From NCBI RefSeq assembly GCF_014191255.1, contig NZ_JACHWH010000018.1, forward strand, positions 1 through 64,000: 64,000 bases of DNA. The letters run 5' to 3'. Origin of the DNA: Amycolatopsis bartoniae (lineage in GTDB: Bacteria; Actinomycetota; Actinomycetes; Mycobacteriales; Pseudonocardiaceae). A program made the translations under genes and the position numbers. The first letter of the stretch is position 1; each line of letters starts with the position of its first letter. Below, one piece after another: positions 1 through 64,000 of the stretch. Below the pieces are notes generated by a model. It was not told where the DNA came from, searched no databases, and saw only the letters and a list, made by a program, of their open reading frames with translations.

Positions 1-1729
1 GGGCCCGCAGGTACTCGCCGATCGCCTTGCCCACCTGGTCGACCCGCAGGTTCGACGAGCCGCCGGTGCCGAGCAGACCGCGCAGCACGAAGTGCACGGC
101 CCGCAGGTGCGGGAACTCGTGCCGCACGACGTCGAGGTCCTTGACCTCCGGCAACAGCCGGCGCAGCTCCGATGTGGACAGTGCGGTGCGCAGCCACGGC
201 CACGCGCGCTCGTCGGACACCCACACGCCGACGTTCGAGTTGCCGCCCTTGTCGCCGCTGCGGGCGTGCGCGATCACACCCAGCGGCGCCCGGCGAACCC
301 GTTGTGTCACTGGCGTTTCCACCGGTTCGGGGTGCACGGGTTGCGGCGAAAGCGCGGTCTGGGGCGGCGGTGCCACCTCGATCGTGCGGCCGTCGCCGAA
401 CACGACGCGGTGGGCCACCGCGGTCACGGGCAGCGTCGCGGGCCAGTAGTCGATGCGCGGCCGCGGCGAACCGGGCATCGTGGTGCCGCCGTCGTGGTAG
501 AAGCCCGGAATGCTCTGCAGGTACAGGCTGAGCAGGCGTTGCGGAAGATTGAGCCGCACCAGCGTTTCACGGTCCTTCGCGGTCGCCATCACCCGCAGCG
601 CGACCGTGGCGTCCCACTGGGTCTCGGGATCCTCCGCGGCCGTGCCGATCCTGGTGAGGTCGAGGTCCTCGATCCCGTCGGGGAGGTCCCGGGTGAGCTG
701 CGCACGCAGCAGCTCGATCTTGGCGTCGACGTCCGGCGCGGTGACGTAGACCGTGTTCACGAGCGAGAAACCGAGCAGGCCGAACACCGCGACCTTCGTC
801 GTCGGCGGGGGCGGCGACCCGGTGACGCCCGAGATGCGCACCCGGTCGGGCCCTTCCCGGTGCAGGCGCAGGGTGTCCAGGTGCACGGTGACATCGGGGT
901 TGAGGTAGCGCGGGCCCTGGATCTCGTACACGATCTGCGCGGTCACGGTGTCGACGGTGACCTCGCCGCCGTCGCGCGCGTGCTTGGTGATCACGCTGCT
1001 GCCGTCGGCGGCGATCTCCGCGATCGGGAAGCCGGGCGTCACCCCGTTCGCGATCCGCGTGAAGCCCGAGAAGTTGCCGCCCACGGCGTGCGGGCCGCAT
1101 TCGATCACGTGTCCCGCGGCGACGGCCCCGGCCAGCGCGTCCCAGTCGTCCGGGCGCCAGCCGTGCCACCACGCCGCCGGCCCGGCGGTCAGCGAGGCGT
1201 CGGTGACGCGCCCGCAGACCACGATGTCCGCGCCCTCGGCGAGCGCGGCCGCGATGCCCCAGCCACCGAGATAGGCGTTGGCGGCCAACGGTTCCACGCC
1301 CCACGACGACAACGGCTGCCCGGTGTCGAGGTGCTCCAGCCGGTGCCCGGCGCCGGCGTACTCGCCGAGCCGGGAGACGACGTTGTCGCCCTCGATGTGG
1401 GCGACGGTGAGCGTGACCCCTTCGGCCTCGGCGAGTTCGCGCACGGCGGTGGCGAGCCCGGCGGGGTTGAAGCCGCCCGCGTTCGTGACCACCTTGACCC
1501 CGCGTCCGGCAAGCGCGCGGAGGTTCGGGCGCAGCTGGCCGAGGAAGTACTCGACGTAGCCGAGACCGGGGTCCTGGCGGTGGCGCCCGGCGAGCGCGGC
1601 GAGCGTGACCTCCGCCAGGTAGTCGCCCATCAGCACGTCGACCGGGTCACCGGCCACCGCCTCGTCCAGGGCCGTAAAGCGGTCGCCGAGGTAGCCGGAG
1701 AAGTTGGCGATGCGGATCGGGCGCTTCAT
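1..1729 (-). CDS. AtuA-family (DUF1446) protein, 3' end cut by window
   Basis: The frame is open from an ATG at 1729 to the left edge, 576 codons without a stop. It starts KRPIRIANFSGYLGDR and contains NAGGFNP, HIEGDNV, CGRVTDAS and, near the end, ARSGDKGGNSNVGVW, all typical of the acyclic terpene utilisation AtuA family. Members are about 570-600 residues, so only a few C-terminal residues are probably missing. The family is linked to acyclic terpene or branched-chain acyl-CoA breakdown in pseudomonads, but its enzymatic activity is not settled. A GAGGAGG ribosome site lies just upstream of the ATG and supports this start. The gene follows a secreted glycosidase on the same strand with a 74-nt gap, so co-transcription is possible but no functional link is evident. 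Partner carboxylase or acyl-CoA dehydrogenase genes, if any, would lie left of the window. Confidence 0.85.
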   Translation of the reverse strand, partial: MKRPIRIANFSGYLGDRFTALDEAVAGDPVDVLMGDYLAEVTLAALAGRHRQDPGLGYVEYFLGQLRPNLRALAGRGVKVVTNAGGFNPAGLATAVRELAEAEGVTLTVAHIEGDNVVSRLGEYAGAGHRLEHLDTGQPLSSWGVEPLAANAYLGGWGIAAALAEGADIVVCGRVTDASLTAGPAAWWHGWRPDDWDALAGAVAAGHVIECGPHAVGGNFSGFTRIANGVTPGFPIAEIAADGSSVITKHARDGGEVTVDTVTAQIVYEIQGPRYLNPDVTVHLDTLRLHREGPDRVRISGVTGSPPPPTTKVAVFGLLGFSLVNTVYVTAPDVDAKIELLRAQLTRDLPDGIEDLDLTRIGTAAEDPETQWDATVALRVMATAKDRETLVRLNLPQRLLSLYLQSIPGFYHDGGTTMPGSPRPRIDYWPATLPVTAVAHRVVFGDGRTIEVAPPPQTALSPQPVHPEPVETPVTQRVRRAPLGVIAHARSGDKGGNSNVGVWVSDERAWPWLRTALSTSELRRLLPEVKDLDVVRHEFPHLRAVHFVLRGLLGTGGSSNLRVDQVGKAIGEYLRA

Positions 1730-1803
1730 CGGTTCCTCCTCGGGCGAGCCCAGGAGCTCGACTCTAGGAAGCCCCGGCGGGGCGAGTCAATCGCCGGCCG
1801 CTG

Positions 1804-3384
1804 TCACAGTGCCCGCACGGACACCTCCCCGAACGAGGTGCGGCCCGCCGGGGTCGAGCTCTGCAACCCGACGTAACTGCGCGGCGGGATCAGCGTCGGG
1901 TCCACAACGGACAGCACCACGCGGTCGTCGTCGTACAGCGTCAACGCCGAGCCCTGCACCGCGAACCGCAGCCGGTGCGGGACGTCCGGCGCGATGTCCG
2001 ACGCCGTTCCGGTGCCCGCCAGCTTCGTGTTCACCCCGTCGGCCAGCACCCCGATCGCGTACTGCTGCCCCCACGACGCGATGCCCGCGTAGTAGTAGTT
2101 CTGGCGGTCGGTGCAGCGCGTCATCAACACCGCGTCGCGGTCGGCCACGGCGCTGCTGTGCGGGGTGACCTCGGCCGCCAGCTCGTAGTCCAGTACCGGG
2201 ATCACCACGTTGCCCTGCAACGTCTGCGTGGCACCGGAGACCGCGTTGCCCAGTGACGTGACGCGGTTTCCGCCGACCTCGAACGACGCGCCGCTCGGGA
2301 TCGCCGTGCCCTGCGTCATCGTCCACTTCGCGGGGTCGACGATCTCCTGCCCGTCGCGCCACACCGCCAGTTCGATCGTCTCGTTCCAGCCGGGGCGGTT
2401 GTTCTTCGCGTTGTAGTAGACGTAGTCGGTGCCCTCGTGCCGCACCACGAACTGGCGGTAGATCATCCCGTCCTCGGGGCCACCCGCCACGCCGAGGTCG
2501 AGGTCGAGGTTCGCGCGCTCCAGGTGCCAGGAGATCCCGTCGCGCGAGAGCAGCTTCCCGCCGCGGGACGGGTAGTCCGCCTGCCAGCCCAGCACGCGCA
2601 TCTCGTACCCGCCGTCGGCCGTGCGGCGGACGTTCGGACCACCGATGCCGAACGACGCCCAGCCGCCGTCGCGCATCGGCCGGACGATCGGGTTGCCCGC
2701 GTACTTCGTCCACGGGCCGGCCGCGTTCTTCGCGGTGGCGTAGCAGATGTACTCGGGTTCACCGCCCGCCGAGGCGATCTTCCCGGCGGTGTACCAGATC
2801 TTCCACGTGCGCTCGCGCGGGTCGTAGTACAGCGCCGAGTTGTAGATGTAGTCGTCCTCCCAGGGCATCGTCGACTCCAGGACGACGCCGTGCTTGGTCC
2901 ACGGCCCGCCCGGCTGCGCCGCGGACGCGTAGTGCACGCGGCCCCTGCCCTCGGCGTCCACGCCGAAATACGTCATGTGCCACGTGCCGTCGAGGTACAC
3001 CACGCTGGGCTGGTTCAGGTTGTTGTGCTCGGTGTCGAGTGTCCGGGACAGCACCGGCTCCGCGGCCCTGGTCCAGGTGACGCCGTCCTCGCTCGTGGCG
3101 TAGCCGACGTAGTACAGCGAGCCGTACCACATCTTGAACCGCGGCCCGCCGCCCGTCGCGTAGACCAGGCACGGATCCTGCAGCAGCGAGGTCTCCCACG
3201 GCAGGGACTGGCTCATGACGGTGCCGTGCCGCTGCCAGCCGCTGATCGCGCCGAACGTGTCGCGCAGCAGCACCTGACCAGCGCGCGCGGCGGGCGCGGC
3301 GCTCGCGGTCAGAGGGTGCAGCAGGGGAGCGGCGGACAGCGCGGCGCCCGCGCCGAGGAAGAGTCGTCGAGAGTGCTGGGACAT
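1804..3384 (-). CDS. Tat-exported beta-propeller glycoside hydrolase-like protein
   Basis: The 526-residue protein begins with a twin-arginine signal (SRRLFLGAG, then a hydrophobic run to about residue 31, ending in ASAAPAA), so it is probably exported folded. Residues of about 40-350 repeat the pattern of GH43/GH32/GH130-type five-bladed propellers: QDPCLVYATG, FKMWYG, GYATSEDGVTWT, NLNQPSVVY, WKIWYTAG, ICYATAKN, YVYYNAKNN. Residues of about 380-526 look like a concanavalin/laminin-G-like beta-sandwich (LRFAVQGSALTLYDDD, YVGLQSS), typical of a sugar-binding module. The catalytic acids cannot be fixed by eye and the substrate is unknown. A perfect 12-bp LacI-type palindrome lies 37 nt upstream of the start, which fits induction by a sugar. 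Confidence 0.75.
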   Translation of the reverse strand: MSQHSRRLFLGAGAALSAAPLLHPLTASAAPAARAGQVLLRDTFGAISGWQRHGTVMSQSLPWETSLLQDPCLVYATGGGPRFKMWYGSLYYVGYATSEDGVTWTRAAEPVLSRTLDTEHNNLNQPSVVYLDGTWHMTYFGVDAEGRGRVHYASAAQPGGPWTKHGVVLESTMPWEDDYIYNSALYYDPRERTWKIWYTAGKIASAGGEPEYICYATAKNAAGPWTKYAGNPIVRPMRDGGWASFGIGGPNVRRTADGGYEMRVLGWQADYPSRGGKLLSRDGISWHLERANLDLDLGVAGGPEDGMIYRQFVVRHEGTDYVYYNAKNNRPGWNETIELAVWRDGQEIVDPAKWTMTQGTAIPSGASFEVGGNRVTSLGNAVSGATQTLQGNVVIPVLDYELAAEVTPHSSAVADRDAVLMTRCTDRQNYYYAGIASWGQQYAIGVLADGVNTKLAGTGTASDIAPDVPHRLRFAVQGSALTLYDDDRVVLSVVDPTLIPPRSYVGLQSSTPAGRTSFGEVSVRAL

Positions 3385-3420
3385 CGGTGTTCTCCTTCTC
3401 CCGGTGCCGCGGGCGCGGCG

Positions 3421-3432
3421 GAAAGCGCTTTC
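3421..3432. promoter_or_regulatory. LacI/GalR-type operator palindrome
   Basis: The sequence GAAAGCGCTTTC is a perfect 12-bp palindrome with the central CG typical of LacI/GalR operators. It lies 37 nt upstream of the glycosidase start (minus strand) and 200 nt upstream of the dehydrogenase (plus strand). No LacI gene is in the window, so the regulator would act in trans. Confidence 0.55.
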
Positions 3433-3631
3433 TCCCGAGGCCCATCCTGCCGCCGGTGCGGCGGTCCGTCACTACTCCGTCCGCCGTGCTGGCGCTGCGT
3501 GACCGGCAGCAGCGGCTCGCCGACGTGCTGGTTCCGTGAAAACCCTCGGCTTCCGGCGTCCGCCGGGGCATGATCGGGAGCGTGCCCCGCCGGGGGCGGG
3601 GAACTCGTCACAACGGGAAGGAGCGTCCGGT

Positions 3632-4393
3632 ATGGAGGTCGGGAACGCGGTCGCCCTCGTCACCGGGGGTGCCTCCGGGCTGGGGCAGGCGACGGTGCGG
3701 GAGCTGCACGGCCGGGGAGCGAAGGTCGTGATCGTGGACCTGCCGTCGTCGCGGGGCGCGGAGGTGGCCCGGGAGCTCGGCGACGGGGTGGTGTTCGCCG
3801 CGGCCGACGTCACCGACGAGGCGCAGGTGACCGCCGCGCTGGACACCGCCGACGGGCTGGGTGACCTGCGAATCGCGGTGAACTGCGCCGGGATCGGGAA
3901 CGCGCACCGGACGGTCGGCAAGCAGGGCCCGTTCCCGCTGGACGCGTTCACGAAGGTGCTCACCGTGAACCTGGTCGGCACGTTCAACGTGATCCGCCTG
4001 GCGGCCGAGCGCATCTCCCGCACCGAGCCGGTGGGGGAGGAGCGCGGCGTCATCGTCAACACGGCATCGGTGGCGGCGTTCGACGGGCAGATCGGGCAGG
4101 CCGCGTACTCCGCGTCGAAGGGCGGCATCGTCGGGATGACGCTCCCGATCGCGCGGGACCTGGCGAGCCTGAAGATCCGCGTGGTCACGATCGCGCCCGG
4201 ACTGTTCCACACCCCGCTGTTCGCGGGGGCACCGGAGAACGTCGTCGCGTCGCTGGGCGCGCAGGTGCCGCACCCCGCCCGCCTCGGCGACCCGGCGGAG
4301 TTCGCCGCGCTGGCCCGGCACATCGTGGAGAACCCGATGCTCAACGGCGAGACCATCCGCCTCGACGGCGCCATCCGGATGGCGCCGAAATAG
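3632..4393 (+). CDS. short-chain dehydrogenase, 3-hydroxyacyl-CoA dehydrogenase type II-like
   Basis: The 253-residue protein has the classical SDR features in order: cofactor loop GGASGLG (residues about 11-17) followed by an acidic position (VIVDLP) that favours NAD+, the NCAG motif (about 88-91), [10 protein letters not shown] with the catalytic serine, and YSASKGG with the Tyr-Lys pair. The sequence GFxG-like interior and the tail [16 protein letters not shown] resemble the HSD17B10/type II 3-hydroxyacyl-CoA dehydrogenase group, which oxidises 3-hydroxyacyl-CoA in branched-chain or fatty acid breakdown. Start choice: ATG 3632 lies 9-10 nt after a GGGAAGGAG ribosome site; an upstream in-frame start at 3536 has none. 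It stands alone, with a promoter presumably in the 247-nt divergent gap shared with the glycosidase. Confidence 0.85.
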
Positions 4394-4396
4394 GGG

Positions 4397-4819
4397 TCAG
4401 CGGGCGGCCCGAGTGAGGAGGTCGCGCACCGCGGCGGCGGCCGCCGGAGCGTCCTCCCACACCGGGTTGTGTCCGGTGTGGACGGTGCGCAGCTCACAGT
4501 CCGGCAGTCGCGCCGCGAGGGTCTCGGCGTCGGCGAACGAGCGGGCGCGATCGTGCACGCCGTGCAGAACCGTTGCGGGGCAAGCGATCCCCGGCAGGTC
4601 AGGCGTCAGGTCGCGGTCCCGCTGGCTGCTTGGCGGAACGCGGGCGGCACCGGCTCCGCGAACGACCGGTCGAGCACGGCGGCGTGCAGGCCTGGACCCC
4701 ACGCGGTCGCGATGGTGCCGAGGATGCTGTCCACGTCCCCGCGCATGTGCGCGCCGGTGTTGGCCAGCAGGAGCCCCGAAACCAGCTCCGGCCGCACCGC
4801 GGGTGCCGTCTGCCATCAC
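4397..4819 (-). pseudogene. alpha/beta-hydrolase remnant (5' truncated, internally deleted, frameshifted)
   Basis: Two frames carry adjoining pieces of one alpha/beta-hydrolase. The frame ending at 4606 reads RPELVSGLLLANTGAHMRG ... DRSFAEPVPPAFRQ, the region just after the nucleophile elbow. The frame ending at 4397 continues with TPDLPGIACPATVLHGVHD ... LPDCELRTVHTGHNPVWED, the strand with the catalytic Asp and the loop with the catalytic His. Roughly 20 residues expected between FRQ and DLTPDLP are missing and the frame changes there. The whole N-terminal half, including the oxyanion region and the GxSxG serine, is absent. It therefore cannot make an active enzyme. The end abuts the dehydrogenase gene convergently. 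Confidence 0.7.
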
Positions 4820-4822
4820 CGC

Positions 4823-4838
4823 TATGGTCCAGACCTTA
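4823..4838. promoter_or_regulatory. DasR/chitinase-type operator
   Basis: TGGTCCAGACCT at 4825-4836 contains the palindrome GGTC-CA-GACC. It matches the dre consensus TGGTCTAGACCA at 10 of 12 positions and resembles the 12-bp repeats found in Streptomyces chitinase promoters. It ends 15 nt before the -35-like element of the lyase gene. The role is inferred from position and similarity. Confidence 0.55.
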
Positions 4839-4851
4839 TACGGAAAGACTC

Positions 4852-4881
4852 TTTACAAACTCGACCGCCGTTCCCTACCGT
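4852..4881 (+). promoter_or_regulatory. candidate promoter of the polysaccharide lyase gene
   Basis: TTTACA (4852-4857), an 18-nt spacer and TACCGT (4876-4881, fitting TAnnnT) resemble a vegetative actinomycete promoter. The predicted transcript would start about 30 nt before the GTG at 4918, leaving room for the GAAGGAG ribosome site at 4903-4909. Confidence 0.4.
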
Positions 4882-4917
4882 GAGGCGTGGAGGGGCTGAC
4901 CCGAAGGAGTGTGTTCC

Positions 4918-5727
4918 GTGGAGGCAGTCAACGGCAGGACCCGTCGCGGACGGAGCAGGACACTGGCGATGCTGGCGGGCGGCGCCCTCGCCGTCACCAC
5001 CGCACTCGCCGCGGCCCCGGCGTCCGCGAGCGCCGCGCTGAACCCGGACGTCGCGCCGGGCGGCAACTTCGACCTGTCGGTGTGGGAGCTGCAGCTGCCG
5101 ATCGGCTCGCCGGGTTCGCCGACGACGATCGGCCCGTCGCAGCTGAAGGGCGCGAACGGGTACAGCAACCCGGCGTACTTCTGGACCGACAAGAACGACG
5201 GGTCGATGACCTTCTGGGATCCCGAATCCGGGGTGACCACGCCGAACTCGAACTACGCGCGCACCGAGCTGCGGGAGATGAACTCCAACGGCAGCGCCGC
5301 CGACTGGTCGCTGTCCGGCACGCACACGCTGTCCGCGCGGCTGCGCGTCGTCTCGGTGACGTCGAACGTCTGTGTCGGCCAGATCCACCTCGGCAGCGGC
5401 GGTTCGTCGACGAAACCGCTGCTGGAGCTGTACTACCACGCCAACGGTGACGTGGTGCTGGGCCTGGAGAACTCGCCCAGCGGCGGGCAGACGCTGCACA
5501 CGCTGACGAACGTGCCGCTCGGCACGCAGTGGAGCTACGTGATCGCGATCGTCGGCGGCAAGATCCAGGTGACGGTCAACGGCCAGGCGAACTCGTACCC
5601 GATCGCGTCGGGTTTCTCCGCCTACCACCAGTACTTCAAGGCCGGCGACTACAACCAGTCCTCGTCCAGCAGCACCAGCAACGGCGCCAAGGTGAAGTTC
5701 TACTCCCTCACCGTGGCGCACAGCTGA
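4918..5727 (+). CDS. secreted polysaccharide lyase family 7 (alginate lyase-like)
   Basis: The 269-residue protein starts at GTG 4918, eight nt after GAAGGAG. Residues 1-39 form a signal peptide (RTRRGRSR, then a hydrophobic stretch ending in APASASAA; an RR pair is present but the Tat motif is incomplete). The mature part is one beta-jelly roll with the three hallmarks of PL7: RTELRE (115-120), QIH (155-157) and YFKAGDYNQ (239-247). In the family these supply the Arg/Gln/His/Tyr catalytic set that cleaves uronate polymers by beta-elimination. QIH rather than QVH is usually linked to activity on guluronate-containing chains; that is an inference. It is a single-domain extracellular enzyme followed by a strong hairpin terminator. 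The DasR-like box upstream suggests control by aminosugar or general carbon status. Confidence 0.85.
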   Translation: MEAVNGRTRRGRSRTLAMLAGGALAVTTALAAAPASASAALNPDVAPGGNFDLSVWELQLPIGSPGSPTTIGPSQLKGANGYSNPAYFWTDKNDGSMTFWDPESGVTTPNSNYARTELREMNSNGSAADWSLSGTHTLSARLRVVSVTSNVCVGQIHLGSGGSSTKPLLELYYHANGDVVLGLENSPSGGQTLHTLTNVPLGTQWSYVIAIVGGKIQVTVNGQANSYPIASGFSAYHQYFKAGDYNQSSSSSTSNGAKVKFYSLTVAHS

Positions 5728-5732
5728 ACACG

Positions 5733-5766
5733 GGCGGCCGCTGTTCCCCGCGGAACGGCGGCCGCC
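5733..5766 (+). terminator. hairpin terminator after the lyase gene
   Basis: Fifteen-base arms at 5733-5747 and 5752-5766 pair with a single G-T type mismatch around a four-base loop (CCGC). The hairpin begins six bases after the lyase stop codon. No U-tract follows, as is usual in high-GC actinomycetes. Confidence 0.7.
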
Positions 5767-5918
5767 TCCGCTCATGTCCGGCGGGCGTGGCAGGCGCGCG
5801 GACGTCCGGCGCCGGTCGTTCGGGCAAGTTCCTCAAGTCTTCCCCAAGTGTCCTTGTCGCGGTCCGCGCCCCGGCTCACGATCGCCGCAGCGGGTGATCA
5901 CGTGGGAGGACGGTCTCG

Positions 5919-6458
5919 ATGGGCACTGCGATGGGCACTGCGACGACCTACCGGATCTTCGGTGACGTGGAAGTGGACTTCCCCGACGGGGAGGTCGTGC
6001 TCGGGCGCGGCGTGGACCGCTGCCTGTTCGGGCTGCTGGTGCTGCGGGTGAACCGGGCGGTGGACATCGACACGCTGATCCACCTGCTGTGGGGAGAGCA
6101 GCCGCCCCGGTCGGCGCGCAAGCAGGTCACGAAGGCGGTGGCGCGGATCCGCCAGCGCACGACGCGGTCGGACGCGGCGGTGCTCACCATCGGCGCCCGG
6201 TACCAGTTCACCGCCGATCCGCTCAGCGTCGACCTGCACCGCGCGGTGCACCTGCTCGGCCGGGCGCGCTACGAGGCGTCGCCGGGCGTGGCGCGTGGCC
6301 TCGTCGCGCAGGCCGTGGCGCTGGAGAAGGGACCGGTGCTGGAGGAGTTCGCGAACGAGCGCGTCCAGGAGTTCATCGACGCGACGGTGGGCGCGGATCT
6401 CGCCGCGCTGGCCGCCGCCCGCGAGGAGCTCACGGCCGCGTACCCGGCGGCCGCCTAG
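5919..6458 (+). CDS. small SARP-type regulator (winged helix with truncated BTAD)
   Basis: The 179-residue protein carries an OmpR-like winged helix at residues of about 10-95: IFGDVEVDFPDG, RCLFGLLVLRVNRAV, LIHLLWGEQPPRSARKQVTKAVARIR, as in the N-terminus of SARP/AfsR regulators. The remaining 80 residues resemble only the first helices of a bacterial transcriptional activator domain. It is shorter than a normal SARP (about 250-280 residues). ATG 5919 follows GGGAGGA with good spacing. The codons for GTAM are duplicated at the start (MGTAMGTA). Its stop codon overlaps the convergent monooxygenase stop in a shared CTAG. Targets are unknown; the adjacent polysaccharide lyase is a possibility by position only. 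Confidence 0.7.
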   Translation: MGTAMGTATTYRIFGDVEVDFPDGEVVLGRGVDRCLFGLLVLRVNRAVDIDTLIHLLWGEQPPRSARKQVTKAVARIRQRTTRSDAAVLTIGARYQFTADPLSVDLHRAVHLLGRARYEASPGVARGLVAQAVALEKGPVLEEFANERVQEFIDATVGADLAALAAAREELTAAYPAAA

Positions 6459-6796
6459 TCTTGCGGGACCTCCGGGAGGACGGTGACCTGCGGCTGAGCC
6501 GCCGCCCAGCTCCGCAGCCGGTCGTCGACGGAGCCGTAGATCTCGGCCGCCATCAGCTCCGCGCAGCCGGCGACCCGTTCCAGCAGGGCGGCCGCCCGCT
6601 GGTTGTGCGCCACCCCCGCCGCCGGGTCGGTGTACTGCTCGATCACGGTGTAGCTGCCCTGGCCCGCCGAGAACCAGCGGTAGGTGAGGGTGCCGGGCTC
6701 GTCCCGCGCCTGCTCCCGCAGCGCCAGTGCGAGCTGCTCGAACTCGGCCCGCCGCCGCGGCGGCACCTCGAACCGGGCGCGGACGAAGAAGCTCAC
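6455..6796 (-). CDS. antibiotic biosynthesis monooxygenase (ABM) domain protein
   Basis: Starting at GTG 6796 the protein has 113 residues: SFFVRARFEVPPRRRAEFEQ, EPGTLTYRWFSAGQGSYTVIEQY, HNQRAAALLERVAG. This is the ferredoxin-like ABM fold of about 100 residues, seen in small quinone-forming monooxygenases, haem-degrading enzymes and proteins of unknown role. Without a ligand-defining motif no substrate can be named. Longer in-frame starts exist up to 6997 but would add a low-complexity, proline-rich stretch antisense to katG's 3' end, so GTG 6796 is preferred. Gene order gives no pathway. Confidence 0.7.
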   Translation of the reverse strand: MSFFVRARFEVPPRRRAEFEQLALALREQARDEPGTLTYRWFSAGQGSYTVIEQYTDPAAGVAHNQRAAALLERVAGCAELMAAEIYGSVDDRLRSWAAAQPQVTVLPEVPQD

Positions 6797-6881
6797 GTCC
6801 GCATCTTCCCGCCGCGGGGGCGGAAAGGGAACGAGCCCGGCCGATCCGGGGGGATCGGCCGGGCTCGCCGGGGGAGTGCGA

Positions 6882-9188
<2,307 letters not shown>

Positions 9189-9617
9189 TCATTGGGGGGT
9201 GCTTGCGGCCGCGCATTCGGGGCAGGTGCCCCAGAAGACGACCTCCGCTTCGTCGATCATGTAACCGTGGTCGTCCGAAGCGGTGAGACAGGGGGCGTGA
9301 CCGACGGTGCAGTCGACGTCCTCGATGGCGCCGCAGGAGCGGCACACGACGTGGTGGTGGTTGTCGCCCACACGGGTCTCGTAGCGCGCGTTGGCGCCGG
9401 CGGGCTGGATGCGCCGCACGAGCCCCGCGTCGGTGAGCGCGCGCAGCACGTCGTACACCGCCTGGTGTGAGACGGTGGGAAGCTCGTCCCGCACCAGCGC
9501 GATGACCCTTTCGGTGTCGACATGCGGATGCTCCCGCAGCGCGGCGAGCACCGCCAGCCGCGGGCGCGTCACCCGCAACGACACCGCGCGCAGCTGCGCT
9601 TCCAGGTCCGCCGTCAC
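9189..9617 (-). CDS. furA: Fur-family peroxide-responsive repressor FurA
   Basis: The 142-residue protein has a winged helix (VTRPRLAVLAALREHPHVDTERV ... VSHQAVYDVLRALTDAGLVRRI) and a metal-binding dimerisation domain with NHHHVVCRSCGAIEDVDC and a C-terminal WGTCPEC. The two CxxC pairs form the structural zinc site of the FurA/PerR type. It is first gene of a furA-katG operon. GTG 9617 is chosen because the neighbouring ATG (9623) is out of frame and hits a stop at once. Promoter geometry upstream suggests that the message begins at or within a few bases of this GTG, i.e. a leaderless transcript as described for mycobacterial furA. Autorepression is expected. Confidence 0.93.
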   Translation of the reverse strand: MTADLEAQLRAVSLRVTRPRLAVLAALREHPHVDTERVIALVRDELPTVSHQAVYDVLRALTDAGLVRRIQPAGANARYETRVGDNHHHVVCRSCGAIEDVDCTVGHAPCLTASDDHGYMIDEAEVVFWGTCPECAAASTPQ

Positions 9618-9624
9618 GCCATGA

Positions 9625-9654
9625 ACCCTAGTCCAGTTGTCTGGAACAAATCAA
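9625..9654 (-). promoter_or_regulatory. furA-katG promoter with operator dyad
   Basis: Reading the minus strand, TTGATT (9654-9649), an 18-nt spacer and TAGGGT (9630-9625) form a good promoter ending seven nt before the furA GTG. The spacer holds a dyad CCAG-TTGT-CTGG (9633-9644), a candidate FurA operator. Confidence 0.55.
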
Positions 9655-9894
9655 GTTTCGCTTCGGGGTGTTTCGGGTGCTGTTCCGGCTGCGGTGACGG
9701 CGAGCAGCCCAGCAACCACACGCCGAGGTAGGCGTTGAGGAGGATGCCGTCAGCGGGTAGTGGTGGTGGGCCGTGGGCCAGTTCCGGTAGTGAATGGGGC
9801 CAGGTCTTCGGAGACGAGGTTCTCGCCACCGCGATTCTCGGCCGCTCCTGCACCATTGCGAAGTGATCGCCATCAACGCGCCGCGGAGGCCCTC

Positions 9895-10488
9895 GTGACG
9901 ATGACTGCCGATGATCTTGACGTGGCAATCTCCACCATGGCGGAGACACTGCGCCCAGCGACTGACCGAGACTGGCGGGCAACGCCCGGAACGGGGGACT
10001 GGGACAGCTGGCACACCGCCGAACACATCGGCGATTGCCTGATCTCCTATGCCGGCCAGCTCATCGCCCAGCCCAGCACCCGCTACGTTCGCTTCCTCGC
10101 CGCCGCAGACGAAGACGCTACGCCGGCGGAAGTGCTGGAGTTCGCTGCGACCGGTGGCGGAATCCCCGCCGCGACCCTACGCACGGCAGCGCCATCCGTT
10201 CGCGCTTATCATCCCACCGGCATCGCGGATCCCGCCGGCTTCGCGGGCATGGGATGCGTCGAAACTCTCGTGCACGCTGAAGACATCGCACGAAATCTCG
10301 GTCTCACCCTCAACCCACCACGCGACCTCTGCGCACGTGTCCTCGCCCGGATGTTCCCGCACGCGGCCGCCGACGTCGCCGGCGTGGACCCATGGACAGC
10401 GCTGCTTTGGGCCACCAACCGGGCCGAACTACCCGGCCGTCCGCGACAAACCCACTGGCGTTGGCGCGGCGAACCCCTGGACGCCTGA
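9895..10488 (+). CDS. maleylpyruvate isomerase N-terminal/DinB-like protein
   Basis: The 197-residue protein contains TMAETLRPATDRDW near the start, then WDSWHTAEHIGDCLISYAGQLIAQP and VETLVHAEDIARNLGL: the two His-containing helices of the DinB/MDMPI four-helix bundle, where these histidines bind a metal. The family includes mycothiol-dependent maleylpyruvate isomerase and many thiol-dependent enzymes with unknown substrates. GTG 9895 is preferred over ATG 9901 because GCGGAGG ends five nt before it; a longer frame back to 9760 would cross a region with no such signal. Codon use is somewhat less GC-biased than in neighbouring genes, particularly in the first half. No metabolic partner is adjacent. 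Confidence 0.7.
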   Translation: MTMTADDLDVAISTMAETLRPATDRDWRATPGTGDWDSWHTAEHIGDCLISYAGQLIAQPSTRYVRFLAAADEDATPAEVLEFAATGGGIPAATLRTAAPSVRAYHPTGIADPAGFAGMGCVETLVHAEDIARNLGLTLNPPRDLCARVLARMFPHAAADVAGVDPWTALLWATNRAELPGRPRQTHWRWRGEPLDA

Positions 10489-10544
10489 ACTCCCGCTCAA
10501 GGAGCCTGTCTGCCCATCAGGTGTCCGGCGACCACAGCGCCGGT

Positions 10545-11522
10545 TCACCGGAACTCCAGCAGGCACCGCTGCCCGGTCAGGTCGGTCACCGTGCCGAGGA
10601 CGAGGCCGTGGGCGGACCCGAGGGCCTCGAACTCCTCCACCCGTCGTTCGCGGCCGCCGAAGATGGTGAGCATCGCGAGGTCGAACTCGGTGCTCGCGCG
10701 GCGGCCGCCGACCGGTTCGACCACCAGCACGCGCCCCGCCGGGGGAAGGGCCTCCACGCAGCGCGCCAGGATCCGGTGGGCGTGCTCGTCGTCCCAGTCG
10801 TGCAGGATGTCGCACAGAAGGTAGGCATCCGCGCCCGGCGGGAGCGGGTCGAAGAAGCTGGCGGCCGTCGTCCGGGCCCGGCCGGCGACCGCGCGCAACG
10901 TCTGCCTCGCCTCCGTCGCGGTGGGGTCGAGGTCGACGAGGTGCCCGTGCAGGCGGGGATGCGCGGCCAGGATCGCGGCCAGCAGGGTGCCGCGCCCGCC
11001 GCCGACGTCGACGATCGTCGTGAAGCGGCCCCAGTCGTAGCCCGCGACGATGGCCGGGACCTGTTCGCGCAGGCGCCGGGTCATCTGCTCGTCGAACGAC
11101 TCGCGCAGGTGCGGGTGTCCGGCGAGGTCGGCCCAGAAGTCGCGGCCGTGATGGCGGGCGTAACCGGCTTCGCCGGTGGTGACGCTGTGCAGGAGCTCGA
11201 CGAACGCCAGCTCCGCGCGGCCACCGGCCAGGTCCAGGTGCAGGAAGTTGGTCAGGCCGTTGTCGGCGTCGGTGCACAGTGCCGCGCCGTACCCGGTGGT
11301 CCGGTAGCCGTGCGGCACGCGTTCGACGATCCCGAGCGTCGCGAGGTGGTTCAGCAGGAGGCCGAGCGCCACCGGTGACAGGCCGAGTTCCGCGGCGACC
11401 TCCTCGGTTCCGGCGCCGTCGCCGCGCAGCCGGTCGGGAAGCCCCAGCGTCACCGCGACCCGCAGCGCCATGGGGGTGGCCAGCCCGGCCAGCTTCCGGA
11501 TCTCGGCGACGTCCTCGTGCAC
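10545..11522 (-). CDS. SAM-dependent O-methyltransferase (acetylserotonin/TcmO type)
   Basis: The 325-residue protein has a winged-helix dimerisation domain (residues about 10-90: IRKLAGLATPMALRVAVTLGLPDRL, VALGLLLNHLATLGIV) followed by a Rossmann methyltransferase domain: IVDVGGGRGTLLAAIL (SAM-binding motif I), HLVDLDPTATE, AASFFDPLPPGADAYLLCDILHDWDD with the conserved DWxD, and LPPAGRVLVVE. These enzymes methylate hydroxyl groups of small aromatics or polyketides. GTG 11522 is used because further upstream in-frame codons overlap the reductase gene; the ribosome site is weak, so translation may depend on the upstream gene. It follows the saccharopine-dehydrogenase-like gene by about 22 nt in one operon. 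Confidence 0.8.
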   Translation of the reverse strand: MHEDVAEIRKLAGLATPMALRVAVTLGLPDRLRGDGAGTEEVAAELGLSPVALGLLLNHLATLGIVERVPHGYRTTGYGAALCTDADNGLTNFLHLDLAGGRAELAFVELLHSVTTGEAGYARHHGRDFWADLAGHPHLRESFDEQMTRRLREQVPAIVAGYDWGRFTTIVDVGGGRGTLLAAILAAHPRLHGHLVDLDPTATEARQTLRAVAGRARTTAASFFDPLPPGADAYLLCDILHDWDDEHAHRILARCVEALPPAGRVLVVEPVGGRRASTEFDLAMLTIFGGRERRVEEFEALGSAHGLVLGTVTDLTGQRCLLEFR

Positions 11523-11544
11523 GGGAATTACTCTGGCACCAGCG

Positions 11545-12573
11545 TCAACGGCTCCGCACCGGAACATCCACCGACAGGTGCGGTGACAGCGCGCGGAGGA
11601 AGTCCGGCGCGTCGAACATCGCGCCTGCCGACGCGACTCCCGTGGTCCTGGTGCGGCCGGTGAGGACCCGCTCGACCGCCTCCACCGCGAGCGGCGCGCT
11701 CACCGCGTAGATGTCCTGCCCCCGGGCGCTCACCCGGCGTTCCGCGCCACCGGTGCGAACGAGGACGTCGACGACGAAGGTCTGCGCGGAACGCCCGCGC
11801 TCGTCGACGGCGACCGGCGCCGAGCCGGCCGACAGGTCGGCGGCCCCCTGCACGGTCATGTACGTCCGGACCTCCGGCACGGCCAGATGGCTGGGCACGG
11901 TGACGACGTCGGCCATGGTGAACTCGCCGAGGACGTTCTGCGGGCCGAGCGGAGCCGGGAACCGCCACTCGGACCTCGGCAGCGCGTCGTCGTGGTACTG
12001 CAGCCGTCCGCCGGTGTAGCGGACCCGGCGGCCACCGCGCCGCTGCCCCGAGACCACGCCCGCGGCGAGCGTCCCGGCCGTGGGATGCCAGCTGTCCAGG
12101 CCGTAGGCGATGTGGACCTCGTCCGCCGCCGTCCGGTCCGCCATCGCGGTGGTGACCAGCAGGTCCCCGAGGCCGCCGAAGAAGGCCATCGCCGGCACCA
12201 CCATCCCGCCCGCCGCGCGCTCCGCGAAGTGCGTGAACGTGTCCACGTTCGCCTCGATCTCGGCCGCCACGTCCACGTAGGGGATGCCCGCGCGCAACGC
12301 GGCCTCGATAAGCGGGGCACCGGTCGTGGCGAAGGGCCCGGCGCAGTTGATCACGGCGGCGGCGCCGTCCAGTGCGCGGTCGAGCGACGCCGGGTCGTCG
12401 GACGACGCCTGCCGCGCCTCCAGTTCCGGCCCGGCCATCGTCCTCAGCTTGTCCCCGTCGCGGCCGAGGAGCAGCGGAACGTGCCCGCGCTCGCGCAGCT
12501 CCGCGACCACGAACCGGCCGGTGTGCCCGTACGCCCCGAACACCGCCACCTGCTGACCCCTGAAGTGCTCCAT
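11545..12573 (-). CDS. saccharopine dehydrogenase-like / trans-acting enoyl reductase family protein
   Basis: The 342-residue protein has an N-terminal NAD(P)-binding Rossmann fold with GAYGHTG (residues about 13-19), AAVINCAGPFATTG and YVDVAAEIEAN, followed by a region with FFGGLGDLLVTTAM. This is the family of saccharopine dehydrogenase NADP-binding proteins that also contains the mycobacterial trans-acting enoyl reductase Rv2953 type. A redox role is likely and the substrate is not visible. It is transcribed divergently from a GlxA/AraC-type regulator across 71 nt that contain a dyad, and it is followed by a methyltransferase, which suggests one regulated operon. Confidence 0.75.
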   Translation of the reverse strand: MEHFRGQQVAVFGAYGHTGRFVVAELRERGHVPLLLGRDGDKLRTMAGPELEARQASSDDPASLDRALDGAAAVINCAGPFATTGAPLIEAALRAGIPYVDVAAEIEANVDTFTHFAERAAGGMVVPAMAFFGGLGDLLVTTAMADRTAADEVHIAYGLDSWHPTAGTLAAGVVSGQRRGGRRVRYTGGRLQYHDDALPRSEWRFPAPLGPQNVLGEFTMADVVTVPSHLAVPEVRTYMTVQGAADLSAGSAPVAVDERGRSAQTFVVDVLVRTGGAERRVSARGQDIYAVSAPLAVEAVERVLTGRTRTTGVASAGAMFDAPDFLRALSPHLSVDVPVRSR

Positions 12574-12610
12574 GGCGGCAATCCTGTCCGGCGCGGGCCC
12601 CGCTGCCCAG

Positions 12611-12645
12611 TGTCCGGAACGACGAGACCCGTACAGTTTCGGACA
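12611..12645. promoter_or_regulatory. dyad in the divergent promoter of the GlxA-type regulator
   Basis: TGTCCGGAA (12611-12619) and TTTCGGACA (12637-12645) form a near-perfect inverted repeat (8 of 9) separated by 17 nt, with the right arm touching the regulator ATG. It is a plausible binding site for the adjacent AraC-type protein. Confidence 0.4.
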
Positions 12646-13586
12646 TGAACTCCGTCGCGGTCGCCGCCACCGACGGCATGCTGCACTTCGAGCTGTCCCT
12701 GGCCTGCGAGGTGTTCGGTGCCGTCCCGGCCGCGCTGCCCGGCCCCTGGTACGACGTGAGCGTGTGCGGCACGCACCCCGTCCGGGTCGGCCGCTTCCTG
12801 CTGGAGCCGGATGCCGGGCTGGACCGGCTGGCGCGGGTCGGCACCGTGATCGTGCCCGCGCTGGCCGACGTCGGCGAGGAGCCGCCCGCCGAGCTGGTGG
12901 CCGCGGTGCGGGCGGCCCACGAGTCGGGCGCGCGCGTGGTTTCCCTGTGCACCGGGGCTTTCGTGCTCGCCGCGGCCGGACTGCTGGACGGGCTGCGCGC
13001 GACGACGCACTGGGCGCACACGGCGGAACTCGCGGCGCGCTACCCGCGGGTGGAGGTCGACCCGGACGTGCTCTACGTCGACAACGGCAGCGTGCTGACC
13101 TCCGCGGGCAAGGCCGCCGCGATGGACCTGTGCCTGCACCTGGTGCGCCGCGACCACGGTTCGGCAGTGGCCAACGTGGTGGCCCGCCGTCTCGTCGTGC
13201 CGCCGCACCGCGAGGGCGGCCAGGCCCAGTTCGTCGCCACGCCGGTGCCCGCCCAGGACGGGCATCCCCTCGCCGGCCTGCTGCCCTGGGTGCTGCGGCG
13301 GCTGGACCAGCCGCTCACGGTGGAGGACCTGGCCCGCCAGGCGAACCTGAGCTCCCGCCATCTCGCCCGGCACTTCCGCGCGGTCACCGGGACGACGCCG
13401 TTGCGGTGGTTGCTGGCGCAGCGGATCCGCCGCGCGCAGGAGCTGCTGGAGACCACCGGCGACAGCGTGGACGCGATCGCCTCGGCGGCGGGCATGGGCA
13501 CCGCGGCGACGCTGCGCCGCCACTTCCACCGCGCGGTCGGGGTGCCGCCGGACGCCTACCGCCGCACGTTCCGCGGCGCGGGGTGA
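12645..13586 (+). CDS. GlxA-family transcriptional regulator (DJ-1/PfpI plus AraC domains)
   Basis: The 313-residue protein has a DJ-1/PfpI-like N-terminal domain (residues about 3-170) with the nucleophile-elbow context VVSLCTGAFVLAAAGLLDGLRATTHW, and a C-terminal AraC domain (about 205-310) with two helix-turn-helices: LTVEDLARQANLSSRHLARHFRAVTG and DSVDAIASAAGMGTAATLRRHFHRAVG, ending in the typical PDAYRRTF. The DJ-1 part of such regulators is thought to sense small molecules and is not catalytic. It faces the reductase-methyltransferase operon and is the obvious candidate to control it through the dyad at 12611-12645. Confidence 0.9.
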   Translation: MNSVAVAATDGMLHFELSLACEVFGAVPAALPGPWYDVSVCGTHPVRVGRFLLEPDAGLDRLARVGTVIVPALADVGEEPPAELVAAVRAAHESGARVVSLCTGAFVLAAAGLLDGLRATTHWAHTAELAARYPRVEVDPDVLYVDNGSVLTSAGKAAAMDLCLHLVRRDHGSAVANVVARRLVVPPHREGGQAQFVATPVPAQDGHPLAGLLPWVLRRLDQPLTVEDLARQANLSSRHLARHFRAVTGTTPLRWLLAQRIRRAQELLETTGDSVDAIASAAGMGTAATLRRHFHRAVGVPPDAYRRTFRGAG

Positions 13587-13647
13587 GACACAGTCCACTG
13601 CGGACCGCCGTCCCACGATGTGGGTTTTGTCGGTGGGCCCGTTTAGG

Positions 13648-13670
13648 GTCGAAGACGAGTGATCTTCGAC
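13648..13670. promoter_or_regulatory. perfect inverted repeat upstream of the OpuAC-like lipoprotein gene
   Basis: GTCGAAGA (13648-13655) and TCTTCGAC (13663-13670) are perfect 8-bp arms around seven bases. The repeat ends just before the GAGGAG ribosome site of the gene at 13687, so it may act as an operator or as an RNA hairpin near the start codon. Confidence 0.4.
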
Positions 13671-13686
13671 CGAGGAGTGTGGGGAC

Positions 13687-14604
13687 GTGGGCTGGAGCCG
13701 GAACATCCGAGCGGCCGCGCTGGTGGCGGTGGCCGCCGCCGGGCTGGCGGCGTGCGGGGGCGGTGGTGACCAGTCCGCCGCGCCGGGCAAGGGCGGGGCG
13801 CCCGTCGTCGTCGCGTCGTTCAACTTCACCGACAGCCAGATCCTGGCGGAGCTCTACGCGGGCGCGCTCGAGGCGAAGGGCTATCCGGTCACCCGCAAGC
13901 TGAACCTGGGCTCGCGTGAGCTGATCTACCCGTCGCTGAAGTCGGGGGAGCTGCAGTTCGTGCCCGAGTACCAGGGCGCGGCCATCACCACCGGCTTCGG
14001 CCAGGAGGCGGTGAAGGACGCCGAGGGCGAGCACGCGCAGCTGGCCAAGCTGTTCGAGCCGGAGGGCGTCGGGCTGCTGAACTACGCGCCCGCCGAGGAC
14101 AAGGACGTGTACCTCGTCAAGGCCGACCTCGCGAAGTCGAAGGGGCTGGCCACGATCAGTGACCTGAAGAAGCTGGACAAGGTGGTACTGGCCGGTGGCC
14201 CGGAGTGCCAGACGCGGCTGCCGTGTTTCCGCGGCTTCCAGGAGGTCTACCACCTGACGAACGCGACTTTCCAGACGGTGCAGGAGATCGGGCCGCGCGT
14301 GCAGGAGCTCGACTCCGGTGCGGCCACGGTGATCCCGGTCGACTCGGTGAGCCCGGTGGTCGGTGACCCGAAGTACGTGGTGCTCAAGGACGATCTCGGC
14401 ATCGAGCCCACCGAGAACGTGGTGCCCGCGGTGAGCCGGAAGGTGCTCGACGAGCGGGGCGCGGACTTCGCGAACGTGGTCAACGCGGTGAGCGCGAAGC
14501 TGACCACGGACGAGCTGCGCGCGTTGAACTCGCGGGTCGACTCCGACGGTGAGGCGGCCGCCGACGTGGCGAAGGACTGGCTTTCCCAGCAGGGCTTGGC
14601 CTGA
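13687..14604 (+). CDS. OpuAC/ProX-type substrate-binding lipoprotein (glycine betaine/choline family)
   Basis: The 305-residue protein starts with a lipoprotein signal: positively charged end, AALVAVAAAGLAAC lipobox (Cys about residue 22), then a glycine-rich linker. The mature domain has VVVASFNFTDSQILAELYAGALEAKGYPV, LGSRELIYPSLKSGELQFVPEYQGA and a late ECQTRLPCFRGFQEVY segment, all typical of QAT-family binding proteins for glycine betaine, carnitine or choline. Normally such genes sit with permease and ATPase genes; none is here, so it is an orphan receptor or shares a transporter elsewhere. The start is GTG 13687 after GAGGAG. Its stop overlaps the next gene's ATG (TGATG), so the two are translationally coupled. 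Confidence 0.85.
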   Translation: MGWSRNIRAAALVAVAAAGLAACGGGGDQSAAPGKGGAPVVVASFNFTDSQILAELYAGALEAKGYPVTRKLNLGSRELIYPSLKSGELQFVPEYQGAAITTGFGQEAVKDAEGEHAQLAKLFEPEGVGLLNYAPAEDKDVYLVKADLAKSKGLATISDLKKLDKVVLAGGPECQTRLPCFRGFQEVYHLTNATFQTVQEIGPRVQELDSGAATVIPVDSVSPVVGDPKYVVLKDDLGIEPTENVVPAVSRKVLDERGADFANVVNAVSAKLTTDELRALNSRVDSDGEAAADVAKDWLSQQGLA

Positions 14605-15920
14605 TGGGGGAGCTGCACTTCGCCGCGTTCGTCTGGCCCAACGGGTACCACGAGTCGGCGTGGCGGGTCGTCGGCGACGACGTGCGCGGTGTCCTTGGGC
14701 TGCCGTACTACGCGGAGATCGCGCGCACCGCCGAACGCGGGCTGCTGGACAGCGTCTTCCTGGCCGACAACATCGCGATCGCCGAGTACCGCGCCACCCA
14801 CCTGCCGCAGACGCAGTTCGACCCGGTCTCCGTGCTGTCGGCGCTCGCCGGGGTCACCGACCACATCGGACTGATCGGCACGGGTTCCACCACCTACGGC
14901 AAACCGTGGGAGCTGGCCCGCCGGTTCGCCACGCTCGACCATCTCAGCGGTGGCCGCGCGGGCTGGAACATCGTCACCACGGTCACCCCGCTGGCCGCGG
15001 CGAACTACGGCGAGACAGCGCATCCCGGGCACGCCGACCGGTACGAGCGCGCCCACGAGTTCGTCGACGTCGTCACCCGGGCCTGGGACAGCTGGGAGGA
15101 CGACGCCGTCGTCGGTGACCGCGAGCGCGGGATCTGGGCGGATCGCGCCAAGCTGCACGCGCCGCGCTTCCACGGCCGGTTCTACGACGTCGAGGGGATC
15201 CTGCCGTTCCCGCGTTCGCCGCAGGGGCACCCGGTGCTGGTCCAGGCGGGACAGTCACCGGCGGGGGTCGCGCTGGCCGCCCGGTACGCCGAGCTGGTGT
15301 TCTCCGGCCCGCCGTCGCTCGAAGCCGCGGTGGCGTTCCGCCGCGACCTCCACGCCCAGGCGGCCGCTGCCGGCCGCGATCCGGCCCACGTGCTCGTCCT
15401 CCCGGCCCTGATGATCACCCTCGGCGGCACCGAGGCCGAGGCGCGGGAGAAGGCGCGGCGGCTGGAAGACCTGGCGAGCCCGGAGTTCCGCTGGCAGAAC
15501 GTGCTCTACACCGCGGGCCTCGACCCGGACGCGTTCGACCCGGACGTCCCGTTGCCCGCGCGGCTGTGGACGGGACAGGCCGCGCCGTCGAGCCGCGCCG
15601 AGCAGCTCTACGCGGCCGCCCGCGCCCGGCCGGACGCGTCGCTGCGGGAGCTCACCCGCGATCTCAAGAGCGGCGCCGGCCAGTACCACTTCGCCGGGAC
15701 GCCCGAGCAGCTCGCGGACCACATCCTGACGTGGCAGCACGCCGGGGCGGTCGACGGGTTCACCATCATGGGCTCGACGCTGCCGTACGAGCTGACGGCG
15801 TTCGTCGACTCGGTGGTGCCGCTCCTGCAGCGCAAGGGCCGCTTCCGCACGGAGTACTCGGGCGCCACCCTCCGGGACCACCTCGGGCTGCCGCGCCCGG
15901 GAGCGGGGAGCGGCCGTTGA
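14604..15920 (+). CDS. flavin-dependent monooxygenase, NtaA/SnaA/SoxA group of the luciferase family
   Basis: The 438-residue protein opens with FAAFVWPNGYHESAWR and contains RTAERGLLDSVFLADN, LTGVTD-like LAGVTDHIGLIGTGSTTYGKPW, LDHLSGGRAGWNIVTT and HPVLVQAGQSPAG, the signature of the two-component FMNH2-dependent NtaA/SnaA/SoxA/DszA family. These cytoplasmic enzymes oxidise small organic compounds such as nitrilotriacetate, dibenzothiophene sulfone or pristinamycin precursors, using FMNH2 from a separate reductase; none is adjacent. The ATG overlaps the stop of the binding-protein gene by one base, so import and oxidation of one ligand is a reasonable inference. Confidence 0.85.
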   Translation: MGELHFAAFVWPNGYHESAWRVVGDDVRGVLGLPYYAEIARTAERGLLDSVFLADNIAIAEYRATHLPQTQFDPVSVLSALAGVTDHIGLIGTGSTTYGKPWELARRFATLDHLSGGRAGWNIVTTVTPLAAANYGETAHPGHADRYERAHEFVDVVTRAWDSWEDDAVVGDRERGIWADRAKLHAPRFHGRFYDVEGILPFPRSPQGHPVLVQAGQSPAGVALAARYAELVFSGPPSLEAAVAFRRDLHAQAAAAGRDPAHVLVLPALMITLGGTEAEAREKARRLEDLASPEFRWQNVLYTAGLDPDAFDPDVPLPARLWTGQAAPSSRAEQLYAAARARPDASLRELTRDLKSGAGQYHFAGTPEQLADHILTWQHAGAVDGFTIMGSTLPYELTAFVDSVVPLLQRKGRFRTEYSGATLRDHLGLPRPGAGSGR

Positions 15921-15975
15921 TCACGCTCCGCAACAGGGTTTCGCGGTAGGCGGGTGGTGCGCCACTATCGGACGG

Positions 15976-17346
15976 GTGGACCAGACAACCGAAGCGGCGC
16001 CCCGCTCGAACCTCCGGCAACGGCACGTCCGCATGATCGCGCTCGGCGGCATCATCGGCGCCAGCCTGTTCATCGGCAGCGGGGCCGTGATCCACACGGT
16101 CGGCCCGGCCGCCGTGCTGTCCTACGCGATCGGGGGCCTGCTGGTGGTCCTCGTCATGCGGATGCTCGGCGAGATGGCCGCCGCCTCGCCGCGGCTGGGT
16201 TCGTTCATGGAGTACGCCCGTGAGTCGCTCGGCGGCTGGGCGGGCTTCACGATCGGCTGGCTGTACTGGTACTTCTGGGTCGGCGTGGTGGCGTTCGAGG
16301 CCGTCGCGGGCGCGAAGATCCTCGTCGGCTGGGTGCCCGCGGTGCCGCAGTGGGTGTTCTCGCTGGTCCTGATGATGCTGCTGACGGCGACGAACCTGGC
16401 GTCGGCGCGGTCGTTCGGGGAGACCGAGTTCTGGCTGGCCTCGATCAAGGTGGCCACCATCGTCGTGTTCCTGGTGCTGGGGCTGCTCTTCGTGCTGGGC
16501 TGGTGGCCGCACGCCACCTTCTCGGTCGGCAACATCGGGCTCGACGGGTTCTTCGCCACCGGCGGTTTCTCGGTCGTGCACGGGGTGGTCATCGTGATCT
16601 TCTCCTACTTCGGCACGGAGATCGTCACGATCGCCGCCGCCGAGTCCGCGGAGCCCGCGAAGGCCGTCACCAAGGCGACCACCACCACGGCCTGGCGGGT
16701 GATCCTGTTCTACGTCGGTTCGGTGGCGCTGATCGTGATGATCACGCCGTGGCGCGACGTGCCCAGCGACACCAGCCCGTTCGCGGCCGCGTTCGGGCGG
16801 TTCGGCATCCCGGCGGCGGAAACGATCGTGAGCGCGGTGGTGCTGACCGCCGCGCTGTCGGTGCTGAACTCGGGGCTGTACACGGCTTCCCGCATGCTCT
16901 TCGCGCTCCGGCGGCACGGCTGGGCGCCGCGGTGGATCGCCGACACCAGCAGGCGGGGCGTGCCGTGGAAGGCGATCCTGCTGTCCACTGTGGTCGGTTA
17001 CCTGGCGGTGATCATGAGCTACGTCGCGCCGGACACCGTCTTCTACTTCATCATCAACTCGGCGGGCGCGGTGGCGCTGTTCGTGTACGCCATCATCGCG
17101 GGTTCGCAGCTGCGGATGCGCCGCCGCCTCGAAGCGGAGGCGCCGGGCAGGCTGAGCCTGCGGATGTGGGGCTATCCGTGGCTGACGTGGGTCACGCTCG
17201 CCGCCACCCTGGCCGTGGTGGTGTCGATGCTGTTCGTGGCGGACGCGCGCTCGCAGCTGTACCTGAGCGTGCTCAGCCTCGCGGTGATCCTGCTGCTGTA
17301 CCCGCTGGTCCGCCGCCGGAGCGAAGCCGCCGCCGGGCACCGATGA
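15976..17346 (+). CDS. amino acid permease (APC superfamily, GABA/aromatic permease group)
   Basis: The 456-residue protein has about 12 hydrophobic helices. The first contains MIALGGIIGASLFIGSGAVI, the substrate- and proton-related loop of the AAT family, followed by EMAAASPRLGSFMEYARESLGGWAGFTIGWLYW. FSYFGTEIVTIAAAESAEP in the sixth helix region and the SGLYTASRMLFAL motif also fit GabP/AroP-type proton symporters. It probably imports an amino acid; the exact substrate cannot be told. GTG 15976 is the only good in-frame start. It lies 55 nt after the monooxygenase gene and may share its transcript. Confidence 0.88.
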   Translation: MDQTTEAAPRSNLRQRHVRMIALGGIIGASLFIGSGAVIHTVGPAAVLSYAIGGLLVVLVMRMLGEMAAASPRLGSFMEYARESLGGWAGFTIGWLYWYFWVGVVAFEAVAGAKILVGWVPAVPQWVFSLVLMMLLTATNLASARSFGETEFWLASIKVATIVVFLVLGLLFVLGWWPHATFSVGNIGLDGFFATGGFSVVHGVVIVIFSYFGTEIVTIAAAESAEPAKAVTKATTTTAWRVILFYVGSVALIVMITPWRDVPSDTSPFAAAFGRFGIPAAETIVSAVVLTAALSVLNSGLYTASRMLFALRRHGWAPRWIADTSRRGVPWKAILLSTVVGYLAVIMSYVAPDTVFYFIINSAGAVALFVYAIIAGSQLRMRRRLEAEAPGRLSLRMWGYPWLTWVTLAATLAVVVSMLFVADARSQLYLSVLSLAVILLLYPLVRRRSEAAAGHR

Positions 17347-17359
17347 GTTCCGCCGCGGC

Positions 17360-17388
17360 CCGGGGTCTGCACGGGTAACACACCCCGG
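17360..17388. other. GC-rich hairpin between the two transporter genes
   Basis: CCGGGGT (17360-17366) and ACCCCGG (17382-17388) are perfect arms around 15 bases, with a competing pairing of GGGGTC to GACCCC further right. It may be a terminator for the permease message or an operator for the MFS gene that starts 19 nt later. Confidence 0.35.
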
Positions 17389-17406
17389 ACCCCAGCGAGG
17401 AACCCC

Positions 17407-18834
17407 ATGACCGCCGTACTCGATCCGCCGTCCACCGGGCGCGTCCAGCGCACCCCCACCGTGGTGCGCCTGCTGGTGCTGGCCACCTTCGTCGTGATCC
17501 TCAACGAGACCATCATGGTCAACGCGATCCCGCGGCTGATGGACTCGCTGCACGTCACCGAGCAGTCGGCGCAGTGGGTGTCCACCGCGTTCATGCTCAC
17601 CATGGCCGCGGTGATCCCGGTGACCGGCTGGTTCCTGCAGCGGGTCACCACCCGCCGGGCCTTCGCGGTCGCGATGGGCGTGTTCCTCGCCGGCACCGTC
17701 CTGGCGGCCGTGGCGCCGTCGTTCGCGGTGCTGCTGGCCGGGCGGATCGTGCAGGCCGCCGGCACGGCCGTGATGATGCCGCTGCTGATGACCACCCTGA
17801 TGACCGTGGTGCCCGAGCACGACCGCGGCCGCGTGATGGGCAACGTCACGCTGGCGATGTCGGTCGCGCCCGCGCTCGGCCCGGCGGTGTCCGGGCTGAT
17901 CCTGCAGGCCGGCTCGTGGCGGCTGCTGTTCGTCGTCGTCGCACCGATCGCGGCGGTCGTCATGCTGGTCGGGCTGCGCAGGGTGCGGGACGTGGGTACG
18001 CCGCAGCCGGGCTCCCTCGACTGGCCGAGCGTCGTCCTGGCGGCACTCGGGTTCGGGGGCGTGGTGTACGGGCTGAGCCTGTTCGGCGGCAGCGGCGGCG
18101 CCGGGCTCGGCATCGCGGTGGTCGCCGTCGGGCTCGGGTCCATCGCGGTGTTCGTGTTGCGCCAGCGGAGGTTGCAGCGCACCGGCGAGCCCCTGCTGGA
18201 CCTGCGCATCCTCGGGCACCGCACCTACGTGCTCGCGCTCGCGCTGATGTCGGTCGCCTTCCTGGCGATGCTCGGCTCGATGATCCTGCTGCCGATCTAC
18301 CTGCAGCACGTGCGCGGGCTGAGCCCGCTGCAGACCGGCCTGCTCGTGATGCCCGGTGGCCTGGCGATGGGCCTGCTGGGCCCGGCCGCGGGCAAGGTGT
18401 TCGACCGGTTCGGCGGCCGGGTGCTGGTCCTGCCGGGCTCGGCCGGGATGGTGCTCGCGCTCGCCGGGTTCACCCAGGTCTCGCTGTCGATGCCGTACTG
18501 GCAGGTGCTCGCCCTGCACACGCTGCTGATGGTGAGCCTCGCGGCGATGTTCACCCCGCTGTTCACCCTCGGCATGAACGCGCTGCCGCCGCACCTGTAC
18601 TCCCACGGCAGCTCGATGCTCGGCACCCTGCAGCAGGTGGCCGCCGCGTTCGGCACCGCGCTCGTCGTGACCGTGCTGTCCGCGCGCAGCGGGCAGCTGG
18701 TCGCCGAGGGCGTCGCGCCGGTGCCCGCGCAGCTGAGCGGGATGCGGCTGGCCTTCGTCGTGGCCGCGGTGCTCGCCCTGCTGACGGTCGCGGTGGCGGC
18801 GAAGCTGCCGCGCTCCAGCGACGTCTCAGCGTGA
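17407..18834 (+). CDS. MFS multidrug exporter, DHA2 (14-helix) type
   Basis: The 475-residue protein shows the DHA2 pattern: LATFVVILNETIMVNAIPRLMDSL in helix 1 (the xDxxIVNVALP-equivalent position), WVSTAFMLTMAAVIPVTGWF, GRIVQAAGTAVMMPLLMTTL, and motif C-like ALGPAVSGLIL in helix 5 that marks proton-driven exporters. It probably extrudes a drug-like or antibiotic molecule across the membrane. No regulator of the TetR/MarR type is adjacent. Its 3' end abuts a decayed methyltransferase gene on the other strand, whose missing end may have been lost when these sequences were joined. Confidence 0.88.
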   Translation: MTAVLDPPSTGRVQRTPTVVRLLVLATFVVILNETIMVNAIPRLMDSLHVTEQSAQWVSTAFMLTMAAVIPVTGWFLQRVTTRRAFAVAMGVFLAGTVLAAVAPSFAVLLAGRIVQAAGTAVMMPLLMTTLMTVVPEHDRGRVMGNVTLAMSVAPALGPAVSGLILQAGSWRLLFVVVAPIAAVVMLVGLRRVRDVGTPQPGSLDWPSVVLAALGFGGVVYGLSLFGGSGGAGLGIAVVAVGLGSIAVFVLRQRRLQRTGEPLLDLRILGHRTYVLALALMSVAFLAMLGSMILLPIYLQHVRGLSPLQTGLLVMPGGLAMGLLGPAAGKVFDRFGGRVLVLPGSAGMVLALAGFTQVSLSMPYWQVLALHTLLMVSLAAMFTPLFTLGMNALPPHLYSHGSSMLGTLQQVAAAFGTALVVTVLSARSGQLVAEGVAPVPAQLSGMRLAFVVAAVLALLTVAVAAKLPRSSDVSA

Positions 18835-18837
18835 CCA

Positions 18838-19364
18838 CGCCGCGCCGGCTCCTCGATGAAGCCGACGAGGTCCCGGTCGCACCGGCAGCCCTGGGCGAAC
18901 GCCGCCCAGGGCCGGGCGAACCGCGACTGCCTGCGGGCCAGCCGACCGCCCGGCCGGAGCACCCGCGCGACCTCGGCGAGCACGCACCCGACGTCCGGCA
19001 CCGTGCACAGGACCAGCGTCGACACGACGGTGTCGACGCTGCCGTCCGCGAACGGCAGGGCGTCGGCGGACGCCGGGACCGTCCGGAGCACGGGCCGGGT
19101 GGCCGCCCGGTGCTCCAGCCGCCGGTACATCGCCGGCACGGGCTCGGTGAGGACGACCTGCCCGGCCACCGCCGGGTAGTGCTCGACGTTGAGACCGGTG
19201 CCCGCGCCGATCTCCACCACCGTCCCGCTCGCGCGCCGCAGCAGCGCGGCCCGGCGCGCGGCCAGGCCCAGCCGCTCGCCGCGGCGCAGGAACAGCTCGT
19301 ACAGCGCCGCCCCGAACCGCTCCCGGACCCCGTCCCGCGGCGCCGTGGCAACCCCTTCGGTCAT
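18838..19364 (-). pseudogene. class I SAM methyltransferase remnant (3' truncated, internal deletion)
   Basis: From ATG 19364 (after GGAGGGAGA) the frame encodes RERFGAALYELFLRRGER, VVEIGAGTGLNVEHYP (SAM motif I), VLTEPVPAMYRRLE, ASADALPFADGSVDTVVSTLVLCTVPD and VLRPGGRL. Homologues normally continue with a LFLEHV-type segment; here VLRPGGRL is joined directly to ARRQSRFARPWAAFAQGCRCDRD, so about 11 residues are missing. After GFIEEP the frame runs antisense into the MFS gene and stays open for 180 more codons to 18297 with no family similarity. The normal C-terminus is lost. It may still be translated, but it is probably inactive. Confidence 0.6.
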
Positions 19365-19449
19365 GGCTTCTCCCTCCACTCGCCGACAGTCCACCCGACC
19401 ACGCCCATGCCCTTCCGCTGGCCCGATCGGGCCACCTGGGCTCCGGAAG

Positions 19450-19629
19450 ATGGTGGCTGAGGAACCCCTTGTGCGCTTCGCGAACGCGGGCGGCGCACGG
19501 TGGCGTGGGCTGTCGGACGGTGCCGGACCGGTGATCACCGCACTGGCCGAGGAAGTCGCCGCGCTCGGCGCCGTCGTCGACGAGGCCGGTGAGCGGGTCA
19601 GCCTGCTCGGCGGGTCGTCCGGCGGTTGT
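19450..19629 (+). pseudogene. possible alpha/beta-hydrolase fragment
   Basis: A plus-strand frame from ATG 19450 reads ALAEEVAALGAVVDEAGE followed by RVSLLGGSSGG, like the helix and nucleophile elbow (GxSxG) of small alpha/beta-hydrolases. Similarity fades after residue 60 and the frame then runs antisense through the DUF6314 gene. The stretch fills most of the 320-nt gap between the methyltransferase remnant and DUF6314. Nothing else is recognisable in that gap. Confidence 0.3.
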
Positions 19630-19686
19630 GTCGACACTCGTGGTGCACCCGCACCGCGGCCGCCGCCTACGCCGCGAAGGCCGGGC

Positions 19687-20133
19687 TCAGCTGACCGCGC
19701 GCTCGTACGCCGTCTCGATGGAGTAGTCCTTCTGCGGCCCGGTGACCCGCATTCGGATGGTGAACCGGTTGTCGTCCGGGAACTCGTAGCGCCCGGCGTA
19801 GGTGTCCGCGCCGCACAGGTGCACGTCGGAGGCGGCGCCGCCCGGTTCGTCCAGCCGCAGCACGTGGAAGGTCCGCGGCGGCCCGGGTTCGGCGAAGCAG
19901 ATGCGGATCTGCCCCTCCTCCAGCCGGTAGTGGTACTCGCGGAAGACCTCCAGCGACTGTCCGCTGTGGAGGGTCAGCCGGCCGTCCTCCCGGTAGTGCA
20001 GCAGGCCGGCGCCGGCCGGGCGGAAGCGGGCCGAGCCGGTCATCCGGCCGATGCCGGGCAGCACCCTGGTGATCGTCCACTCGCCCGGCAACGCGGCGAA
20101 CAGCCGCGCCTCGGGCCGGACCTCGCTCGTCAT
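19687..20133 (-). CDS. DUF6314 family protein
   Basis: The 148-residue protein has the pattern of this uncharacterised family: PGEWTITRVLP, MTGSARFRP, GLLHYREDGRLTL, FREYHYRLEEGQIRICFAE, FHVLRLDEPGGAASDVHLCGADTYAGRYEF, MRVTGPQKDYSIETAYER. It looks like a single small beta-barrel of the lipocalin/heme-nitrobindin kind, judged by alternating strands and the terminal GPxKDY motif. No signal peptide is present. The function is unknown. It is divergent from the acyltransferase gene; 89 nt separate the starts. Confidence 0.7.
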   Translation of the reverse strand: MTSEVRPEARLFAALPGEWTITRVLPGIGRMTGSARFRPAGAGLLHYREDGRLTLHSGQSLEVFREYHYRLEEGQIRICFAEPGPPRTFHVLRLDEPGGAASDVHLCGADTYAGRYEFPDDNRFTIRMRVTGPQKDYSIETAYERAVS

Positions 20134-20159
20134 CCCGTTCCCTCCCGCCCTGAGGATAT

Positions 20160-20177
20160 CCGCGACAGGACCGCGAC
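20160..20177 (+). promoter_or_regulatory. direct-repeat box upstream of the acyltransferase gene
   Basis: CCGCGAC occurs at 20160-20166 and 20171-20177, a period of 11 bp as in sites for OmpR-family response regulators. A related repeat (GACAC at 23939-23943 and 23950-23954, also period 11) precedes the SGNH gene. Both genes also share the string GGCACCGTCGG-S-GCCATGAC across their start codons. Confidence 0.4.
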
Positions 20178-20222
20178 GTGCCGCGGACGGGGTCCGGACA
20201 CGGCCCCGGCACCGTCGGCGCC

Positions 20223-21392
20223 ATGACGTTCGTGCGTGCGCACCTGCCCGCCCTGGACGGGGTGCGCGGGGTCGCCATCCTCGGGGTGCTGCTGTTCCAC
20301 AGCGGCGTCCTGCCGGGCGGGTTCCTCGGGGTGGACCTGTTCTTCGCCCTGTCCGGCTACCTCATCACCGGTCAGTTGCTGCGGGAGGCCGGCACGACGG
20401 GAACGGTGTCGCTGGTCGCCTTCTGGGGCCGGCGGATCCGGCGGCTGCTCCCGGCGCTGGTGGTGCTGCTGACCGTGGTCACCGTGCTGGTCCGGCTGGT
20501 GGCCCCACCCGACGTGGTCCGGACCACGCTCGCGGACGGCCCGTGGGTGCAGGCGAACCTGGTCAACTGGCACCTGCTCGCGGAGTCGTCGAGCTACTGG
20601 GACCGGTTCGGGCCGGGCCGGGTGTTCGAGCACCTGTGGAGCATCGCGGTCGAGGAGCAGTTCTACCTGGCCTGGCCGGTGCTGCTGCTGGTCCTGGCCC
20701 GCGGCGCACGGCGGCGCCGGGTCGCGGTCTTCGCCGCCCTGGCCTCCGTCGCGTCGCTGGCGTTGATGGTCGCGCTCGCCGACCCGGCCGACCCGACCCG
20801 CGTCTACACCGGCACCGACACCCGCGCGTTCTCCCTGCTGCTGGGCGCACTCGTGGCCACGTGGCCGGTCCGCGAGGCGGGCCGCCGGGCCGGTGCCGTG
20901 CTGCTCCTGCTGGTGGCCGGGCTGGGCGCGGTGTGGGTGCTCGCCGACGGCGTGCGGGCGACCTGGCTGTTCGAGGGTGGCCTCTTCGCGCACTCGCTGG
21001 CCTCCGCGCTGCTGATCGGGCTGTGTGCCCGGGCGCCGCACACGCTCGTCGCCCGGGCTCTCGCCTGGCGGCCGCTGCGCTGGACCGGGGAGATTTCCTA
21101 CAGCCTGTACCTGTGGCACTGGCCGGTCTTCGTGCTGTTCCCCGCGCAGCCCGCGGTGGTGTTGTGCGTTGTCTCGGCCGGCTTGGCCGCGTTGTCGAAG
21201 TACCTGGTGGAAGATCCCGTCCGGTTCCACGCGAAGTGGGCCAGGGGACGAGCCGGCGCGGCCGCGTTCGCGGCGGTCATGACAGGCCTCGCCCTGCTGT
21301 GGGTGGTACTGCCCGCGCCGGCCCCGCCGCCGGTCGAGGTCACGGAGCTGGGCACGTTCGCCGCCGGTCCGACTCCGGGCTCGCCAGGGTGA
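20223..21392 (+). CDS. membrane acyltransferase, OafA/acyltransferase-3 family
   Basis: The 389-residue protein has the hallmark start HLPALDGVRGVAILGVLLFHSG with the catalytic His, FFALSGYLITGQLL, FWGRRIRRLLPALVV, HLWSIAVEEQFYLAWPV and ISYSLYLWHWPVFV, spread over about ten helices. Such proteins move acyl groups across the membrane to acylate surface or secreted glycans. Many homologues carry a C-terminal SGNH hydrolase domain; this one stops after the membrane part, and a separate SGNH lipoprotein is encoded 2.6 kb downstream. ATG 20223 is chosen by alignment of the LDGVRG motif. Its 3' end overlaps the convergent lipoprotein gene by 53 nt. Confidence 0.85.
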   Translation: MTFVRAHLPALDGVRGVAILGVLLFHSGVLPGGFLGVDLFFALSGYLITGQLLREAGTTGTVSLVAFWGRRIRRLLPALVVLLTVVTVLVRLVAPPDVVRTTLADGPWVQANLVNWHLLAESSSYWDRFGPGRVFEHLWSIAVEEQFYLAWPVLLLVLARGARRRRVAVFAALASVASLALMVALADPADPTRVYTGTDTRAFSLLLGALVATWPVREAGRRAGAVLLLLVAGLGAVWVLADGVRATWLFEGGLFAHSLASALLIGLCARAPHTLVARALAWRPLRWTGEISYSLYLWHWPVFVLFPAQPAVVLCVVSAGLAALSKYLVEDPVRFHAKWARGRAGAAAFAAVMTGLALLWVVLPAPAPPPVEVTELGTFAAGPTPGSPG

Positions 21393-21828
21393 ACCCGACC
21401 TGCGCCTGGTCGTTCCGCGAACCGCCGCTCTGCACGTGCACCCCGAGCGCGGTGCAGACGATCTGGTCGATGCCCAGCGCCGTCACGTCGCGCGCCGCGA
21501 GCGGCACGCTGAGCTGCACCAGGCCCGGCGCCGTGGTCACCACGACCCGCGTCGTCGTGACGGAGGTGATTTCCGTGTGCAGACCCGAACTCCCCGGGCC
21601 CTGCAGCAGCAACGACACGGCCTCGGAGATCGAGCCCAGACGGCCGGTTGCGCGCAGCTGGGGCCGCAGCTGGTGGTTCGCGTCGACGAAGTACAACGTC
21701 ACCCCGGGCGCCACGCCGGTCGGGGCCTCGCCGCCGTCGGCAGGCCCGGTGGGCTCGACGCCGCAGGCCGTCAGCAGCAATGCCAGCAATGCCAGCAATG
21801 CCCTTGCCAGCAAGCAGATCCGTTTCAC
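21340..21828 (-). CDS. GerMN-domain lipoprotein (LpqB N-terminal-like)
   Basis: The 162-residue protein has a leucine-rich lipoprotein signal (KRICLLARALLALLALLLTAC, cut before Cys 22) and one GerMN domain: GVTLYFVDANHQLRPQLRATG, ISEAVSLLLQGPG, SVPLAARDVTALGIDQIVCTALG. This domain occurs in the N-terminal part of LpqB, the lipoprotein partner of the MtrAB two-component system. Here it is the last gene of a response regulator-histidine kinase-lipoprotein operon and its GTG overlaps the kinase stop codon (GTGA), so it may modulate the kinase's extracellular sensor. The signal peptide is encoded by a triplicated 9-bp repeat. Confidence 0.8.
   Translation of the reverse strand: MKRICLLARALLALLALLLTACGVEPTGPADGGEAPTGVAPGVTLYFVDANHQLRPQLRATGRLGSISEAVSLLLQGPGSSGLHTEITSVTTTRVVVTTAPGLVQLSVPLAARDVTALGIDQIVCTALGVHVQSGGSRNDQAQVGFTLASPESDRRRTCPAP
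21776..21802 (-). repeat. three tandem 9-bp repeats in a signal-peptide coding region
   Basis: AGCAATGCC is present three times without change (21776-21784, 21785-21793, 21794-21802). On the coding strand it encodes repeated ALL/LAL units of the lipoprotein signal peptide. Copy-number changes would alter signal length by three residues without shifting frame. Confidence 0.85.
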
Positions 21829-23225
21829 CGGTCCTCCCCGTTCCGCGGCAGCCGCAGTACGAACCGCGCCCCACCGCCGTCCGCGTTGCCCGCGCTGAGG
21901 TCGCCGCCGTGCAGCCGGGCGTTCTCGAGCGCGATGGCCAGCCCGAGCCCGCTGCCGGGAGTGCGGGTACGGGCGGTGTCGGCCTTGTAGAAGCGGTCGA
22001 ACACGTGGGGCAGCACGGTTTCCGGCAGGCCCGGCCCGCTGTCGGTGACCTCGACGGACACCTGGTCGGGCGAGGCCGACACGTGCACGCGGACCGGCGG
22101 CGCGCCGTGCCGCAGCGCGTTGCCGACCAGGTTCGCGAAGACGACGTCGAGCCGGCGCCGGTCCGCCCGCAGCGAAACCCGTTGCGGCGCCACGAGTTCC
22201 ACTCGGTCCAGCCAGCCGCGCGCCCGCAGGCAGTCCCGCACGGCGGCGGTCACGTCGACCTCCTCCAGCCGCAGGTGCGCGGTTCCGGCGTCGAAGCGGG
22301 AGACCTCCATCAGGTCCTCGACGAGCCGGACCAGCCGGGCGGTCTCGGTGATCGCCAGCTGCGCGGACTCCCGGGCCTCCGGCGTCATCCCGTCCGCCGT
22401 CGCCGCCAGCACCTCGACCACGGCGGTCATCGTGCTCAGCGGCGTACGCAGCTCGTGCGAGACGTCGGCGGCGAACCTCCTGGCGTCGGCCCGCAGCCGC
22501 TGCTGTGCCGCCATCGACGCCTGCACCGACTCGGCCATCTCGTTGACCGTGACGGTCAGTTCGGCCAGCTCGTCGGCTCCCCGGGGCGGGGACCGCGCGC
22601 CGAGGTCACCGGCGGCGAGCCGCCGCGCCGTGTCGCGCAGTTCGCGCACCGGGCGCACCACGCTGCGCGCGGCCAGCAGCGCCAGCAGCACCGCGACCGG
22701 CAGCGCCAGCGCGGCGGTGCCGATCGCGGTCCGGGCGAGGGCGTTCAGCTGCTGCTCGACTCCGCTGAGGTCGCGCAAGGCGTACACCTCGATGCCGGAC
22801 GGCGTCCGCGTGCCGTCCGGCGCGGTGACCATGACCGGGGTACCGACCAGCAGCCACGGGACACCACCGGCGGTGATCCGCTGCGTGACGAGCCGGTCGT
22901 GCACGGCGGCACGCAGCGCGTCGGTGACCAGGCCCGTGGCGCCGTCGCCCGCCCGCAGCTCGCGGTAGGTCACCAGCGTGTCCGGACCGACCGCCGCGCG
23001 CAGGCGGTCGAGCGCGGCCTGATCCGGGGGATAGGTCAGCTGCGGGGCGGCCGCGGCGATCTGGCCGGACAGCGTTTCGGTGAGCCGCTGCTGGGCCGAG
23101 GTGACCAGCGCGGTGCTCGCCGAACCGGCGCTCGACCAGGCCACCGCGGCGGCGGTGAGGACGGCCACCAGCACGAAGGCGACCAGCAGCCGGGCCCGCA
23201 GCCCGCGGGGCCACAGCCTGCTCAT
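21825..23225 (-). CDS. sensor histidine kinase (HAMP, HisKA, HATPase)
   Basis: The 466-residue protein has two membrane helices (about 11-30 and 165-188) enclosing an extracytoplasmic sensor of about 130 residues, a HAMP segment (189-240), the phospho-acceptor His257 in FAADVSHELRTPLS, an N box (VFANLVGNALRHG), and G boxes TDSGPGLP and GSGLGLAIA. It should autophosphorylate and pass phosphate to the response regulator encoded just upstream. Its ATG overlaps the regulator stop (ATGA) and its stop overlaps the GerMN lipoprotein GTG, so all three are translationally coupled, in the order RR-HK-lipoprotein as in mtrA-mtrB-lpqB. The signal sensed is unknown. Confidence 0.92.
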   Translation of the reverse strand: MSRLWPRGLRARLLVAFVLVAVLTAAAVAWSSAGSASTALVTSAQQRLTETLSGQIAAAAPQLTYPPDQAALDRLRAAVGPDTLVTYRELRAGDGATGLVTDALRAAVHDRLVTQRITAGGVPWLLVGTPVMVTAPDGTRTPSGIEVYALRDLSGVEQQLNALARTAIGTAALALPVAVLLALLAARSVVRPVRELRDTARRLAAGDLGARSPPRGADELAELTVTVNEMAESVQASMAAQQRLRADARRFAADVSHELRTPLSTMTAVVEVLAATADGMTPEARESAQLAITETARLVRLVEDLMEVSRFDAGTAHLRLEEVDVTAAVRDCLRARGWLDRVELVAPQRVSLRADRRRLDVVFANLVGNALRHGAPPVRVHVSASPDQVSVEVTDSGPGLPETVLPHVFDRFYKADTARTRTPGSGLGLAIALENARLHGGDLSAGNADGGGARFVLRLPRNGEDR

Positions 23226-23896
23226 ACCGGGCCGAAGCGGTAGCCGAACCCGCGCACGGTCTGCACGTACTCCGGGGCCGCGGGCTCGGTCTCGATCTTG
23301 GCGCGCAGCCGCTGCACGCAGTTGTCGACCAGCCGGGAGTCGCCGAGGTAGTCGTGCTCCCACACCTGTTCCAGCAGCTGCTGCCTGCTGAACACCCGGC
23401 CCGGCGCGCGCGAGAGGGTCAGCAGCAGCCGGAGCTCGGTCGGGGTCAGCGGCACGGGTTCGCCCCGCAGGGACACCGTCACCGCCACCGGGTCGATGGC
23501 CAGGTCGCGGTGCACGCGCCTGCCTTCGGCCGGGCCGGTGCCGCGGCGCAGCACCGCGCGGATCCGCGCGTCGAGCACGGTGGGCCGGGCCGGTTTCACC
23601 ACGTAGTCGTCGGCGCCGGCGGCGAGGCCGCCCACCACGTCGAAGTCGTCGCCCCGCGCGGTCAGCATGATCACGGGCACCTCGCCGGCCGTCCGGATCC
23701 GGCGGCACACCTCGAACCCGTCGATGCCGGGCAGCATCAGGTCGAGCACCACCAGGTCCGGTGTGGACGAGCGGAACTCCCGCAGCCCGTCCTCCCCGGT
23801 CTCGGCGGTGCGGACCCCGTGCCCGTGCCGGCTCAGCGCGAGCTGGAGCCCGCGCCGGACCAGGGGATCGTCCTCGATGAGCAGAATCGACGCCAC
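23222..23896 (-). CDS. OmpR/PhoB-type response regulator
   Basis: The 224-residue protein has a receiver domain with acidic pocket (LLIEDD), phospho-acceptor D52 in VVLDLMLPG, T/A switch region MLTARGDD and K101 (VVKPA), then a winged helix with LTPTELRLLLTLSRAPGRVFSRQQLLEQVW, NCVQRLRAKIE and VRGFGYRFG. GTG 23896 gives the normal family length; longer frames only add a proline-arginine-rich tail. First gene of the RR-HK-GerMN operon. It is divergent from the SGNH lipoprotein gene, and the intervening 101 nt hold an 11-bp-period direct repeat that could be its binding site. Confidence 0.92.
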   Translation of the reverse strand: MASILLIEDDPLVRRGLQLALSRHGHGVRTAETGEDGLREFRSSTPDLVVLDLMLPGIDGFEVCRRIRTAGEVPVIMLTARGDDFDVVGGLAAGADDYVVKPARPTVLDARIRAVLRRGTGPAEGRRVHRDLAIDPVAVTVSLRGEPVPLTPTELRLLLTLSRAPGRVFSRQQLLEQVWEHDYLGDSRLVDNCVQRLRAKIETEPAAPEYVQTVRGFGYRFGPV

Positions 23897-23938
23897 CGGC
23901 CCAGTATCGCCGCGGCCCGGCCGCACCGGTGATCCTGG

Positions 23939-23954
23939 GACACAACCGCGACAC
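23939..23954 (+). promoter_or_regulatory. direct-repeat box upstream of the SGNH lipoprotein gene
   Basis: GACAC at 23939-23943 and 23950-23954 is spaced by exactly 11 bp and overlaps CCGCGACA (23946-23953), which also occurs upstream of the acyltransferase gene at 20160-20167. A candidate site for the divergently encoded response regulator. Confidence 0.4.
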
Positions 23955-23997
23955 GGCGGCGAAGGCGGCGGGACGCGCCGGCGGCACCGTCGGGGCC

Positions 23998-24726
23998 ATG
24001 ACCAGAACACGTCTTCTCGCCCTCGGCCTGACCGGGCTGCTCCTGCTCACCTCCGCTTGCGCCAGGAATCCTGACGCCACAACGGCTTCCATGCCGAAAC
24101 CGTCCACAGTGGTCTTCCTCGGCGACTCCGTCGCGGAGGGTGAGTCACTGCCCCTGGCCGCCGCGTTGAAGGCCAGCGGGACCGGGTTCGTCTCGCTGGC
24201 CGCGGACGGCGGCGGCAACGTCGTCGGCCCGTTCGCCGACGAGAACTGGAAGAAGCTGCCGGGCGAGATAGCCTCCGCCCGGCCGACCGTGGTCGTCTAC
24301 CAGCTCACCACCTATGACTGGGGGAGCGAGGCGGAACAACAGGCCGCCTACGACCGGCTGCTGGGCACCGTCACCGGAACCGGTGCGGAACTGGTGTTCG
24401 TCACCTCGCCGCCGATCAGGCCCGACGACTTCTACCGGCCGCACCTGGCCGAGCTCGCCCACGCACGGGCTGTCGCGGACACCTCCCAGGGCAGGGCGGT
24501 CGTGTTCGACGCCGGTGCGGTGTGGGGTGGTGAGTACCAGCAGGTCCGGGACGGGCGGCCGGACCGCAGTGCCGACGGGATCCACACCTGCCCGCAGGGC
24601 GCTGCCCGCTTCACCGCGTGGCTGCTCGCCCAGCTGGCGAAGGCCCTGCCCGGCTTCACGCCCGCGCCCGCACCGGAGTGGGCCAACACGGGCTGGTCGG
24701 CGGACCAGCACTTCCAGGGCTGCTGA
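23998..24726 (+). CDS. SGNH-hydrolase lipoprotein (acyl-transfer/esterase)
   Basis: The 242-residue protein has a lipoprotein signal (TRTRLLALGLTGLLLLTSAC, Cys about 21) and an SGNH domain: block I VVFLGDSVAEG with the catalytic Ser, a GGGNVV block II-like glycine, and block V ADGIHTCPQGAARF with the Asp-x-x-His pair. This is the fold found fused to the C-terminus of many acyltransferase-3 proteins, where it hands the acyl group to the glycan. Here it is separate but lies close to a lone acyltransferase-3 gene and shares upstream sequence with it, so the two proteins may act as a split pair on the outer face of the membrane. Simple esterase activity is the alternative. Confidence 0.82.
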   Translation: MTRTRLLALGLTGLLLLTSACARNPDATTASMPKPSTVVFLGDSVAEGESLPLAAALKASGTGFVSLAADGGGNVVGPFADENWKKLPGEIASARPTVVVYQLTTYDWGSEAEQQAAYDRLLGTVTGTGAELVFVTSPPIRPDDFYRPHLAELAHARAVADTSQGRAVVFDAGAVWGGEYQQVRDGRPDRSADGIHTCPQGAARFTAWLLAQLAKALPGFTPAPAPEWANTGWSADQHFQGC

Positions 24727-24823
24727 ACGGAAGACGGAACAGCATGGCAGGTCTCTGCCAAACCGCCTCCGCGACCGGATCCCGCCGGTTAGACTTCCGC
24801 CCGACCGACGGCAGGAGAGGATC

Positions 24824-27640
24824 GTGCGATTCGAGCTGCTGGGCCCGGTGCGCGTGACCGTGGACGGCCGCCCGGTCTCGCTCGGCGGGACCAAGCAGCG
24901 GATGCTGCTCGCGCACCTGCTGCTCAACGCGGGCAGGCAGGTCACCTCGGGGCAGCTGATCGACGTGCTGTGGGGCGAGGACCCGCCCGCCTCGGCCGCG
25001 GCGAACCTGCAGACCTACGTGTGGCGCCTGCGGCAACGGCTCGTGTTCACCGGCCCCGGCGAGGGACTGCTGACGCGCGACGGCAGCTACACCCTGGTGC
25101 TCCCCGAAGGCGCGCTCGACGTCGACCGGTTCCGCGAGCTGCGGGCGTCGGCGGGCCGCGAGCGTGATCCCGAGGTGGCGCTGGCCGCGTTGCGCGCGGC
25201 CGACGAGCTGTGGCGCGGGGACCCGCTGGCGGACCTGCCGCCGGTGCCCGCGTGGGAGGCCGAGCTGGGGCGGCTGAGTGAGAGCAGGCTGGCCGCCACC
25301 GAGGAACGGCTCGAACTGCTCGTGCGGCTGGGCCGTCCGGCCGCGGCACTCGACGAGCTGGCGCTGCTGCTGGACGAGCACCCGTACCGCGAGCGGCTGT
25401 GGCAGCAGTACCTGCTCGCGCTGGCCGCCGCCGGGCGGCGGGCGGAAGCCCTCGCCGCCTACACCACCATCCGCGGCCGCCTCGCCGGCGACCTCGGCGT
25501 CGAGCCCGGTCCCGCGCTGCGGGAGGTGCAGGCGGCGATCCTGCGTGGTGACCCACCCGCCGCCGAACCGGCCCGGCCGGGACCGCTCACCGGGATCCGC
25601 CAGCTCCCGGCCGACATCGCGGACTTCACCGGCCGCGCAGAGGCGGTGGAGACGTTGCTCGCCGCGCTCGCGCCCCGGCCCGGCGGGGTGCCGCCGGTCG
25701 CCGTGGTGTCCGGGCCGCCCGGCACCGGCAAGTCCGCGCTGGCGCTGCACGTCGCCCACCTGCTGCGCGCCACGTACCCCGACGGCCAGCTCTACGCCGA
25801 CCTCGGCGCCACCGGCGACCGTCCCGCCGACCCGGCCGCGGTGCTCGGCGACTTCCTGCACGCGCTCGGGGTGTTCGGGGCGGCGCTGCCCGCCGGAGCG
25901 ACGGCCCGCGCCGCGCAGCTGCGGTCCCGGCTGGCGGGGCGCCGGGTGCTCGTCCTGCTGGACGACGCGGTCAGCGCGGCCCAGGTCCGTCCGCTGCTGC
26001 CCGCCGACGGCGGCTGCGCGGTGCTCGTGACGAGCCGTTCCCGGCTGCCCGACCTGGTCGGCGCGCATCACGTCGAACTGGGCGTGTTCGCCGAGGCGGA
26101 GGCGCGGCGGCTGCTGAGCGCGATCGCGGGCGAGGCCCGGGTGGCCGCCGAACCGCGGCACGCCGCCGACATCGTGGAGTTCTGCGGTCACCTGCCGCTC
26201 GCGATCCGCATCGCCGGCGCGCGGCTGGCCGGCCGCCAGGCATGGCCGCTGGGCACGCTGCGCGACCGGCTGGCCGGGGAGTCGGGGCGGCTGGGCGAGC
26301 TGCGGGTGGGCGACCTCGCGGTGCGGTCGAGCTTCGAGCTGAGCGTGCGGCAGCTGCCGCCCGACGGGGTGCTGGCGTTCGGGCGGCTCGCGCTGCTCGC
26401 GGGCCGGGAGTTCCCGGCCTGGTCCGTGGACGCCCTGCTCGGCAGGCCCGCGCACGACGTGCTGGACGTGCTCGTCGATGCCAGCCTGCTGGCCCCGACC
26501 GGCCCTGGCCCCGGCGGTCAGCCGCTGTACCGGCTGCACGACCTCATCCACTGTTACGCGGTCGAGGTGGCCGGGGCCGAACCGGCGGCCGGCCGGGACG
26601 CGGCGTTCCGGCGTTCGGTGTCGGCGTTGCTGTCACTGGCGAAGCGGGCCGCGCAGGCCCTGCCGCCCGCGTTCGGCGCCCTGTGCGGGGAGCCCGTCGG
26701 CTGGACCTTGCCACCGGAAACGGAACGGCAGGTGGTGGCCGAACCGCTCGGCTGGTTCGCGGGCCACCGCCCGGTGCTGGGCCGGACGGTCGAGCTCGCC
26801 GCGGACGCGGGCCTGGCGGAGCTGGCCTGGCAGCTCGCGGCGTCGACCGTGCCGTTCCACGACCTGCGCGGGCACTACGACGACTGGCGGCGCGGTCACC
26901 TGCGGGCGCTGGACGCGGTCCGCGCGGCAGGGCACCGGTTCGGCGAGGCCGCGTTGCTGCGCGGGCTCGGGCAGGTGCACCTCTACCACGACGAGTACCC
27001 CGAAGCGGCCGTGGCCCTGACCCGGTCCGCGGAGCTGTTCGCCGGGCTGGGCGAGCGCCGTGGCGAAGCGCTCGCGGTCGCCGGGCTCGGCACGCTGGCG
27101 CGGGTGGGGGACCGGCCGGGCGAGGCGCTGCGGCACTACCGGCGGGCGCTCGACGGCCTGGTCGCGGTCGGGGACCGGGGCGGCGAGGCGCAGATGCACA
27201 ACGCGCTCGGCTCCGCGCACCTGCAGCTGGGCCAGTGGGCGGAAGCGGCGCGACGGCTGGCAGCGGCGTTGCGGGTGGCCAGGGAACTGGGGGACAGCCA
27301 CCGCGAGGCGCGGGTGCTCACCGAGCTCGGCACCCTGCACCGGCTCACCGGTGAGCTGCCGGAGTCGCTCGCCGGGCTGCGGGCCGCGCTGGCGATCCTG
27401 GAGGACCTGCACGACGAGCGCTGCACCGCCTACGCGCTGCTCGGCATCGGCCAGACCCTGCTCGCGGGCGGCGAGCTCGCGCACGCGCGCGGGCTCGGGG
27501 AACGGGCGTTGCGGGTGTTCCAGGAGACGGCCAACCGGCTGGGCGAGGCGAACGCCCTGGCGTTGCTGGACCAGTGCCGGCGGGCGCTGGCCCGCGGCCC
27601 GTGGCCGTCCCCGATGCCCGCGACGGGCACCGGGGACTGA
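24824..27640 (+). CDS. AfsR/DnrI-type SARP regulator with NB-ARC and TPR domains
   Basis: The 938-residue protein has an OmpR-like winged helix (1-95: LLGPVRVTVDGRPVSLGGTKQR, LIDVLWGEDPPASAAANLQTYVWRLRQRL), a BTAD (about 97-245), an NB-ARC ATPase with Walker A SGPPGTGKSALAL (about 294-306), RRVLVLLDDAV and CGHLPLAIRIAGARL, and C-terminal tetratricopeptide repeats (from about 690: EAALLRGLGQVHLYHDEYPEA, GEAQMHNALGSAHLQLGQWAEA). AfsR-like proteins integrate ATP binding and protein contacts to activate secondary metabolism or development. GTG 24824 follows GGAGAGG; the open frame further upstream is an overlap with the SGNH gene. No kinase or AfsS-like gene is adjacent. It is unlinked to the glycopeptide cluster by 14 kb, so its target is not known. 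Confidence 0.88.
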   Translation: MRFELLGPVRVTVDGRPVSLGGTKQRMLLAHLLLNAGRQVTSGQLIDVLWGEDPPASAAANLQTYVWRLRQRLVFTGPGEGLLTRDGSYTLVLPEGALDVDRFRELRASAGRERDPEVALAALRAADELWRGDPLADLPPVPAWEAELGRLSESRLAATEERLELLVRLGRPAAALDELALLLDEHPYRERLWQQYLLALAAAGRRAEALAAYTTIRGRLAGDLGVEPGPALREVQAAILRGDPPAAEPARPGPLTGIRQLPADIADFTGRAEAVETLLAALAPRPGGVPPVAVVSGPPGTGKSALALHVAHLLRATYPDGQLYADLGATGDRPADPAAVLGDFLHALGVFGAALPAGATARAAQLRSRLAGRRVLVLLDDAVSAAQVRPLLPADGGCAVLVTSRSRLPDLVGAHHVELGVFAEAEARRLLSAIAGEARVAAEPRHAADIVEFCGHLPLAIRIAGARLAGRQAWPLGTLRDRLAGESGRLGELRVGDLAVRSSFELSVRQLPPDGVLAFGRLALLAGREFPAWSVDALLGRPAHDVLDVLVDASLLAPTGPGPGGQPLYRLHDLIHCYAVEVAGAEPAAGRDAAFRRSVSALLSLAKRAAQALPPAFGALCGEPVGWTLPPETERQVVAEPLGWFAGHRPVLGRTVELAADAGLAELAWQLAASTVPFHDLRGHYDDWRRGHLRALDAVRAAGHRFGEAALLRGLGQVHLYHDEYPEAAVALTRSAELFAGLGERRGEALAVAGLGTLARVGDRPGEALRHYRRALDGLVAVGDRGGEAQMHNALGSAHLQLGQWAEAARRLAAALRVARELGDSHREARVLTELGTLHRLTGELPESLAGLRAALAILEDLHDERCTAYALLGIGQTLLAGGELAHARGLGERALRVFQETANRLGEANALALLDQCRRALARGPWPSPMPATGTGD

Positions 27641-27651
27641 ACCCGCGGCGG

Positions 27652-28176
27652 TCAGTTGCTGTTGCCCGGCTTCCAGCCGAGGTAGTTCGCGAAGTAGCCC
27701 TGCTTGACGTGCCCGATGGCGCCGTTGACGCTGGTCGCCCACACGCCGCCGTTGCCGTCGGCGATGCCCACGTGGCCGTAGGCCGAGATGTTCCAGAACA
27801 CGAAGGCGCCGCGCGGCGGGGTGCCGGTGGTGTGGCGGGCGCCGTCGGAGGACTGCCAGTGCTCGATGGCGCTGGCGTGGTGGGTGGTCCGGTCCCACGC
27901 CAGGCGCGCGGCCTTCTCGCAGTAGCCCTCGTAGGCGGTGCTGCCGTTGCGGCTCTTGTACCAGGTGATCGCGCCCTCGACGGTCTGCGCCGCGGTGACG
28001 GTGCCCGTCTCGTCGGGCAGGACGGCCGTCGGGTCGGCGATGTCGGCGGCGGTGATCGTGCTGACGAGGTCGGCAGGCACCGGGGCCGCGGTGGCCGTGC
28101 CGAAACCGGCACCCGCGGTGGCCGCCGCCGCGAGCGCGAGGGCCGCGACCGTCTTGCTGAGCTTGGTCAGGCGCAT
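27652..28176 (-). CDS. secreted CHAP/NlpC-P60-like cysteine hydrolase
   Basis: The 174-residue protein has a Sec signal (RLTKLSKTVAALALAAAA ... TATAAPVP, cut near residue 31). The mature part contains NGSTAYEGYCEKAARLAWD with a candidate catalytic Cys86 and FVFWNISAYGHVGIADGNG with His135, the spacing expected of papain-like CHAP or NlpC/P60 peptidoglycan hydrolases. It ends in GYFANYLGW, common in small actinobacterial members. It probably cuts peptidoglycan cross-bridges or stem peptides outside the cell; that activity is inferred. It lies next to the murT-gatD two-component operon on the same strand but with a 118-nt gap, so it is probably transcribed separately. Confidence 0.72.
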   Translation of the reverse strand: MRLTKLSKTVAALALAAAATAGAGFGTATAAPVPADLVSTITAADIADPTAVLPDETGTVTAAQTVEGAITWYKSRNGSTAYEGYCEKAARLAWDRTTHHASAIEHWQSSDGARHTTGTPPRGAFVFWNISAYGHVGIADGNGGVWATSVNGAIGHVKQGYFANYLGWKPGNSN

Positions 28177-28294
28177 GGACTTCTCCTAGCCGGAAGGGGA
28201 GTGCCCGGGAGGGCTGCTTTCCGGGCGAAGCCTGCGCCACACCGCTACACCGGCCCTACATTCGTCCTCACCGGTCCGGGCCCGGGCGCGACGG

Positions 28295-28954
28295 TCACGT
28301 CTCGGTCAGCCGGTAGCCGACGCCGCGCAGGGTCTGGATCAGGCCCGCCCCGATCTTGCGGCGCAGGTAGCCGATGTAGACCTCGACGAGGTTCTCGTCG
28401 CCGTCGTAGTGCGCGTCCCACACGTGGGTCAGGATGTCGTGCTTGCTCAGCGCCTCGCCCTTGCGGCGCAGGAGGAACTCCAGCAGGCCGAACTCCCGCG
28501 CGGTCAGCTCGATCTCCTGCCGTCCCTTGTGGACGGTCCGGGCGGCGGGGTCGAGGCGGAGGTCGCCCGCGGTGAGCACGGCGGGCCGTTCGGGCGCGCC
28601 GCGGCGCAGCAGGGCCCGCAGGCGGGCGAGGAGGACGACGTAGGAGAACGGTTTGCTGAGGTAGTCGTCGGCACCCAGGTCGAAGGCGTCCGCCTCGTCG
28701 TACTCGCCGTCCTTCGCGGTGAGCATCAGCACGGGCGTCCAGTTCCCGTTCTCGCGCAGGCTCTTGAGCACGGCGTACCCGGACAGCCCCGGCAGCATGA
28801 TGTCCAGGACGATCACGTCGTAGGCGTGTTCGGTGGCGCGCCAGAGCCCGTCCGGCCCGGTGTGCGCCACGTCGACGGTGAAACCCTCGGCGGCCAGCCC
28901 CCGGCGCAGGGTGTCGGTGAAGGCCTGTTCGTCGTCGATGACGAGGATGCGCAT
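28295..28954 (-). CDS. OmpR-type response regulator of the murT-gatD operon
   Basis: The 219-residue protein has the receiver pocket VIDDEQ, phospho-acceptor D51 (VIVLDIMLPG), MLTAKDGEYDEADAFDLGADDYLSKPFS with K101, and a winged helix (LTAREFGLLEFLLRRKGEALSKHDILTHVWD, VEVYIGYLRRKIG, LRGVGYRL). The EALSKHDIL and YIGYLRRK segments are typical of the CseB/PrrA-like group in actinobacteria. It is the last gene of an operon: its ATG overlaps the kinase stop codon in TAATG. It probably controls genes of the envelope, given its companions. Confidence 0.92.
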   Translation of the reverse strand: MRILVIDDEQAFTDTLRRGLAAEGFTVDVAHTGPDGLWRATEHAYDVIVLDIMLPGLSGYAVLKSLRENGNWTPVLMLTAKDGEYDEADAFDLGADDYLSKPFSYVVLLARLRALLRRGAPERPAVLTAGDLRLDPAARTVHKGRQEIELTAREFGLLEFLLRRKGEALSKHDILTHVWDAHYDGDENLVEVYIGYLRRKIGAGLIQTLRGVGYRLTET

Positions 28955-30387
28955 TACGTCGTGTCCTTGAGCGGCAGGTGGATGCGGAAGTGCGCGCCGG
29001 GATAGGCGGGATCGGTGCCCTCGACGCAGTCGGCCCGGCCGCCGTGGCGGGCCGCGATGCCGGCGACGATCGCGAGCCCGAGCCCCGCCGAGCCGCCGGT
29101 GGTGCCGCTCGGGTGGTGGCGGGCGTCGTCGCGGCGGACGAACCGTTCGAAGATCCGCGCGCGGTCGGCGGGCGGCACCCCCGGCCCGTCGTCGCCGACC
29201 TCGATGACGGCCGTGGAGTCCTCGGTGGTGGTGCGCACCCGGATCCGGTGCCGGGCGTGCTCGCACGCGTTGTCCACGAGGTTTCGCACCGCCCGGCGCA
29301 GCTGGGCGGGGTTGCCGCTGGTCTTCGCGGGAGCGGTGGAGATCTCGACCTCCACCTGCCGCCCGGCGCGGGCGCGTTCGGCCTCCGTGCGGGCCAGGTC
29401 GTCCAGGTCCACTTCGGCGTGCGGCGGGTTGTCGCTGGTGTCGTCGGTCCGGGCGAGCAGCAGCAGGTCGTCGACCAGCTCCCGCAGGCGCCCGGTCTCC
29501 TGGGACACCACGCCGAGCAGCTCGGCCGTGCTCATCGCGGCCGGGTGGTGCTCGGCGACCCCGAGCGCGGTGGTGATCGTGTTGAGCGGCGAGCGCAGCT
29601 CGTGGCTGGCGTCGGCGACGAACCGCCGCTGGGCGCCCTGCGCGGAGGCCAGCCGGTCGAGCATCGAGTTCAGGGTGGCCGCCAGCCGGTGCAGCTCGTC
29701 CTGCCCGGGCGGGAGGTCCACCCGGCGCGACAGGTCCCGGGTCGAGATCTCGGCCACCGCGCGGCGCATCCGTTCGACCGGCCGCAGCGCCGAGCCGACC
29801 GCGCCGTAGACGGCCAGCGCGGAGAAGGCCAGCAACGGCACCGCCGCGAGCACCAGCAGCAGCGACAAACGCGCCGACGCCTCGGTCACCGGATCGAGGG
29901 AACGCGCCGAGACGACGACGTACGGACCGCCGGGGCCGGCGACCCCGGCCGAGACGAGCCGGTAGTCGTCCTCGGTGCCCCCGACCGAGCGGCTGACGGT
30001 TTCCACCGTCTCCCGGCCCGGCGCCGGGCGCGCCGAGGTCAGCGGTGGCTCGCCGGCGATCGCGGGATCGCTGGCGACCGGCCGCCCCGCCCGGTCGAGC
30101 ACCTGGATGACCGAGGCGGTGTCCCCGGTGCTGGCGACGTCGTCGGCGGTGAGGCTGCGGGCGCCCTCCTTCGCGATCTCGTTGACCACCTGGCGGCCCG
30201 CGCTGCGGGCGTCCTCGGTCGTGGAGTTGTCCAGCGACCGCTCCAGCAGCAGGATCACCACCAGCCCGGCCAGCACGAACGTCGCCGCCATCGCCACGAC
30301 GGCGACGACGGTGGTCCGGGCCCGCAGGCCGGGGCGGGAGAGGATGGCACGCACCCGTCCAGCGTAGGAACCGCGCCGCGTGGTCAT
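28954..30387 (-). CDS. sensor histidine kinase of the murT-gatD operon
   Basis: The 477-residue protein has membrane helices at about 26-48 and 173-197 around an extracytoplasmic domain of about 120 residues, a HAMP region (200-250), phospho-acceptor His262 in FVADASHELRSPLN, N box AVRNLVDNACEHA and G boxes GDDGPGVP and GLGLAIVAGIAARHGG. Its ATG overlaps the gatD stop (ATGA) and its stop overlaps the regulator ATG, so gatD, kinase and regulator are coupled. Linking a kinase to lipid II amidation genes suggests that it monitors cell-wall state; the ligand cannot be read from sequence. Confidence 0.92.
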   Translation of the reverse strand: MTTRRGSYAGRVRAILSRPGLRARTTVVAVVAMAATFVLAGLVVILLLERSLDNSTTEDARSAGRQVVNEIAKEGARSLTADDVASTGDTASVIQVLDRAGRPVASDPAIAGEPPLTSARPAPGRETVETVSRSVGGTEDDYRLVSAGVAGPGGPYVVVSARSLDPVTEASARLSLLLVLAAVPLLAFSALAVYGAVGSALRPVERMRRAVAEISTRDLSRRVDLPPGQDELHRLAATLNSMLDRLASAQGAQRRFVADASHELRSPLNTITTALGVAEHHPAAMSTAELLGVVSQETGRLRELVDDLLLLARTDDTSDNPPHAEVDLDDLARTEAERARAGRQVEVEISTAPAKTSGNPAQLRRAVRNLVDNACEHARHRIRVRTTTEDSTAVIEVGDDGPGVPPADRARIFERFVRRDDARHHPSGTTGGSAGLGLAIVAGIAARHGGRADCVEGTDPAYPGAHFRIHLPLKDTT

Positions 30388-31094
30388 CGACGGGCGGCCC
30401 GCAGCCGTTCCCGGCGCAGCGCGCCGACCTCGGCGAGCGGCAGCGCGGGCAGCGGCGCGCCGAGCACCCAGCCCAGCAGCAGGTCGGCCAGCGCGGGGTT
30501 GCGGGCGAGCACCGGGCCGTGCAGGTAGGTCGCCAGCACCCGGCCGGTGACCGCACCGTCGGTGCCGTCGCCGTTGCCGGTCCCCGTGACCACCCTCCCG
30601 AGTGGACGGCTGCCTGGGCCGAGCCGGGTGCGGCCCAGGTGGTTCTCGAACCCCGTCACCGGCTCGGCGCCCAGCCCGGCGCAGTCGCGCACGACGACTT
30701 CGCCGATCGCCCGCCGCGGCCCGGGCACCGTCGTGGCGTCCAGCAGCCCCAGCCCGGCCTGCCAGGAGCCGTCGCCGGTGCGGAATCCGGTCCCGAGGAG
30801 CTGCAGTCCGGCGCAGACTCCGAACACCACCGCACCGCGGGCGGCCGCCCGCTGCAACCCGGGCTGGGCCCGCAGCCGGTCGGCGGCCAGCGCCTGCGCT
30901 TCGTCCTCCCCGCCGCCCAGCAGGTACAGGTCGAGGGACGAGGGCACCGGGTCGTCGTGCCCGATCTCCACCACGCTGGCGGACAGCCCGCGCCACCGCA
31001 GCCGGCACGCCAGCACCGTGGCGTTGCCGGAGTCGCTGTAGGTGCCCAGCACGTCGGGCATGACCAGCCCGATGCGCACGGCCGACTCACCCAT
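30384..31094 (-). CDS. gatD: lipid II isoglutaminyl synthase glutaminase subunit GatD
   Basis: The 236-residue class I glutamine amidotransferase has PDVLGTYSDSGNATVL near the start, catalytic Cys94 in VVFGVCAGLQLLG, and His192 in ATYLHGPVLARNP, matching GatD of the GatD/MurT complex (CobB/CobQ-like group). It releases ammonia from glutamine for MurT, which amidates the alpha-carboxylate of D-Glu in the lipid II stem peptide on the inner membrane face. It overlaps murT by 8 nt and the downstream kinase by 4 nt, so stoichiometric expression is likely. Amidation affects cross-linking and sensitivity to cell-wall antibiotics. Confidence 0.93.
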   Translation of the reverse strand: MGESAVRIGLVMPDVLGTYSDSGNATVLACRLRWRGLSASVVEIGHDDPVPSSLDLYLLGGGEDEAQALAADRLRAQPGLQRAAARGAVVFGVCAGLQLLGTGFRTGDGSWQAGLGLLDATTVPGPRRAIGEVVVRDCAGLGAEPVTGFENHLGRTRLGPGSRPLGRVVTGTGNGDGTDGAVTGRVLATYLHGPVLARNPALADLLLGWVLGAPLPALPLAEVGALRRERLRAARR

Positions 31095-32355
31095 CGCCGA
31101 GCCGCCGTTTCAGGTTCCGGAACGCCGTGTAGTTGGCGACCAGCTCGACCGGCCCCGGGGGGAGGTCCGCCAGCGCGGCCAGCGGGTCACGGGAGGTCGT
31201 GTGCGGCACCTCGGCGTAGAGGAGGCGGACGGCGAGGTCGCTCGCTCGCTCGCCGGTAGCCACCACCGGCCGTCCCCGCAGCTGTTCGAACGGCACGTCC
31301 CACAGCCACGACACGTCGCGCCCGTCGGCCTCGCGGCTGTTGACCGCGATGACGACCGGCGCCCGGGGATCCAGCAGCGGCAGGGTTTCCCGCCAGCCCG
31401 CGGGGTTCTTCGCCAGCAACAGCCGCGCCGCGTGGGCGCCGACCGCCGTCCGGCGGTAGCGGCCCGCCACGTCGCCGATCGAGCGCAGCCGGGCCACCGC
31501 CGCCAGGGGAGTGACGCCGAGCTGCGCGGCGGCGGCCACCGCCGCCGCGGCGTTGGCCGCGTTGGCCCGGCCCGGTAGCCGCAGGCCCAGCGTGAGCTCG
31601 TGCCCGTCCGCGGTGGTGAGGACGTCGCCGTCGAGGGTCCAGCCGGGCACCGGACGGGCGAGCCCGCACACGCAGTCCCAGTCCGCGCCCTCCCGGCGCA
31701 CCGCCTGACCGCAGCGGGCGCAGGCCAGGGCGTCCGCGTGCCAGCCTTGGCCCGCCGCCACCCAGACCGGGCGCTCGGACGCGGCGCCCACCGACGCGAT
31801 CAGCGGGTCGTCGCAGTTGGCGACCACCGTGGTCTCCGGCAGCCGTGAGACGGCCGCGCGCAGCTCGCGTTCGAGAGCGCGCACCTCACCCGTGCGGTCG
31901 AGCTGGTCGCGGCTGAGGTTGAGCAGGACGAGGCACGCCGGGCGGAGCTGCTCGGCGACGTACGGCACGTAGTTCTCGTCGACCTCCAGCACGGCAACCG
32001 GCGCGTCCGGCCGCGCGGCCAGCGCCGCCGCCACCCCGGCGGGCATGTTGGCGCCGTCCGCGTTGAGCGCGACGGGTCCGCGTGACTCCAGGATCCGGCT
32101 CAGCATCAGCGCGGTCGTCGTCTTGCCGTTGGTGCCGGTCACCAGCACCACCACGCGGCCGTGGCCGAGCCTGCGCAGCGCGGCGGGATCCAGCTTCAGC
32201 GCGACGAGGCCGCCGATCATGCCGCCGTCACCGGCGCCGAAGCCCCGCGAGACCGCCGCGGCCAGCCGGGCTCCGGTCACCGCTAGGCGGGTCCGCGCGG
32301 GAAGGGTGCGGACGGTTCGCTCACCGGCGCGCGGCAGGGAACTCGTCGCCACCAC
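31087..32355 (-). CDS. murT: lipid II isoglutaminyl synthase Mur-ligase subunit MurT
   Basis: The 422-residue protein has a Mur-ligase ATP site VLVTGTNGKTTTALML (about 71-84), NADGANMPAG, EVDENYVPYV and the C-terminal AVNSREADGRDVSWLWD. A Cys4 zinc ribbon (CARC at about 212-215 and CVCG at 228-231) is inserted in the middle domain, the mark that separates MurT from MurC-F. It activates the D-Glu carboxylate of lipid II for amidation with ammonia from GatD. GTG 32355 is chosen because AAGGAG lies five nt upstream; the frame could extend to 32394. First gene of the murT-gatD-kinase-regulator operon. Confidence 0.93.
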   Translation of the reverse strand: MVATSSLPRAGERTVRTLPARTRLAVTGARLAAAVSRGFGAGDGGMIGGLVALKLDPAALRRLGHGRVVVLVTGTNGKTTTALMLSRILESRGPVALNADGANMPAGVAAALAARPDAPVAVLEVDENYVPYVAEQLRPACLVLLNLSRDQLDRTGEVRALERELRAAVSRLPETTVVANCDDPLIASVGAASERPVWVAAGQGWHADALACARCGQAVRREGADWDCVCGLARPVPGWTLDGDVLTTADGHELTLGLRLPGRANAANAAAAVAAAAQLGVTPLAAVARLRSIGDVAGRYRRTAVGAHAARLLLAKNPAGWRETLPLLDPRAPVVIAVNSREADGRDVSWLWDVPFEQLRGRPVVATGERASDLAVRLLYAEVPHTTSRDPLAALADLPPGPVELVANYTAFRNLKRRLGDG

Positions 32356-32473
32356 TGGGTCTCCTTCGCGTCCGTTCGGGCAGAGTGCCGTCACCCTCCG
32401 CCACGGACGCTGTGAGGATCCTGAGAAACCGCCCGGCAGGGGGACCCCGTCGTGAGGACGGAACGCGCCGCTG

Positions 32474-32489
32474 CCACCCTACGGGGTGG
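32474..32489. other. UNCG-type tetraloop hairpin in the murT/esterase divergent region
   Basis: CCACCC (32474-32479), loop TACG and GGGTGG (32484-32489) form a perfect stem closed by C(UACG)G on the plus-strand RNA, an exceptionally stable loop type. It lies in the 212-nt region between divergent murT and esterase starts. Confidence 0.5.
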
Positions 32490-32513
32490 TTCCTGAGCGC
32501 ACGCTGAACGCGA

Positions 32514-32536
32514 TTTTCCCTGTCCCCCTAGGAAAA
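32514..32536. promoter_or_regulatory. inverted repeat upstream of the esterase-lysX operon
   Basis: TTTTCC (32514-32519) and GGAAAA (32531-32536) are perfect arms separated by 11 bases, 32 nt before the esterase GTG. It is AT-rich for this genome and may be an operator or part of the promoter. Confidence 0.4.
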
Positions 32537-32567
32537 ACGGCGTTCCAGCCGTCGTTAGATTGACGGC

Positions 32568-33788
32568 GTGCACGCCTCCACCATCCGCATCGACACCCTG
32601 CCGGTCGTCCTGTCCATCGCCGCGGTCGCCCTCGTCTGCGTGGCCGCGGTGCCGTGGCTGTGGGACCGCTGGCGGCGGCCCGCGCCCGGCCGGACGGGCA
32701 CGACCGTGGTCGCTGTGCTCATGGTCGTGGTGGCGTGCGGGCTGGCGGTCAATGCGGCGGGCAGCTTCTATCCGACGCTGGGGTCGCTGTTGGGCACGTC
32801 GCCGAACCCGGAGGAGGGCACTGTCGCCGACGCCGGGCCTGATGGCCGCGACCTGGGCCGGACCCTGCCGGCGGTGACGGGCCGGGCGGCGGACGGGCAC
32901 GGTTCGCTGCTGCACGTGACCGTGACCGGCCGCCGGACCGGGCTCACCCGCGACGTGGACGTGTACCTGCCGTCCGCGTACACCGCGCCGGACTGGGCGG
33001 GCTTCCGCTTCCCCGTCCTGGAGTGGATTCCGCACTTCCCCGGCGAACCACGGCAGGTCGCGACCCTGTACGGGCTGCCCGACCTGCTGGACCAGCAGAT
33101 CGCGAGCCACCGGCTGCCGCCGACGGTGGTGATCGTGCCCGACCCGAACGGCGAACCGCGCCTGACGCACGACTCCGAATGCATCGACGCGGTCGGTGGG
33201 GACGCGGACGACACCTACCTCTCCGCCGACCTCCGCAGCTGGGCGCTGAGCCGGCTGCGCGTGCGCTCGGACCGCGAGGGCTGGGCGGCCGCGGGCTGGT
33301 CCTCCGGGGGCTACTGCGCGCTGAACCTGACCGTGCGGCATCCGCAGTGGTTCTCCGTCGCGGTCAGCATGAGCGGTTACGACACGACCCCGCAGGACGT
33401 GGAGACCGGCGACCTGTTCCACGGCCGCGCCGATATCCGGCACGCCAACGACGTCTCGGCCACGCTGCGGGAGCACCCGGCACCGGTGCGGCTGCTGGTC
33501 TGCGCGGACGGCGCCGCGGGCGACGAACGGGCCGCGCTGGAGCGGATGCGGGCCGCGGCCGCGCCGCCGGTGGAACTGACGACGTGGCTGCTGCCACCCA
33601 ACGGGCACAACCTCAACGCCGTGCGCGCCGAACTGCCCGCGGTGCTCGGCTGGCTCGACGCGCAGGTGGGGCAGCCCGTCGACGGCACCGGCGCGCCCGG
33701 CCAGGTCACCCCGGGCGTGGTGCCGCCGTGGCCACTGCCGGACACCGGCGACCCCGGCAGCCTGCACGGGACGGACACGACGGCGTGA
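32568..33788 (+). CDS. membrane-anchored esterase (alpha/beta-hydrolase, esterase D/mycolyltransferase-like fold)
   Basis: The 406-residue protein has two N-terminal hydrophobic helices (about 12-32 and 44-62) and a large domain that should lie outside the membrane. It has VDVYLPSAYTAPD, FPVLEWIPHFPGEPRQ, VIVPDPNGEPRLTHDSECID, nucleophile Ser245 in AAGWSSGGYCALNL and a late PPNGHNLNAV with the catalytic His. This is the fold of esterase D and antigen-85 type enzymes. Its stop overlaps the lysX GTG (GTGA), so the two are co-translated. By analogy with other bacteria in which an aminoacyl-phosphatidylglycerol synthase gene is paired with a periplasmic hydrolase, it may remove lysine from lysyl-PG; this is inference from gene pairing. 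Confidence 0.75.
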   Translation: MHASTIRIDTLPVVLSIAAVALVCVAAVPWLWDRWRRPAPGRTGTTVVAVLMVVVACGLAVNAAGSFYPTLGSLLGTSPNPEEGTVADAGPDGRDLGRTLPAVTGRAADGHGSLLHVTVTGRRTGLTRDVDVYLPSAYTAPDWAGFRFPVLEWIPHFPGEPRQVATLYGLPDLLDQQIASHRLPPTVVIVPDPNGEPRLTHDSECIDAVGGDADDTYLSADLRSWALSRLRVRSDREGWAAAGWSSGGYCALNLTVRHPQWFSVAVSMSGYDTTPQDVETGDLFHGRADIRHANDVSATLREHPAPVRLLVCADGAAGDERAALERMRAAAAPPVELTTWLLPPNGHNLNAVRAELPAVLGWLDAQVGQPVDGTGAPGQVTPGVVPPWPLPDTGDPGSLHGTDTTA

Positions 33789-36700
33789 AGGCGGGGGAGC
33801 CGGTTCCGCGCTGGCGCCGCAAGGCCGGCGGTGCCGTGGCGACCGTCGTGCAACTGGGTGCGCTGATGTCGGTCGCCCTGCTGATCTGGGGTGGCCACCA
33901 CCGGTTCTACCGGTGGACGGTGGACCTGTTCGGCCTGCTGAACATCCCGGCGGACGCGAACATCCTGATCGCGCTGGTGCTGGCGGTGCTGGGCGCGGCG
34001 CTGCGGCGGCGCAAACGCGCCGCGCTGAACACGCTGATCCTGTTCCAGGCCGGCGGGCTGGTCACCACGGTCGCGTTCCAGGTGACCCGGCTGGAGGCGC
34101 CGTCGCTCCTGGCGCGCGAACGCCACCCGCGCTTCGCGAGCGCCCCGTGGGGGCTGGGCCTGGCGGAGCTGCTCGCGGTGGGGCTGATCGTGCTGCTGCT
34201 CGCGCTGCGCCCGGCGTTCCCGGCGCGGCTCGCGCCCGGCGCGTGGAAGCACGCGCTGACCACGGGCGCGGCTGGGCTCACCGCCGTGGTGCTCGGCGGC
34301 TGGGCGCTGCTGGCCGTCTGGCCGGGCACCCTGCACGGGCTCGGCGACAGCTTCCTGTGGGCGGCCGACCACGCGACCGGCGAGGTGGTGGAACTGCGGC
34401 GGCTGGGGGTGCAGGAGGGCCCGGCGTGGATCGACCTGCTGCTCGACCTCGGCGGCACCGCGGTCGCCGTCGCGACGCTGGCCGTGTTCTTCCGCGGCGT
34501 GCGCACCCGGGGCCAGAGCAGCGGCGCCGAGGAGCTGGAGTTGCGGGCGCTGCTGGCGAAGCACGGCGAGGACGATTCGCTGGGCTACTTCGCCACCCGC
34601 CGGGACAAGAGCGTCATCTTCTCGCCGGACCGGCAGGCCGCCGTGACCTACCGGGTGCTGGCCGGCACGAGTATCGCCAGCGCCGACCCGGTCGGCGACC
34701 CGCGGGCGTGGGTGCGCGCGATCGAGGCGTGGCTGGCCGAGGCGCACACCTACGGCTGGGTGCCCGGCGTGCTGGGCGCGAGCGAGCAGGGGGCACGGGC
34801 GTACGCCCGCGCCGGGCTCAAGGCGCTGGAGCTGGGCGACGAGGCCGTGCTGGAGGTGCGGGAGTTCACCCTCGCCGGGCCGCAGCGGCGGGCCGTGCGC
34901 CAGGCGGTCAGGCGGCTCGAACGCGCGGGCTACACGGCGCGGTTGCGGCGGCACAGCGAGATCCCACCGTCCGAAATGGACGAACTGCTCGCCCGCGCGC
35001 AGCAGTGGCGGGGCGCGGAGACCGAACGCGGCTTCTCGATGGCTCTGTCACGGCTCGGCGACCCGAGCGACGGCCGGTGCGTGATGGCCGAAGCCTACGA
35101 CGCGGACGGCGTGCTGCGCGGGCTGCTGTCGTTCGTCCCGTGGGGACGGCGGGGCCTGTCGCTGGACCTGATGCGCCGGGACCGCACCGCGGACAACGGG
35201 CTCAACGAGTACCTGGTGGCGCGGCTCGCGGCCGAGGCGGGCCGCTTCGGGGTGCAGCGGATCTCGCTGAACTTCGCGATGTTCCGCGCCGTGTTCGCCG
35301 CCGGGGAGCGGATCGGCGCCGGGCCGGTGCTGCGGACGTGGCGCGCGGTGCTCGGGCTCGCCTCGCGGTTCTTCCAGCTGGAGTCGCTGTACCGGTCGAA
35401 CGCGAAGTACGGGCCGCGGTGGCAGCCCCGGTTCCTCTGCTACGCCTCGGCCCGCACGCTGGCTCGCATCGCGCTGGTCGCGGGGGCGCTGGAGGGCTTC
35501 CTGCCGTCCGGTCCGCGCAGGACCATCACCGGCGGCGGGCCGTCCGCGGAGTTCCTGGCCCGGGTCGCCGAGCTCGACCGGATCCGGGTGGAGCCGCCGC
35601 CGGTGCGGCGCCCCGAGCAGGTGCGGGTGCGGATCGCGAAGCTGGACCGGTTGCGGCAGGCGGGGATCGACCCGTACCCCGCCGGGTTCTCGCGGGACCG
35701 CCCGCTGGCGGAGGTCGCCGGCGAGTTCGCCGGGCTCGCCCCCGACACGCGCACCGGGCGGAAGGTGCGGGTCGCCGGCCGGGTCGTGGCGCTGCGCGAC
35801 CTGGGCGGGCTGTGTTTCGCGCGCCTGCGGGACGACAGCGGGGAGCTGCAGCTGATGCTGGGCCCGGACGAGCTGTGGCGTAGTGGCGTCGACCTCGGCG
35901 ACCACGTCGGGGTGTGTGGCGAGGTGGTGACGTCGCGGCGGGGCGAGCTTTCGGTTCTGGTCGAGGAGTGGACGGTCACCGCCAAGTGCCTGCACCCGCT
36001 GCCCCGCGGCGGCATCGGTGCGGAGAGCCGCGTGCGGCGGCGGTACCTCGACCCGGACCTGCCGGAGATGGCGCGCCGGCGCGCCACCCTCGTGCGGGCG
36101 GTGCGGGAACGGTTGTACGGCCACGACTTCCTCGAGGTCGAGACCCCGATGCTGCAGGCCGTGCACGGGGGCGCGAACGCGCGGCCGTTCGTCACCCACA
36201 GCAATGCCCACGACCTGCGGCTGTACCTGCGGATCGCGCCGGAGCTGTACCTGAAGCGGCTGTGCGTGGCGGGGATGGAGCGGGTGTTCGAGCTGAACCG
36301 CAACTTCCGGAACGAGGGCGTGGACGCCACGCACAACCCGGAGTTCACCATGCTGGAGGCGTACCAGGCGTACGCCGACTACGACACGATGCGGGTGCTC
36401 GCGCGGGAACTGGTCCTGCAGGCCGCCGTCGCCGTGCACGGTGCCCCGGTGGTGCACCGTCCGGACGGTGGCGAGTACGACATCTCCGGGGAGTGGCCGG
36501 TGGTTCCGGTGCACGAGGCGGTGTCCCGCGCGCTGGGCGAAGACGTCAGGCCCGAGACGCCGGTGGCGCGGCTGCGGGAGTGGTGCGCGGCGGCCGGCAT
36601 CCAGGCCGGCGCCGATGCCGGGCACGGCGACCTGGTGCTGGCCGCCTTCGACCACCTCGTGGAGCCCGCGACGGCCGGACCCACCTTCTACACCGACTAC

Positions 36701-37045
36701 CCCACCGATGTCTCGCCGCTGACCCGGCGGCATCGCCGGAACCCGTTGCTGGCCGAGCGCTGGGACCTGGTCGCGTTCGGCGCCGAGATCGGGACTGCCT
36801 ACACCGAGCTGACCGACCCGCTGGAGCAGCGCCGCAGGCTGGAGGCCCAGTCGCTGCGCGCGGCCAGCGGCGACGTCGAGGCGATGGAGCTGGACGAGGA
36901 CTTCCTGGAGGCCCTCGAACACGGCATGCCCCCCACCGGCGGCCTCGGCCTGGGCATCGACCGGGTGCTGATGATGCTCACCGGACGGCCGATCCGGCAG
37001 ACCGTGCTGTTCCCGCTGACCCGGCCACGGGGTGGCCCGGCGTGA
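33785..37045 (+). CDS. lysX: bifunctional lysylphosphatidylglycerol synthetase/lysyl-tRNA synthetase LysX
   Basis: The 1086-residue protein combines an MprF-like membrane part (helices within residues 1-235), a DUF2156/GNAT-like lysyl-transferase domain (about 240-560: LGYFATRRDKSVIFSPDRQAAVTYRV, RRGLSLDLMRRD, SLNFAMFRAVFA), an OB-fold anticodon domain (about 620-740: VRVAGRVVALRDLGGLCFARLRD) and a class II lysyl-tRNA synthetase core (motif 2 ELNRNFRNEGVDATHNPEFTMLEAYQAY, motif 3 GLGLGIDRVLM). It charges tRNA with lysine and transfers it to phosphatidylglycerol, reducing the negative surface charge and sensitivity to cationic peptides. It is slightly shorter than mycobacterial LysX (about 1170). 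GTG 33785 overlaps the esterase stop. Confidence 0.93.
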   Translation: MKAGEPVPRWRRKAGGAVATVVQLGALMSVALLIWGGHHRFYRWTVDLFGLLNIPADANILIALVLAVLGAALRRRKRAALNTLILFQAGGLVTTVAFQVTRLEAPSLLARERHPRFASAPWGLGLAELLAVGLIVLLLALRPAFPARLAPGAWKHALTTGAAGLTAVVLGGWALLAVWPGTLHGLGDSFLWAADHATGEVVELRRLGVQEGPAWIDLLLDLGGTAVAVATLAVFFRGVRTRGQSSGAEELELRALLAKHGEDDSLGYFATRRDKSVIFSPDRQAAVTYRVLAGTSIASADPVGDPRAWVRAIEAWLAEAHTYGWVPGVLGASEQGARAYARAGLKALELGDEAVLEVREFTLAGPQRRAVRQAVRRLERAGYTARLRRHSEIPPSEMDELLARAQQWRGAETERGFSMALSRLGDPSDGRCVMAEAYDADGVLRGLLSFVPWGRRGLSLDLMRRDRTADNGLNEYLVARLAAEAGRFGVQRISLNFAMFRAVFAAGERIGAGPVLRTWRAVLGLASRFFQLESLYRSNAKYGPRWQPRFLCYASARTLARIALVAGALEGFLPSGPRRTITGGGPSAEFLARVAELDRIRVEPPPVRRPEQVRVRIAKLDRLRQAGIDPYPAGFSRDRPLAEVAGEFAGLAPDTRTGRKVRVAGRVVALRDLGGLCFARLRDDSGELQLMLGPDELWRSGVDLGDHVGVCGEVVTSRRGELSVLVEEWTVTAKCLHPLPRGGIGAESRVRRRYLDPDLPEMARRRATLVRAVRERLYGHDFLEVETPMLQAVHGGANARPFVTHSNAHDLRLYLRIAPELYLKRLCVAGMERVFELNRNFRNEGVDATHNPEFTMLEAYQAYADYDTMRVLARELVLQAAVAVHGAPVVHRPDGGEYDISGEWPVVPVHEAVSRALGEDVRPETPVARLREWCAAAGIQAGADAGHGDLVLAAFDHLVEPATAGPTFYTDYPTDVSPLTRRHRRNPLLAERWDLVAFGAEIGTAYTELTDPLEQRRRLEAQSLRAASGDVEAMELDEDFLEALEHGMPPTGGLGLGIDRVLMMLTGRPIRQTVLFPLTRPRGGPA

Positions 37046-37051
37046 CCGCGC

Positions 37052-38887
37052 TCAGCCGGTGATCGCGGTGACCAGGCGGGCGACCGCGCGGTCGAGGGAG
37101 TCCATGCCGTCCAGCACGACTTCGGCCGCCTCGGGGGGTTCGTAGCCCTGCCCGACGCCCGTCATGGCCGGGAGCGTGCCGGAGTTCGCCCTGGCGTACA
37201 GGCCCTTCGGGTCGCGGCGGGCGCACTCCGCCAACGGCGTGTCCACCCACACCTCGACGAAATCCCCTGGGGCGAACAGGTTCCTGGCCGCGTCGCGGTC
37301 CGCGCGGAACGGCGAGACGAGCGCGACGATGACCGTCAGCCCGGCGTCGAGCATCAGGGCGGCCACCTCGGCGACGCGGCGGACGTTCTCGGCGCGGTCG
37401 GCCGGCGTGAAGCCGAGGTCGCGGTTCAGCCCGCCGCGCACGTTGTCCCCGTCCAGCACGTAGGTGTGCACGCCCAGGCCGTGCAGCCGGCGCTCCAGCG
37501 CGTCGGCGATCGTGGACTTGCCCGCGCCCGGCAGGCCGGTGAGCCACAGGACCCGGCCGCGCTGTCCCTTCAGCTGTTCGCGCGCGGCCCGGTCGATGGC
37601 GTAGTCCTGCGGCACCACGTCGGGTGGCCCGGCCGGCCTGCGTACCATGCCCGCGCCGACGGTGTCGCCGGTGCGCCGGTCCACGAGCAGGAAGGAGCCG
37701 GTGTCGTGGTTGTCCGTATAGGACTCCAGGAACACCGGCGCCGCGATCGTCACGTCGACCGTGCCGATCTCGTTGCGCACCAATGAGGTCGCGGGATGTT
37801 CTTGTCCGGTTTGGACGTCCAACCGGGATTTGAGCGAGGTCACCTCGGCGGGGACCGACCGGGGCCCGGCGAGCAGCAGGTAACCGGCGCCGACCGCCAG
37901 GGGTTCGGCTCCGGTCCAGACCACCGTCGCGGTCACGGCGGTGGTGAGGGCGGGGGAGTCGCCGCCCGCCGGTACGAGCACGTCGCCGCGGTGCACGTCG
38001 ACGTCGCCGGAGAGGACCACCGTCACCGGCGTGCCGGGGACCGCGTGGTCCAGGTCGCCCGCGGGGCCGAGCAGCCGGTCGACGGTGGTGACCGCGCCCG
38101 TGCCCGCGACGGTCACCGCGTCACCGATGCGCAGCGCCCCGCCGACCACCGTGCCCGCCGGTCCGCGGAAGCGGTCCGTGCGGATGACGTACTGCACGGG
38201 AAGCCGCGCGCCCGTGAGCTTCGCGGTGCGGTCCCCGGTCTTCGGCCGCCAGCCGGAGAGCAGGTCGAGGAACGTCGGCCCGTCGTACCACGGCAGGTTC
38301 GGCGACGGCGTGGTCACATTGTCCCCGCGCACCGCGCTGACCGGCACCACGTGCAGCTCCTCGACGCCGAGATTCGCCGCCACGGCACGGATTTCCGCCG
38401 CGATCCGGTCGAACACGGCCCGGTCGTAGCCGACCGCGTCGAGCTTGCTGACCGCCACGAGCACCGAGCGCACCCCCATCGTGGTGCACACGGCCAGGTG
38501 GCGGCAGGTCGCCGGCCGCACGCCGAGCACCGCGTCGACGAGCAGCACCGCCAGGTCCGCGGTGGCGGCGGCGACCGCCATGTTGGCGCCGTGCTGGTCG
38601 TGCCCCGGTGCGTCGGCGATGATCACCCGCCGGCCGCCGGGCAGGTCGAGGAAGCGGTAGCCGACGTCGATGGTGATGCCCTGCTCGCGTTCGGCCTCCA
38701 GCCCGTCGGTGAGCAGCGAGTAGTCGATCTCCCCCGGCGGCACGACCGAACCGCCCCGGCGGGTCCGCCGCGCCTGCTCCAGCTGGTCGGCGGGCACGCT
38801 GCCCGTGTCGGCCAGCAACCTGCCGATCAGTGTGGACTTGCCGTCGTCGACCGAGCCGCACGCCACGAGCCGCAGCACCGCGCCCAT
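37052..38887 (-). CDS. cysNC: sulfate adenylyltransferase large subunit fused to APS kinase (CysNC)
   Basis: The 611-residue protein starts with a translation-factor-type GTPase: P-loop ACGSVDDGKSTLIGRLL, EREQGITIDVGYRF, ADAPGHDQHGANM (diverged from the usual DTPGHEQYTRNM) and VSKLDAVG, then beta-barrel domains. From about residue 435 an APS kinase domain follows: LWLTGLPGAGKSTIADALE, LDGDNVRGGLNRDLGF and SPFRADRDAARNLF. CysN with CysD makes APS from sulfate and ATP, driven by GTP; CysC phosphorylates it to PAPS, the sulfuryl donor. The ATG overlaps the cysD stop (TGATG). No APS/PAPS reductase or sulfite reductase gene lies nearby, so the module as seen stops at PAPS. Confidence 0.93.
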   Translation of the reverse strand: MGAVLRLVACGSVDDGKSTLIGRLLADTGSVPADQLEQARRTRRGGSVVPPGEIDYSLLTDGLEAEREQGITIDVGYRFLDLPGGRRVIIADAPGHDQHGANMAVAAATADLAVLLVDAVLGVRPATCRHLAVCTTMGVRSVLVAVSKLDAVGYDRAVFDRIAAEIRAVAANLGVEELHVVPVSAVRGDNVTTPSPNLPWYDGPTFLDLLSGWRPKTGDRTAKLTGARLPVQYVIRTDRFRGPAGTVVGGALRIGDAVTVAGTGAVTTVDRLLGPAGDLDHAVPGTPVTVVLSGDVDVHRGDVLVPAGGDSPALTTAVTATVVWTGAEPLAVGAGYLLLAGPRSVPAEVTSLKSRLDVQTGQEHPATSLVRNEIGTVDVTIAAPVFLESYTDNHDTGSFLLVDRRTGDTVGAGMVRRPAGPPDVVPQDYAIDRAAREQLKGQRGRVLWLTGLPGAGKSTIADALERRLHGLGVHTYVLDGDNVRGGLNRDLGFTPADRAENVRRVAEVAALMLDAGLTVIVALVSPFRADRDAARNLFAPGDFVEVWVDTPLAECARRDPKGLYARANSGTLPAMTGVGQGYEPPEAAEVVLDGMDSLDRAVARLVTAITG

Positions 38888-39825
38888 CAGAAGTAGCCCT
38901 CCGACTTCTTGGTCTCCAGCGACGTGCCGCCGTCGCCGTCGATGAACCGGCCCATCCGCTCCGAACGGCGGTCGGCCCGCGTCTCCTCGATCAGCTCGTC
39001 GAGGGTGGTCGCCGTCGACTCCACGGCGGCGGTGAGCGGGTAGCACCCGAGGGTGCGGAACCGGACCCAGCGGTGCTCCGGCGTTTCCCCTGGCCGCAAC
39101 GGAAAGCGGTCGTCGTCGACCATGAGGAGCGCGCCACCGCGCTCGACCACCGGGCGCGGCGCGGCGAAGTAGAGCGGTACCACCGGGATGTCCTCACGGC
39201 GGATGTACCGCCAGATGTCGAGCTCGGTCCAGTTCGACAGCGGGAACACCCGCAGCGACTGCCCCTCGGTCAGCTGGGTGTTGGGCCAGCGCCAGAACTC
39301 CGGGCGCTGCCGGCGCGGGTCCCAGCGGTGGCCGGGTTCACGGACGGAGAAGATCCGTTCCTTGGCCCGCGAACGCTCTTCGTCCCGCCGGGCACCGCCG
39401 ATCGCCGCGTCGAACCCGTGCGTGTCGAGCGCCTCGCGCAGGGCCAGGGTCTTCATGATCCGGGTGTACTCGTGCGCGCCGTGGGTGAACGGGGTGACGC
39501 CGCGGGCGGCCGCCTCGGTGTTGGTCTGCACCAGCAGGTCCAGACCCAGGCGGCGGGCGGTGGCGTCGCGGAACGCGATCATCTCCCGGAACTTCCAGCG
39601 AGTGTCCACATGCAACACCGGGAACGGCAGTCGGCCCGGTGCGAACGCCTTGGCCGCCAGGTGCAGCAGCACCGAGGAGTCCTTGCCGATCGAGTACAGG
39701 AGCACGGGGTTGCGGCACGTGCCCGCCGTCTCCCGCAGTACGTGGATCGCTTCGGCCTCCAGTGCGTCCAGCAAAGCCGTGGTGTTTTCGGAAACCGTCC
39801 CGGAAGTCGCTGTCTTCGCGTCCAC
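38887..39825 (-). CDS. cysD: sulfate adenylyltransferase small subunit CysD
   Basis: The 312-residue PAPS-reductase-like protein has the PP-loop motif [50 protein letters not shown] and [24 protein letters not shown], and ends in [11 protein letters not shown], all typical of CysD. It transfers AMP to sulfate in complex with CysN. GTG 39825 starts the cysD-cysNC operon, which is divergent from a TauE-type exporter gene. The 73-nt intergenic region holds an Rrf2/IscR-like dyad. Confidence 0.95.
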
Positions 39826-39843
39826 GCCGAGCCCCCGTCAGAA

Positions 39844-39862
39844 CTTGACTCAATCGGTCGAA
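39844..39862. promoter_or_regulatory. Rrf2/IscR-like operator between cysD and the exporter gene
   Basis: TTGACT (39845-39850), CAATC, GGTCGA (39856-39861) form an imperfect dyad resembling the IscR type-1 core YYGACT-N5-AGTCRR. TTGACT is also a good -35 element for the exporter gene (GGATAT 18 nt later). The Rrf2 regulator encoded downstream is the likely ligand. Confidence 0.5.
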
Positions 39863-39898
39863 TTCGTGGGATATTACGGCGATGGGGAATGACCGTCC

Positions 39899-40756
39899 AT
39901 GAGCTGGCAGCTGGTACTGGCGGGACTGCTCGTCGGCTTCGTCATCGGGCTGACGGGCATGGGCGGTGGCGCGCTCATGACGCCGATCCTGGTGCTGTTC
40001 TTCGGGGTGAACGCGCTCGTGGCCGTGTCGAGCGACCTCGTGGCGTCGCTCGTGGTGAAACCCGTCGGCGCGGCCGTGCACCGCCACCGCGGCACCGTGC
40101 ACTGGCGGCTCGTGCGGTTGCTCTGCCTGGGTTCGGTACCGGGTGCCTTCGGTTCGGTCGTCGCGTTGCGGCTGCTGGCCGATCCCGCCGCGGTCGCCCG
40201 GATCACGCAGATCGGGCTGGGTGTGGTGCTGCTGTGCGCGGTCGTCGCGGCGGTGGCACGGGACGTGCTCGACCGGCGCGGGCGCCCGGCCACCGACACC
40301 GTCACGCCGAAACCGGTGCCCACGGTGCTCATCGGGCTGGTCGGCGGAACCGCGGTCGGCCTGACGTCCGCCGGGTCCGGCACGCTGGTGATCGTGTGCC
40401 TGCTGCTGTGTTATCCGGCGCTGGCCCCGCGCACGCTCGTCGGCACCGATCTCGCGCAGGCGATCCCGCTGGTCGGCGCGGCGGCGGTGGCGCACCTGAT
40501 CTTCGGTGACGTGCAGTTCGCGCTGACCGGGCAGCTGCTCGTCGGGGCGCTGCCGGGGGTGGCGGCCGGGGCGCTGGTGTCCGCGCGTGCGGTGGGGGCG
40601 GTGCTGAAGCCGGTGCTGGCGCTCGTGCTGACGTTCTCCGCGGTGAAGCTCCTCGGCGCGCCGACCCCGGCCGCCTTCCTGGCCTCCGGTGGGGCCGTGC
40701 TGATCTCGCTGGTGGCGGAGACCAGCCGCCGGGCCGGCACCCTCAGCCGTGGATAA
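39899..40756 (+). CDS. TauE/SafE-family anion exporter
   Basis: The 285-residue protein has about eight hydrophobic helices in two repeated halves, each opening with a glycine-rich helix: LVGFVIGLTGMGGGALMTPILVLFFG and LVGGTAVGLTSAGSGTLVIVCLL, the pattern of the TauE/SafE (formerly DUF81) family. Members export sulfite, sulfoacetate or other organosulfur anions. Location beside sulfate-activation genes and an Rrf2 regulator supports a sulfur anion as substrate; direction is inferred from the family. It precedes the rrf2 gene by only seven nt, so both form one operon. Confidence 0.85.
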   Translation: MSWQLVLAGLLVGFVIGLTGMGGGALMTPILVLFFGVNALVAVSSDLVASLVVKPVGAAVHRHRGTVHWRLVRLLCLGSVPGAFGSVVALRLLADPAAVARITQIGLGVVLLCAVVAAVARDVLDRRGRPATDTVTPKPVPTVLIGLVGGTAVGLTSAGSGTLVIVCLLLCYPALAPRTLVGTDLAQAIPLVGAAAVAHLIFGDVQFALTGQLLVGALPGVAAGALVSARAVGAVLKPVLALVLTFSAVKLLGAPTPAAFLASGGAVLISLVAETSRRAGTLSRG

Positions 40757-40763
40757 TCCGGGC

Positions 40764-41243
40764 GTGCGCATCTCCGCCAAGGTCGACTACGCCGTGCGGG
40801 CCATGGCGGAACTCGCCGCGGCTCCCGTGGGCGGGGTGGTGCGCGCGGAGGACGTGGCCACCGCGCACGAAGTGCCCCTCGCGTTCCTGCTCACCATCTT
40901 CAGCGACCTCAAGACGGCGAACCTGGTGCGCGGCCATCGCGGCCGCGCGGGCGGCTACTCCCTGGCGCGCCCGTCCGCCGAGATCACCGTCGCCGACGTG
41001 GTCCGTGCCGTCGAAGGGCCGCTGGTCCGGGTCCGCGACGTCGGGCTGCGCGACCTGCGCTACACCGGTCCGGCCACCGCTCTCGTCGACGTGTGGATGG
41101 CGGTGCGCACCAGCCTGCGGACGGTGCTGGAGAACGTGACGCTGGCCGACCTGGTCGCCGGCCACCTGCCCGGGGAGATCTCCGCCATGGCGGCGGAGTA
41201 CCGGGCCGAAGAGCGGAAGCGGGGACGCGAGACGCCCGGGTAG
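40764..41243 (+). CDS. Rrf2-family transcriptional regulator without Fe-S cysteines
   Basis: The 159-residue protein begins RISAKVDYAVRAMAELAAAP and contains VATAHEVPLAFLLTIFSDLKTANLVRGHRGRAGGYSLARPSAEITVADVVRAVEGPL, the complete Rrf2 winged helix with its dimer helix. IscR, NsrR and RsrR carry three conserved cysteines for a cluster after this point; here the region reads VRVRDVGLRDLRYTG and the protein has no cysteine. It should therefore respond to something else, as CymR does through a partner protein. GTG 40764 is preferred by alignment over the upstream 40749. Operon with the TauE gene; target probably the divergent cys promoter. Confidence 0.85.
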   Translation: MRISAKVDYAVRAMAELAAAPVGGVVRAEDVATAHEVPLAFLLTIFSDLKTANLVRGHRGRAGGYSLARPSAEITVADVVRAVEGPLVRVRDVGLRDLRYTGPATALVDVWMAVRTSLRTVLENVTLADLVAGHLPGEISAMAAEYRAEERKRGRETPG

Positions 41244-41337
41244 GGCGCTTGTGGACAGCATTATCCCCAAGGTGGGAAACGATTTTCGGGTTTCGTCCCG
41301 CAGCCCGGAGCAGCGGTTTTCGTGTCCGTGCCCGCGC

Positions 41338-41367
41338 TTGACCGCCCGGCGAGCGCCTCGGTAGCTT
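41338..41367 (+). promoter_or_regulatory. candidate promoter of the first StrR-like gene
   Basis: TTGACC (41338-41343), an 18-nt spacer and TAGCTT (41362-41367) match the vegetative consensus well. The predicted leader is about 105 nt up to the small ORF at 41479. Confidence 0.5.
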
Positions 41368-41478
41368 CGCTGGTGGGCGCCTCACAGGATGCTGGGGCAC
41401 CGCGTCAAGCTCAGGCGTGTTTCGTCCGTTCCGATTCGTACGACGGGGATCGAAGGGGATCAGCGGAGGACGACGAAA

Positions 41479-41523
41479 ATGGGGGGCGCAGGGTGGGGGA
41501 CGACGCCGGGACCACCCGGATGA
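41479..41523 (+). CDS. 14-codon leader ORF coupled to the StrR-like regulator
   Basis: ATG 41479 lies eight nt after a near-ideal GGAGGA (41465-41470) and encodes MGGAGWGTTPGPPG. Its stop TGA (41521-41523) overlaps the regulator ATG (41520-41522) as ATGA. The regulator itself has no good ribosome site, so it is probably translated by ribosomes finishing this leader. Gly, Pro and Trp content could make it sensitive to ribosome speed. It is too short to judge by homology. Confidence 0.5.
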   Translation: MGGAGWGTTPGPPG

Positions 41524-42497
41524 CCGTGGACGCCCACGGGGAGCCGTGGCCGGATCCGAAACTCGAAGCGCTACCGGTGGAACTCGTGCCGATCGCCCGG
41601 CTCACCGTCGCGGGCTCCCCGCGGGTCGGCGGTGCGGACCCCGAGCACATCCGGGTTCTCGCCGGGACCTCCACCGTGTTCCCCCCGATTCTCGTGCACC
41701 GCCCCACGATGCGGGTGATCGACGGCGCGCACCGGGTCCACGCGGCCCTGCTGCGCGACGAACGGCAGATCGAGGTGCGGTACTTCGACGGATCCGAGGA
41801 CGACGCGTTCGTCCTGTCCGTCAGGCTCAACGTCACGCACGGGCTGCCGTTGTCCCGCGCGGACCGCAACTCCGCGGCGGAGAAGATCCTGCACGCGCAC
41901 CCGGACTGGTCCGACCGCGCGGTCGCGGCGATCTCCGGGCTCTCCGACAAGACGGTCGCCTCGATCCGGCGCCGGACGAGTGCGGAATTTCCGCAGTTGT
42001 CACATCGGGTCGGCCGCGACGGCCGCGTGCGTCCCAACAACGCGGCGGCCGGGCGCAGGCGCGCGGCCGCCTACGTCCAGCACCGGCCCCACGCCCGGCC
42101 ACGGGAGATCGCCGAGGCGGCGGGGATCTCCGTCACGACCGCTCGCGATGTCCGCGGCCGTGTTCGCGAGGGCCTGCACCCGGTCCCGGCAGGCCGTGCC
42201 GGTGCGGGCACGGCCGAGCGGGCCGCGGACGCCGGGCCGGAGGGCGGCGCGGACGGCGCCCTGTTCTCCTCGCTGCGGCGGCTGCGCAGCGATCCTTCGT
42301 TCCGCCACCACGAAACCGGGCGGATGCTGCTCCGCCTGCTCGACACCAGCATGCTCATCGCCGTCGAGCAGGACCGGCTCGTCGACGGGGTGCCGGTGCA
42401 CGGGACCGACGCGGTGAAGCAGGTGGCCACCCAGTACGCGCAGGCCTGGCAGCGGTTCGCCGACCAGCTGGAGAACCGGGGCCGGATGTTCGGCTGA
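41520..42497 (+). CDS. StrR/ParB-like pathway-specific regulator (first copy)
   Basis: The 325-residue protein has an N-terminal ParB/sulfiredoxin-like domain (LPVELVPIARLTVAG, DPEHIRVLAG, FPPILVHRPTMRVIDGAHRVHAALL, VRYFDGSEDDAFVLSVRLN) and a helix-turn-helix at about 130-152 (WSDRAVAAISGLSDKTVASIRRR), then VGRDGRVRPN and a second HTH-like part (PREIAEAAGISVTTARDVRGR). This is the StrR family, which activates aminoglycoside, aminocoumarin and glycopeptide clusters (StrR, NovG, Bbr, Dbv4, Tei15*). The C-terminal LLRLLDTSMLIAVEQDRLVDGVP matches the second copy at 46151 in layout. It probably activates cluster promoters. Start choice is supported by coupling to the leader ORF; a GTG at 41493 is an alternative. 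Confidence 0.85.
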   Translation: MTVDAHGEPWPDPKLEALPVELVPIARLTVAGSPRVGGADPEHIRVLAGTSTVFPPILVHRPTMRVIDGAHRVHAALLRDERQIEVRYFDGSEDDAFVLSVRLNVTHGLPLSRADRNSAAEKILHAHPDWSDRAVAAISGLSDKTVASIRRRTSAEFPQLSHRVGRDGRVRPNNAAAGRRRAAAYVQHRPHARPREIAEAAGISVTTARDVRGRVREGLHPVPAGRAGAGTAERAADAGPEGGADGALFSSLRRLRSDPSFRHHETGRMLLRLLDTSMLIAVEQDRLVDGVPVHGTDAVKQVATQYAQAWQRFADQLENRGRMFG

Positions 42498-42606
42498 CCG
42501 CCGTGCCCGGAAGCCGTGGTGCGAGGCGGAACTTCCGCCCGGTGTATCGCCGGCATATCGAAAATCCCATACGGGCTGGCAACATCGCACTGTCTTCACT
42601 GGAGGC

Positions 42607-43230
42607 ATGACCCCCAGCGACGCGGCACGGACGACGACTCCCCGCAGTCCCGGCTTCAGGGCGGTGACGGCCCGGCGGATCCGCGGGATCCTCGTCGCCG
42701 GCGTGCGGGGCGTCGTCGCGAGAACCGCCGGGGCCTTCGGCTACCGGTTGACCAAGCGGCAGCGCCGGGGCGGGTTCGGTTTCGCCGACGGCGCGGTTCC
42801 CGACGGGCTGACTGTCTTCGACAGCGAGATCTCGGCCTTGACCAACCTCGACCCGGCTCTGCTCGGCGCCCTGCGCCAGGCCGCGAAGGCCGCCGCCGAG
42901 GACGGCGTCGAGTTGTTCGTCAACAGCGGCTGGCGGTCCCCGGCGTACCAGGAACACCTGCGCCGCAACGCGGTCGCCCGGTACGGCTCCGAGGAGGAAG
43001 CCGCCCGGTGGGTGGCCGCGGTGGAGACGTCCGCCCACGTGGCGGGGAACGCGGTCGACATCGGGCCGCCCGAAGCCGCGGCGTGGCTGTCGGAGCACGG
43101 CGCGGAGTACGGCCTGTGCCGGATCTACCGCAGCGAGCCCTGGCACTACGAACTGCGTCCCGAGGCCGTCGAGCACGGCTGCCCGCCGATGTACGCCGAC
43201 CCCTCGGAGGACCCGAGGATGCGCCGGTGA
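42607..43230 (+). CDS. vanY: VanY-type D,D-carboxypeptidase (peptidase M15)
   Basis: The 207-residue protein has the M15 zinc motifs: SGWRSPAYQ (107-115), SAHVAGNAVDIG with ligands H144 and D151, and SEPWHYEL with catalytic E177 and ligand H180. VanY enzymes remove the terminal D-Ala from peptidoglycan stem peptides and so destroy the binding site of glycopeptides; a vanY gene is the resistance determinant in the A40926 cluster. Residues 20-46 are only weakly hydrophobic, so membrane anchoring is uncertain. ATG 42607 follows TGGAGGC. It lies 109 nt after the StrR-like gene, and no vanRS, vanH, vanA or vanX is in the window. Confidence 0.85.
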   Translation: MTPSDAARTTTPRSPGFRAVTARRIRGILVAGVRGVVARTAGAFGYRLTKRQRRGGFGFADGAVPDGLTVFDSEISALTNLDPALLGALRQAAKAAAEDGVELFVNSGWRSPAYQEHLRRNAVARYGSEEEAARWVAAVETSAHVAGNAVDIGPPEAAAWLSEHGAEYGLCRIYRSEPWHYELRPEAVEHGCPPMYADPSEDPRMRR

Positions 43231-43268
43231 CGGGGTTTCACCGGTGACCACCCCGGATCCGGACGGCC

Positions 43269-43289
43269 AGCCCGCCGGTGTGGCGGGCT
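43269..43289. terminator. hairpin downstream of vanY
   Basis: AGCCCGCC (43269-43276), GGTGT, GGCGGGCT (43282-43289): perfect 8-bp stem 39 nt after the vanY stop. Confidence 0.55.
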
Positions 43290-43340
43290 CCTGCCGGTGC
43301 GCCGCACCGGGAAATCCCCAGCCCGGCAGTGGCACCGGCC

Positions 43341-43394
43341 GCCGGAGGCGGGACGCGCGACCGATCGGGACCGGGAGCGCGTCCTGCCTCCGGC
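43341..43394. terminator. long bidirectional hairpin between vanY and the antiporter gene
   Basis: Arms of 18 nt at 43341-43358 and 43377-43394 pair with one mismatch around an 18-nt loop. The position between two convergent genes suggests a shared terminator. Confidence 0.65.
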
Positions 43395-43429
43395 CCCCCC
43401 GGAGGCGGAACCGGGCGGCGTGCGCACGG

Positions 43430-44845
43430 TCAGGCCGGCAGGAGGTCCGCTCCGGTCCGGTTCGTCAGGAAGGCACTCGTCAGCGCCGTGGACGCCAGCG
43501 CCATGAGCACCAGCATCGTGAACGTCCTCGGGTCGATGATCCCGGCGCTCAGGCCGATGTTCAGCACGATGATCTCGGTCAGGCCACGGCAGTTCATGAG
43601 CCCGCCGACCCGCAGGGCCTCGCGCCCCGGCATGCCCATCGACCGGGCGGCCAGCGAGGTCGAGCCGATCTTGGCGGCGATCGCGACCACGACGACGACC
43701 AAGCAGCACGCCCACATCCGCACGTCGCCGCCGAGCAGCGTGAGGTCGGTCCGCAGGCCGCTCGTGGCGAAGAACACCGGCAGCAGCAACGGCTGCAGCA
43801 GTCCCGCCGCCGACTGGAAGCGGCGCGCGGTCACCGACTCCGCGGGGGTGATCACGCCCAGCGCGAACGCGCCGAACACCGCGTGCACGCCGCTGAACTC
43901 GGTGGCCACGGCCGCCAGCAGCACGACGACCAGCAGCGGCCCCAGCCCGAGCGCGGCCGCCCACCGCCTGCGGGTGCGGTGCAGCCAGACGCCGAGCCCG
44001 GTGAGCGCCGCGATCACGGCGGCCGTCAGCGACACCGTCGCGACGACGGCGGCGCCGGAACCGGCACCGGCCAGCGCGAGCACCACCGAGAGCAGGCACC
44101 ACGCGAGCACGTCGTTCATCGCCGCGGCGGCCAGCACCAGCGAGGCCAGGCGGGTCCCGTTCCACCCGCGGTCCTCGACGATCCTGGCGAGCACCGGCAG
44201 TGCCGTGATGCTCAGGGAGAGCCCGACGAACAACGCGAAGGGCACCACCTGGACGCCTCGCGGCGCGAAGGTCGCGTATCCGAGCACGCCGAGCGTCGCG
44301 CCGCAGAGCAGCGGGATCACCATGCCCGCGTGGCTGATCACCAGCAGCGTCGAGGTGCGGCCCGCGAGCGCCCGCGGGCGCACCTCCAGTCCCGCCAGGA
44401 AGACGAAGAGCACCACGCCGAGCTGCGCCACGATGTCGAGCGTCGACGTCACGTCGGGGGCGAGCAGTGTCCGGCCGACGGCGGGCCAGCACGCCTGCAG
44501 CACCGACGGGCCGAGCAGGATGCCGCCCGCGATCTCGCCGATCACCGCGGGCTGCCCGAGCCTGCGCACCGCGAACCCGGTCAGCCGGGTGGCGCCGACG
44601 ATCACCGCGAGCGCGGCGAGCACCCGCGCCAGCGGGGTGAGGCCGGGCAGCGGACCGTGCCCGGTGCCGGCCGCCGTCCCGCCCGTCCAGTGGCTCGCGA
44701 GCAGCGCGACGACCAGTCCCGCGGGCAGGACCACGAGCAGGAGGTACAGCAGGATCGTCCGTGCGGCGGGTGGGGTGCGGGCCGGCTTCCCCGGCAGGAA
44801 GGCGCTCTGTGCCGCCGAAGCGGGGGACGGGGACCGGGACTCCAA
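43430..44845 (-). CDS. Na+/H+ antiporter (CPA2 family) of the glycopeptide cluster
   Basis: The 471-residue protein has about 13 hydrophobic helices with CPA2 features: [72 protein letters not shown] and [30 protein letters not shown]. Glycopeptide clusters such as those for balhimycin, chloroeremomycin and teicoplanin carry a homologous antiporter-type gene; its role in production or export is not settled. It starts at TTG 44845, unusual but supported by GGAGGT (44856-44851) five nt upstream and by the lack of any ATG/GTG in the first 30 codons. A perfect hairpin lies in its 5' leader. It points away from the main NRPS operon. Confidence 0.87.
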
Positions 44846-44871
44846 GGCGTACCTCCGCGAGCGTGGCTGTG

Positions 44872-44894
44872 CCGGCTCCGGAAGCCGGAGCCGG
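44872..44894 (-). promoter_or_regulatory. 5' leader hairpin of the antiporter gene
   Basis: CCGGCTCCGG (44872-44881), AAG, CCGGAGCCGG (44885-44894): a perfect 10-bp stem that ends 16 nt before the antiporter ribosome site. It may modulate translation from the TTG start or stabilise the message. Confidence 0.4.
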
Positions 44895-45508
44895 GAACGG
44901 TGTCTGCGTGTCAGCGCCGCATTCGTTTGCTTCGCGGCTGAAATGCGGTGGAAGAAAGAGGGGAAAGGGATGAACCGGCTTTCCCCGGCCGGCCGCGCGG
45001 ATCATTGTCGCCGAACGACCACCGCGCCGCCACCACGCACCGGGGCCCCGCCGCGGCCGCCGGGGCGCGCTCGTCTACTGTGGACCCGTCGGACCCGGTC
45101 CGGGTGGCGCCGGAGCGCTCAGCCGTCTCGCGCCGAACAGGTTTCAGGTCGGCCCCGGCGGGGAAAACCTCGTCAACGACCGTAGCGCGGGTCGGCGCCG
45201 AGTTCAGGGATACGCTGTCCGGCCGGAATTCCACGGAAAACTCACACGGATTTCACATGTCTTCGCGCCGGAAAGTCCTTGCTCCGAAAGGGGTATCGGT
45301 TCCGCCGGGTGCCGGGCAGGCGCGCCGGGCCGCCGCGCACGCGGTCCGCGGGGCCGGGCGCCCGGAAACGATCTTCCGCGCACCGGCGTGCCTGCTTCGG
45401 CCCGGCACGGCGCTTCGCGCTGTTTCGGCAGCGTGTCACCGGTGCGCGGGCGAATCCGTGCCACGAAAAGGAAAGCCCGCCTGACGCCGGAACCGGGCGC
45501 CGGAAGTG

Positions 45509-45537
45509 GTCGAGACCACCGGAAAACGATCTTGGAC
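45509..45537. promoter_or_regulatory. weak StrR/Bbr-type site
   Basis: GTCGAG, 17 nt, TTGGAC (45532-45537). The right half-site is perfect and the left keeps four of six bases of the GTCCAR-N17-YTGGAC consensus. Spacing is exact. Possibly a low-affinity copy of the site at 45780. Confidence 0.35.
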
Positions 45538-45779
45538 GACGATTCCGGTGCTGACCCGCTGTCGCCGGCTGATTGCCCACGATGTTCGGCCATGCCATGC
45601 TGACGCGGTGTGCACTCACTGGGGATCAAGGGGTGCGGCGGTCGCTCCCGACCACGGAACAATCCGTATTCCGGCCGGCGGAACTACGGGCCGGGCGCGA
45701 CGTGTACCGGAAACGCAAGATCGAAAACCCGGCCGGCCGGAGCGGGCCTTGAGCTCCGGGTGACGTGAACCCGGCACCG

Positions 45780-45812
45780 GTGTCCAAGCACCGAAGCCGG
45801 GCAGTTGGACAC
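45780..45812. promoter_or_regulatory. perfect StrR/Bbr/Dbv4-type operator
   Basis: GTGTCCAA (45780-45787) and TTGGACAC (45805-45812) are perfect 8-bp arms separated by 17 nt, i.e. GTCCAA-N17-TTGGAC, which fits the consensus known for StrR-family activators of glycopeptide clusters. It lies about 340 nt upstream of the second StrR gene and 935 nt upstream of the antiporter start. Confidence 0.8.
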
Positions 45813-46150
45813 ACGGCGGCGGCCCGACGGCGGGCGAGCACCAGGCATTCCTGTTCGAAACGGGGAGTGGGACGGGTACCCGGCTCCCTTCTTCAGCATG
45901 TCCCGAAAACCGTCATGACAACCGGAGTGGTGGTAATGCCTCGTGTCAGATGACAGCGGGTAGCACGGAGGTCCCGGCGGGGACCTGGGCTTCGGGTCGT
46001 TTGGGTGATACCGGCGGAAAAATCGTGGAAACGCGCGCTTTTCGCCGGGGGGAGAGGTCTGACTTTTTCACCACCGGTGCTGACCGGGCGAGCGGCGGCG
46101 ACGCCGTTTCCCGAGTCGTGCCGCAGAGACTACGAAAGAGAAGAAATCCG

Positions 46151-47128
46151 ATGGGGCCCCAGGTGGATCCGACGAAAGTTGACACAGGCGCTCTTCCGGT
46201 CGTCGAAATCGAGCTGTCCCGGCTGTCTTCGGTGTGCTCGCCGCGAACCACGGGCGAGGATCCGGAACACGTCGAAAGCCTGCTGTCGGCGGAGGGCGAG
46301 CTTCCGCCCATTCTCGTGCACCGGCCGACGATGCGGGTGATCGACGGCCTGCACCGGCTGAAGGTGGCGAGGGTCCGGGGTGATACGACCATCGTGGCGA
46401 GATGCTTCGACGGCACGGAATCGGACGCTTTCGTGCTGGCCGTCGAGGCCAACGTCCGGCACGGTCTGCCACTCTCGCTCGCCGATCGCAAACGGGCGGC
46501 GATCCAGATCATCGGCACGCATCCGCAGTGGTCCGACCGGCGGGTGGCCTCGGCGACCGGCATCTCCGCCGGCACGGTGGCCGATCTGCGCCGGCGGCGG
46601 GGAGAAGACGGGAACGAGGCCAGGATCGGGCGGGACGGGCGCATCCGGCCGGTCGACGGTTCGGAGGGCAGGAAGCTCGCCGCCGAGCTGATCCGCAGTG
46701 ACCCGGGCCTGTCGCTGCGGCAGGTCGCCAGGAAGGTCGGCATCTCCCCGGAAACGGTTCGCGACGTGCGCGGCAGGCTGGAACGCGGCGAAAGCCTGGT
46801 CCCGGACGGGAGCAGGCGGCTGCGCGCCAAGCCGCAGCCAGTGGGGTGGGCCGAGCCCGACTTCGGCCGGTCCGTGGACCGGGACCGGCGCGCCGTGCTG
46901 GAGCGGCTGAAGGCCGATCCCGCGCTCCGGCTGAGCGAGGCGGGCCGGATCCTGCTGCGCATGCTCGCGATGCACTCCATCGAGGGGCAGGAGTGGGGCC
47001 GGATCCTGCACGGCGTCCCGCCGCACCTGTGCGGGGTGGTCGCGGGGTTCGCCAAGGACTACGCCCGGGTCTGGGCGGAGTTCGCCGACCGCCTGGAGAA
47101 CCGGGCGACCGACGTGGCGGCGGGGTGA
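46151..47128 (+). CDS. StrR/ParB-like pathway-specific regulator (second copy)
   Basis: The 325-residue protein has the same layout as the first copy: LPVVEIELSRLSS, DPEHVESLLSAEGELPPILVHRPTMRVIDGLHRL, RCFDGTESDAFVLAVEANVRHGLPLSLADRK, HTH WSDRRVASATGISAGTVADLRRR (127-149), IGRDGRIRPVDG, and a second HTH LSLRQVARKVGISPETVRDVRGR. The phrase order LSLADR ... THPQWSDRRVASATG is close to Bbr/Tei15*/Dbv4, closer than copy one, so this is the likely orthologue of the glycopeptide activator. ATG 46151 is chosen over in-frame upstream starts by alignment. It heads the operon that runs into the NRPS genes and may autoactivate through the operator at 45780. Confidence 0.88.
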   Translation: MGPQVDPTKVDTGALPVVEIELSRLSSVCSPRTTGEDPEHVESLLSAEGELPPILVHRPTMRVIDGLHRLKVARVRGDTTIVARCFDGTESDAFVLAVEANVRHGLPLSLADRKRAAIQIIGTHPQWSDRRVASATGISAGTVADLRRRRGEDGNEARIGRDGRIRPVDGSEGRKLAAELIRSDPGLSLRQVARKVGISPETVRDVRGRLERGESLVPDGSRRLRAKPQPVGWAEPDFGRSVDRDRRAVLERLKADPALRLSEAGRILLRMLAMHSIEGQEWGRILHGVPPHLCGVVAGFAKDYARVWAEFADRLENRATDVAAG

Positions 47129-47206
47129 GCGCGCGATGAACCGGACAACCAGGAGGCCGGCCGCGGTGGTCGTGCCGGCGGGCGACGACGAGAGGGCGGG
47201 GTTCTG

Positions 47207-47569
47207 ATGGCGGTGCGGGCGCTGCGCGGCGCCGTGCAGGTCGAAGCCGACGAGCCGGACGCGATCATCGAGGGTACGACGGAGCTCGTCGCCGAGGTCA
47301 TGGACCGCAACGCGCTCACGACCGACGACGTGATCAGCGTGCTCTTCACCGCGACTCCCGACCTCAGTTCCGAGTTCCCCGCGGTGGCCGCCCGCAAGCT
47401 CGGTTTCCACGAGGTGCCGCTGCTGTGCGCGACGGAGATCGCGGTGCCGGGGGCGCTGCCCCGGGTGGTCCGGCTGCTGGCGCACGTCGAGACCGACCGG
47501 CCGCGCTCGGCGATCCGCCACGTCTACCTGCGTGGTGCCCAGGCGCTGCGGCTGGACATCGCCCAGTGA
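47207..47569 (+). CDS. aroH: AroH-type monofunctional chorismate mutase
   Basis: The 120-residue protein matches the trimeric Bacillus AroH fold: VRALRGAVQVEADEPDAI, DDVISVLFTATPDLSSEFPAVAARKLGFHEVPLLCATEI, VRLLAHVETDRPRSAIRHVYLRGAQALR. It converts chorismate to prephenate, the branch point to tyrosine and 4-hydroxyphenylglycine. AroH-type mutases are much rarer than the AroQ type in actinomycetes. Sitting directly before prephenate dehydrogenase and in the NRPS operon, it probably acts as a cluster-dedicated, feedback-free supply enzyme. Its stop is 20 nt before the dehydrogenase start. Confidence 0.88.
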   Translation: MAVRALRGAVQVEADEPDAIIEGTTELVAEVMDRNALTTDDVISVLFTATPDLSSEFPAVAARKLGFHEVPLLCATEIAVPGALPRVVRLLAHVETDRPRSAIRHVYLRGAQALRLDIAQ

Positions 47570-47588
47570 GCGGCACCGGGGAGCGGTG

Positions 47589-48707
47589 GTGAGCGTGGAG
47601 CGGGTCCTCGTCGTCGGCACCGGGCTGATCGGCACCTCGGCCGCGCTGGCCCTGCGCCGGCAGGAGGTCGCGGTCTACCTCTCCGACATCGACGCGCACG
47701 CCGTGCGGCTGGCCCGTGAGCTCGGCGCGGGCCGGGAGTGGACGGGCGAGGACGTGGACGTGGCGCTGATCGCCGTGCCCCCGCACGTCGTGGGGGAGCG
47801 GCTGGCCGATCTGCAGAAGCAGGGACCCGCGCGCGCCTACACCGACGTGGCCAGCGTCAAGGTCGACCCGATCGCCGACGCGGAGCGGCTGGGGTGCGAC
47901 CTGACCACGTTCGTGCCGGGGCACCCGCTCGCCGGGCGGGAGCGCTCCGGCCCGGCCGCGGCCCGCGTCGACCTGTTCCGCGGCCGCCCCTGGGCGCTCT
48001 GCCCCGGTCCGGAGGCCGACGCGGGCGCCGTGCGGCTGGCGCGGGAACTGGTGTCGCTGTGCGGCGCGGAGGCCGTCACGGTGGGGGCGGGCGAGCACGA
48101 CTCGGCGGTCGCGCTGGTGTCGCACGCCCCGCACGTGGTGGCGTCGGCGGTGGCGGCGAGCCTGGCGGGCGGCGACGACCTCGCGCTGGGCCTCGCCGGG
48201 CAGGGGCTGCGGGACGTCACGCGCATCGCCGCCGGAAATCCCTTGCTGTGGCGGATGATCCTCTTCGGCAACGCCCTGCCGGTGGCGGGGGTGCTCGAAC
48301 GCGTCGCGGTCGATCTCACCGAAGCGGCCTCGGCGTTGCGGTCCGGCGACCTCGACGCCGTGACGGATCTGTTGCGGCGCGGCGTGCGCGGTCACGGCCG
48401 GATCCCGGGCAAGCACGCGGCACAGGGGAACGGGTGCGCCGTGGTGCAGGTGGTGCTGCGGGACCGGCCGGGAGAGCTGGCCCGGCTGTTCGCCGCGGCG
48501 GAGCGGGCGGGCGTGAACATCGAGGACGTCCGCCTGGAGCACTCGGCGGGCCTGCCCGCCGGGGTGGCCGAGGTGTCGGTGCGCCCGGAGGACAGCGGCA
48601 GGCTCGCCGGGGTCTTGCGGTATCACGGCTGGCACGTGCCGCCCGTGCCCGAAGCCGGCCCAGCGAGTCCCGTGACCGCGGGATCCGAACGTGGTCCGAA
48701 CCATTAG
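47589..48707 (+). CDS. pdh: prephenate dehydrogenase with C-terminal ACT domain
   Basis: The 372-residue protein has an NAD-binding VLVVGTGLIGTSAALALRR, TDVASVKVDPI, FVPGHPLAGRERSGPAAARVDLFRG and VTVGAGEHDSAVALVSHAPHVVASA, the TyrA core, and a C-terminal ACT-like domain (VVLRDRPGELARLFAAAERAGVNIEDVRLEH). It oxidatively decarboxylates prephenate to 4-hydroxyphenylpyruvate, the shared precursor of tyrosine, beta-hydroxytyrosine and Hpg. A pdh gene is a standard member of glycopeptide clusters. Among clustered GTG codons, 47589 gives the best distance from GGGGAG; 47586 and 47595 are alternatives. The ACT domain could bind tyrosine; whether it is still sensitive is not visible. Confidence 0.92.
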   Translation: MSVERVLVVGTGLIGTSAALALRRQEVAVYLSDIDAHAVRLARELGAGREWTGEDVDVALIAVPPHVVGERLADLQKQGPARAYTDVASVKVDPIADAERLGCDLTTFVPGHPLAGRERSGPAAARVDLFRGRPWALCPGPEADAGAVRLARELVSLCGAEAVTVGAGEHDSAVALVSHAPHVVASAVAASLAGGDDLALGLAGQGLRDVTRIAAGNPLLWRMILFGNALPVAGVLERVAVDLTEAASALRSGDLDAVTDLLRRGVRGHGRIPGKHAAQGNGCAVVQVVLRDRPGELARLFAAAERAGVNIEDVRLEHSAGLPAGVAEVSVRPEDSGRLAGVLRYHGWHVPPVPEAGPASPVTAGSERGPNH

Positions 48708-48784
48708 GTGGTCGTGATGTGCTTCGTTTTTCCGCTACCGCAGGGGTTTTCGCGTGCCGGCGTGAGCGCCGGTCGCGCCTACTC

Positions 48785-48805
48785 GTGGACATCGACCCCG
48801 TCCAC
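48785..48805. promoter_or_regulatory. inverted repeat upstream of the ABC exporter gene
   Basis: GTGGAC (48785-48790) and GTCCAC (48800-48805) are perfect arms nine nt apart, 45 nt before the ABC gene start, in the only sizeable gap (143 nt) of the pdh-ABC-NRPS run. Half-sites resemble those of StrR operators but have the opposite order and spacing. Confidence 0.35.
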
Positions 48806-48850
48806 CACGATGGCAACCGCTGATTCCGTGAGCGGGAGAGGGGTGTCCGC

Positions 48851-50794
48851 GTGGATGTGGTGATGCGCATCGGGGCGGTGCGGAAGAGCGCCGACGATCC
48901 CGATCCGTGGGAGACCGACATCCGGCCGGGCACGGTGCGCAGGGTGCTCGGCTACTTCCGCCCGCACCTCGGCGAGGTGGCGCTCTTCGTGGTCGTCGCC
49001 CTGCTGGAGTCGCTGACCGTCGCCGCGAACCCCTTGCTGCTCAAGCAACTCGTGGACAACGGCATCCTGAAGAACTCGCTCGGGACCGTGGTCGCGATGG
49101 CCTGCCTGGCCGCCGGGCTCGCCGTGGTGGGCGCGCTGCTGTCGCTGGTGTCGTCCTACATCGCCGGGCGGATCGGCCAGGGGGTCACCTACGACCTGCG
49201 GGTGCAGGCGCTCGACCACGTCCGGCGGCTGCCGATCGCGTTCTTCACCCGCACCCAGACCGGGGTGCTGGTCGGCAGGCTGCACACCGAACTGATCATG
49301 GCGCAACAGCAGTTCGCGCAGATGCTGATGGCGGCCACGAGCGCGGTCACGGTCGTGCTGGTGCTGGCCGAGCTGATCTACCTGTCCTGGCTCGTCGCCC
49401 TCATCACGCTGGTGCTGATCCCGCTGTTCCTCGTGCCCTGGGTCTACGTGGGACGGGTGATCCAGCGGCGCACCGGACGGCTGATGGACGCCAACACCGG
49501 CCTCGGCGGGCTGCTGCAGGAGCGCTTCAACGTCCAGGGCGCGATGCTGTCCAAGCTCTTCGGCCGCCCGGACGAGGAGATGGCCGAGTACGAGGGGCGC
49601 GCCGCGCGGATCCGCCGGATCGGCGTGGGCCTGTCCATCTACACCCGGCTGTCCTTCGTGATGATGACGCTGATGGCCTCGCTCGCCACGGCGCTCGTCT
49701 ACGGCGTCGGCGGCGGGCTCGTCCTCGCCGGTGCGTTCCAGCTCGGCACGTTGGTCGCCATCGCCACCCTGCTCGGGCGGCTGTTCGGGCCGATCACCCA
49801 GCTGTCGGGCATGCAGGCGACCGCGCAGACCGTCGTGGTCAGCTTCGCCCGGATCTTCGAGCTGCTGGACCTGGAGCCGCTGATCCGGGAACGCCCGGGC
49901 GCCGTCGCGCTCCCGGAGAACGTGGCGCCGGACATCGAGTTCGAGCACGTCCGGTTCCGCTATCCCACCGCCGACGAGGTGTCGCTGGCCTCGCTGGAAC
50001 ACCTGCGGACCGAACGGGAGCGCGGGGAGGTGACGCGGGACGCCTTGCGGGACGTGAGCTTCCGCGTGCCCGCGGGCACCCTCACCGCGCTCGTCGGCCC
50101 GTCCGGTGCCGGCAAGAGCACGATCACGCACCTGGTGTCGCGGCTGTACGACCCGGTGGGCGGGGCCGTCCGCCTCGGCGGGCACGACCTGCGTGACCTC
50201 ACCTTCCGCTCGGTGCGCGAGACGGTGGGTGTGGTGAGCCAGGACGCCTACCTGTTCCACGACACGATCCGGGAGAACCTGCTCTACGCCCGTCCCACCG
50301 CCACCGAGGACGAGCTGATCGAGGCGTGCAAGGGCGCCCAGATCTGGGATCTGGTCGAGTCCCTCCCCGGCGGGTTCGACACCGTCACGGGCGACCGCGG
50401 CTATCGCATGTCGGGCGGGGAGAAGCAGCGGCTGGCCATCGCCCGGCTGCTGTTGAAGGCACCCACGGTCGTCGTGCTCGACGAGGCCACCGCGCACCTG
50501 GACTCCGAGTCCGAGGCGGCGGTCCAGCGGGCGCTCAAGACCGCGTTGCGCAGCCGCACCTCGCTGGTGATCGCGCACCGGCTGTCGACGATCCGCGAAG
50601 CCGACCAGATCCTCGTGATCGACGGCGGGCGGGTCCGCGAGCGCGGGACGCACGAGGAGCTGCTGGCCGAGGGCGGTCTCTACGCGGAGCTGTACCACAC
50701 GCAGTTCTTCAAGGCTGGCGGCAACGGGACCCGGCCGGACCCGGACGGCGAGCCCGTGCCGGTGCACCAGGTGGTCCGGGGAGGGGGAGAATGA
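48851..50794 (+). CDS. ABC exporter (fused membrane and ATPase domains), Tba-like
   Basis: The 647-residue half-transporter has six membrane helices in residues of about 35-320 and an ATPase domain (about 365-615) with Walker [10 protein letters not shown] (about 417-425), signature [15 protein letters not shown] (about 520), Walker [14 protein letters not shown] and the switch histidine in [10 protein letters not shown]. The signature reads SGGEK instead of SGGQ. Homologues (Tba in balhimycin) export the finished glycopeptide. GTG 48851 follows GAGAGGGG. Its stop overlaps the NRPS ATG (ATGA), so the exporter and the first NRPS subunit are translationally coupled. Confidence 0.93.
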
Positions 50795-53700
50795 ATTCCG
50801 CAGCGCAGGCCCCGCCGACGGTGCTGGAGCTGTTCGCCCGGCAGGTGGACCGGACGCCCGGCGCGGTGGCCGTGTCCGACGGGGACCGGGTTCTGACGTA
50901 CCGCCGGCTCGACGAGCTCGCAGGCCGGCTGGCCGGGCGCCTGGCCGGCCGGGGCGTCCGCCGCGGCGACCGCGTCGCGGTGGTGCTGGACCGGTCGGCC
51001 GAGCTGGTGGTGGCGCTGCTCGCCGTGTGGAAGGCGGGGGCGGCGTACGTGCCCGTGGACGCCGCCCATCCCGCGCGGCGGGTCGAGTTCCTGGTGACGG
51101 ATTCGGGCGCGTCGCTGGTGCTGTGCTCGGCCGCGACGCGTGACGTCGTGCCGGAGGGGACCGGATCGGTCGTCGTGCCGGACGAGGCCGCGCGTGACGC
51201 GGTGACGGTCGCGGTGGACGGCCGTGATCCGGCGTACGTCATGTACACCTCCGGCTCGACGGGAACCCCGAAGGGCGTGGTCGTGCCGCACCGCAGCGTG
51301 GCGGAGCTGGTCGGCGAGCCCGGCTGGGCGGTGGCACCCGGCGACGCGGTGCTGGTGCACGCGCCGCACGCCTTCGACGCGTCCCTGTTCGAGATCTGGG
51401 TGCCGCTGGTGTCGGGTGCCCGGCTGGTGATCGCCGAACCGGGACCGGTGGACGCCCGGGGCCTCCGGAACGCGGTCGCGGCCGGGGTGACGCGGGCGCA
51501 CCTGACCGCGGGGAGCTTCCGCGCGGTGGCGGAGGAGTCGCCGGAGTCGTTCGCGGGGCTGCGCGAGGTGCTGACCGGCGGTGACCTGGTGCCCGCGCAC
51601 GCGGTGGAGCGGGTCCGGGAGGCCTGCCCCGGGGTGCGGATCCGGCACCTGTACGGCCCGACGGAAGCGACGCTGTGCGCGACCTGGCACGTGCTCGAAC
51701 CGGAGGACCCGCTGGGGTCGGTGCTGCCGATCGGCCGTCCGCTGCCGGGCCGCCGCGCCCGGGTGCTCGACGCGTCGTTGCGGCCGGTGGAGCCGGGCGT
51801 GGTCGGTGAGCTGTACGTCGCCGGTGCCGGTCTGGCGGACGGCTACCTGGACCGGCCGGGGCTGACGGCGGAGCGGTTCGTGGCGGATCCGGCGGCGACG
51901 GACAACACAGCGGCGGGAAGCGCCTCCGGCGGGGGTGGTGGTCGGGCGACGGGTGGGCGGATGTACCGGACCGGCGACCTCGCGCGGTGGAACGCGGACG
52001 GGGAGCTGCTGTTCGCGGGCCGGGCCGACGACCAGGTGAAGATCCGCGGCTTCCGGATCGAGCCGGGCGAGGTCGAGGCCGCGCTGACCGCCCAGCCGGA
52101 CGTGCACGAGGCCGTGGTGGTGGCGATCGACGGGCGCCTGATCGGCTACGTGGTGGCGGACGCGGATCCCGCTCTCGTCCGCGAGCGGCTCGCAGCGGTG
52201 CTGCCGGAGTACCTGGTCCCGGCCGCCGTGCTCACAGTGGACGCGTTGCCGCTGACCGGCAACGGCAAGGTGGACCGGGCGGCCCTGCCCGCACCCGATT
52301 TCGCGGCGGCCGCCACGGGCCGCGAGCCGGCCACCGAGGCGGAACGTGTCCTGTGTGGACTGTTCGCCGAGCTACTCGGCCTGGACCGGGCCGGTGTCGA
52401 CGACGACTTCATCGAGCTGGGCGGCGACTCGATCGTCGCGGTGCGCCTGGCGGCACGGGCGGCCAAAGCCGGCCTGCTGGTGACGCCCTCCCAGGTCTTC
52501 GGGGAGCGGACCCCCGCGCGGCTGGGAGCCGCGGCGCGGGCCGTACCGGCCGGACGACCCGGCGAGGGCCCGCTGATCACCCTGACCGCGGAAGACGAGG
52601 CGGAGCTGGCGGCCGCCGCCCCCGGCGCGGCGGAGATCTGGCCGCTGGCACCGCTGCAGGAGGGGTTGCTGTTCCAGGCGACCCTCGACGACCGGGGGTT
52701 CGACGTCTACCAGGCGCAGTGGCTCCTGGAGCTGACCGGGCCGCTGGACGTGGCCCGGCTGCGGGCCGCGTGGGACGCGGTCTTCGCCCGGCACGCCGAG
52801 CTGCGGCTCAGCTTCCACCGGCTCGCGTCGGGCACGACGGTGCAGGCCGTGCACGGGCACGTCACCCTGCCTTGGCGCGAGGTGGACCTGACCGGGGCCG
52901 GCGACGTCGACGCAGCCACCGACGCCCTCATCAAACGGGAGCAGGAGGAGCGGTTCGATCTCGCCAGGGCGCCGCTGTTCCGGCTGGTGCTGATCCGCCT
53001 CGGCGAGGACCGGCACCGCCTGCTGGTCGTCAACCACCACATCCTGACCGACGGCTGGTCGGTGGCGGTCATCCTCAACGAAGTGTCCGAAGTGTACGCG
53101 GCCGGGGAGCGGTTGCCGGACCGGCGCGTCACCGCCTCCTACCGGGACTACCTGGCGTGGCTGGGCCGGCAGGACAAGGACGCGGCACGCGCGGCCTGGC
53201 GAACGGAGCTCGCCGGCCTCGACGAGCCCGCGCTGATCGCGAAACCGGCCGCGGCGACGGCCTACGACTACCGCGTCACCCACCTGCCGCCGGAGCTGCA
53301 CACCCGGCTGCTGGAGTTCGTCCGCGACCACGGGCTGACCCTGGCCACGGTGGTGCAGGGGGCGTGGGCGCTGGTGCTGGCGCGGCTGGTGCGGCGGACC
53401 GACGTGGTGTTCGGTACCACGGTCGCCTGCCGTCCCGCGGAGCTGGCGGGCGTGGAGTCGATGCCGGGGCTCATGATGAACACGGTGCCGGTCCGGGTGC
53501 CGCTGGACCCCCGGCAGTCCATTGTGGACCTGCTTACCGGCCTGCAGCGGCGGCAGGTGGCGCTGATGCCGCACCAGCACCTGGGGCTACCGGAGATCCA
53601 GAAGGCGGCGGGGCCGGGCGCGGGGTTCGACACGCTGCTGGTGTTCGAGAACTACCCGAGGGACTTCGCCGGCTCGTTCACGTACCTGGGCACGATCGAG

Positions 53701-56700
53701 GGGACCCACTACCCGCTGACCATCGGCATCATCCCGGGAGACCGGTTCCGGATCCAGCTCGGCTACCGGCCCGGGCAGGTCAGCCAGGCCGTGGCCGAGT
53801 CGGTGCTGGAGTGGTTCGCCGGTGCGCTCGCCACCGTGGTCGCCGATCCGTCCGGTCCCGTGGGGCACGCCGGTGTCGGCGAGGCCTCGGTGTCGCACGG
53901 CGACCCGGCGTTGCTGAGCGGGGAGCCGTTGCCGGCGCTGGTCGGGCGGATGGTGGCGGAGCGGCCGGACGCGGTGGCGGTGGCGGACGCCGACGGCGAG
54001 CTGTCGTACGGCCGGCTGTGGGACCGGGCGGTGAGGTTCGCCGCCGTGTTACGGGCGCACGGGGTCGGGTCCGAGTGCCGGGTCGGTCTGGTGGTGGGGC
54101 GGTCGTCCTGGTGGGTGGCCGGGATGCTGGGCGTGTTGCTGGCGGGCGGCACGTTCGTCCCGGTGGACCCGGCGTACCCCGACGAGCGCAAGCAGTGGAT
54201 CTTCCGCAGCGCGGACCCGAGGTGGGTGGTGTGCGCGGCGAAGACGCGAGAGGCGGTGCCGGCGGAGTTCGCGGACCGCTTGGTGGTGATCGACGAGGTG
54301 GACCTGGCCACGGGGCCCGATGCGGAGTTGCCGCGGGTGGATTCCCGTGCCGCGGCCTACGTGATCTACACGTCCGGTTCGACGGGCACCCCGAAGGGCG
54401 TCGTCGTGACGCACGCGGGGCTGGGGAACCTGGCGATGGCGCACATCGACCGGTTCAGGGTCTCGCCGTCGTCGCGGGTCCTGCAGTTCGCGGCGCTCGG
54501 CTTCGACACCATCGTGTCCGAGGTGATGATGGCGCTGTTGTCGGGGGCGACGCTGGTGATGCCGCCGGAGCAGGACCTGCCGCCGCGGGCGTCGCTGACC
54601 GAGGCGCTGGAGCGGTGGGATATCACGCAGGTGAAGGCGCCGCCGTCGGTGCTGGCCACCGCCGAGGCGCTGCCGGCACGGGTGGAGACGGTGGTGGCGG
54701 CGGGGGAGCTCTGCCCGCCGGGCCTGGTCGACCGCCTGTCGGCGGACCGGCGGATGATCAATGCCTACGGCCCGACCGAGACCACGATCTGCGCCACGAT
54801 GAGCAGGCCGCTCAGCCCCGGCCAGGACCCGATCCCGTTCGGGGAACCGGTTCCGGGGGTCCGCGGTTACCTGCTGGACGCGTTCCTCCGCCCGTTGCCG
54901 CCGGGGATCACCGGTGAGCTGTACCTGGCCGGGATCGGCGTGGCTCGCGGTTATCTGGGCCGCCCGGCGCTGACCGCCGAGCGGTTCGTCGCCGATCCCT
55001 TCGTGCCCGGTGAGCGGATGTACCGGACGGGCGATCTGGCGTACCGGACGGACCAGGGCGAGCTGGTGTCCGCCGGGCGGGCCGACGACCAGCTCAAGAT
55101 CCGGGGGTTCCGGGTCGAACCCCGTGAGATCGAGTTCGTCCTGTCCAGTGACCCGCGGGTCACTCAGGCCACGGTGACCGTCCGCGAGGGCCGCCTGGTG
55201 GCCTACGTGTCGCCGGGCGACGTCGATCCGCGCGCGCTGCGGGAGGATCTCGCGTCGCGGCTGCCGCAGTACATGGTGCCCGCCGCCGTGGTGCCGCTGG
55301 ACGCGCTGCCGCTGACGGCGCACGGGAAGATCGACCGGCGCGCACTGCCCGATCCCGACTTCTCGGCCGGGAAGGTGAGCCGGGAGCCGGCCACCGAGGC
55401 CGAGCGGATGTTGTGCGGGTTGTTCGCCGGAGTGCTCGGCCTGGAGCGGGTCGGTGTCGACGACAACTTCTTCGAGCTGGGCGGGGACTCGATCCTCTCG
55501 ATGCAGCTGACGGCGCGGGCGCGGCGAGCGGGACTGACGTTCACCGCGGCGGACGTCTTCGAGGGGAAGACGCCGGAGCGCATCGCGCAGCTGGCGGCGG
55601 AACCGTCGCCGCCGGAGCGCGGCCGTGCCGCCGGGGCGGACGGCGTGGGCGCTGTCGCGTGGACGCCGGTGATGCGGATGTTCGGGGATTCCGTTGCGGC
55701 GCCGGGCTTCGCGCAATGGGTGGTGCTGGGCGCGCCCGCGGACCTGACCGAGGAGGCGCTGGTGCGGGGACTGTCCGCGGTGGTGGACACGCACGACATG
55801 CTGCGAGCCCGGGTGACCGGCGGCGACGGGAGCCGGCGCCTGGTGGTCGGTGAGCGCGGGTCGGTGGACGCGGCCGGGCTGGTCACGCGGAGAGGAGTGG
55901 ACGGCGGTTCACCGGACGAGGTCGTGCAGGCTGCCGTGCCGGAAGCCGTGCGCGGGCTGGATCCGGCGGCCGGGGTGCTGGTGCGGGTGGTGTGGGTGGA
56001 CGCCGGGCCGGAACGGCTCGGACGGCTGCTGGTGGTGGTGCACCACCTGGCGGTCGACGGGGTGTCGTGGCGGATCCTGACGTCGGACCTGCAGGTCGCG
56101 TGTGAGGCGGCGGCCGCGGGGCGGAAGCCGGTGCTGGAGCCGGTGGACGTGTCGTTCCGGCGGTGGGCGGGCCTGCTGAAGGAATGGGCGGTCTCCGCGG
56201 AACGGGCCGGAGAACTTCCGGCGTGGCAGGCGATTCTCGGTCAGGAGGACCAGCCGGCCGGTGCGCGGGCCCCGGTGGGGGAGGTGCGCTCGCGGGCGTG
56301 GGTGGTGCCCGGTGCCGACACGGCGGTGCTGGTGGGACGCGCGCCGGTGGTGTTCCACTGCGGTGTGCACGAGGTGCTGCTGGCCGGGCTGGCCGGAGCG
56401 GTGGCGCGCCGGCGTGGCGGGGACGTGGTGCTGGTGGACGTGGAAGGTCACGGCCGCCATCCCGCCGGGGAAATGGATCTGTCCCGGACCGTGGGCTGGT
56501 TCACCAGTACCCATCCGGTGCGGCTGGACGTGGCGGGGATCGACCTGGCGGACGCGCTGGCCGGTGGCCCGGCTGCCGGGACGTTGCTGAAGGTGGTCAA
56601 GGAACAGTCGCGGGCGGTGCCCGGCGACGGGCTCGGCTACGGGTTGCTGCGGTACCTCAACGAGGACACGGGACCCGTCCTGCGGGCTCTGCCGCCGGCC

Positions 56701-57086
56701 CGGATCGGGTTCAACTACATGGGCCGGTTCGCCGCCGGGGACCAGCACGCTGTGCGGGCGTGGCAACTGGCCGGGGACATCGGCAGTGCGATGGATCCGG
56801 GCATGGACCTGCCGCACGCGCTGGAGGTCAACGCGCTCGTCCGGGATCTGCCGGACGGGCCGGAGCTGACGCTCATGGCGGAGTGGCGGGACGGCCCGCT
56901 CGACGAGGCCGAGATCGGCCGGCTGGGCCAGGCGTGGCTGGACATGTTGTCCGGGCTGGCCCGGCAGGCGGAGGACCCTGCCGCGGGGGGACACACCGCT
57001 TCCGACTTCGGCCTCCTCGACCTGGACCAGGACGAGATCGAGAGCTTCGAAGCGATAGCAGCGGAACTCAGCGAAGGCCGGACATC

Positions 57087-57090
<4 letters not shown>
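50791..57090 (+). CDS. glycopeptide NRPS subunit 1: A-T-C-A-T-E (modules 1 and 2)
   Basis: The 2099-residue protein starts directly with an adenylation domain (about 10-500), so it is the loading subunit. A1 residues read D-A-F-H-L-G-L-L-C-K, the 4-hydroxyphenylglycine code. T1 serine is S547 (LGGDSI). C2 (about 615-1040) keeps HHILTDG at 749. A2 (about 1045-1540) reads D-T-S-K-V-A-A-I-C-K, which I recall from position 2 of glycopeptide synthetases (Tyr/beta-hydroxytyrosine). T2 serine is S1567. E2 (about 1622-2060) keeps [10 protein letters not shown] at 1751, so residue 2 should be D. Module 1 has no E domain. A1 carries a Gly/Ser-rich insert of about 17 residues before RMYRTGD. The C-terminus ([14 protein letters not shown]) looks like a docking segment. 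The two-module layout fits TcpA/StaA rather than three-module BpsA/CepA. Confidence 0.92.
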
Positions 57091-60251
<3,161 letters not shown>

Positions 60252-60253
60252 AC

Positions 60254-60303
60254 CTCCGCTGCCTTGGACGCATTGTCCGGGCTGGTGCGGCAGCGGAGAA
60301 TTT
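60254..60303 (+). other. E-domain-tail fossil and hairpin between NRPS subunits 2 and 3
   Basis: The 93-nt gap holds TTGGACGCATTGTCCGGGCT and following bases, which read LDALSGLVRQ in one frame, close to [10 protein letters not shown] at the end of the E domain of subunit 1 (56939-56974). The same stretch is flanked by perfect 10-bp arms CTCCGCTGCC (60254-60263) and GGCAGCGGAG (60289-60298). The region is untranslated. Confidence 0.45.
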
Positions 60304-60344
60304 CAGCTGAACGTTGTGCCCTTCGCTGATCGAGGGAGATATAG

Positions 60345-63300
60345 ATGGCTCAGTCGCGGATCGAGGAAATCTGGCCGCTGTCGCCACTGCAGGCCGGTTT
60401 GCTCTTCCACGCGGTCTACGACGGCGAGGGGCACGACGTCTACATCGGACACTGGATCCTGGACCTGGACGGGCCCGTGGACGCGGACAGGCTGCGCGTG
60501 GCGTGGGAGGCGCTGCTGGCCCGGCACGCCCCGCTCCGGGCCTGCTTCCGGCAGCGCCGGTCGGGTGAGACGGTGCAGATCATCCCCCGGCAGGTGGAGC
60601 TGCCGTGGCGGGTGGCCGACCTTTCCCACCTCGACGATCCCGGGCAGGCCGTGCGGGAGCTGGCCGAGGAGGACCGGACGAAGCGGTTCGACCTCGCGCA
60701 GGCGCCGCTGCTGCGGCTGACCTTGATCCGTCTCGCCGGTCACCGCCACCGCCTCGTGGTGACCTGCCACCACACGATCCTGGACGGCTGGTCGATGCCC
60801 ATCGTGCTCGACGAGCTGTCGCTGCTGTACGCGGCCGGCGGTGACCCGGCGAACCTGCCGGAAGTCACGTCGTACCGGGAATACCTCGCGTGGCTGAGCC
60901 GGCAGGACAAGGACAGGGCGCTGTCGGCGTGGGTGGCGGAACTGCGGGGCGCCGAGGAGCCGACGCTCGTGGCGCCCGCCGATCCGGGGCGAGCGCCCGG
61001 CGTGCCGGAGAGCGTCACGGCCGAGCTGCCGGCGAACCTCACGCGAGCGCTGGACGAACTGGCCCGCGGCCACGGGCTGACGCTGAACACGGTCGTGCGG
61101 GGCGTGTGGGCGTTGGTGCTGGCGCAGCTGACGAACCGCACGGACGTGGTGTTCGGAGCGGTGGTGTCGGCGCGCCCGCCGGACCTGCCGGGCGTGGAGG
61201 GGATGGTGGGGCTGTTCCTCAACACCGTGCCGGTGCGCGTGCGGTTGCGTGGCTCGGCGCCGGTCGTCGAACTGCTGGCGGAGCTGCAGAAACGGCAGTC
61301 GGCGCTCATCCCGGACCAGTTCGTGGGGCTGGCGGACATCCAGCAGGCGGCCGGTCCTGGCGGCGTCTTCGACACGCTGGTCGTCTTCGAGAAGTTCCAC
61401 CGCGAGCCCGCCGGGCCGGACTCCGCCCGCCCTTTCGGTGTCCGGGTGCACCAGGGCCGGGAAGCCGCGCACTACCCGCTGACGCTGGTCGCCGTTCCGG
61501 GCGAGTCGATGCTGGTCAAGCTCGACTACCTGCCGGAGCTCTTCGACGAGACCACCGCGCTCGCCGTCGTGGAGCGGTTCACGGGAATTCTGCGGGAGTT
61601 GACGGAAGCACACGACGTCACCGTGGCCGAAATCGACGTGACGACCGCGGCCGAGCGCGAGCTGGTGCGGGACTGGGGAACCGGGTCCACTATGGAGGGT
61701 CGGCCGCTCGCACTGGAGCTGTTCGCCCGTCAGGTGGAGCGCCGCCGCGGGGAGCCGGCCGTCTGTGCCGACCGGACGATGTCGTACGGGGAGCTGGCCG
61801 AGCGCGCGGAAAGGCTCGCCGGATATCTGCGTGGCCGGGGAGTTCGCCGTGGCGACCGGGTGGCCGTGGTGATGGACCGCTCGCCCGACCTGGTCGCGGC
61901 GTTGCTCGCGGTGTGGCAGGCGGGCGCGGCGTACGTGCCGGTGGATCCCGCCTATCCGGTGGAGCGCGTGAAGTTCATGCTCGCGGACGCCGAACCGGCG
62001 GCAGTGGTGTGCGACGACGCGCGCCGGGCCGTCGTGCTGGACACCGGACTCGACCCGATCGTCCTGGACGACCCGGAAACGCGGCAGGCGGTGGCGCGGT
62101 GCCCTCGCCTGTCCGCCGGTGTGACCGCTGACGACACCGCCTACGTGATGTACACGTCGGGCTCGACGGGAACGCCGAAGGGCGTCGCGGTGTCGCACGG
62201 CAACGTCGCGGCGCTGGCCGGGGAGCCGGGTTGGCGGATCGGACCCGGAGACGCGGTGCTGATGCACGCCTCGCACGCGTTCGACATCTCCCTGTTCGAG
62301 TTGTGGGTGCCGCTGCTGTCGGGCGCCCGGGTGGTGCTCGCCGGTTCGGGTGCGGTGGACGGCGAGGCGCTGGCGCGTCACGTGGCCGGTGGGGTCACGG
62401 CGGCGCACCTGACCGCGGGTGCCTTCCGGGTGCTGGCCGAGGAGTCGCCGGAGTCGGTCGCCGGGCTGCGTGAGGTGCTGACCGGCGGGGACGCGGTACC
62501 GCCCACGGCGGTGGCGCGCGTGCGGCGGACGTGCCCGGACGTGCGGGTGCGCCACCTCTACGGCCCGACGGAGGCCACGCTGTGCGCGACGTGGTGGCTG
62601 CTCGAACCGGGTGACGAGACCGGGGCGGTGCTGCCGATCGGACGGCCGCTGCCGGGACGGCGGGTCCACGTCCTCGACGCGTTCCTGCGCCCCGTGCCCG
62701 CCGGGGTGACGGGCGAGGTGTATGCCGCCGGAAGCGGTGTGGCGCAAGGATATTTCGGTCGTCCGGGATTGACGGCCGAGCGGTTCGTGGCCGACCCGTT
62801 CTCAGCGGGCGGGAGGATGTACCGCACCGGGGACCTGGCGTACTGGACGGATCGCGGTGAGCTGGTGTTCGCCGGACGGGCCGACGACCAGGTGAAGATC
62901 CGCGGCTACCGCGTGGAGCCGGGCGAGGTCGAGACGGTTCTCGGTGGCCTGCCCGGCGTCGGCCAGGCCGTGGTGTCCACAAGGGACGGTCAGCTGATCG
63001 GTTACGTGGTCGCCGAGGCGGGGCAGGACATCGACCCGGTGCGGCTGCGCGAACAGCTCGCCGGGACGCTGCCCGAGTTCATGGTTCCGGCCGCGATCCT
63101 GGTGCTGGACGAGTTGCCGTTGACGGTCCACGGGAAGGTCGACCGGCGGGCACTGCCCGAACCGGACTTCACCTCGAAGGCCACCGGTGGCGAGCCGGCC
63201 ACCGAGGCCGAGCGGATCCTGTGCGGGGTGTTCGCCGAGGTTCTCGGTCTGGCGCGAGTCGGGGCCGAGGACAGCTTTTTCGAGCTGGGCGGGGACTCGA

Positions 63301-64000
63301 TCTCGTCGATGCAGGTGGCCGCTCGCGCCCGCCGGGAGCGCATTTCCCTCACCCCGCGGCAGGTGTTCGAGCACCGCACCCCGCGGCGGTTGGCGGCCCT
63401 CACGCAAGAAGCCCCGGCGGCACCAGGGTCCACAAGGGATTCCGGCGTGGGGGAGATCCCGTGGACGCCGGTGATGCGTGCCCTCGGGGACGCGGCGGTG
63501 CGCCCCGGTTTCGCGCAGTCGAGGGTCGTCGTCGCCCCGGCGGACCTGGACCGGGACGCGCTGGTGACCGCCCTGCAAGCCGTGCTGGACGTGCACGATC
63601 TCCTGCGGGCACGGGTGGAGCCGGATGGACGGCTGGTGGTGGCCGAACCTGGCGGGGTGGAGGCGGCCGGCCTGGTGACGCGGAGAGCGGCCGGGTCCGG
63701 GAACCTCGACGAGATCGCCGAGCGCGAGGCCAGGACGGCGGCCGGCATGCTGGACCCGTCGGCGGGAACGCTGGCGCGAGTCGTGTGGGTGGACGCCGGT
63801 AACGCCGAGCCGGGCCGGCTGGCGTTCGTGGTGCACCACCTGGCGGTCGACGCGGTCTCGTGGGGAATCCTGCTGCCGGACCTGCGCGCGGCCTACGAAG
63901 GGACCCCGGCCCTCGAACCCCCGGCCACCTCGTACCGGCAGTGGGCGCGGCGGCTGACCGAGCAGGCGACCAGCGCGAGCACCGTCGCCGAGCTCGACCA
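60345..64000 (+). CDS. glycopeptide NRPS subunit 3: C-A-T-E... (module 4, cut by window)
   Basis: ATG 60345 follows GAGGGAGA and opens with [20 protein letters not shown]4 (about 5-440) keeps [10 protein letters not shown] at about 141-150. A4 (about 455-955) reads D-I-F-H-L-G-L-L-C-K, a textbook 4-hydroxyphenylglycine code. T4 serine is S985 (LGGDSI). An E domain begins at about 1040 ([12 protein letters not shown]) with [10 protein letters not shown] at 1164, so residue 4 is expected to be D-Hpg, the central residue of glycopeptides. The frame is open at the right edge after 1218 codons; TcpC/StaC homologues continue with modules 5 and 6. The 93-nt gap before this gene is the only untranslated space within the NRPS run. 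Confidence 0.92.

What the first reader, a model, noticed from the sequence alone, without database searches (positions are those of the whole stretch)
50791..64000. Start of a teicoplanin/A47934-type glycopeptide synthetase, predicted Hpg - Tyr/Bht - Dpg - Hpg
Residues read at the ten specificity positions give Hpg, Tyr/Bht, a Dpg-like code and Hpg for modules 1-4. E domains follow modules 2 and 4 but not 3. The split 2+1+(3) subunits match TcpA/B/C or StaA/B/C. Seen: domain order, motifs and codes. Known: code tables and glycopeptide architecture. Inferred: product class. The product may be new.
Basis: partly seen in the sequence, partly recalled or inferred. Interest (0 to 1): 0.85.

Follow-up and report, generated by a model that had tools for sequence, protein, structure and literature searches.

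The report
Published sulfated glycopeptide antibiotic gene cluster
The window holds the first half of a gene cluster for a vancomycin/teicoplanin-like antibiotic that matches, almost gene for gene, one described in 2024 from Amycolatopsis bartoniae; a possible new detail is an extra pair of genes beside it that could supply activated sulfate for decorating the antibiotic.

Summary
At 50791-64000 lie glycopeptide synthetase modules 1-2 (A-T-C-A-T-E), 3 (C-A-T) and the start of a three-module subunit; the contig (78,898 b) completes modules 4-6 and a module 7 with X and TE domains. Codes read Hpg-Bht-Dpg-Hpg-Hpg-Bht-Dpg. All four subunits are reciprocal best hits of those at the A40926 locus (71-78% aa). 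The rest starts at the end of contig C14: a sulfotransferase end, OxyC, halogenase, mannosyltransferase, HpgT, HmaS, DpgA-D, Bht genes, vanHAX, vanRS. This order is that of the published aba cluster of Amycolatopsis bartoniae DSM 45807 (PMC11727664), a predicted type III, sulfated glycopeptide; its lack of Hmo is seen here too. So the reading is right and already known, though the species is inferred. OxyE and OxyB were not seen; they should lie in the gap between contigs. Possibly new: a cysNC-cysD-tauE-Rrf2 block just before the published border, with no match above 51% in 18 other genomes of the genus, which may supply PAPS for sulfation.

The parts
50791..57090 (+). NRPS modules 1-2 (A-T-C-A-T-E; Hpg, Bht), abaA counterpart
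   Evidence: 71% aa to N. gerenzanensis counterpart, reciprocal best
57087..60251 (+). NRPS module 3 (C-A-T; Dpg-like code), abaB counterpart
   Evidence: 74% aa over 987 residues, reciprocal best
60345..64000 (+). NRPS modules 4-6 (C-A-T-E-C-A-T-E-C-A-T; Hpg, Hpg, Bht), abaC counterpart; continues to C18:72392 outside the window
   Evidence: 75% aa, reciprocal best. Further on the contig: module 7 C-A-T-X-TE at 72385-77982, MbtH-like frame about 77994-78203, OxyA 5' part 78311-78898
48851..50794 (+). ABC exporter (MsbA-like), aba7 counterpart
   Evidence: 75% aa, reciprocal best
47589..48707 (+). prephenate dehydrogenase, aba6 counterpart
   Evidence: 79% aa, reciprocal best
47207..47569 (+). 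chorismate mutase type I, aba5 counterpart
   Evidence: TIGR01796 and PF07736
45950..47128 (+). StrR-like regulator, aba4 counterpart (start uncertain: 45950 by ORF, 46232 by the gene caller)
   Evidence: 80% aa over 333 residues (60-392) to a frame in the A40926 locus; only HTH by Pfam; the name StrR comes from the paper's order
43430..44845 (-). Na+/H+ (Kef-type) antiporter, aba3 counterpart
   Evidence: PF00999
42664..43230 (+). VanY D,D-carboxypeptidase, aba2 counterpart
   Evidence: PF02557; 46% over 90 aa to the VanY-N gene, reciprocal best
41493..42497 (+). second StrR-like regulator, aba1 counterpart (frame open from 41322)
   Evidence: 46% aa over 307 residues to the regulator at 45950-47128
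37052..38887 (-). CysNC: sulfate adenylyltransferase large subunit fused to APS kinase (candidate PAPS supply, outside the published border)
   Evidence: TIGR02034, TIGR00455, PF01583; best match 51% among 18 other genomes of the genus
38887..39825 (-). CysD: sulfate adenylyltransferase small subunit (same block)
   Evidence: TIGR02039
39899..41243 (+). TauE-type sulfite exporter 39899-40756 and Rrf2-family regulator 40764-41243 (same block, looser)
   Evidence: PF01925, PF02082, TIGR00738

Best explanation
The stretch is the start of the synthetase of a type III, halogenated and sulfated glycopeptide (dalbaheptide) cluster: the aba cluster of Amycolatopsis bartoniae or of a very close strain. 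Shown by sequence: a seven-module synthetase with Hpg-Bht-Dpg-Hpg-Hpg-Bht-Dpg codes, E domains in modules 2, 4 and 5, X and TE domains in module 7, and tailoring, precursor and self-resistance genes at the facing ends of two contigs of one genome. Inferred from known glycopeptide biochemistry (recalled): the heptapeptide is cross-linked on module 7 by P450s recruited by the X domain, chlorinated, methylated, sulfated and mannosylated, exported, and would bind the D-Ala-D-Ala end of lipid II, while VanHAX protects the producer. Inferred too: C18 and C14 are neighbours, and OxyE, OxyB and most of the sulfotransferase genes sit in the gap between them. Hpg supply is in doubt because no Hmo was found.
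For: Domain order and codes; 4 of 4 NRPS subunits reciprocal best hits to the N. gerenzanensis locus at 71-78% aa; X-TE stretch 72% identical to it with a degenerate HRxxxDD motif. The P450 at the end of C18 is nearest to PDB 5hh3 'OxyA protein', that on C14 nearest to 1ued (1ued as vancomycin OxyC is recalled). C14 begins with the C-terminus of a Teg12-like sulfotransferase directly before OxyC. The gene order of C18:41493-78898 and C14:1-35390 agrees with Table 1 of PMC11727664 for the rows outside the gap, but for aba17/18 and aba23 (see evidence against). Draft A. bartoniae was reported with vanY beside the StrR gene and vanHAX-vanRS elsewhere, as in this two-contig assembly. Four full-length FMN oxidases outside the Hmo clade here, four reported there. 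Genome 7.757 Mb here, 7.836 Mb there.
Against: The species is not proven: the published genome CP174150 was in no collection I searched, and no 16S gene was found in this assembly. The paper lists GT2 (aba17) and GT39 (aba18) as two genes; here they are one open frame of 1047 aa. The gene in the aba23 slot (357 aa), called GT1 there, has no Pfam or NCBIfam family here and only weak PDB glycosyltransferase matches (best E 4e-4). OxyB and OxyE were not seen: that part of the A40926 locus has no match longer than 427 b in this genome and only cross-matches to other Oxy genes on C18 and C14. A fifth, partial match of the Hmo query (C9:223878, 36%, E 1e-6) was left out of the count of four.
Confidence: 0.93

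Rival explanations
1. It is a type IV lipoglycopeptide cluster (teicoplanin/A40926), as half of the reader's title says.
For: The locus found nearest by DNA is A40926 of N. gerenzanensis, 81% over 72% of the query and 83% over module 7 and OxyC/halogenase.
Against: No tblastn match of n021 (acyltransferase place), n039 or n040 (hexose-oxidase place) on C18 or C14:1-60000 (these three names are recalled from gene order). Module 2 code is Bht-like, and Bht genes are present.
Confidence: 0.04
2. It is a vancomycin-type (type I) cluster with aliphatic residues 1 and 3.
For: Module 2 code is identical to that of A. orientalis module 2.
Against: M1 and M3 codes are Hpg- and Dpg-like, unlike those of A. 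orientalis. Module 3 has a 66-78% counterpart in 9 of 12 comparators, but only 57% full-length matches (59% at most over part) in A. orientalis, A. decaplanina and WAC 04229.
Confidence: 0.01
3. It is an aba-like cluster of a different species with the same gene order.
For: GT2 and GT39 are one frame here and two genes in the paper; the aba23 slot is not clearly a GT1.
Against: The aba21-type gene was found in 3 of 390 family genomes, this one included, and in the two others not beside glycopeptide genes in the stretches fetched.
Confidence: 0.07

Closest known systems
aba cluster, Amycolatopsis bartoniae DSM 45807 (PMC11727664)
   Same: Same gene order from the first StrR gene and VanY through abaA-D, MbtH and OxyA, then OxyC to VanR; same heptapeptide prediction; no Hmo; ASST, Dyp peroxidase, two PQQ-like proteins
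   Different: GT2 and GT39 in one frame here; aba23 slot not recognised as GT1 here; aba9 3' end to most of aba14 missing from this assembly; DNA itself not compared
TEG cluster (uncultured soil clone D30)
   Same: Sulfotransferase fragment nearest to Teg12; the paper reports orthologs of the ASST and aba21 genes there (Teg19, Teg18)
   Different: Not held as a cluster here; known only through the paper and PDB entries
A40926 locus of Nonomuraea gerenzanensis
   Same: Four NRPS subunits, OxyA, OxyC, halogenase, HpgT, HmaS, DpgA-D, PDH and ABC exporter are reciprocal best hits
   Different: Gene order; Tyr-type code in module 2; Hmo, n021, n039 and n040 present there; no reciprocal counterparts of the Bht genes or VanHAX in the stretch fetched
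Glycopeptide cluster of Kibdelosporangium aridum (G159/G012, equated by equal contig number and length)
   Same: HpgT, HmaS, DpgA-D, DAHP synthase, Bhp/BpsD/OxyD and a PQQ-like gene beside DpgA
   Different: Has Hmo between HmaS and the PQQ-like gene; here a PQQ-like gene and an antiporter lie there

Membership tests
Dalbaheptide (type I-IV glycopeptide) cluster | Seven-module NRPS with E domains in modules 2, 4, 5 | tested here: met
Dalbaheptide (type I-IV glycopeptide) cluster | X domain and TE in module 7 | tested here: met
Dalbaheptide (type I-IV glycopeptide) cluster | Cross-linking P450s OxyA, OxyB, OxyC | tested here: inconclusive
   OxyA (cut) and OxyC seen; OxyB not found, expected in the gap
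Dalbaheptide (type I-IV glycopeptide) cluster | Hpg pathway: HmaS, Hmo, HpgT | tested here: not met
   HmaS and HpgT present; no Hmo: own best 49% and outside the clade of the 13 comparator Hmos (99/96), while 12 of 12 comparators have one at 56-59%. The published aba cluster lacks it too. The contig gap was not testable
Dalbaheptide (type I-IV glycopeptide) cluster | Dpg pathway DpgA-D and Bht genes | tested here: met
   Bht genes 83-87% to K. aridum counterparts
Type III glycopeptide | Aromatic residues 1 (Hpg) and 3 (Dpg) | tested here: met
   By code only; the M3 code is Dpg-like and identical to that of Kutzneria CA-103260, itself not experimentally assigned here
Type III glycopeptide | OxyE for the ring between residues 1 and 3 | tested here: inconclusive
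   Not found; gap of the assembly
Type IV glycopeptide | Acyltransferase for the fatty side chain | tested here: inconclusive
   No tblastn match of n021 on C18 and C14:1-60000; the contig gap was not testable and the identity of n021 is recalled
aba cluster of A. bartoniae | Gene order of Table 1 | tested here: met
   aba10-aba13 not visible, aba14 only as a C-terminal piece, aba17/18 fused, aba23 unassigned
aba cluster of A. bartoniae | Sequence identity to CP174150 | not testable with these tools
   record not in the collections I searched

The most novel reading that the evidence does not exclude
The cluster reaches further upstream than published: a cysNC-cysD pair foreign to the genus, with a TauE exporter and an Rrf2-family regulator (37052-41243), is a dedicated sulfate-activation module that makes PAPS for this cluster's sulfotransferases.
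Probability: 0.4. Interest if true: 0.4.

Novelty: already known. Interest (0 to 1): 0.28.

Why it matters
Glycopeptides are last-line antibiotics and this cluster carries rare tailoring enzymes, but it has been described. What the session adds is independent support for the missing Hmo, the placing of the assembly gap inside the sulfotransferase row, and a candidate donor-supply module: if PAPS supply travels with sulfated glycopeptide clusters, it would help anyone trying to express such a cluster in another host.

Tried and rejected
Unreported cluster glycosyltransferase: a GT1 gene at C14:39316-40542 is the reciprocal best hit of a GT1-place gene of the A40926 locus (53%), and its first 228 residues match GtfB best. 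But 121 of 297 family genomes (this one included) have a match at E <= 1e-60, eight others at 70-81% (list cut by the tool). I took it for an ordinary GT1; the neighbours of those eight were not examined.

PQQ-like proteins (C14:17046-18644, 20126-21709) as a replacement for Hmo: in K. aridum such a gene sits beside Hmo, so both occur together; 72 of 297 family genomes have a relative at E <= 1e-60, and in 8 of the 9 neighbourhoods examined it is not beside Hpg or Dpg genes; both proteins start with a signal-like stretch, by eye; inactivation of the homolog kmy26 did not affect kendomycin B (PMC8708025, passages). Kept as a weak idea only. An Hmo elsewhere in the genome: four full-length FMN oxidases, none in the Hmo clade.

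aba21-type gene as a marker of further such clusters: 3 of 390 genomes, this one included; the other two not beside glycopeptide genes in the stretches fetched. A first Hmo tree read several genes on the wrong strand and ended with an error; discarded and redone. 16S search of the assembly found nothing. One paper search with four terms found nothing. tblastn of CysNC against plasmids: 593 records, 316 covering 80% or more, the best listed 54% and from proteobacteria; 32 records with a best place at 60-80% were not listed and not looked at.

Full report
What is there. The window is bases 1-64000 of contig C18 (78,898 b) of a 7,757,008-b genome in 23 contigs. A simple gene caller of my own, whose starts are approximate, gives on one strand of C18 a 2099-aa NRPS at 50791-57090, a 1054-aa NRPS at 57087-60251, a 4015-aa NRPS at 60345-72392, a 1865-aa NRPS at 72385-77982 and a P450 cut by the contig end, 78311-78898; an MbtH-like frame of 69 aa lies at about 77994-78203 (read). 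Motifs give A-T-C-A-T-E, C-A-T, C-A-T-E-C-A-T-E-C-A-T and C-A-T-X-TE (Pfam). The T motif of module 7 was not caught by the pattern but Pfam finds that domain.

Specificity. With positions taken by alignment to PheA (a stretch typed from recall), the codes are M1 DAFSLGLLCK, M2 DTSKVAAICK, M3 DPFNQGTFCK, M4 DIFTLGLLCK, M5 DAYLLGLLCK, M6 DASTLGAICK, M7 DPYLGGTLCK. On comparators the same script gave DTSKVAAICK for A. orientalis module 2 and DLTKLGEVCK for its module 3, and DPFNQGTFCK for module 3 of Kutzneria sp. CA-103260. A40926 module 2 reads DASTVAAVCK. Naming codes Hpg, Bht and Dpg rests on these comparisons, on the prediction printed for aba and on recalled code tables.

Kinship. Against the N. 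gerenzanensis locus (record NZ_LT559118.1, filed as a plasmid, with a VanY-N gene at 100%; the A40926 producer) the four NRPS subunits are reciprocal best hits at 71, 74, 75 and 78% aa; so are PDH, ABC exporter, the OxyA part, OxyC, halogenase, HpgT, HmaS and DpgA-D. Gene names on that unannotated record are by homology or recalled. Of those 13, 12 could be searched further (L039 was not held; L010 was too large). Module 3 has a 66-78% match in 9 of 12, in frames of 1055-1524 aa, and in 3 of 12 (A. orientalis, A. decaplanina, WAC 04229) only 57% full-length and 57-59% partial matches (list cut by the tool). That group of 9 is not all Dpg at module 3: K. philippinense, Umezawaea and Actinokineospora have other codes.

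The rest of the cluster. DNA of the A40926 locus led to contig C14. C14:1-264 encodes the C-terminal end of a sulfotransferase, best match Teg12 3mg9, E 8e-22. Then follow OxyC (1ued, E 4e-211), halogenase, a GT2-GtrA-GT39 protein of 1047 aa, an arylsulfotransferase of the ASST family, a methyltransferase, a protein with weak beta-propeller matches, a Dyp peroxidase, an unassigned protein, a GT39 mannosyltransferase-like protein, HpgT, HmaS, PQQ-like, antiporter, PQQ-like, DpgA-D, DAHP synthase, hydrolase, A-T protein, P450, VanH, D-Ala-D-Lac ligase, VanX, sensor kinase and regulator. That C18 and C14 adjoin is inferred: their ends do not overlap.

Already published. A paper search with 'arylsulfotransferase' listed 3 papers, one of them the description of the aba cluster of Amycolatopsis bartoniae DSM 45807 (PMC11727664; I read its introduction, sections 3.1, 3.2, discussion and tables, and passages; no supplements). 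Its Table 1 lists in order StrR, VanY, KefB, StrR, CM, PDH, ABC, abaA-D, MbtH, OxyA, OxyE, OxyB, three sulfotransferases, OxyC, halogenase, GT2, GT39, ASST, methyltransferase, hypothetical, Dyp, GT1, GT39, HpgT, HmaS, PQQ, KefB, PQQ, DpgA-D, DAHP synthase, thioesterase, NRPS, P450, VanH, VanA, VanX, VanS, VanR. This is C18:41493-78898 followed by C14:1-35390, less the interval from the 3' part of OxyA to the last sulfotransferase. A row of like P450 and sulfotransferase genes is a natural place for an assembly to break (inference). An earlier paper (PMC8698665, one passage) reports vanY beside the StrR gene and vanHAX-vanRS elsewhere on the chromosome, and the 2024 paper says the draft had the cluster on several contigs. 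I could not align to CP174150, so the species is inferred.

Differences. GT2 and GT39 are one frame here. The aba23-slot protein has no Pfam or NCBIfam family and only weak PDB glycosyltransferase matches. No OxyB or OxyE: the matching part of the A40926 locus has no hit longer than 427 b in the genome, against 83% over 2.7 kb for OxyC and halogenase.

Hmo. The N. gerenzanensis protein at the Hmo place (FMN-oxidase family by NCBIfam; called Hmo by homology and place) was sought in this genome and 12 comparators: best match 56-59% in 12 of 12 comparators and 49% here. In 11 of 12 the match is on the NRPS contig within about 65 kb of it, in 1 (A. thailandensis) on another, short contig. In a tree of 27 rows the 13 Hmos, with a second Kutzneria copy, fall on one side of a branch with support 99/96, and the four full-length oxidases of this genome on the other. 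A fifth, partial match here (C9, 36%) was left out. This agrees with the paper's explanation for the silent pathway.

A possible addition. Upstream, cysNC (sulfate adenylyltransferase large subunit with APS kinase), cysD, a TauE exporter and an Rrf2-family regulator fill 37052-41243, ending 78 to 249 b before the first aba gene, by the start chosen. The genome also has a cysNC-cysD pair at C2:174564-177291, a CysN match without the kinase part at C2:415433, and an APS-kinase-like gene at C1:540035. Among 19 genomes of the genus, this one included, the window CysNC has no match above 51% in the other 18, while the C2 copy groups with the genus's usual CysNC (30 of the matches were in the tree). 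Against uniqueness: one relative, G254, has a pair at 50-51% (CysNC) and 66% (CysD) that joins the window copy in the tree, both on long branches, and ends beside a gene I did not identify. The aba paper's main text has no occurrence of 'adenylyl', 'PAPS' or 'cysN', and one library search for glycopeptide, sulfotransferase, sulfate adenylyltransferase and biosynthetic gene cluster returned 0 papers. Sulfotransferases of the Teg12 kind use PAPS (recalled), so a dedicated donor supply is plausible; it is inferred from place and foreignness, and an unrelated sulfur-metabolism island fits the sequence as well.

Verdict. A correct reading of a known kind of cluster, already in print; interest low, with one modest new lead.

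Noticed in passing
37052-41243: cysNC-cysD (minus strand) and tauE-Rrf2 (plus strand) block, CysNC unlike the genus's usual copies, directly before the published cluster border.
   Followed up: partly
L017:17046-18644 and C14:20126-21709: Two PQQ-like proteins flank an antiporter between HmaS and DpgA; in K. aridum one such gene sits between Hmo and DpgA, and kendomycin clusters carry a homolog.
   Followed up: partly
L017:3225-6368: GT2, GtrA and GT39 parts in one 1047-aa frame, where the paper lists two genes.
   Followed up: no
28295-32355: MurT/GatD lipid II amidation genes next to a two-component system, about 9 kb from the glycopeptide cluster; probably ordinary cell-wall genes.
   Followed up: no
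G000:C17:18918-50302 and G000:C1:795197-816522: Two further NRPS regions in the same genome by DNA likeness, and a GT1 gene cut by the end of C17.
   Followed up: no
L010, L011, L012: The 11.85-Mb N. gerenzanensis record is filed as 'plasmid I' although it is chromosome-sized and carries the A40926 locus.
   Followed up: no
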